Part shown: positions 1 through 27,718 of the stretch, one piece after another
Numbering within the stretch: position 1 is the stretch's first letter
Layout: each line of letters starts with the position of its first letter
Source: a virus
Length of the DNA stretch: 27,718 nt
Virus record (IMG/VR): IMGVR_UViG_3300009703_001909
Location: 1 to 27,718 of that record
Strand: one strand, 5' to 3'
Made by a program: the position numbers and the translations under genes
Notes under the pieces: model-generated
What the model was told of the DNA's origin: nothing
Seen by the model: the letters and a program-made list of their open reading frames with translations, nothing else
Databases searched by the model: none

Positions 1-1
1 A

Positions 2-85
2 GTGTTTAGCTCTGATGCTGAATTAAAATTAACCCCCAAAGAAAAATTTATTGTAGAAGGGGTTTACGTCCCAATAAAAGAGTAG
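2..85 (+). CDS. C-terminal end of an unidentified gene (cut by window start)
   Basis: An open frame enters from the left edge and stops at TAG 83-85, giving 27 visible residues ending VYVPIKE. It is on the same strand as the next gene and ends 5 bp before its ATG, so it probably belongs to the same transcript. Too little is visible to name a family. In T4-like phages a virion or baseplate gene could precede this region, but nothing seen here shows that. Confidence 0.5.
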   Translation: MFSSDAELKLTPKEKFIVEGVYVPIKE

Positions 86-90
86 TTATT

Positions 91-1428
91 ATGAATATTC
101 TTGGAGTTTCAGAAGGATTCCATGACGCTGGTATATGCTTACTGAGAAATGATCGTATTCATTTTGCTTCACATAGTGAACGTCATAGTCGGAAGAAGGG
201 TGATAAGTGGATACATCCCACACAATTACCCACATCTAAAATTAACAAACCAGATATAGTTGCGTACTACGAGAAACCTTTTCGTAAGAACTTGCGACGA
301 CTCTACGCTGGCCAGAAATGGCAAAAACCTCGTCATAACTACGACATGTATTTTGGTCATCATGAGTGCCACGCTGCAGCTGGTTATTATACTTCCCCCT
401 TTAATGAATGTAACGTCCTAGTCATTGATGCAATCGGTGAATGGGATACAGTTTCTATATGGGAAGGTAAAGATAATAGTCTAAAAAAAATTAAATCTTG
501 GAAGTACCCATATTCTCTTGGACTTCTCTATTCTGCAATTACCCAACGTATAGGATTAAAACCTAATGAAGATGAATACATCACAATGGGTATGGCTGCA
601 TTTGGTGAACCCTGTTATGATCTTGCTCCATTATTAGATAGGAATAATCATAAAGGTGTAGGTGATATCTGGAACAAAGCAAAGAATGAAGATCTTGCAG
701 CGTCTATACAACAACTATACGAAAAAAAGTTTTTAGAGTTAGTCGATATGTGTCCACACAGGAACCTCGTTATCATGGGTGGGTGTGCATTGAATTGTGT
801 TGCAAACTCAAAGATACAAGGAAAAAGTATTTGGATTATGCCATCACCTGGCGATGCCGGTAGTTCATTAGGTGCGGCTGCATTAGTTAATAGGAAAAAA
901 ATAAAGTGGAGTAATCCATATCTAGGACATGATATAAAAGTAAGTGTAAATCCTAAAAAGGTTGTTGATGAACTTTTATCAAAAAAAGTTTGTGGAGTTG
1001 CACATGGTAGAGCAGAATTTGGTCCTAGAGCATTAGGTAATCGTTCTCTACTTGGTGATCCTCGCTATGATATTAAAGACACAGTAAACACCATAAAACG
1101 TAGACAAAAGTTCCGGCCCTTTGCACCAGCGATATTAGAAGAATATGCAAAGAGATATTTTGAAGGTCCAATGAATGAGTACATGCAGTTTGTCGCAACT
1201 GCTAAACATGATTATGATTCTGTCACACACGTTGATGGTACTGCAAGGGTACAAGTAGTAAGAAACTATTGCGGTTCTATTATACGTCCTATACTAGAAG
1301 AATGGTATGATAGGACAGGTTGTCCTATGCTTCTCAATACATCCCTAAATATAAAAGGGAAACCTATTGTAAATGATTGGAATGATGCCTGTGAATTTGA
1401 GAGACAATATCGTGTCGCTGTTTTCTAG
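91..1428 (+). CDS. NodU/CmcH/TobZ-type O-carbamoyltransferase
   Basis: Family members move a carbamoyl group from carbamoyl phosphate, through carbamoyl-adenylate, to a hydroxyl on a sugar or antibiotic. The N-terminus (ILGVSEGFHDAG) is typical. The metal-site signature HHECHA lies at residues 90-95, with matching acidic residues D113 (DAIGE) and D255 (SPGDAGSS). The nucleotide-binding signature GRAEFGPRALG is at 306-316 and FRPFAPA at 341-347, followed by VDGTARVQ and LLNTSLN. All expected catalytic landmarks are present. At 445 aa it is shorter than the usual 550-600 aa. It heads a dense run of modification genes, so the acceptor is probably made or carried by that run; the acceptor itself is unknown. 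Its last 56 bp overlap the next open frame. Confidence 0.93.
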   Translation: MNILGVSEGFHDAGICLLRNDRIHFASHSERHSRKKGDKWIHPTQLPTSKINKPDIVAYYEKPFRKNLRRLYAGQKWQKPRHNYDMYFGHHECHAAAGYYTSPFNECNVLVIDAIGEWDTVSIWEGKDNSLKKIKSWKYPYSLGLLYSAITQRIGLKPNEDEYITMGMAAFGEPCYDLAPLLDRNNHKGVGDIWNKAKNEDLAASIQQLYEKKFLELVDMCPHRNLVIMGGCALNCVANSKIQGKSIWIMPSPGDAGSSLGAAALVNRKKIKWSNPYLGHDIKVSVNPKKVVDELLSKKVCGVAHGRAEFGPRALGNRSLLGDPRYDIKDTVNTIKRRQKFRPFAPAILEEYAKRYFEGPMNEYMQFVATAKHDYDSVTHVDGTARVQVVRNYCGSIIRPILEEWYDRTGCPMLLNTSLNIKGKPIVNDWNDACEFERQYRVAVF

Positions 1429-2029
1429 AAAATTTGAGTTTCAACACAAAGCCTGCAATTTAGACATATCTAATCTTTGCACGTTAGAGTGTCCTAAGTG
1501 TATGAGAATTGATTGGAAAGATAAAAAAGACATACCTGGCAAGATTATGACTGTTGAACAGTTTGCAAAAATCGTGAAATACTTTAGACACATACATTTC
1601 TGTGGTCAAATATCAGACCCCATTTTCAACCCAAACTTTATAACCTTTTTGTCTATGTGCAAAGAGGAAAATAAAAGGTCATCTGTTAGCACGGCTGCGT
1701 CACAGCGTCCTATGTCTTGGTATGAAAGGGCCTTTGATACAAACTTCAGAACAAAGTGGATATTTGGTTTAGATGGATTGCCTGAAGAAAGTTGTCTATA
1801 CAGAATTAATCAAGACGGTGAAAAATTATTTGAAGTTATGAAAATGGGTGCGAAGAAAGGACTACGCATAGAATGGCAATATATAGTTTTTAGTTATAAT
1901 GAGAACCACATAGAAGAAGCAAACGACATGGCAAGAGATTATGGTATAGAATTTGTTGTAAATTACTCAGGAAGATGGAATGGAAAATCAGACCCCTACA
2001 GACCAAGAAATTCAGAATTTTCAGCCTAA
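1373..2029 (+). CDS. Radical SAM protein, N-terminal part (broken by a +1 frame change)
   Basis: The [4Fe-4S]/SAM motif CxxxCxxC is C36-C40-C43 (NLCTLECPKC). The barrel-like stretch that follows resembles the intact radical SAM protein at 7171-8226: FGLDGLPEESCLYRIN here versus FCLDGLREELSLYRIN there, and EWQYIVF versus EWRMIVF. The frame runs on after SGRWNGKSDP (about residue 208) into 10 unrelated residues and a stop at 2029. The family continuation lies in the +1 frame (see 1980-2330). ATG 1373 overlaps the carbamoyltransferase by 56 bp. GTG 1412, preceded by GAGAG, would shorten the overlap and give an N-terminus closer in length to the paralogue, so the start is uncertain. The substrate is unknown. 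Confidence 0.85.
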   Translation: MIGMMPVNLRDNIVSLFSRKFEFQHKACNLDISNLCTLECPKCMRIDWKDKKDIPGKIMTVEQFAKIVKYFRHIHFCGQISDPIFNPNFITFLSMCKEENKRSSVSTAASQRPMSWYERAFDTNFRTKWIFGLDGLPEESCLYRINQDGEKLFEVMKMGAKKGLRIEWQYIVFSYNENHIEEANDMARDYGIEFVVNYSGRWNGKSDPYRPRNSEFSA

Positions 2030-2330
2030 GTGTCTAGGACCAGAAGGTAGAAACCTTGGTAGGTCTATTGCTGTGTCTGCCACTGGATTTGTTCTACCCT
2101 GTTGTTGGTTGGACAGGCCTAGTTCTCCTATGGATGAAAAGGTTAAGACGTTGTTTGATGAGAGTTTGCACATAGATAACAATGATACGATAGATGATAT
2201 CATAGGTGCAGAACCATGGCAAAAATTCATGCGGGAGTTGGTAGAGAAACCCGAAGAGTCATCTCCTATATGTTTGGAGATGTGTACTGGAGTTGGAAGT
2301 CGTTATGTTAAAAAACTTACTAAATCTTGA
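1980..2330 (+). CDS. Radical SAM protein, C-terminal SPASM-like part (+1 frame)
   Basis: This frame carries the cysteine-rich C-terminal region expected to follow 1373-2029: C18, the pair C41-C42 in VLPCCWLD, then C98 and C102. The intact paralogue has WPCCYLP and a later C-x3-C-x3-C at equivalent places. SPASM-type tails hold auxiliary Fe-S clusters in enzymes that often act on peptides. Joined at 1994-1999 the two frames give a protein of about 318 aa, against 351 aa for the paralogue. ATG 1980 has AGGAAG a few bases upstream, so separate translation is formally possible, although a SPASM tail alone would not be a functional enzyme. It overlaps the reading frame of the following SGNH gene. 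Confidence 0.75.
   Translation: MENQTPTDQEIQNFQPKCLGPEGRNLGRSIAVSATGFVLPCCWLDRPSSPMDEKVKTLFDESLHIDNNDTIDDIIGAEPWQKFMRELVEKPEESSPICLEMCTGVGSRYVKKLTKS
1994..1999 (+). other. Candidate +1 frameshift site CCC-TAC joining the two radical SAM frames
   Basis: Reading GAC CCC and then skipping T1997 continues ACA GAC CAA in the frame of the SPASM-like part, giving ...SDP-TDQEIQ. A proline tRNA on CCC can re-pair with CCT after a +1 slip, and CCC-T is a known shift-prone sequence. No stop or clearly rare codon follows to stall the ribosome, and no stimulatory structure was identified. A simple one-base indel, biological or from assembly, is equally compatible. Confidence 0.4.
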
Positions 2331-3087
2331 TATATCTAACAGGAAAAAATTACTCACAATAGGTTGTAGTTATACCGACAAATGGTATGCAAACAAATAT
2401 GGATTTCCTGTTTGGCCAGACCTTCTCGCAGAAAAATTAGATATGGATTGTCATAATTATGGTAAATGTGGAAGTGGTAATCAATATATCTTTGATAAAA
2501 TGTATGATTTAATTGCAAAAGAAGATTTTGATTTAGTTGTTTTTATGTGGACAGAATTTCAAAGATTAGATTTTCAATGGCATGGCCAGACGGGGTGGTT
2601 ACATTTGCATCCTCATAGGGCAAATACCGTGGAGAAGTTTGCCATGAACATATCTGGTAAACGAACTCTATTAAGATATGCCAACATACATTCCATGACT
2701 CAAAATTCTTTACGATTATTTCATCTTGTACAAACTTTATTAAAAGATATACCATATATTATGGTACAAGGAACTCGTTGTGTTTGTACCCCTCTAGGTT
2801 TCGGATTTAATCATCCCGAAGATTATTGGAAAGTTGTTGAAAGGCAATGTGTAGAATCAATGTTAAAATCTCCTTATATAGATAAGATAGATGAAGACAA
2901 ATTTTTAGGATTTCCTTTGTTAAGGTCTATGGGGGGATGGAGTATGGATGATGTAATGGATAAATTAGATCCAGATAGAAAGATATATAGATTGGGCGGA
3001 CCGACAGAAGATACACATCCAAATGCAGAGGGACACAAATATATGGCTGGAGTAATTTATGATGCTTACCAAAAGCTTTACTCGTAA
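2305..3087 (+). CDS. SGNH/GDSL-family hydrolase-like protein (first of tandem pair)
   Basis: SGNH enzymes cleave esters, often acetyl or acyl groups on sugars. The nucleophile block is GCSYTD with Ser22. A Gly/Asn block follows (GKCGSGNQYI), then MWTEFQR, and the catalytic Asp-His block DTHPNAEGH lies at residues 236-244. An in-frame TTG lies at 2293, but ATG 2305 is preferred because GGAAG (2295-2299) sits just upstream; this gives 260 aa. There is no signal peptide, so the protein should act in the cytoplasm. The 3' end overlaps the next gene by 29 bp, and that gene is a diverged copy of the same family. The exact substrate is unknown; deacylation of a glycan intermediate would fit the neighbouring glycosyltransferase and carbamoyltransferase. 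Confidence 0.8.
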   Translation: MLKNLLNLDISNRKKLLTIGCSYTDKWYANKYGFPVWPDLLAEKLDMDCHNYGKCGSGNQYIFDKMYDLIAKEDFDLVVFMWTEFQRLDFQWHGQTGWLHLHPHRANTVEKFAMNISGKRTLLRYANIHSMTQNSLRLFHLVQTLLKDIPYIMVQGTRCVCTPLGFGFNHPEDYWKVVERQCVESMLKSPYIDKIDEDKFLGFPLLRSMGGWSMDDVMDKLDPDRKIYRLGGPTEDTHPNAEGHKYMAGVIYDAYQKLYS

Positions 3088-3673
3088 AGTATTAATTGCT
3101 TCTGGTGATAGTTGGACAGCTGGCTCTATACAACAAGAAAAGGACTCTTATCCCTATTGGCCTGAAATTCTTGCAAATAAACTTAATATGAAATGTATTA
3201 ATGTTGGGAGAGGTGGGAAAGGTAATGAATTTATATACAATCATATGATTGATACATTATGTGTTACTAAAAAAGTTGGGTTGGTTGTTTGTATGTGGTC
3301 GCAAGTTGATCGAGGGAATGAACAGCATGGCATATATAATTTAATGAAAAGTGTAAGATGGTATCATGCATTTCAAAATCATTGTGAATTACATAGTATT
3401 CCATATTTACAAATGCAGGCCTTTCATCCTACGGAGTCTATAATGAAAGAGTTTCTTGATTGTCCTCAAATTCATTTAATTAATGATAATAAATTTATAG
3501 GATGGCCTATGTATGAAGAAATTGGTGGTAGAACCATGTGGTATGAACTTGATAAGGCCGATCCAAAACAAGATAAGTTAAGAGTGAGTAAAGAAGACTT
3601 ACATCCTAATGACATAGGACACGAATATATGGCGGAGATATTGTATGATAAATATAAAGAGATTTATTTATAG
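3059..3673 (+). CDS. SGNH/GDSL-family hydrolase-like protein (second of tandem pair)
   Basis: The protein of 204 aa has the nucleophile block SGDSWTAG (Ser18), a Gly/Asn block GRGGKGNEFIYNHM, an MWSQVDR segment parallel to MWTEFQR of the upstream paralogue, and the Asp-His block EDLHPNDIGHEYMAE near residues 179-193. It is about 55 residues shorter than its neighbour, mainly in the middle. It starts with ATG ATG at 3059-3064, inside the end of the preceding gene, which suggests translational coupling. No signal peptide is seen. The pair probably arose by tandem duplication and diverged, since all catalytic blocks are kept in both. A 59-bp non-coding gap (3674-3732) follows, with no recognisable late promoter on the + strand. 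Confidence 0.8.
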   Translation: MMLTKSFTRKVLIASGDSWTAGSIQQEKDSYPYWPEILANKLNMKCINVGRGGKGNEFIYNHMIDTLCVTKKVGLVVCMWSQVDRGNEQHGIYNLMKSVRWYHAFQNHCELHSIPYLQMQAFHPTESIMKEFLDCPQIHLINDNKFIGWPMYEEIGGRTMWYELDKADPKQDKLRVSKEDLHPNDIGHEYMAEILYDKYKEIYL

Positions 3674-3732
3674 AATAAAGTTCTTCTTTTCTCGTTTCCG
3701 AAAATACGAACACAAAGAACATAACTTTATAT

Positions 3733-4545
3733 ATGAGTATGATGAGGATGAATGAAAATACTATAATATGCGTTTCTTGGGGTGACAAGTATGACAGAGA
3801 ATATGTCAAGAAACTAAAAGAACAATGTGAGAACAATTGTTCTGTTCCTTTCAATTTTTATTGTATCACCGATAAACCTAAACTTGGTTCTAGGTATGAT
3901 ATCACTATGCCTATCTATTGGAATAAACACTTTCTACCAGAAAGAAACTTCTTTTGGGCGTATCGTAAATACTATTCTTTTAGTATAGATAATCCTAGAA
4001 GTCACAAAGTTAAATCAGTTGCAAAAGATTTAGCACGAAATAGTCTGGATAGAATAAAGGGGGATAAATTTCTTTTACTTGATCTTGATGTTGTGATACA
4101 TCAGGATTTGAAATACTTCTTTGACTTACCTATGGAGAAACCTTGGATAGTTAAAGGGTACTGGAATAATATGAATAACAGTAAAAAGAACTATGCAAAA
4201 CTGAAATCAACTCCACTCAACTCTTCTGTTATTCGGTGGGATAGAGGACAACTATCAAAAGTGTGGGAAGAGATGTATGATAATATTGATATGATTATGT
4301 TTACATATCCTAGTGCAGATAATTATTTTGTCCATCGTTGGTATGATTTGTGGAATGAAGAAGAGAGCTTCTTTAACGTATTTCCAGAAGGAGATATCTA
4401 TTCATATTATAAGGGTAATATTTTTCCAACAGATATGGAAAAACTGAAATATCGCCCTGATCATAAAATATGTCTCTTTAATAATAGTGGACAAGAAGAA
4501 GGTGACAATGATGATGAGATGAAGGAGCATTGGTACGGATGGTAG
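3733..4545 (+). CDS. GT-A-like glycosyltransferase
   Basis: The protein of 270 aa starts with a Rossmann-type strand (TIICVSWGDKYDREYV). A DxD motif, DLD at residues 117-119 in FLLLDLDVVIHQD, would bind the metal and nucleotide-sugar. Later NSSVIRWD and the C-terminal KICLFNNSG resemble the acceptor-side elements of GT8-like or phage glycosyltransferases. The start is uncertain: several in-frame ATGs lie between 3733 and 3750, and none has a strong ribosome-binding site. The gene follows the only sizeable gap (59 bp) in the accessory run. A second, more compact DxD protein lies at 8226-8924. Donor and acceptor cannot be read from the sequence. Confidence 0.72.
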   Translation: MSMMRMNENTIICVSWGDKYDREYVKKLKEQCENNCSVPFNFYCITDKPKLGSRYDITMPIYWNKHFLPERNFFWAYRKYYSFSIDNPRSHKVKSVAKDLARNSLDRIKGDKFLLLDLDVVIHQDLKYFFDLPMEKPWIVKGYWNNMNNSKKNYAKLKSTPLNSSVIRWDRGQLSKVWEEMYDNIDMIMFTYPSADNYFVHRWYDLWNEEESFFNVFPEGDIYSYYKGNIFPTDMEKLKYRPDHKICLFNNSGQEEGDNDDEMKEHWYGW

Positions 4546-5189
4546 ATTATATAAAATACACGCCAGAAGTTGCTAATGATTGGAAACAAACATCTGCGAA
4601 TGTTAAGAAAGATTATATCCATCTATATCGTAGAATGTTAGATAGCTTGACTTCTTCACAACTTCAATGTAAGTTGTGGATGATATCAGAATTACAACCA
4701 CTTGTCAAGTCAAATATGAGGTATGCATTACTTGCTGGTTGGTATGCTAACTATAGTGTTGAGCTGTTGATATCAGAGTTGGGAGCGGACTTTGTTCATA
4801 ACTATGAGTTTGATGAGGACGCAAAGAATGTAAGTTATATCTTCAATAAAAGACATAAGGATACAGAAGTCTATAAGTGTGATGTTAAGGATGTTATGTG
4901 GGATAAATTAGATGAAGATCAAACGTATGATGTAATTATTAATACGTCATGCGAGCATATGTATCCCATGTCAAGGTTTTATACACTAAATAATTTCAAT
5001 AACTTTCCATTATACGTTCTTCAGTCTACAGATGATGAACAGTGGGACGATCATATTAATTGTGTTTCGGGTCCAAAGGAACTTGCGGAGCAGGCACATA
5101 TAACAGATATTAGGTATTCTGGAACTATAAAATTAGATAACGGTATGAATCGTTTTATGGTGATAGGATATCCGAAAGGAACTGCATGA
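4539..5189 (+). CDS. SAM-dependent methyltransferase-like protein
   Basis: The central part has the order of a class I methyltransferase fold: a hydrophobic strand and glycine turn (YALLAGWYANYSVELL), an acidic residue after the second strand (VHNYEFDEDAKNV), then a DVKDV segment and YDVIINTSCEHM as strand 4. The glycine-rich loop is not classical, so the assignment rests on overall pattern. ATG 4539 is chosen over an in-frame TTG at 4530 because AAGGAG at 4522-4527 is only two bases from the TTG but 11 from the ATG. The ATG lies inside the stop region of the glycosyltransferase, and the gene ends in an ATGA overlap with the next one, so expression is coupled on both sides. Confidence 0.6.
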   Translation: MVDYIKYTPEVANDWKQTSANVKKDYIHLYRRMLDSLTSSQLQCKLWMISELQPLVKSNMRYALLAGWYANYSVELLISELGADFVHNYEFDEDAKNVSYIFNKRHKDTEVYKCDVKDVMWDKLDEDQTYDVIINTSCEHMYPMSRFYTLNNFNNFPLYVLQSTDDEQWDDHINCVSGPKELAEQAHITDIRYSGTIKLDNGMNRFMVIGYPKGTA

Positions 5190-5884
5190 CAATTATAGAG
5201 TGGTGTAGAGAAAATGATATTTGGTATCTTCAGTTACCTCTGGAAATCCCAAAGGAATGTATTGCAGAAGCACAGACAGTTTTTGATGAGGGGTTTTTCG
5301 TAGATCATCGTTACAGTGACGGTGATGGGTGGTGTTCTGCTGCCATACATAGTTTTGTTCATGAAGATGCACCCAATACAAGGTTAGGTTGGCATCATAC
5401 CAAGAATCCTGCCGGACATGGACTTACAGAAGATAATGTTAAATGGGGTTGGACAGAGATCGCTGATATTGCACCAGAAACAAAAAGGTGGTTAGAAGCA
5501 TTTCCTAATAAGGGATACCGAAGATGTAGGTTTATGTTATTACGTCCAGAAGGAAGAATAGAAGCACATAATGATTCTAATCCCCCAAGAGATGCAAGAG
5601 GAGCTAGAAGGAATATATCATCTGCGATCAATCTTGCATTTTATCAACCAGACAATTGTTATTTAAGGAGATGTGACACCAAGGAAGAGTTACCGTTTAA
5701 GAATTGTACAGGATTTTGGTTTGACAATGGTGTTGAACATGAAGCATACAATGCATCAAATGAAAATAGGTTTCATTTTATTGTGCATGGTGGAAGTAAT
5801 AACGCACGAAAAAAACTTATGTTAGATGCAGTTGTGTCGCAATTTGGTAAGGACGTATTGAAAGAAATTGACGAAAGATTTTGA
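5186..5884 (+). CDS. Aspartyl/asparaginyl beta-hydroxylase-like 2OG-Fe(II) oxygenase
   Basis: Members of this family hydroxylate Asp/Asn side chains, or related substrates, using 2-oxoglutarate and Fe(II). The iron-binding set is visible: H128 and D130 in EGRIEAHND, and H185 in DNGVEHEAYN. A 2OG-anchoring R195 lies in NRFHFIVHG. The cupin-like strands CRFMLLRP, SSAINLAFYQP and TGFWFDNG lie between in the usual order. At 232 aa it is a stand-alone catalytic domain. ATG 5186 overlaps the upstream TGA (ATGA), and the 3' end overlaps the next gene by 17 bp. In this cluster it could hydroxylate a peptide or small-molecule intermediate. Confidence 0.82.
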   Translation: MTIIEWCRENDIWYLQLPLEIPKECIAEAQTVFDEGFFVDHRYSDGDGWCSAAIHSFVHEDAPNTRLGWHHTKNPAGHGLTEDNVKWGWTEIADIAPETKRWLEAFPNKGYRRCRFMLLRPEGRIEAHNDSNPPRDARGARRNISSAINLAFYQPDNCYLRRCDTKEELPFKNCTGFWFDNGVEHEAYNASNENRFHFIVHGGSNNARKKLMLDAVVSQFGKDVLKEIDERF

Positions 5885-7178
5885 TCAGTGGGTATCGTTA
5901 TGGAACAGTAAACCGAAAAGATTTAGTAAATCGAAAGAGAACTATCTTTTTGTCGTTGTATACCCTAATAACCTTGAGTGGGATTTTGGTGTAGAGAAAC
6001 AAACCCAAATCACTACCATGCATGTATCTGGTGGAAGAACTGGAGCAGGCACAGGGCATCATATTGAGTTTGTACATCAAAAGGAATTATATGAATTTCT
6101 AAAAACACAAACAGTCTATGATGACGGACTCCAATCTTATTATACTCATGCAATGATTGTATCTGTGGGTATGGTTTTTGATATGACTCCTTCTATGACA
6201 CCGATAGATGAGTTTTATCATTGGGCAGAGAGTAATATTCTATTCTGTAAAGCACATATCATGGCAAAAAAAGAGGAACCCGCTTACTTACATCATCAAC
6301 ATATAGAATTAAATCTTACACAATGGAGAGAGATAGGTTGTCCTGATATATTCGGAAAGAGAATATGGCGTAATTATGACCGTTCTCATATTAACTTCCA
6401 TGATGATTATACACCCCTTCACCTAACGCCCTTGGGACTTCCACGAATTGACAATTTTAGTAATACAGAAAGGAGTAAAAAATCATTTGCATATGGACAT
6501 ATGGAAGATAGAAAAAAGTTACAGAATGATACTTGGAACAAAATATCCGTAGGAAATTTTGATGATGTTGATAGAGAGGATTATTATTTTAGTAGATTTA
6601 TGACTCGTATGAGAGAGACATTTTATATTACAAATAATGAGGGAAGCAAATCATTTCCAGATTATGATTTTGATTTAATCATTACTCCAACGGCTGGTTA
6701 TAATGGAGAAATTTGGACTCAAAATTTAAATTTTGATGGTGATATCATATTTTATGATTATTGTCAAGAGAATCTTGATCTAAAACGCAAAATAGTTGAA
6801 ATGAATATGTCATATGATGAATTGAAAATTTATCGTGAAGTTAAATCATATGATTGGCAAATTGATATGGGTACACACCAACACCTTATCGAAGAGGGTA
6901 TAGAGTGTCAAGCAAAAATGTTAGAGGAATGTAACATAGATTATGTTCTTATGGATTTGATTATACCAGATTATGAATGGTTAAAAGATACAGTTCGTGA
7001 CAGAAAAGTGTTTTTCAATGCGAGTAATATCTTTGGATATCATATGACACATGCAGTATATACCTTAGATGAACTTATGGAATCATGGAAAAGATTACAA
7101 TACGAACTATCATATTCAAAGAACTTTTATCTAAGAGGAACAGGACCAACTAAAAGGTGGGAATATATTTATGTTTGA
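5868..7178 (+). CDS. Unknown 436-aa protein, C-terminal half methyltransferase-like
   Basis: I do not recognise this family. The start is TTG 5868: an in-frame stop lies 9 bp upstream and the first internal ATG is only at residue 51. The N-terminal half is rich in His, Trp and Tyr and has clusters such as YLHHQHIELN and INFHDDYTPLHLTP that could bind metal. The C-terminal half alternates strands and acidic turns in a Rossmann-like manner: YDFDLIITPTAGYNGE, GDIIFYDYCQENLDLK, IDYVLMDLI, then VFFNASNIFGYHMTHAVY. This resembles class I methyltransferases but no motif is decisive. It is tied to the oxygenase upstream (17 bp overlap) and the radical SAM gene downstream (8 bp overlap). Confidence 0.7.
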   Translation: MTKDFDQWVSLWNSKPKRFSKSKENYLFVVVYPNNLEWDFGVEKQTQITTMHVSGGRTGAGTGHHIEFVHQKELYEFLKTQTVYDDGLQSYYTHAMIVSVGMVFDMTPSMTPIDEFYHWAESNILFCKAHIMAKKEEPAYLHHQHIELNLTQWREIGCPDIFGKRIWRNYDRSHINFHDDYTPLHLTPLGLPRIDNFSNTERSKKSFAYGHMEDRKKLQNDTWNKISVGNFDDVDREDYYFSRFMTRMRETFYITNNEGSKSFPDYDFDLIITPTAGYNGEIWTQNLNFDGDIIFYDYCQENLDLKRKIVEMNMSYDELKIYREVKSYDWQIDMGTHQHLIEEGIECQAKMLEECNIDYVLMDLIIPDYEWLKDTVRDRKVFFNASNIFGYHMTHAVYTLDELMESWKRLQYELSYSKNFYLRGTGPTKRWEYIYV

Positions 7179-8226
7179 TTTAACAAAACCTATAGATATT
7201 AATTGGGAGTTAAACAATATATGCAATCTTATGTGTCCTCAATGTGGTAGAAACCAAATAAAGGATGGTGTTTTACAATGGAAGAAAGATGGCAGTGGTA
7301 ATCCTACTAACTCATTAAATGATATGGATACCACCCTAGAAGATTTCAAGATAGCATTTAATAACATAGGTAATGTGGGCACTGTTAGATTTTACGGACA
7401 TGTTTCAGAGAATGTTGCAAGCAAAGATTTTGCAAAAATATGTGAGTTTATACTTGACAAAGGCTCTAATGTTATGGTAAGTACGAATGGTTCATTACGA
7501 ACAACTGATTGGTGGAAAAAATTAGGAAAGATATACAAAGGACACAAAGGAAGTAAAGTAGCATTTTGCCTTGATGGTTTAAGAGAGGAATTGAGTTTAT
7601 ATAGAATTAATGCTAACTATAATAAAATAATGGAAAATGCAAAGGCATTTATCGACGCCGGCGGACATGCAGAGTGGAGAATGATTGTATTTAAACACAA
7701 TCAACATCAGATAGAAGAAGCAAAACAGATCGCAAAAGAATATGGATTTCATAATTTTACTTTAATTCTTTCTAATAGACTTGGTAGATGGTCAGAACCC
7801 TTTATCTACAAAAATAAAGAGTATATTTTATTACCACAGGATATTAATGAAGAATGGAATGAAAAAGAACGACAAAGAACAGAATATATTAAGTCAGATG
7901 AATTAGACGAAATTTCTTGCAAGTTCCAAATTCAAAATTCAATTTATGTTGATCATCTTCTTAGGGTTTGGCCATGTTGTTATTTACCAAACAAAAAAGA
8001 GTTGGTAAAGGACAATAGTTGGTATGGTAAGTATTTTGCAAATAAAGATAATAACCTGTTAGAAAAAAGTTTGAATGAAATTTTGGATGATACTTTTTAT
8101 GAAATTCTGCAAATGTCTTGGACAGAAAAATCCATGTGTTTGAAACCCTGTAAATCTACTTGTACAGTAAAGCATAAACCCCAAGATAGAAGTGTTAGTT
8201 CAAACTATAGAGAGAAAGTTTGGTAA
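7171..8226 (+). CDS. Radical SAM/SPASM-like enzyme (intact paralogue)
   Basis: The protein has 351 aa. The SAM-cluster motif CxxxCxxC is C18-C22-C25 (ICNLMCPQC). The TIM-barrel part includes VMVSTNGSLRTTDWW and VAFCLDGLREELSLYRIN. The C-terminal cysteine-rich region contains ISCKFQ, the pair in VWPCCYLPN and MCLKPCKSTC, as in SPASM/twitch auxiliary cluster domains. It is the unbroken counterpart of the split gene at 1373-2330. SPASM enzymes commonly modify ribosomally made peptides, but also act on sugars and other molecules, so the substrate is open. ATG 7171 overlaps the upstream stop by 8 bp, and the stop overlaps the next ATG (TAATG). Confidence 0.88.
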   Translation: MFDLTKPIDINWELNNICNLMCPQCGRNQIKDGVLQWKKDGSGNPTNSLNDMDTTLEDFKIAFNNIGNVGTVRFYGHVSENVASKDFAKICEFILDKGSNVMVSTNGSLRTTDWWKKLGKIYKGHKGSKVAFCLDGLREELSLYRINANYNKIMENAKAFIDAGGHAEWRMIVFKHNQHQIEEAKQIAKEYGFHNFTLILSNRLGRWSEPFIYKNKEYILLPQDINEEWNEKERQRTEYIKSDELDEISCKFQIQNSIYVDHLLRVWPCCYLPNKKELVKDNSWYGKYFANKDNNLLEKSLNEILDDTFYEILQMSWTEKSMCLKPCKSTCTVKHKPQDRSVSSNYREKVW

Positions 8227-8924
8227 TGAAGATAGTAGCAGTTAGAATAGGTGATAAGTACGGTATACAATATGAGAAGTATCTAGAAAAGAAACTTCCA
8301 CAACATGAGTTTATTTGGATTCATGAACCATATCATCCAGACGTTAAGTTGCAATGGAATAAAATGTTAGGTATGCAATTGGATATTGATGAAACTATTT
8401 GTGTAATGGACATTGACATTTTACTCACAAATGATTATAATGAAGTGTTCGACTTTCCTATAGAAAAAGGTCAATTCGCTGCAATGCCTGGATGGTGGAG
8501 AGATCATCGAAAAGGTTATAAGATAAATGGAGGGTTCTTTAAGTATTATCCACAAGACTGTAAATATATCTATGATAAATTTATGGATGATATAGACAAG
8601 TGGCAACAATACTATATTGAAAACGGAACCACTCAAGGGCCTGTAAATGGAGAACAACATTTTGTTGAAGACTCTGTTAAAGAGGGATTAGAATTGGTTA
8701 CTTTACCTGATGCATGGTTTACTCGTTGGGTAGTAGATGAAGATATTAACTATGGTAAGAATATGTCTAAGTGGAACATTGAAATGGTAAGACGTTACAG
8801 AGAATTAACGGGAAACGAATATATCTATTTGGGTGGAGAATTTCATCCCGATATTAAGTTCGTTCATTTTACGCATAGGATGAATAGGCCTCATGAGTGG
8901 AAAGATTACAGCAAGTTTACTTAG
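8226..8924 (+). CDS. GT-A-like glycosyltransferase (second)
   Basis: The protein of 233 aa begins MKIVAVRIGDKYG. The DxD motif is DID at residues 62-64 (ICVMDIDILLTND), placed as in the donor-binding site of GT-A enzymes. INGGFFKYYP, GPVNGEQHFVED and the C-terminal IKFVHFTH resemble later elements of GT8-like folds. An in-frame TTG at 8220 exists, but ATG 8226 with the purine-rich GAGAGAAAG upstream is the better start and forms a TAATG junction with the radical SAM gene. It pairs with the larger DxD protein at 3733-4545. Sugar donor and acceptor are unknown. Confidence 0.72.
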   Translation: MKIVAVRIGDKYGIQYEKYLEKKLPQHEFIWIHEPYHPDVKLQWNKMLGMQLDIDETICVMDIDILLTNDYNEVFDFPIEKGQFAAMPGWWRDHRKGYKINGGFFKYYPQDCKYIYDKFMDDIDKWQQYYIENGTTQGPVNGEQHFVEDSVKEGLELVTLPDAWFTRWVVDEDINYGKNMSKWNIEMVRRYRELTGNEYIYLGGEFHPDIKFVHFTHRMNRPHEWKDYSKFT

Positions 8925-9387
8925 TATCACTTTATTTTTTTGGGGATGGGGATGTTGGTCTAGAGCTTCAGTTCATGAAGATTTGGATATAGTGTTGTTA
9001 GATACATTAAGAAAGTTTTCTTATGTTAGTGATGAAGAACAGTATGGTGGTGATCGTAAAATAAGTTTTGCAAAACAAGTCAAAGAAGGAAAAAGTTTCA
9101 AAGGTGATTGTGATGATTTTGCATATACCATGAGAGACTTGTTATTGGAAAAGGGGCATACAGTACAGACTGTAATTGTTCGTACCTCAAAGATCAGTGG
9201 AAGTATTATGCATATGGTTGTTAAGGTAGATAATAAGTACATGATTGATAATAGATATCCGTTTGTTAGACTTTGGGAAGATGGGGTGAGGGGTAGTCAA
9301 TACAAAGTTCTAAGTTTTGGAGAATTGATAAAGGTGATAGTTGATCAGGCAGTTGAAAAGACAAGGAAGGAATTATATCAACGATGA
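8893..9387 (+). CDS. Transglutaminase-like cysteine protease (BTLCP-type), membrane-anchored or exported
   Basis: A papain/transglutaminase-fold triad is visible: C73 in FKGDCDDFAYTMRDLL, H107 in SIMHMVV and D119 in YMIDNR. The spacing matches bacterial transglutaminase-like cysteine proteinases. Residues 1-22 are a hydrophobic segment (ITASLLSITLFFWGWG) after one lysine, serving as signal peptide or anchor; no proper lipobox is present around C21. At 164 aa it is a minimal domain. It starts inside the end of the glycosyltransferase (32 bp overlap) and ends in an ATGA overlap with the first PP-loop gene, so those two are strongly coupled. It could process a peptide made or modified by the neighbours, or act in the envelope during lysis or entry. 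Confidence 0.75.
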   Translation: MSGKITASLLSITLFFWGWGCWSRASVHEDLDIVLLDTLRKFSYVSDEEQYGGDRKISFAKQVKEGKSFKGDCDDFAYTMRDLLLEKGHTVQTVIVRTSKISGSIMHMVVKVDNKYMIDNRYPFVRLWEDGVRGSQYKVLSFGELIKVIVDQAVEKTRKELYQR

Positions 9388-10556
9388 AAACATTAATATG
9401 GTATCGTAGTATTTTACGTCATGTTCTATATCAAAAATTATTAGATATGGGACACAAAGAAATTGCACTTCAACAAAAGGTTGAAATACAACGAGAGCGT
9501 TCTGCTAGAAGAATTCAGACTTGTGGTATTGATATAGAAGAAGAATATACATTTGGTATCAATACACAACCAATATATCGTATTCCACCTATGAAACCGT
9601 GGAATGACAAACCCCCATTAGTCAATCTGTTATATGAAAAAGCAACTGCTCTGGTCAGTGATGGTAGGAAAATTGACTGTATGTGGTCGGGTGGAATTGA
9701 TAGTACCAGCACACTTATCGTATTAAACGATGTTTGCAAACAAGGACAGCTTCAAGTTATCCTGTCCGAAGGTTCTATAAAAGAACATCCTCGTTTATAT
9801 GAAACTCTGGTTCAACATTTACCTCATAGAATTAATGATGGTAATATTCGTTCTCTTATTGACTATGATAATATAACCGTACATGGAAACGAAGCAGATA
9901 CTCACTATGGTATGACAGGACTTGCTACCCCATTATGGAAAACCAATACATTCTATTTTAAGGTAAGATATGGTCACCAGAACAGAGTTATGCGAGATTT
10001 GGGGGGAGTAACCTTTGACAAGATACGAATAGAGAAATCTAAGTTTAAAGGACAAGATTATTTCATACCACACACAGAAAGTCTATTTACAGATTGGGAT
10101 GTAACAAGATGGTTTATTGATATGCATCTAAGAAATGAAATAGTTTTTAATCGTTCACCACAATACGGTAATTTTAAGGGTGATACATATAAAGAGGTAG
10201 ACAAAGAATTAGATGAGTATGATGTGGCAACACCAGAGGACTTTCTATGTGATGATGAAAGAGAAGTACATAGATATACGGGAACTAAAATACTACAATC
10301 TGAGACTTATCAGGGTTTAAAGATGGAATTAAGAGATTTTATCATGGTTAAGACAGGCGATAAAAAATATGCATATGGTAAAGGGGATACGGCATCATAT
10401 TCACATGGACAAATAGATATGTTCAATCCCGATAAACACCCACACATTAATCCTGATAGATTAGAATCACGAAATGTTGCTATATGTTTGGATGGTACAG
10501 TTATAAAAAGAGATGAATTGAATAGTCTCGATCCATATGACTTTATCATACCATAG
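9384..10556 (+). CDS. PP-loop ATPase, asparagine-synthetase-like (first of pair)
   Basis: The PP-loop that binds the pyrophosphate of ATP is SGGIDST at residues 102-108 (CMWSGGIDSTSTLIVL), as in asparagine synthetase C-domains, lasso cyclases and QueC. These enzymes adenylate a carboxylate or related group and pass it to an amine or sulfur nucleophile. The protein has 390 aa and no N-terminal glutaminase domain (it does not begin Met-Cys), so free ammonia or another amine would have to be the nucleophile. A loop rich in His and Asp (VHGNEADTHYGMTG) follows the ATP domain. It is fused in translation to the protease gene (ATGA), and its paralogue follows immediately. Confidence 0.75.
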   Translation: MKTLIWYRSILRHVLYQKLLDMGHKEIALQQKVEIQRERSARRIQTCGIDIEEEYTFGINTQPIYRIPPMKPWNDKPPLVNLLYEKATALVSDGRKIDCMWSGGIDSTSTLIVLNDVCKQGQLQVILSEGSIKEHPRLYETLVQHLPHRINDGNIRSLIDYDNITVHGNEADTHYGMTGLATPLWKTNTFYFKVRYGHQNRVMRDLGGVTFDKIRIEKSKFKGQDYFIPHTESLFTDWDVTRWFIDMHLRNEIVFNRSPQYGNFKGDTYKEVDKELDEYDVATPEDFLCDDEREVHRYTGTKILQSETYQGLKMELRDFIMVKTGDKKYAYGKGDTASYSHGQIDMFNPDKHPHINPDRLESRNVAICLDGTVIKRDELNSLDPYDFIIP

Positions 10557-10559
10557 GAG
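10555..10559 (+). promoter_or_regulatory. Ribosome-binding site AGGAG that decides the next start
   Basis: AGGAG overlaps the stop of the first PP-loop gene. It lies directly against TTG 10560 but six bases from the in-frame TTG 10566, which makes 10566 the likelier start. Confidence 0.5.
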
Positions 10560-10565
10560 TTGAAA

Positions 10566-11930
10566 TTGGAAGAACAAGTACTCATACATGCTGGTGGTAT
10601 GGAATTAAACAAGTTATTGCGGTGGTATAATCCTCTCGACTTACCAGAGGAAATGATTGCAAAAGAATGGTTAAATCGTGAAAACGCTTTGGATCCGAAT
10701 CCATTTATACATCCAGACGATCCAGAATGGGGAGAAGAAACAGAACATCGTAAAAAATGGTGGTACTATCGAAAATCTATGTGGGAGCCAGGAAAGAACC
10801 CATACTGGCCAGTAGGTGGTAGGCAGGGAGAAGCATTTGGTGATTATCTTTTTGCACTTTCTCAGATAGTACAATGTCCAGTACCATATGATAGAACGGG
10901 TGAATCTAATTATATGAATCAGCTATATTCTCCTATACCAGAAGTACCTGATGGTTGGAATATGTCTTTTGAAGATATTATTCATAACCAATGTCAAAGA
11001 ATATGGGACATGAACCGGCCTGTAAGACTCTGGTGGAGTGGTGGTATTGATTCTACTACAATTCTTATAGGGTTTATTCAGACAAAAAAACCAGAAGATA
11101 AATTAATAGTTTATATGTCAAAAATATCTGAATGGGAAAATCCAAACTTCTTTGAAAGACTAAAGAAGATGGACGATGTTACTATTCAATGGAACACTAC
11201 GGAAAATATTTGGGACTTTTCTAATTGGAATGACGGTGCAATAAATGTTACAGGAGAGCCAGGAGATCCTTTTTATGGTACATTTGTAGTAGAACATCAT
11301 ATTGATGACTTGGATACACCGTGGCAAGACATGTTCCAGTGGGAAGATATTAATTATATATACAGAGAAGATGATTATCGGTGTACCTATCATCGTCCTA
11401 AATTTATGGAGTTTGCAGAGAGATATGCAGAAAAGTGTCCGTTTCCATGCGTAAATGCATTTGACTTTACATGGTGGTTAGCATTTGCCATTAAATGGCA
11501 ATGGATATCGCATCGTATATTTCCTCATCTTCCAAATCCCTCACAATGGCATAATATGATTTCGTTTTATGATGATGTAGATATACAGAGATGGAGTATT
11601 GTAAATCATGACTTAAAACATAAGGGTACATGGCAAACCTATAAATGGCCTTCTAAGGAATACATATATAACTTTACGAAGGATGTTGAGTACAGGGATA
11701 ATAAAACAAAATATAAAAGTCTACCAGAATCAACACCCAATGGTTCTATGAACACAAAGTTTACCACACAACAAATGATTATGACAAGCGGAGAATATTT
11801 CTTAAAGACAAAGGAAAGAGAATCTTATGTATCTGAAACTGTTGATCCCAATATACTACTTCTCGACAAGTGGGAAGTATTTCATAAACCTACATGGGAT
11901 AAGTGGAGAAAGATTATAAATAATAATTAA
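10566..11930 (+). CDS. PP-loop ATPase, asparagine-synthetase-like (second of pair)
   Basis: The PP-loop SGGIDST (VRLWWSGGIDSTTILIG) is at about residues 158-164. The longer N-terminal region (about 155 residues) is acidic and Trp-rich and has no glutaminase features. GEPGDPFYGTF after the ATP domain parallels VHGNEADTHYGMTG in the upstream paralogue, supporting common origin, though overall the two are well diverged. TTG 10566 is preferred on its ribosome-binding site; the first in-frame ATG is 10599. The 3' end contains a late promoter core for the next gene. Two non-identical PP-loop enzymes in tandem suggest two successive activation steps or a heterodimer. The substrate is unknown. Confidence 0.72.
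   Translation: MEEQVLIHAGGMELNKLLRWYNPLDLPEEMIAKEWLNRENALDPNPFIHPDDPEWGEETEHRKKWWYYRKSMWEPGKNPYWPVGGRQGEAFGDYLFALSQIVQCPVPYDRTGESNYMNQLYSPIPEVPDGWNMSFEDIIHNQCQRIWDMNRPVRLWWSGGIDSTTILIGFIQTKKPEDKLIVYMSKISEWENPNFFERLKKMDDVTIQWNTTENIWDFSNWNDGAINVTGEPGDPFYGTFVVEHHIDDLDTPWQDMFQWEDINYIYREDDYRCTYHRPKFMEFAERYAEKCPFPCVNAFDFTWWLAFAIKWQWISHRIFPHLPNPSQWHNMISFYDDVDIQRWSIVNHDLKHKGTWQTYKWPSKEYIYNFTKDVEYRDNKTKYKSLPESTPNGSMNTKFTTQQMIMTSGEYFLKTKERESYVSETVDPNILLLDKWEVFHKPTWDKWRKIINNN
11915..11922 (+). promoter_or_regulatory. T4-type late promoter core TATAAATA
   Basis: Exact TATAAATA, preceded by T, at the end of the second PP-loop gene. Transcription would start about six bases downstream, just ahead of AGGAG and ATG 11943. 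It gives the 98-aa gene, and probably the sulfur genes behind it, their own late transcript. Confidence 0.7.
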
Positions 11931-11942
11931 AGGAGACTGATT

Positions 11943-12239
11943 ATGGCCATTAAAATAACTACAGTTAATGTTAGGTTAAATACTAGCACTGCCTGGCATG
12001 CTCCCACAACTGCACAGGCAAACTACATTAAAACTAATTATGGTGATACAGGTAAACGCACAGAAGTAAGTGCGAATGGTGAATCTGGATTAACAAAAAC
12101 GAAAGTAGTTACTTTTTCTGATACGACTGCAAAGTCTCAATGGGATGCAGATTCTACTATTGATGATTTTGTTGAAGAACGAAGAACCTATAATTTTGCA
12201 AATAAAATTACATTTAATCAAACAATAGAAAATATTTAA
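11943..12239 (+). CDS. Unknown 98-aa late protein
   Basis: I do not recognise this family. It is a small protein rich in Thr, Asn and Ala (MAIKITTVNVRLNTSTAWH...) with alternating hydrophobic residues suggesting beta structure. It has no signal peptide, membrane segment or cysteine. It has an exact late promoter core at 11915-11922 and a strong AGGAG seven bases before ATG, better signals than most genes in the accessory run. That argues for high late expression, as for a minor virion protein. A role as substrate of the upstream enzymes is possible but unsupported by any visible leader or core motif. Confidence 0.7.
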   Translation: MAIKITTVNVRLNTSTAWHAPTTAQANYIKTNYGDTGKRTEVSANGESGLTKTKVVTFSDTTAKSQWDADSTIDDFVEERRTYNFANKITFNQTIENI

Positions 12240-12240
12240 T

Positions 12241-12696
12241 ATGAAAATTTTAATTATGGGTCTGCCTGATTCAGGCAAGACTTGGTTAGGTGAAAGAATA
12301 TCAAAACATTTCAATATTCCTTTATGGGATGCAGATGTGATAAGAAAAACTTATAATGATTGGGATTTTTCCAGTAGAGGAAGAGAACGTCAAGCATTAC
12401 GGATGAGGGCTCTTGCCGAGATAGATCCAATATCTATTTCTGCATTTATTGCGCCATTGCCTGGACTTATTAGAGCGTTTTTTCCTGATAAAGTTATCTG
12501 GATGGATACCATAAGAGAGGGGAAATATGAGGATACAAATAAGTTATTTGTGGAACCTCTTAGACCTGATGTTAGGATTAAAACATGGATAGACGAAAAC
12601 CAACTGTTCAAATGCTTGGACGATATCAACCATGGCATGAAGGACATACAGAACTTTTCAAACGAGCTCATAGAAAAACTGGACAAGTTGCAATAA
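12241..12696 (+). CDS. Adenylylsulfate (APS) kinase-like protein
   Basis: APS kinase phosphorylates adenylylsulfate to PAPS, the donor for sulfotransferases. The Walker A loop is GLPDSGKT at residues 7-14. Then come WDADVIRK, DFSSRGRERQALRMRALAE (equivalent to the DLGFS...DR..N..R region) and SAFIAPLPGLIRAFF, matching the APS-kinase IaP...R segment, ending with VIWMDTIREGKYEDTN. The length is 151 aa against about 200 for CysC. The last 33 residues (after KTWID) do not resemble the family and overlap the next frame by 112 bp, which suggests the ancestral protein continued into that frame. ATG 12241 lies one base after the preceding stop, with no good ribosome-binding site, so translation is probably coupled. 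Confidence 0.8.
   Translation: MKILIMGLPDSGKTWLGERISKHFNIPLWDADVIRKTYNDWDFSSRGRERQALRMRALAEIDPISISAFIAPLPGLIRAFFPDKVIWMDTIREGKYEDTNKLFVEPLRPDVRIKTWIDENQLFKCLDDINHGMKDIQNFSNELIEKLDKLQ
12574..12577 (+). promoter_or_regulatory. Internal ribosome-binding site AGGA for the nucleotidylyltransferase frame
   Basis: AGGA lies seven bases before ATG 12585, inside the APS-kinase gene. The -1 frame has a stop (TAA 12579-12581) just before that ATG, so the second frame cannot extend upstream and needs this start. Confidence 0.5.
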
Positions 12697-12929
12697 TGGT
12701 TCGTGATACTGGTGAAGAACATTTCGACCAGAGTATGGTAATCGGTGAATTATTTAATCATGGATTTGAGTATGATAAAGACTATATTATTATGATGGTT
12801 CCAAATATTGTGAACATCACCTATGGTAGAGATGTTGGATATAAAATTGAACAGGAAAAACTGCCTAGTTCTATTGAAGCTATTTCTGCCACCAAGATTC
12901 GGGCCAATGCTGGATATAACCCTGTATAA
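12585..12929 (+). CDS. HxGH nucleotidylyltransferase domain protein
   Basis: The adenylyl/cytidylyltransferase signatures are GRYQPWHEGH (HxGH at residues 18-21) and ISATKIR at 100-106, the usual ISxTxxR partner motif. These enzymes transfer a nucleotide from NTP to a phosphate or similar acceptor; ATP sulfurylase uses a related fold. The domain is 114 aa, a normal minimal size. It lies in the -1 frame relative to the APS-kinase gene and overlaps it by 112 bp. I read the two as a former APS kinase-nucleotidylyltransferase fusion that is now two frames, or as one gene with an indel. Making APS from ATP and sulfate would suit the context but is inference. The 3' end overlaps the convergent kinase gene by 50 bp. 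Confidence 0.78.
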   Translation: MDRRKPTVQMLGRYQPWHEGHTELFKRAHRKTGQVAIMVRDTGEEHFDQSMVIGELFNHGFEYDKDYIIMMVPNIVNITYGRDVGYKIEQEKLPSSIEAISATKIRANAGYNPV

Positions 12930-13485
12930 GTGAAACAGGTTTATCTGGATTAGGTTTGCGAATACGTTCATTATAAGAATTGCATAGAGCAATCTTATCA
13001 AGGGTTCTTATTACATCAGTACTAAGTTGATGTCCTGTAGAACAATTATAAAAAAAGATTAGTTGTTCTAATCCATCCCAACCTATCCATCTACGAATCA
13101 TTCTAAATTCCCAATGTGGATCTCCCATACAAGCCTTATCCCAATCAATAAGTCCTTGGAACTTTTCTTCGTCTACTATCACATTTTTATACCACAAGTC
13201 ACCATGAATAAAGGTGGTTTCTGCAAAAGATATTTTATCAAACTCTTCTATAGCCTTTGTACAAAACATCTCATTATTAGGTGGGGGATGTTTTCTTAGT
13301 TTGTCCACGATAGGATGCATCCTTGATACATCATAATGAACAGGTAATAGATTTTCGGGTTTAAGTTTATGCACAGAAACTAAAAAGGATGCAAAGTCGC
13401 TGATAAAATCAGAACCTTGCATCCTATTAGCCATATGTGTTCCTGATATCCATGAACCATTAATCATGTCATGGATATCTAACAT
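12880..13485 (-). CDS. APH/choline-kinase-like phosphotransferase lacking its N-lobe
   Basis: The catalytic loop HGDLWYKN is at residues 94-101 (H94, D96, N101), and the metal-binding Asp is D114 in LIDWDKACMGDP, both characteristic of aminoglycoside phosphotransferase/choline kinase-type enzymes. The protein is 201 aa and begins in what should be the hinge (INGSWISGTHMANRM). The N-lobe with the ATP-binding lysine, normally 70-90 residues, is absent; the DNA immediately upstream codes for TctC with a natural C-terminus. It is therefore either a truncated remnant or a C-lobe used in another way. It is the last gene of the minus-strand cassette, 3 bp behind tctC, and converges on the nucleotidylyltransferase. 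Confidence 0.75.
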   Translation of the reverse strand: MLDIHDMINGSWISGTHMANRMQGSDFISDFASFLVSVHKLKPENLLPVHYDVSRMHPIVDKLRKHPPPNNEMFCTKAIEEFDKISFAETTFIHGDLWYKNVIVDEEKFQGLIDWDKACMGDPHWEFRMIRRWIGWDGLEQLIFFYNCSTGHQLSTDVIRTLDKIALCNSYNERIRKPNPDKPVSLIQGYIQHWPESWWQK

Positions 13486-13488
13486 ATT

Positions 13489-14493
13489 TTACTTCACCAT
13501 TTCTTGTAGTTGACTCCTAAGATTAGGATCAATATTTGCGTAGAACTTTAGAGCTTTGTTTGCGTCTTCAACCGTTCCGCCACCAATAGGTAGTTTCTTT
13601 GATTGAGTAAACTTAATAAACTCTGGATCACGCATCATCTTAAAAAATGCCTTTGTAAGATGAATCTGTGCTTCTTTCGGAGTACTCTTATGTACTACAA
13701 AGGTACGAGCAAAAACATTACTCTTTGCGAAGAAGTCCCATAGAACCTTAGACTTTTCATCCTTGATATAAGAATGAACCGAAGGAATACCTGCTGGAAT
13801 TAGTTCGGGAGAACCAATTGCAAGAATGTACCGAAGAGGAACAATCTTTGCTTTCTTCTTTAGAGTAGACATTGCAAGAACAACACCATCTGTTTCACCC
13901 GCTGCAATCGCTTTAATCATGGTTCCAGAACCACGATAACCATATACAGGTTTGTTATTAGTACCAAAAGTCTTATCTAGAAACTCTGGAACCAATGAAG
14001 GTGACGCACCTTTACCAGATGCACCCCAACGAAAACCACGATCTCGCAGATCAAAGATAGTCTTTACATCACTATCTGCACGAACCGCAACAATAGTTGC
14101 TTCGTTAAGTAGAGCACCAACAGCAACAAAGTCGCCAGGGCCATACTTCATCTTAGAGGATGTTGGAATTGCAGATGCCGCAAGAGGGAAAGCGCCAGGG
14201 AACAAAGCAACCTTTGTTCCATCAGTAGAATCAATCTTACCAGATGCAAGAAGGTTTCCCATCTTAATTCCACCACCACCCTGCTTATTCTGCACAATCA
14301 CTTTAGGATTGCCAGGCAAGTGTTTACCTAAAAATTGTTTTACTAGATGACCGTACATTGAAGTACCACCACTAGGACCGGCACCTACAAGAACAGTAAC
14401 AGTTTTCCCCGAATAATATTCGGAAGCGGAGGCAACCGAAGTCGCACCCATAACGAAAGCTGCCGATGCAGCAATGACTGAAATCAATTTCAT
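13489..14493 (-). CDS. tctC: TctC/Bug-family periplasmic binding protein of a tripartite tricarboxylate transporter
   Basis: The protein of 334 aa starts with a clear signal peptide: MKLIS, a hydrophobic stretch and a likely cut after ASA at about residue 24. The mature part shows TctC landmarks: VTVLVGAGPSGGTSMYGHLV near the N-terminus, then PKVIVQNKQGGGGIKMGN (compare the vVVeNrpGagG motif) and YGYRGSGTMIKAIAAGETDG. Bug proteins bind carboxylates such as citrate, other organic acids, or sulfonates, and hand them to TctAB. The matching permease is at 21039-22883, also on the minus strand. ATG overlaps the upstream sulfotransferase stop (ATGA), with AAGGAG in front. Substrate specificity cannot be read from the sequence. 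Confidence 0.93.
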   Translation of the reverse strand: MKLISVIAASAAFVMGATSVASASEYYSGKTVTVLVGAGPSGGTSMYGHLVKQFLGKHLPGNPKVIVQNKQGGGGIKMGNLLASGKIDSTDGTKVALFPGAFPLAASAIPTSSKMKYGPGDFVAVGALLNEATIVAVRADSDVKTIFDLRDRGFRWGASGKGASPSLVPEFLDKTFGTNNKPVYGYRGSGTMIKAIAAGETDGVVLAMSTLKKKAKIVPLRYILAIGSPELIPAGIPSVHSYIKDEKSKVLWDFFAKSNVFARTFVVHKSTPKEAQIHLTKAFFKMMRDPEFIKFTQSKKLPIGGGTVEDANKALKFYANIDPNLRSQLQEMVK

Positions 14494-15194
14494 GTTTTAT
14501 TACTCCTTTTGAACCATTCAGTTATTTCCTGATAATTCGTAAATACTTTTGAATAATCAGGGTTAGTTATAATATCTAGAGAATGTTCTTTTACATAATC
14601 CTCATAGATAATATCAGTTTTATTTGGAATCATTCTTTCCAAATCTTTTGTAAATTCTTCTATATGCATAAATCTATAAAATTCTGCTTCTGTTGCAGTA
14701 AAGGAATTTTCTGATGGTACTTTTCTTTTACCTTTATTATATTCTGAAAATTCTCTATTTGTTCCAGTGTATCCCTTTCTACTTGTTTCTTGTGCAATAA
14801 ATCTAAAACAGAATTGTGATATTTTATCTCTATTGTGTAACCAGATTAAATTAAAGTTAGACAAGATTTCAGCAGACTTTTCTAATTTTTCTATATAACC
14901 TATATTTGCATCCTCTACTGTATAAGTTAATTGCATAGGCATACATTTTATAATAAAAGAATCTTTTTCTTGAAGATACTCAAGTCTTTTTTGTCTTTCA
15001 CTATTTGTTAATAATTTTTCCTCAATTGTATAATCTACTGTTATGGGAGAAGTCTTAAATCCTTCATAGTGAACCTTCTTCATTCTACCAAACCATTCTT
15101 TCCCATTATCTAGTCCCATAGTTTCACCCAAATGTTTGAGTATATAAAACGATCCAGAACGTGGAGTACAAACTAAACAATATTTACCCTTCAT
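14490..15194 (-). CDS. Stf0-like sulfotransferase (second in the operon)
   Basis: The 5'-phosphosulfate-binding loop is CLVCTPRSGSFYILKHLG near the N-terminus, closely following the Stf0-type xxSTPRSGSxxL pattern, with KEWFGRMKK further on. The 3'-phosphate region is NLIWLHNRDKISQFCFRF (R..S-like). Stf0 proteins sulfate sugars such as trehalose using PAPS. ATG 15194 is chosen over TTG 15197 because AAGGAG lies seven bases before the ATG; this gives 234 aa. It overlaps the upstream paralogue by 11 bp and tctC by 4 bp. An APS-kinase-like gene 2 kb away on the other strand could supply PAPS. The acceptor is unknown. Confidence 0.75.
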   Translation of the reverse strand: MKGKYCLVCTPRSGSFYILKHLGETMGLDNGKEWFGRMKKVHYEGFKTSPITVDYTIEEKLLTNSERQKRLEYLQEKDSFIIKCMPMQLTYTVEDANIGYIEKLEKSAEILSNFNLIWLHNRDKISQFCFRFIAQETSRKGYTGTNREFSEYNKGKRKVPSENSFTATEAEFYRFMHIEEFTKDLERMIPNKTDIIYEDYVKEHSLDIITNPDYSKVFTNYQEITEWFKRSNKT

Positions 15195-15816
15195 CAAACC
15201 ACTCCTTAATCTGGTTATAGTTATTAAATTTATTTTGATATAGTATACCTAAAGGTACAGTCAATGTCAAGTTCCCTTCTTCCTTTTCATACATGTCCCA
15301 CCATGCCCAACAATTGAGTTCATAGATAGTGTTGTGAGGGTTAGATAAAAAATCTTCATATGCAACTAATTCCTCATCATTTCCATACTTTTCGTGTAAC
15401 ATCCAAAATTCAGTTTGTTTTAACTGGAACCTTTCATATTCTTCATAAGTGGCCGCAAGAGAATTATCCTCTATTACAGGTTGATCTTTTACATCTGTTA
15501 TGTGATTTACTTTTGTTCTTAATCGTGCAACGTGACTCATAAATTGTGTTAAAGTATCTTTCCGATACAACCAGACACAGGGCATGTCTGACAAAACCTT
15601 ATCGGTTTCACCAACTATATAGTGAGGTAATATCTTTAATATGTGGGGAGATTGTGAGAATTTTTCCTTATCAATATCTTCATACTTATTGTGTTTCAAC
15701 CACGATTTTGAATCTTGTACGCCGTAGTGGTTACATAAATATCTACGAAAGTATGTGGATCCACTTCTGGACGTTGAGACTATGCCCAAGCGGCCTTCAT
15801 AACGAGTAATAACCAT
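15184..15816 (-). CDS. Stf0-like sulfotransferase (first in the operon)
   Basis: The protein of 210 aa has the PAPS loop LGIVSTSRSGSTYFRRYL at residues 10-27 and a second region CVWLYRKDTLTQFMSHVAR that matches the YRRDK...Q..S element of Stf0-type enzymes. It is paralogous to the gene that follows (shared order PRSGS/SRSGS, KSWL/KEWF, W-L-x-R-x-D), but similarity is low outside the motifs. It is the first gene of the minus-strand cassette and starts only 16 bp from the divergent GNAT gene. No exact late promoter core precedes it. Confidence 0.75.
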   Translation of the reverse strand: MVITRYEGRLGIVSTSRSGSTYFRRYLCNHYGVQDSKSWLKHNKYEDIDKEKFSQSPHILKILPHYIVGETDKVLSDMPCVWLYRKDTLTQFMSHVARLRTKVNHITDVKDQPVIEDNSLAATYEEYERFQLKQTEFWMLHEKYGNDEELVAYEDFLSNPHNTIYELNCWAWWDMYEKEEGNLTLTVPLGILYQNKFNNYNQIKEWFDEG

Positions 15817-15832
15817 ATAGATATATATACAG
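15817..15832. promoter_or_regulatory. 16-bp divergent intergenic spacer with a palindromic TATATATA
   Basis: The whole space between the divergent start codons of the sulfotransferase and GNAT genes holds TATATATA at 15822-15829. It reads the same on both strands and differs from TATAAATA by one base in each direction. A two-way late-type promoter is possible, but the predicted start points would leave essentially no leader. Confidence 0.25.
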
Positions 15833-16330
15833 ATGAGAACAGTAGAGAAATGTAATTTTGAAGAAATTTATGATATTTGGGATAAAGAATTATGGCCCAA
15901 TAGAGTCAGTGTAATAGAAGAACACAGTGCCTTACAATGGAATTCTAATTTATGGTTAGAGTGGGGTAATGTTAAGATAACCAAGAACAGAAAAGAAATA
16001 TGGAAATATCCAGCTACGTTTTGGAAGGTTACAGATGGAGATATAATTGTAGGTGTGAATAGTGGATTTATGACTTCCGAAAGGAAGCACATATATCGTT
16101 CTAGGGGATTATGGGTACATGAGAATTACAGAGGGTATGGGTTATCAACGCAGCTGTTAAATGCAACTTTAGAACAAGCAAGAGAAGAGAAGTGTAGTTA
16201 TATATGGACAATGCCAAGGAAAACTGCACTTGTAGCATACAATAAGGTAGGGTTCAATAAAATTGGTAATTGGTTTGATGAGGGGGTGGAATTCGGACCT
16301 AACTGTCTGGCAATAATGAAACTCTTATAA
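15833..16330 (+). CDS. GNAT-family N-acetyltransferase
   Basis: The acetyl-CoA pyrophosphate loop is RGYGLS at residues 100-105 after the strand GLWVHENY, followed by the helix TQLLNATLEQAREE. The strand IWTMPRKTALVAYNKVGFNKIG matches the GNAT motif B region, with a typical 'aYnk.GF' segment. The length is 165 aa, normal for the family. The gene is transcribed with gp13, whose late promoter overlaps this gene's stop codon. GNAT proteins may acetylate a protein N-terminus, lysine, amino sugar or small molecule; nothing here decides which. It lies divergently from the sulfotransferase operon. Confidence 0.82.
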   Translation: MRTVEKCNFEEIYDIWDKELWPNRVSVIEEHSALQWNSNLWLEWGNVKITKNRKEIWKYPATFWKVTDGDIIVGVNSGFMTSERKHIYRSRGLWVHENYRGYGLSTQLLNATLEQAREEKCSYIWTMPRKTALVAYNKVGFNKIGNWFDEGVEFGPNCLAIMKLL

Positions 16331-16333
16331 ATA
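16326..16333 (+). promoter_or_regulatory. T4-type late promoter core TATAAATA for gp13
   Basis: Exact TATAAATA, preceded by T and followed by GTAGG, overlapping the GNAT stop codon. It lies 18 bp before the gp13 start, with AAGGAG between. Confidence 0.78.
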
Positions 16334-16351
16334 GTAGGAAAAGGAGTTACT

Positions 16352-17170
16352 ATGGCGATTCCAACAACAAAAGCAACATTTAAGTCGTATTGTTTGAGAG
16401 CGCTGGGTTCGGGTGTTATTGATATTAATGTATCAGACGACCAAGCAGACGATAGAATAGACGAAGCACTACAATACTTTTCACAATATCATTACGATGG
16501 AGTGGAAAGAATGTATCTGAAACACCTTATTACATCCGATGATGTAACACGAGCAACTTCAGATGCATCAACAACTGCAACTGATAAAGTTGATAGTTCT
16601 GTAACTGCAACATGGAAAGAGGGAAAGAACTATATTCCTGTTCCTGATGCGGTACTTTCTGTGGTGGAAGTATTTCCTTTTTATGAAGGTTCAACATCAA
16701 ATATGTTTGATGTACGTTATCAATTACGATTAAACGACCTTTATGATTTTTCATCTACTTCTGTATTACATTACAATATGACAATGCAACATATAGATTT
16801 TCTACAACACTCTTTGGTTGGAGAAACCCCTATACGATTCCAACAGCATATGAATAGACTTTATATTGATATGGATTGGAATAATGATGTAGAAAAGGAT
16901 GCAGATTACATCATTATTGATTGTTGGAGGAAAGTTGATCCCACTACATATACAGATGTTTATGATGATATGTTTTTGAAAAGATATGCAACGTGTCTCA
17001 TAAAGAAACAATGGGGTGCTAACTTATCCAAATTCAAAGGAGTGGCGTTGTTAGGTGGAGTAGAAATGGATGGGGAAACTTTGTATTCTCAAGCAATTGA
17101 AGAACAGCAGAGACTAGAAGAACAAATTCAACTCGCATACGAGCTACCCCCAATGCATATGGTAGGATAA
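16352..17170 (+). CDS. 13: gp13 neck protein
   Basis: T4 gp13 forms the neck ring that closes the filled head and joins it to the tail. The protein of 272 aa has the N-terminus MAIPTTKATFKSYCLRALG, then VIDINVSDDQADDRIDEALQ and QYHYDGVERMYLKH, a pattern well conserved in T4-like marine phages. The C-terminal half (IIDCWRKVDPTTYTDVYDDM, then LKRYATCLIKKQWGANLSKF) is also typical. The identity is supported by the order 13-14-15-16-17 and by the late promoter with AAGGAG directly upstream. It is followed one base later by gp14. Confidence 0.93.
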   Translation: MAIPTTKATFKSYCLRALGSGVIDINVSDDQADDRIDEALQYFSQYHYDGVERMYLKHLITSDDVTRATSDASTTATDKVDSSVTATWKEGKNYIPVPDAVLSVVEVFPFYEGSTSNMFDVRYQLRLNDLYDFSSTSVLHYNMTMQHIDFLQHSLVGETPIRFQQHMNRLYIDMDWNNDVEKDADYIIIDCWRKVDPTTYTDVYDDMFLKRYATCLIKKQWGANLSKFKGVALLGGVEMDGETLYSQAIEEQQRLEEQIQLAYELPPMHMVG

Positions 17171-17171
17171 G

Positions 17172-18143
17172 ATGGCAGTCAACACACATTTTCATACGAG
17201 TGGACTTACTTCTATATTATCAGAAAGAAATTTATATAGTGATCTGATTGCAGAAGCGATTCAGATTTATGGACATGACGTTCATTATATGGATAGAACA
17301 CTGGTTGCCGAGGATACTATTTTTGGAGAGGACAACCTTTCCAAATTTAATACGCAAGCAAAAATTGAAATGTATGTTGAGGATGGACAGTCTGGTTATG
17401 CTGGACAAAAGGAATTAATATCTCAGTTTGGTTTTATGAACCTCAGTGAGATTAGATTTGTGGTTAATAAAAAGAGGTTCCAAGACCTCACTAAACAGAT
17501 TACGATAGAGAGTGGTACAGACACATTGTCTGGCTCTATAGTTTTAGAATCGGGAACAATAGAAAACTTTGAAAGTGGATATATGATATCCGAAGCAGAT
17601 GTTACTGATTCTGACAGACCACAAGAGGGTGATTTGATTTATCATCCTGTAATGAAAAAAGTTTTCCAAATAAACTTTGTTGATGATGATGATCCATTTC
17701 ATCCACTGGATGATACTCCTGTGTATAAAATGGATTGCAGAATGTTTGAATACAGTGGTCAAGTTATTGATACTGGTGTTGATGTTGTTGATGAGATAGA
17801 AGATAACCTTTCTCTTGATACTATGGATCACCAGACTACATTGGAACAATCCGCTGCAGTCAACGAAAGATTTGGATTAGAAATAGGTATCAGCACAAAT
17901 GGAGATCAGGGTGTTCTTCTAGAAGAGACAGATGGAGATTACCTTGTTGGAGAGAACGATTCAAGTTCGGTGGGTACGAATATCGTACTGGAAGATGGAT
18001 ACTCCTTCTTACTGCAAGAAACATATGCAGTTGGAGATGGAACCATTGAGAAAACTGCACAGAATGAGATTTTTGATGCTGCAGATGATACCATATTAGA
18101 TTTCTCCGAAAGTAATCCTTTCGGTGACGCTGGAGGTACTTAA
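17172..18143 (+). CDS. 14: gp14 neck protein
   Basis: T4 gp14 sits in the neck below gp13 and the portal. The protein of 323 aa begins MAVNTHFHTSGLTSILSERN, then IYGHDVHYMDRTLVAEDTIFGED and FMNLSEIRFVVNKKRF, as in other T4-like phages. It is longer than T4 gp14 (about 256 aa). The extra length includes short repeated modules with a pattern like (I/V)xLExG...xE: SIVLESGTIENFESGYMISE near residue 120, GVLLEETDGDYLVGE near 250 and NIVLEDGYSFLLQE near 270. The stop overlaps the gp15 start (TAATG). Confidence 0.92.
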   Translation: MAVNTHFHTSGLTSILSERNLYSDLIAEAIQIYGHDVHYMDRTLVAEDTIFGEDNLSKFNTQAKIEMYVEDGQSGYAGQKELISQFGFMNLSEIRFVVNKKRFQDLTKQITIESGTDTLSGSIVLESGTIENFESGYMISEADVTDSDRPQEGDLIYHPVMKKVFQINFVDDDDPFHPLDDTPVYKMDCRMFEYSGQVIDTGVDVVDEIEDNLSLDTMDHQTTLEQSAAVNERFGLEIGISTNGDQGVLLEETDGDYLVGENDSSSVGTNIVLEDGYSFLLQETYAVGDGTIEKTAQNEIFDAADDTILDFSESNPFGDAGGT

Positions 18144-18922
18144 TGTTAGGACAACAATTTTATCACGAAACTATGCGAAAGGTCGTTGTTGGATTTGGAA
18201 CAATGTTCAACAATATTCAATTGGTTCGCAGAGACAATAACGGAAATATAACGCAATCAATGAAAGTTCCACTCGCATATGGACCAAGAGATAAATTTCT
18301 TACCCGACTGCGAGATGAACCAGATTTGAATAAAGTAGCTGCTATCACACTACCACGAATTGGTTTTGAGATTAATAATCTTTCATATGATTCGACTCGT
18401 AAACTTAATCGTGTACAGAAGTTCAAAAAAGTAAAAGGTGATAATGCAGATAAATTAGACACACAATATATGCCTGTACCATATAATTTAGATTTTGAAT
18501 TGTACATTCTTGCTAAACAGTCAGATGACGCATTGCAAATTGTAGAACAAATTCTACCATACTTTCAACCAGACTATACTATTACAATTAAAGATATGAC
18601 AGATATGGGTATCAAAAAAGATGTGCCTGTAATTCTGAATAGTATTGGTTATGAAGATGATTATCAGGGTGATATGCAACAGCGCAGAGCAATTATCTAT
18701 ACTTTAAGTTTTACTACTAAGTTTTATCTGTATGGTCCTGTCACATCTAGTTCAGTTATTAAGACGGTACAGGTTGACCAGTATTCAGACTTACCTGATA
18801 AATCACCAAAACGTGAACAACAATTCAAAGTATCGGTTGATCCTATTACTGCTGATGCCGATGATAACTTTGGATTTAATGAAACTACATCATTCTTCCA
18901 AGATGCATCAGAAAGTGAGTAA
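18143..18922 (+). CDS. 15: gp15 proximal tail sheath stabiliser
   Basis: gp15 caps the finished tail tube and sheath and connects it to the neck. The protein of 259 aa has the recognisable stretches FYHETMRKVVVGFGTMFNNI, VPLAYGPRDKFLTRL, TLPRIGFEI and YDSTRKLNRVQKF, then PVPYNLDFELYILAKQSDDA and LPYFQPDYTITIKD, all hallmarks of this protein in T4-like phages. Place in the conserved order and tight junctions on both sides agree. Confidence 0.95.
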   Translation: MLGQQFYHETMRKVVVGFGTMFNNIQLVRRDNNGNITQSMKVPLAYGPRDKFLTRLRDEPDLNKVAAITLPRIGFEINNLSYDSTRKLNRVQKFKKVKGDNADKLDTQYMPVPYNLDFELYILAKQSDDALQIVEQILPYFQPDYTITIKDMTDMGIKKDVPVILNSIGYEDDYQGDMQQRRAIIYTLSFTTKFYLYGPVTSSSVIKTVQVDQYSDLPDKSPKREQQFKVSVDPITADADDNFGFNETTSFFQDASESE

Positions 18923-18924
18923 TA

Positions 18925-19410
18925 ATGAAAACTGTAGACAAAGAACTTGGTATTGAAACCCCTAAGCCTGGACACAATTCTGAAGAAAAAGGATTTGAAG
19001 TGATAGAGGAAAGTAATCCTCGTTTTCATATGGCAACAGGGGCTGGGTATGACGATTTTCATCCTGTGGTATCAAAAGAAAAAAATGCTGTTATACAGCG
19101 CAGTAAACTTGAAAGTGAGATAGATAGTGATTATGAATACCAACGACAAAATTTCTACAATTTGGTCGAAAGAGGAACGGATGCAGTGGACGGAATTTTG
19201 GAACTCGCAAAGGAATCAGACCATCCAAGAGCATACGAAGTCGCCGGAAACCTTATTAAACAAGTTGCAGAAGTCACTGAAAAACTTGGTGACTTGCAAG
19301 AGAAAATGAAAAGACTAAAAGAGTTGCCAAAAACTGCTCCTCAAAATGTCACTAATGCATTGTTTGTAGGGAGTACTGCTGAATTGCAGAAGATGTTGAA
19401 GGACAAGTAA
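18925..19410 (+). CDS. 16: gp16 small terminase subunit
   Basis: The small terminase recognises the DNA to be packaged and regulates gp17. The protein of 161 aa has the core DSDYEYQRQNFYNLVERG, DAVDGILELAKESDHPRAYE and VAGNLIKQVAEVTEKLGDLQ, a helical coiled-coil oligomerisation region typical of T4-like gp16. The N-terminal third is acidic and probably flexible. It lies directly before gp17 with no gap. Confidence 0.93.
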   Translation: MKTVDKELGIETPKPGHNSEEKGFEVIEESNPRFHMATGAGYDDFHPVVSKEKNAVIQRSKLESEIDSDYEYQRQNFYNLVERGTDAVDGILELAKESDHPRAYEVAGNLIKQVAEVTEKLGDLQEKMKRLKELPKTAPQNVTNALFVGSTAELQKMLKDK

Positions 19411-21057
19411 ATGTCCGATCCTAGTGTATATCACGGTAATCCGAATCTAAAAACTGCTAATGTTCCTATTGAGTTTACAAAGGAACAGATATTAGAGTAT
19501 CAGAAATGTATGGAATCTCCACAATACTTTGTGGAGGCTTATATCAAGATTGTGTCTATCGACCACGGTTTGATACCATTCAAGATGTATCCTTTTCAAA
19601 AGGACCTTATTGGGACTTTTCATAGTAATCGTTTTACTATCTGTAAACTTCCTAGACAGTCTGGTAAATCGACCACAGTATTGTCTTATCTGTTACACTA
19701 TATCGTATTCAACGATAATGTCAATGTCGCAATTCTAGCGAACAAAGCAGCAACGTCAAGAGACTTGTTAGGACGATTGCAATTGGCATATGAGAATTTA
19801 CCCAAATGGTTACAACAGGGGGTTATGTCATGGAATAAGGGTAGTTTGGAGTTAGAAAATGGTTCAAAAATTCTTGCCGCATCTACTAGTGCTAGTGCTG
19901 TTCGTGGTAGCACTTACAACGTCATTTTTCTGGATGAGTTCGCCTACGTCCCGTCTAATATTGCTGAACAATTCTTTTCCTCTGTGTACCCCACTATAAC
20001 ATCAGGAACCAGTTCAAAAGTTATGATCGTATCTACTCCACATGGTATGAATCATTTCTATAAGATGTGGACTGATGCAGAGAACGAGAGAAATTCTTAT
20101 GTACCACTAGAGGTTCATTGGAGTGAAGTGCCTGGAAGAGATGAGAAGTGGAAAGCAGAAACTATAGCGAATACATCAGAGTCACAATTCAACACAGAGT
20201 TTGAGTGTGAGTTCTTAGGTTCTATTGACACATTAATTGCTCCCTCAACATTAAGACGATTAACATATAGGGAACCAATGCAGTCTAACAGTGGCCTAGA
20301 TGTTCATGTACCTCCCGAAGAAGGTCATACTTATATGTTATCAGCAGACGTTGCTCGTGGTACGAAGAATGATTATTCTGCATTTACCGTAATAGATGTT
20401 TCAGAGTTTCCATATAAATTAGTTGCAAAATACAGGGATAATGAGATAAAACCATTACTATTTCCTGCTAAAATACATGATGTTGCAATGGCCTATAACC
20501 AAGCATATGTTTTGATAGAGGTAAATGATATAGGAGAACAGGTAGCGAATACTCTACAATTTGATCTAGAGTATGACAACCTTGTGATGGCTTCGATGCG
20601 AGGTCGTGCGGGTCAAGTCATGGGAGCTGGGTTTTCGGGTGGTAGAGCGCAACTTGGAGTAAGAACAACTAAAGCAGTTAAGAAGGTGGGTTGTTCTAAT
20701 CTGAAACAACTGATAGAAGATAACAAACTAATTGTAGAAGATTTAGAGACTATATCAGAACTATCTACGTTTATTATCAAGGGTTCATCCTTTCAAGCAG
20801 ATGAGGGATGTAATGATGATTTGGTTGCGTGTCTATTCATATTTGCGTGGGCAACTGATCAGACATATTTTAAAGAACTTACCAATATGGATATGCGTCA
20901 AACTATGATGAAAGAACAACAGGAAGCACTAGAACAAGACATGGCACCATTTGGTTTTGTTATCAATGGACTTGAAGAAGAAAATGTGGGTGAGATGGTT
21001 GATGAATATGGAACAAAATGGAACCCTGTAGTAAGAGATTATGAAACTAACTGGTAA
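19411..21057 (+). CDS. 17: gp17 large terminase subunit (ATPase and nuclease)
   Basis: gp17 powers DNA packaging and cuts the concatemer. The Walker A loop PRQSGKST is at residues 81-88, Walker B VIFLDEFA at 171-178, and the coupling motif IVSTPHG follows. The C-terminal RNase H-like nuclease has D313 in LSADVARG, E370 in LIEVNDIG and D469-D470 in GCNDDLV as the acidic metal ligands. At 548 aa the length is slightly below T4 gp17 (610 aa), with all motifs intact. Its last 19 bp overlap the convergent transporter gene, so an insertion boundary lies at or just beyond its end; T4 itself continues directly to gene 18. Confidence 0.96.
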   Translation: MSDPSVYHGNPNLKTANVPIEFTKEQILEYQKCMESPQYFVEAYIKIVSIDHGLIPFKMYPFQKDLIGTFHSNRFTICKLPRQSGKSTTVLSYLLHYIVFNDNVNVAILANKAATSRDLLGRLQLAYENLPKWLQQGVMSWNKGSLELENGSKILAASTSASAVRGSTYNVIFLDEFAYVPSNIAEQFFSSVYPTITSGTSSKVMIVSTPHGMNHFYKMWTDAENERNSYVPLEVHWSEVPGRDEKWKAETIANTSESQFNTEFECEFLGSIDTLIAPSTLRRLTYREPMQSNSGLDVHVPPEEGHTYMLSADVARGTKNDYSAFTVIDVSEFPYKLVAKYRDNEIKPLLFPAKIHDVAMAYNQAYVLIEVNDIGEQVANTLQFDLEYDNLVMASMRGRAGQVMGAGFSGGRAQLGVRTTKAVKKVGCSNLKQLIEDNKLIVEDLETISELSTFIIKGSSFQADEGCNDDLVACLFIFAWATDQTYFKELTNMDMRQTMMKEQQEALEQDMAPFGFVINGLEEENVGEMVDEYGTKWNPVVRDYETNW

Positions 21058-22883
21058 ACAGATTGAGGCCAACTGATATCAAGTATCATCTGGAATATAA
21101 CGTAACTCATCACCCCGAAAATCAAAGCAATTTTCCAGTTTCGGGTATACAGTAAAACAAACAGTGTTATTGTAGGTAGTAGTCCAATAAGATATGCTGA
21201 GACTAAACACCCCAACAACCATAAGAAGAAATAAATATTTTCCCATTTTATGTCAAGTTCCTTTTCTGGTTTTAGGGATATGGATATCAAAGAAAGTACA
21301 ATTCCTATCCCACAAATTAATGTTGGAAACACGGTTGATATATGAGGCCATGCGCTCATACTAAAGAGACCAGCTATGAAGATACCAAAAAATAAAAACA
21401 TGGTATAATCAACACCCCAACTAATGTCCAACTTACTTTTTATTATTGGTGAAATTAATCCATAACAAGTAATTGCAAACACTCCTATTACAATAGGATC
21501 AAGTAACCAATCATATCCTAAAGAAGAAACGGAACGAAAGTAGTATCTCTCTATCAATCCACCTAGAACAAACCCTAATGCAAGTGCTGGACGGGATAAG
21601 TCCTTTTCTTTCATCAACCACCCTATAGCTCCAAATGCAACAAGACAAACCAAATCACCATATGATTGAGAACCTTGTATTGCACCTATGAATAGGGTGG
21701 ACATAATCAGGGGCGCAAGTACTGATATGCGTATCAGGGTAATTTTTGCAAGTTGATCTGCGAATAGAAAACATATACCAGCACCAATGATGTTTGCAAT
21801 AGTTAATGCCCAAACCATAGTATATGTGACTGATAGGTTTTCAGTTAACATATCAGGGCCAGGGACGTATCCATGCATATAGAATACGGCAAGAACCAGT
21901 ACCATACCAGCAGAGCCAGGAATACCGAAGGATATGGTGGGTATTAATGCACCACCTTCCTTTGCATTGTTCGCCGATTCTGGTGCGATTACACCCCTTA
22001 CATCTCCTTTACCGAAGGTATTGTTCTTTATACTACGTTTACCATGTCCGTATGCTAACCAATCAATTACTGATGCACCGATGCCTGGCAGAGAACCAAG
22101 AGTAGAACCTAGTGCAGAACATCGTAGACATAGGAACCAGTTATCAAAAACATCCCGAATACCTTTGAGTTGTCCCTTACGGGTTTCTACTTTACCTTCA
22201 GATATACTTTGTCTATTTGAGAGTAAATCTACGATTTCTGGTATCGCAAACAGCCCTATTATAGCAGGAAGAAGAGGTATCCCTTCATACAGATATATGG
22301 AACCAAACGTCCATCTTAACTCTGATCCTTGGGCATCTTCACCAACCAGAGATAATAATATACCAAATAGTCCCACAGTGATACCTTTTATTGGGGAACT
22401 ACCAGAGAGAATTGCAACAAGAGAGATACCAAAGATGCAAATTGCAAATAATTGGGGTGATCCGATACTTAATACGACAGGTTGTAATATAGGAACACTA
22501 ACTGCAAGAAGTAATGCTCCGAAGATACCACCTATTGCAGATGCAGAAAATGCGGCACCTAATGCACGACCTGCTTGTCCATTCTTGGCCATGGGGTATC
22601 CATCCATAATAGTTGCTGCACTACCTATGGTGCCTGGCACTCCAAATAATACTGCTGGTATGGTATCGGATGTTGTAGTTACTGCATATAATCCCATTAT
22701 GAATACAATACTTACAATAGGATCCATTGTAAATGCGAGAGGAAGTAGAATGGATAACCCTGTCAATCCACCTAAGCCTGGAATTACACCAAGGACAAGT
22801 CCTATGATAACCCCAAGAGTAAGAAACATCAGTATTTTTAATTCAGTAAAATGCGATAGAGCTTCAATTCCACTTTCGATCAT
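21039..22883 (-). CDS. tctA: TctA-TctB fused permease of a tripartite tricarboxylate transporter
   Basis: Residues 1 to about 485 are the large TctA subunit. The duplicated transport motifs are GVIPGLGG (32-39) and GSLPGIGA (263-270), with FGVPGTIGSA (80-89), FGKGDVRGVIAPESANNA (290-307), FGIPGSAG (319-326) and YVPGPDM. Residues from about 487 to 614 form a four-helix TctB-like domain, including WPHISTVFPTLICGIGIVL and a C-terminal GLLPTITLFVLLY...VIFQMILDISWP. Together this is the complete membrane part of a TTT system for organic anions, energised by an ion gradient. The binding protein is at 13489-14493. GAGG lies about seven bases before ATG. The gene is an insertion between gp17 and gp18, on the opposite strand to the structural genes. 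Confidence 0.95.
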   Translation of the reverse strand: MIESGIEALSHFTELKILMFLTLGVIIGLVLGVIPGLGGLTGLSILLPLAFTMDPIVSIVFIMGLYAVTTTSDTIPAVLFGVPGTIGSAATIMDGYPMAKNGQAGRALGAAFSASAIGGIFGALLLAVSVPILQPVVLSIGSPQLFAICIFGISLVAILSGSSPIKGITVGLFGILLSLVGEDAQGSELRWTFGSIYLYEGIPLLPAIIGLFAIPEIVDLLSNRQSISEGKVETRKGQLKGIRDVFDNWFLCLRCSALGSTLGSLPGIGASVIDWLAYGHGKRSIKNNTFGKGDVRGVIAPESANNAKEGGALIPTISFGIPGSAGMVLVLAVFYMHGYVPGPDMLTENLSVTYTMVWALTIANIIGAGICFLFADQLAKITLIRISVLAPLIMSTLFIGAIQGSQSYGDLVCLVAFGAIGWLMKEKDLSRPALALGFVLGGLIERYYFRSVSSLGYDWLLDPIVIGVFAITCYGLISPIIKSKLDISWGVDYTMFLFFGIFIAGLFSMSAWPHISTVFPTLICGIGIVLSLISISLKPEKELDIKWENIYFFLWLLGCLVSAYLIGLLPTITLFVLLYTRNWKIALIFGVMSYVIFQMILDISWPQSVYQLVS

Positions 22884-22900
22884 TACAAAACCTCATTTTT

Positions 22901-23203
22901 CTAAATAAGTTCTATTAAATCATTGTCCAATTTAATCCAACAATTAGAACAAAGGATAGCAGAATTATCAATAAGATATATGATATGTTTTCTACTGTCT
23001 TCATTTGTTCCTACACGTTTGGACAATTTACGAATTTCTGAATTGTGGGGGTAGAATTTTAGACATACAGTCTCACTTTCTCCACAATTCGTACATGATT
23101 GATTATCAAGATACTCATTAAGTAATCTAATACGTTTGTAATAATTTCGTCTTGCAACTTTCTTGATAGTATCTTTGTATTTTTCATAATGTGTATTAGT
23201 CAT
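22901..23203 (-). CDS. Small HNH-like zinc-binding protein, catalytic histidine apparently lost
   Basis: The 100-aa protein has a basic N-terminus (YEKYKDTIKKVARRNYYKR) and two Cys pairs, C37-x2-C40 in CTNCGESE and C85-x2-C88 in ILCSNCW, like HNH proteins of the pattern CxxCGE...LxFxH...lCxNCH. Here the residue after the second Cys pair is Trp instead of His, and the central region reads LKFYPHN, so H53 may or may not be the catalytic His. It may be a decayed or divergent homing-type endonuclease, or simply a zinc-ribbon DNA-binding protein. It lies 17 bp upstream of tctAB in the same inserted cassette. ATG 23203 has no ribosome-binding site and lies only 8 bp from a late promoter core. Confidence 0.55.
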   Translation of the reverse strand: MTNTHYEKYKDTIKKVARRNYYKRIRLLNEYLDNQSCTNCGESETVCLKFYPHNSEIRKLSKRVGTNEDSRKHIIYLIDNSAILCSNCWIKLDNDLIELI

Positions 23204-23211
23204 AACAAAAC

Positions 23212-23219
23212 TATTTATA
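23212..23219 (-). promoter_or_regulatory. T4-type late promoter core TATAAATA on the minus strand
   Basis: On the minus strand the sequence reads CTTATAAATAGT, sharing 13 bases (TCTTATAAATAGT) with the gp13 promoter. It points to the HNH-like gene and tctAB. Transcription would begin only a few bases before the ATG at 23203. Confidence 0.65.
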
Positions 23220-23262
23220 AGACTTATTACATCTAAAAACGTATTTTTAAGAAAGTCATTTT

Positions 23263-23270
23263 TATAAATA
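23263..23270 (+). promoter_or_regulatory. T4-type late promoter core TATAAATA for gp18
   Basis: Exact TATAAATA, preceded by TT, 50 bp before the gp18 start, with AAGGAG between. Together with 23212-23219 it forms a divergent late promoter pair in the 117-bp gap 23204-23320. Confidence 0.78.
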
Positions 23271-23320
23271 TCAGTGAGAAGTAAGAAAACATTCTCTAAT
23301 TAAAGAAAAGGAGAAAAACT

Positions 23321-25327
23321 ATGGCATTTTTAGTCTCTCCCGGCGTTCATGTTCGTGAATTTGATGCGTCAACAAGCATACCAGTAATAGGTACATCTAC
23401 TGGTGCAATTGCTGGACCTTTTGAAAGAGGCCCCGTAAGTTCTGTTGTTGCTATCTCTTCCGAAGAAGAACTAGTAGAAGTATTTGGAAAACCTCAAGGT
23501 GATAACTTTGAATTTTGGTTTTCCGCTGCGAACTTCCTTCAATATAGTAATTCATTGAGGGTAGTCCGTGCTGAATCAGCGGTGGTTAATGCGGTCTCCA
23601 CTGGTACAGCTATTCTAATACGGGATAATGATCATTATGAAGCATCTTTCTCAGCGGGTGAAGCATCCGTTGGAGAGTGGGCTTCACGAACCGCTGGTAC
23701 ATGGGGTAACTCTCTTGCAGTTTCCATGTGTCCTAGTGCAAACGCATATGAACAAAATCTAACAGACCTAGTTAATGATGCTAGTGCTGCCGCAGGCGAC
23801 ACTACAATTACACTGGATGCTGGTGCTGCAACAAGTGTTGTAGTTGGTGATTTAATTTCTTTCTCAAGTGCCAATGCATCTTCTGATGCTACTGCATTTG
23901 CGGATCTTGCTGGACATGAAGGTATTGAATACGAAGTTGTTTCAATTTCTTCGCATGTCTACACAATTCGTAAGAAAGACGATCCTAATGGTGCTGGACT
24001 AGCTGCTGCGGTTGCAGATGACAGCTTCATCCGTCGCCGTTGGAGGTTCCATGATCTATTTGATGCTGCGCCTGGTACATCACAGTGGGCGACTGATAAT
24101 GGTCGTGGTGCTAATGATGAAATGCACGTTGTTGTTTATGACAAAACTGGTGATATCACTGGTGCCGACAACGATGTTGCTGGACAACGCCAAACTTCAG
24201 TAATTGAAAAGTTTGCTAATCTTTCCAAGAACCCGAAAGCAAAGACTGCTCAGGGTGGTTCTAACTACTATCCTGATGTTATTTTCCGTTCATCTTCTTG
24301 GGTTTACTGGATGGATCATAATAGTTCTGGTTCCAATTGGGGAACAGATGTAACTGCTGCTTATACAGCGGTGAATACACCAACTTATACCGCTCTTGCT
24401 GGTGGAACAGACGATTATGCTGTTACTGCTGGAGAGTTGGAAGATGGTTATGATTATTTTGATGATAAAGAAAATCTAACAATTGACTTAGTAATCGGTG
24501 GACCAAGTTCTGCTGTTGCTAATACAGCTGCTGGTCAGGACACACACGTTACCATGATTACAGACCTTGTTGAAAAACGTAAGGACTGTGTTGGTTTCGT
24601 ATCTCCTTATCGTGCAGCTACAGTCAATGTGACTTCTCGTATTACTCAAGCTAGGAATGTAAAAGAGGCATTTGATTTGTGTCCTTCCAGTTCTTACATG
24701 GTATACGATAGTGGTTATAAATACATGTTCGATAAGTATAACGATGTATTCCGTTATGTACCTTTAAATGGTGATATTGCAGGTCTATGTGCAAATACAG
24801 ATAATGTTGCTGCTACATGGTTCTCGCCTGCGGGTTCCGCTCGAGGTGCAGTTCGTGGTGCAGTTAAACTTTCGTTTAACCCAAGTCAATCTCAACGTGA
24901 TACTCTCTATGGTGCGAGAATTAACCCTGTTGTTAACTTCTCGGGCGAAGGAGTTCTTCTCTTTGGTGATAAGACTGCTCTTACAAAATCGAGTGCTTTC
25001 AATCGGATTAACGTCCGTAGATTGTTCTTGCATGTTGAACGAGTTATTGCGGAAGCAGCTCGTGCATCATTGTTTGAGTTCAACGATGGTTTCACACGGA
25101 ATCAATTTGTACAACTTGTAGAACCTTTCTTACGAGATGTTCAAGCTGGTCGAGGTATTGATGATTATAGTGTTGTCTGTGATACTTCAAATAATACAGC
25201 ACAGGTAATCAACAGTAATGAGTTCCGTGGTGATATCTACATTCGTCCTGCTTATTCAATTAATTTTATCAGTCTGACATTCACTGCTGTTCGCAACGGT
25301 GTATCGTTCAGCGAAGTAGGAGGGTAA
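23321..25327 (+). CDS. 18: gp18 contractile tail sheath protein
   Basis: The sheath surrounds the tube and contracts to drive injection. The N-terminus MAFLVSPGVHVREFDAST and the following IPVIGTSTGAIAGPFERGPV are diagnostic of T4-like gp18. The C-terminal part has NPVVNFSGEGVLLFGDKT, then INVRRLFLHVERVIAEAARA and FRGDIYIRPAYSINFISLTF, the conserved assembly domain. At 668 aa it is near the T4 length (659). The middle (about residues 140-400), rich in Ala, Gly and Asp, is the surface-exposed variable part. It has its own late promoter and a strong AAGGAG, fitting a major virion protein. Confidence 0.97.
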   Translation: MAFLVSPGVHVREFDASTSIPVIGTSTGAIAGPFERGPVSSVVAISSEEELVEVFGKPQGDNFEFWFSAANFLQYSNSLRVVRAESAVVNAVSTGTAILIRDNDHYEASFSAGEASVGEWASRTAGTWGNSLAVSMCPSANAYEQNLTDLVNDASAAAGDTTITLDAGAATSVVVGDLISFSSANASSDATAFADLAGHEGIEYEVVSISSHVYTIRKKDDPNGAGLAAAVADDSFIRRRWRFHDLFDAAPGTSQWATDNGRGANDEMHVVVYDKTGDITGADNDVAGQRQTSVIEKFANLSKNPKAKTAQGGSNYYPDVIFRSSSWVYWMDHNSSGSNWGTDVTAAYTAVNTPTYTALAGGTDDYAVTAGELEDGYDYFDDKENLTIDLVIGGPSSAVANTAAGQDTHVTMITDLVEKRKDCVGFVSPYRAATVNVTSRITQARNVKEAFDLCPSSSYMVYDSGYKYMFDKYNDVFRYVPLNGDIAGLCANTDNVAATWFSPAGSARGAVRGAVKLSFNPSQSQRDTLYGARINPVVNFSGEGVLLFGDKTALTKSSAFNRINVRRLFLHVERVIAEAARASLFEFNDGFTRNQFVQLVEPFLRDVQAGRGIDDYSVVCDTSNNTAQVINSNEFRGDIYIRPAYSINFISLTFTAVRNGVSFSEVGG

Positions 25328-25332
25328 TAACA

Positions 25333-25983
25333 ATGGCACTTATAGATAAATTTAAAGCCTCAATGAAACACGGTGGAGCAAGGAATAATCAGTTTCAAGT
25401 TACTCTTGCACTACCGAAAGGTTTGACAAACATGGGAGCGTCAACGGAGTCTCAAATTGGAGGAGGCGACGGCGACAGCGCTATTATTAAAGCTTCCTGG
25501 CATTGCCGAGCAACTAACTTGCCTGGACAGACACTAACAGAAATTCCAGTGTCTTTTCGTGGTAGGACAGTTTACCTCGCTGGTGACAGGACATTCGATG
25601 ATGCTTGGACAACCACTTTCTTTAATGATGCCGACTTTAAAGTACGCACCATGATAGAACGGTGGATGAACGGTATTAATGATTTGTCGGAAGCTGTCGG
25701 AGAAGTTGATCCGGCACAATATCAAACAAATTTACATGTTCATCATCTTAGTTCTACAAATAAGGTTCTCAAAGCATATAGGTTTGTATCTGCATGGCCA
25801 ACATCGATCTCGCAGATTGATCTTGCAGCAGAACAAGCTGATGCAATTGAGACTTTTGATGTAACTTGGAGATACATGCACTTTGTTACTTCTGGAGTTG
25901 GAGCGGAAAAAATTCCCGTCACTGAAGGTTATGGTAGTAATGGCCAGGTGATAAAGGATAATCCAAACTCTAACTTTGCGTAA
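25333..25983 (+). CDS. 19: gp19 tail tube protein
   Basis: The tube forms the channel for DNA. The protein of 216 aa has the pattern MALIDKFKASMKHGGARNNQ, HCRATNLPGQTLTEIPVSFR, GRTVYLAGDRTFDDAWTTTF, RTMIERWMNGIND and AYRFVSAWPTSISQIDL, all typical for T4-like tube proteins. It is longer than T4 gp19 (163 aa), as usual in marine relatives. It starts 5 bp behind gp18 and should share its late transcript. Confidence 0.96.
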   Translation: MALIDKFKASMKHGGARNNQFQVTLALPKGLTNMGASTESQIGGGDGDSAIIKASWHCRATNLPGQTLTEIPVSFRGRTVYLAGDRTFDDAWTTTFFNDADFKVRTMIERWMNGINDLSEAVGEVDPAQYQTNLHVHHLSSTNKVLKAYRFVSAWPTSISQIDLAAEQADAIETFDVTWRYMHFVTSGVGAEKIPVTEGYGSNGQVIKDNPNSNFA

Positions 25984-26008
25984 TGTTTCTGATATGAGAC
26001 TTATAAAA

Positions 26009-26024
26009 CCTACTAAATAGTAGG
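26009..26024 (+). repeat. Short perfect inverted repeat in the gp19-gp20 gap
   Basis: CCTACTAAATAGTAGG is a perfect palindrome (six pairs with a four-base loop, or seven with two). It lies 23 bp before gp20, right after TATAAAAC (26002-26009), an imperfect late promoter core. There is no T-tract behind it, so it is not a standard terminator. AAATAGTAGGAA is shared with the gp13 promoter region. Confidence 0.5.
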
Positions 26025-26047
26025 AACAAAAGCATATTGGAGATATT

Positions 26048-27718
26048 ATGGCGGAACTGTTCGGTTTCAAAATAGAGCGATCAAAGGGAAATGATGGAGT
26101 AGTAGAACCTAGTTTTACTGCTCCATCACCCGATGATGGAACCATTGACGTAGCCGGTGGTGGATTTTGGGGGCAAGTATTAGATACTGATGGTCGAGAG
26201 AAAACTGATATCGATCTCATTCGTAGGTATCGAAACATTGCCCAACAGTCAGAATGTGATGCGGCGATTGAAGACATTGTAAATGAGGGTATCGTTGCAA
26301 ATGAACGAGATCAATCAGTTGAAATTGTTCTAGAACGACTCAAGTATCCAGAAAAAATCAAACGAAAAATTAGAGAAGAATTCAAAGAAGTCTTACGTCT
26401 TCTAGACTTTGATAAAAGAGGACACGATATTTTTAGGCGTTGGTATGTTGATGGTAGAGTATTCTATCATAAAGTAATCGACACTAAACAACCTCGTAAG
26501 GGTATTACTGAATTAAGGTATATTGACCCTGTAAAGATACGCAAAGTACGAGAGGTTGTCAAGGATAAAGATAAAAAAACTGGTGTGGAATTTGTGGTTA
26601 AAACCCATAATTATTATGTCTTTAATGATAAAGGTATAGGTTCCACTTCAAGTTCATCGACACCAAGTCAAGGACTAAAGATTGCAGAAGATGCTGTGGT
26701 ATATGTGCCTTCTGGTACAATAGATCAGAACACAGGCAAAGTACTTTCCTATCTACAAAAAGCAATTAAACCAGTTAATCAATTAAGGATGATAGAAGAT
26801 GCATTGGTTATCTATCGCATATCTAGGGCTCCTGAGCGTAGGATCTTTTATATTGATGTTGGCAATCTACCTAAAATAAAGGCAGAACAATATCTAAAGG
26901 ATGTGATGAATCGTTATCGTAACAAGTTGGTGTATGATGCAACAACAGGTGAAATACGAGATGAACGTAATCATATGAGTATGTTAGAAGATTTCTGGCT
27001 CCCACGAAGAGAAGGTGGTAGAGGTACAGAAATTACTACGTTGCCTGGTGGACAAAACTTAGGGGAAATAGATGATATCGTTTATTTCCAACGGAAATTA
27101 TATCGTTCACTTAACGTCCCGATTTCAAGACTTGAAGCAGAAAATGGTTTTGCTCTTGGTCGTGCAACAGAAATTACCCGTGATGAACTTAAATTCACAA
27201 AATTCGTACAAAGGATTCGGAAAAAGTTTACACCTTTGTTTACAGACATACTTAAAACACAACTCTTACTTAAAGGAATAATTGCGCCAGATGATTGGGA
27301 TCAAATGAAAGAACACATTCAATTTGATTTCCTTGCAGATGGACACTTCTCAGAGTTGAAAGATGCAGAATTGTTGAATGATAGAATTCAAACACTTGAT
27401 AGTATCCAATCCTATATCGGAACATTCTTTAGTAAAGAGTATGTACTCAAAAATGTTCTACGCATGAATGATGCTGAAATTGATGAGATGCGTGGACAGA
27501 TTAAATCTGAAATGGAAATGGATAATGATGACGGTGGTATGGATGTCCCAGATGGTGGTGATGGTATCACACGTTATCCACAGGATGGTGATGGTGGAAT
27601 TATCGAACCATCACAAATGCCCGATTATGTTGAAACTGATCCTAATAACGATGCTAAGACAGGAAGTCGGGATAAATATGTTAACTATAAACAAAAAGAC
27701 TTAGGTCGGCGTGACGAT
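26048..27718 (+). CDS. 20: gp20 portal protein (cut by window end)
   Basis: The portal dodecamer sits at one head vertex and serves for DNA entry and exit. ATG 26048 opens a frame of 557 codons that is still open at the last base. Landmarks are FWGQVLDTDGREKTDIDLIR, RRYRNIAQQSECDAAIEDIV, RISRAPERRIFYIDVGNLPK, YRNKLVYDATTGEI and FALGRATEITRDELKFTKFV, all conserved in T4-like gp20 and used in gp20 marker studies. The visible C-terminus is acidic and repetitive (clusters of Asp and Gly in DDGGMDVPDGGDGI). An AT-rich 64-bp gap separates it from gp19. Confidence 0.96.
   Translation, partial: MAELFGFKIERSKGNDGVVEPSFTAPSPDDGTIDVAGGGFWGQVLDTDGREKTDIDLIRRYRNIAQQSECDAAIEDIVNEGIVANERDQSVEIVLERLKYPEKIKRKIREEFKEVLRLLDFDKRGHDIFRRWYVDGRVFYHKVIDTKQPRKGITELRYIDPVKIRKVREVVKDKDKKTGVEFVVKTHNYYVFNDKGIGSTSSSSTPSQGLKIAEDAVVYVPSGTIDQNTGKVLSYLQKAIKPVNQLRMIEDALVIYRISRAPERRIFYIDVGNLPKIKAEQYLKDVMNRYRNKLVYDATTGEIRDERNHMSMLEDFWLPRREGGRGTEITTLPGGQNLGEIDDIVYFQRKLYRSLNVPISRLEAENGFALGRATEITRDELKFTKFVQRIRKKFTPLFTDILKTQLLLKGIIAPDDWDQMKEHIQFDFLADGHFSELKDAELLNDRIQTLDSIQSYIGTFFSKEYVLKNVLRMNDAEIDEMRGQIKSEMEMDNDDGGMDVPDGGDGITRYPQDGDGGIIEPSQMPDYVETDPNNDAKTGSRDKYVNYKQKDLGRRDD

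Follow-up and report, generated by a model that had tools for sequence, protein, structure and literature searches.

A probable TTT organic-anion transporter encoded by a marine T4-like phage and a candidate uptake-cassette site in its relatives

The window examined here, a stretch of 27,718 nucleotides (IMG/VR record IMGVR_UViG_3300009703_001909, positions 1 to 27,718), comes from a marine T4-like virus of bacteria and encodes both a TctC-type solute-binding protein and a fused TctA-TctB permease. The best explanation of these genes is that the phage encodes its own tripartite tricarboxylate transporter (TTT), which, judged from its sequence, is quite probably a functional uptake system expressed late in infection. 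A sequence-only reading of the same DNA had proposed that the phage supplies a functional transporter, and this interpretation is now supported by the protein families, the fold, a viral clade, purifying selection and a slot in which other importers are also found.

The two transporter genes and their products

The contig belongs to a Kyanoviridae-type T4-like phage, with the gp13-gp20 structural module in T4 order and conserved terminase and portal. Its nearest isolates are Melnitz, HTVC008M and Mosig, all classed as Kyanoviridae, and terminase and portal are nearest to those of Melnitz (host OM43), HTVC008M and Mosig (host SAR11), at 64-69%. The T4-like surroundings described earlier were confirmed by family search, in which the gp17 large terminase (19411..21057, plus strand; PF03237/PF17289, phrog_2) and a gp13-like head-tail adaptor were recognised. 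As also described earlier, both transporter genes are intact open reading frames on the minus strand, 6.5 kb apart.

The tctC gene (13489..14493, minus strand) encodes a TctC-type, putatively periplasmic solute-binding protein of 334 aa with an N-terminal signal-peptide-like segment (..SVASA/SEYY), which matched PF03401 with an E-value of 2.6e-9 and 37.4 bits (Pfam cut-off 27). With an AF2 model made from 28 aligned sequences (pLDDT 86.8), the best structural matches were BugE, BugD, MatC, Rpa4515 and TphC at Z 24-26 (20-21 for ligand-free forms), and the next structural classes after the TctC/Bug proteins reached Z 16.6. A single-sequence model with a pLDDT of 36 was discarded, and the alignment-based model was used instead. 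The family match above the cut-off and the structural matches together place the protein in the TctC/Bug solute-binding protein fold. The earlier description of a signal-peptide-bearing TctC therefore holds for the family, and a putative signal peptide is suggested by a hydrophobic segment at 4-20 and an A-x-A site, recognised by eye and hydropathy. Compared with all cellular TctCs, the phage protein is distant (about 25-31% identity) and stands on a long branch. Of 16 conserved columns it retains 12. In the first anion loop, Ser45 takes the position that is normally Asp, so the ligand of the phage protein may differ from that of classical members; the first-loop Asp is also missing in the cellular relatives L154 and L162. 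When close sequences were used as queries for further viral TctCs, the TctC of contig L005 alone was found, which is 83% identical to that of the window and lies in the same gene order. The L005 protein has a membrane anchor instead of a signal peptide, and its mature part is 82% identical. Among the records of the phage collection the window TctC had no match, and neither TctC nor TctAB matched PHROGs at E 1e-3.

The tctC operon, all on the minus strand, starts with a sulfotransferase-like gene (gene 2, 15184..15816; weak PF13469 match of 8e-4, under the cut-off), followed by a second open reading frame of this kind (gene 1, 14490..15197; 23% related to gene 2), which overlaps the tctC start by 4 nt. 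Its last gene encodes the C-terminal part only of an APH-type phosphotransferase (12880..13485; PF01636, 3.6e-13, profile 77-214). A clear promoter was not found for this operon, and a sigma-70 scan around tctC gave fewer matches than shuffled sequences.

The tctAB gene (21039..22883, minus strand) encodes a fused permease of 614 aa, and its 3' end overlaps that of gp17 by 19 nt. Its TctA part matched PF01970 at E 1.1e-125 over profile positions 1-421 of 423, which identifies it as the large membrane subunit, and a search of TctA against solved structures gave no sequence match. The C-terminal 135 aa (residues 480-614; 21039..21446, minus strand) have four hydrophobic segments and align with cellular fusions, from which they differ by loops about 75 aa shorter. 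They matched the TctB family PF07331 over profile positions 3-137 of 137 with an E-value of 5.3e-6, and one of the cellular fusions, L154, scores 49.3. Thus, in the profile search, TctC and TctA lie above the Pfam cut-offs, and TctB covers the whole profile but, at 27.1 bits, falls just under its cut-off of 29.1. The earlier statement that all transport motifs are intact was slightly generous, as the phage TctAB keeps 124 of the 141 columns that do not vary among seven cellular TctABs, and TctC shows the changes described above. TctA matches in MT8358xx phage records and in Salmonella/Escherichia entries, 29-34% identical, were not counted as phage evidence; these are mostly unannotated, and one is a 691-kb Salmonella record.

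Ancestry and pairing of TctC and TctAB

The TctA sequences of the window, L003, L183 and L184 form one purely viral clade (support 100/99.8), whose sister group consists of fused TctABs, mainly from alphaproteobacteria. The closest cellular TctAs, with up to 60% identity to the phage TctA, are fused TctABs of this kind. Assignment of a host from them was rejected, because genes pass from host to host and an identity of 60% does not suffice. The contigs L183-L185 represent a related phage lineage (gp17 76%), and they have a TctA 62-63% identical to that of the window. It occupies the same site, with gp17 on one side and the HNH-like gene on the other, but is encoded on the opposite strand and lacks the second half of TctB. 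Because this lineage and the window share both clade and site, TctA has most likely stayed in place while the two lineages separated and its orientation changed.

The phage TctC groups with the TctCs that adjoin the matching TctAB group (support 96/86). The two proteins could have been expected to fall into unrelated TTT clades if the earlier reading were wrong, and this is not the case, since TctAB is sister to cellular TctABs whose neighbouring TctCs group with the phage TctC. For 106 cellular neighbour pairs, similarity to the phage TctC and similarity to the phage TctA were correlated (rho 0.79), and within the 53 closest pairs the correlation was weaker (rho 0.40, p 0.003), both values being uncorrected for shared ancestry. 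In three genomes with a TctC at most about 450 bp from such a TctAB, this TctC was the best match to the phage TctC in its genome: it ranked 1st of 37 in G317, was the sole match in G212, and in G005 it led the 6 matches by 0.3 bits. The nearby TctC was not the best match in G583 and G419, in which more than 1.4 kb separate it from the permease.

The strongest alternative is that the two genes are not partners, with the phage TctAB using TctCs of the host and the phage TctC feeding a host permease. For this reading speak the separate operons of tctC and tctAB, the up to 96 TctC matches per genome in alphaproteobacteria of the clade, the many TctABs of the closest group without an adjacent TctC, and the TctA of L183-L185 without a visible TctC, although these contigs are short. 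We consider it unlikely, since the phage TctC is similar to those of the matching TctAB group, with the partner as its closest counterpart in genomes where TctC and TctAB are tightly adjacent, and since some likely hosts, such as the SAR11 genomes G001-G003, gave no TctC match at E 1e-3. In addition, TctA and TctC are neighbours in other phages. In L186 and L187, for example, TctA is accompanied by a PP-loop-like and a TctC-like protein; these contigs also have a gene best matched in T4-like cyanophages. L188-L192 carry TctA followed by a TctC-like gene. The TctC-like proteins of these two groups matched TctC with hhalign probabilities of 99.1 and 99.4. In L218, the end of a TctC is followed by TctA just upstream of gp17. 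The DNA polymerase of the L191 contig is nearest to those of Sinorhizobium phage Phosso and Agrobacterium phage Atu_ph07. L186 additionally carries a PstS-like gene.

A cargo slot behind a conserved late promoter

The sequence-only reading had described two insertions among phage genes, which are real, but it missed that transporters recur at the TctAB site throughout this phage group, which makes the site a slot. In the window, this slot is bordered on the left by gp17 and on the right by the tail sheath gene gp18 (23321..25327, plus strand), which matches the tail-sheath genes of Melnitz, HTVC008M and Mosig. It is marked by a small HNH-like gene (22901..23203, minus strand; phrog_3106 HNH endonuclease, 2.1e-5), which lies 17 nt upstream of tctAB on the same strand. 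Directly upstream of HNH-tctAB stands the T4-type late promoter motif TATAAATA (23212..23219, minus strand), and a divergent motif (23263..23270, plus strand) provides a putative late promoter for gp18. Motifs of the TATAAATA type are late promoters of T4-like phages and have been described for marine members too (PMC2984593; PMC9004378). In 73 of 77 related contigs, the motif was found on the minus strand 10-16 nt upstream of the HNH start, compared with 0.9% per 60 nt expected by chance. Since the HNH-like gene and tctAB are only 17 nt apart, tctAB of the window should be read from this minus-strand promoter. The tctA of L183-L185 should be read with the late structural genes, because it directly follows gp17 on the opposite strand to the tctAB of the window.

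In a survey of 80 contigs related to L183 by gp17, nearly every one had the HNH-like gene, on the minus strand, in the interval from gp17 to gp18, and this interval usually contained little more. When an insert was present between gp17 and the HNH-like gene, it was most often an uptake system. An ABC permease with an NMT1-type binding protein occupies the slot in L197 and L203, and the start of such a permease lies at the contig end of L236. The TRAP permease DctM with a TAXI binding protein is found in L215, L221, L230, L250 and L271, and DctM lies at the contig end of L234; L209 and L265 hold a PP-loop-like protein instead. A protein search with DctM gave 18 viral contigs, and in all 18 DctM lies next to or near gp17 on the opposite strand, in the order HNH, TAXI, DctM wherever this region is covered. 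No record of the phage collection had a close relative of the slot DctM. In L292 and L293, all that is left is a stub in which 59 aa from TAXI are joined to 39 aa from DctM, a scar of loss.

It thus appears fairly likely that the gp17-HNH interval in phages of the HTVC008M/Melnitz type is an interchangeable uptake-cassette site, where binding-protein-dependent importers of the unrelated TTT, TAXI-TRAP and ABC families are swapped in and out behind one conserved late promoter. Importing nutrients late in infection would then be a modular strategy that abundant marine T4-like phages use generally. The sharing of the slot by these importers suggests that, as they reproduce, these viruses regularly provide nutrients to the infected cell.

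Proposed function and comparison with known systems

We infer export of TctC, its pairing with the phage TctAB, transport, and the timing and benefit of uptake. In the proposed mechanism, TctC would be exported to the periplasm, bind an organic anion and hand it to TctAB in the inner membrane, which would import it by ion-coupled secondary transport, without ATP. Late transcription of tctAB would start at the minus-strand promoter that precedes the HNH-like gene, whereas tctC would be expressed from its separate minus-strand operon. During the construction of virions, the system would supply additional carbon (or another element). Counting against this explanation are the two operons 6.5 kb apart, the presence of both genes on one contig in the window alone, the distant TctC with Ser in place of Asp, the TctB score under the cut-off, and the ranks in G583 and G419.

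The genes might instead serve another purpose, with the permease dissipating ion gradients or excluding other phages and TctC acting as an envelope sensor or decoy. The missing second half of TctB in the L183 lineage and the membrane anchor of the L005 TctC would fit such a role. However, anchored as well as free binding proteins can feed importers, and the slot is occupied by three unrelated families that share only a binding protein plus an importer, which makes a common non-transport role less likely; we regard this reading as quite improbable. Still less probable is that the genes are cargo of an HNH mobile element that hitchhikes with no benefit to the phage. The cargo does adjoin an HNH-like gene, and the deletion scar in L292 and L293 shows that it can be lost, but both tctAB and tctC are under purifying selection: dN/dS was 0.12 for TctAB (0.11 for the TctA part and 0.14 for the TctB part) and 0.14 for mature TctC, compared with 0.065 for gp17. 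In addition, TctA has been retained at the same site and in both orientations in two diverged lineages, and uptake systems dominate the resolved inserts.

The same junctions were found in five other IMG/VR contigs (L001-L005; 82-100% DNA identity to the window). L001 (99.9% over 13,084 bp) and L002 (99.98% over 6,753 bp), each from another metagenome, match across tctAB with its borders. L003 and L004 repeat the order gp17-TctAB with an additional 420-aa radical-SAM gene in between, and L005 repeats the order of gp13, GNAT, sulfotransferase-like genes, TctC and APH. The two transporter genes stand together on one contig in the window only, as L001 stops before tctC and L005 inside gp17. Although genes of cellular type stand among phage genes, an assembly chimera of phage and bacterial DNA, an objection raised in the sequence-only reading itself, is practically ruled out, because near-identical contigs from other metagenomes and three contigs diverged by 16-18% in DNA all repeat the junctions. 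As host-type metabolic genes under purifying selection on a genuine, reproducible viral contig, the genes are candidate auxiliary metabolic genes.

Most metabolic genes of phages encode one enzyme or one subunit of a transporter. The present phage carries a putatively complete importer, and its relatives hold equivalent importers of other families at one site with one late promoter. Viral auxiliary transport genes as such are already known, and greater interest attaches to the proposed site for transporter cassettes downstream of a conserved late promoter. If the phage importers work, the uptake of solutes from seawater by marine bacteria would shift once they are infected, and the content of the slot would be a readable marker of the solute that limits phage production. 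As one locus with several natural alternatives, the slot also offers a direct test.

In the open-licence literature (main texts; TctC, TRAP and TTT in phages), we found no description of a complete phage TTT system or of a gp17-HNH transporter slot. TTT-related genes have been noted in uncultivated marine viruses, as here: tctA in viral contigs of SUP05 cells, as a protein-domain match only and with its role called unknown (eLife 2014, PMC4164917), and, mentioned in passing, genes for 'tricarboxylate transport' on the scaffold of an OMZ myovirus (ISME J 2020, PMC8115048). Unlike the present case, the passages concerned in these two reports describe no complete system, partner test, promoter or common slot. 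For marine pelagimyophages, 'substrate transport' genes have been mentioned without detail. PBP2_Bug_TTT proteins of uncultured Caudovirales (BFVD A0A6J5T9X7, A0A6J5T247 and A0A6J5L7K0) have the TctC/Bug fold (Foldseek E down to 6.9e-14), with 13-18% identity to the window TctC.

Compared with the cellular fused TctAB group (with members such as G508, G317, G212 and L009), the phage permease has the common TctA core, with about 60% identity over the TctA part, and the TctA-TctB fusion, and the TctCs next to this cellular group are the best matches of the phage TctC. However, cellular fusions have about 680-710 aa, in contrast to the 614 aa of the phage protein with its compacted TctB loops, and the phage genes are split between two operons, unlike those of the cellular group. 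The closest cellular relatives also adjoin UbiD, molybdopterin, FAD, aldehyde and TPP enzymes, which the phage copy does not, and as to the substrate these neighbours offer no more than a hint, towards aromatic or other organic acids. Among isolates, the pelagiphage and methylophage myoviruses HTVC008M, Mosig and Melnitz have no transporter at the slot (gap of 84-437 bp), unlike the window, but all three share its gp13-gp20 order, and Melnitz carries the HNH-like gene, with a late promoter motif ahead of it, at the same place.

Uptake systems in the gp17-HNH slot

In L197, L203, L215, L221, L250, L271 and L276-L291, viral contigs in which the interval between gp17 and the HNH-like gene was examined, this site of tctAB is occupied by complete or near-complete non-TTT uptake systems, namely an ABC permease with an NMT1 protein and TAXI-TRAP. 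In L292 (4199-4441) and L293 (4875-5117), the start of TAXI is fused in frame to the end of DctM, and this stub is the scar left by a lost TRAP cassette.

PP-loop-like proteins and other genes

Large PP-loop-like proteins with an SGGxDST motif were repeatedly found adjoining transporter genes or inside the slot (window, 9384-11930; L186, 11605-12735; L209, 1183-2262; L265, 1033-2244), and a confident family assignment was not obtained for these four. L186, which belongs to a different T4-like phage, also carries a PstS-like phosphate-binding protein gene (13979-14995) adjoining its TctA-TctC genes. The upstream variable region of the window contains a carbamoyltransferase gene (91-1428, PF02543/PF16861).

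Overlapping frames in the window

The radical-SAM gene (1373-2330) appears to be split across two overlapping frames (1373-2029 and 1980-2330). Kinase and cytidylyltransferase-like ORFs (12241-12929) also overlap in different frames. Given that the profile of the kinase family spans 230 aa, this pair may represent a fusion that has been split or frameshifted. The same overlap is present in L005, a diverged relative.

Variants of tctC and its neighbour in L005

The TctC of L005 (5829-6887) has an N-terminal membrane anchor instead of a signal peptide, and its remainder is 82% identical to the window TctC. Sulfotransferase-like gene 1 (L005, 5038-5814; window, 14490-15197) shares only 48% identity, compared with approximately 80% for the adjoining genes, and this difference in sequence suggests allele replacement.
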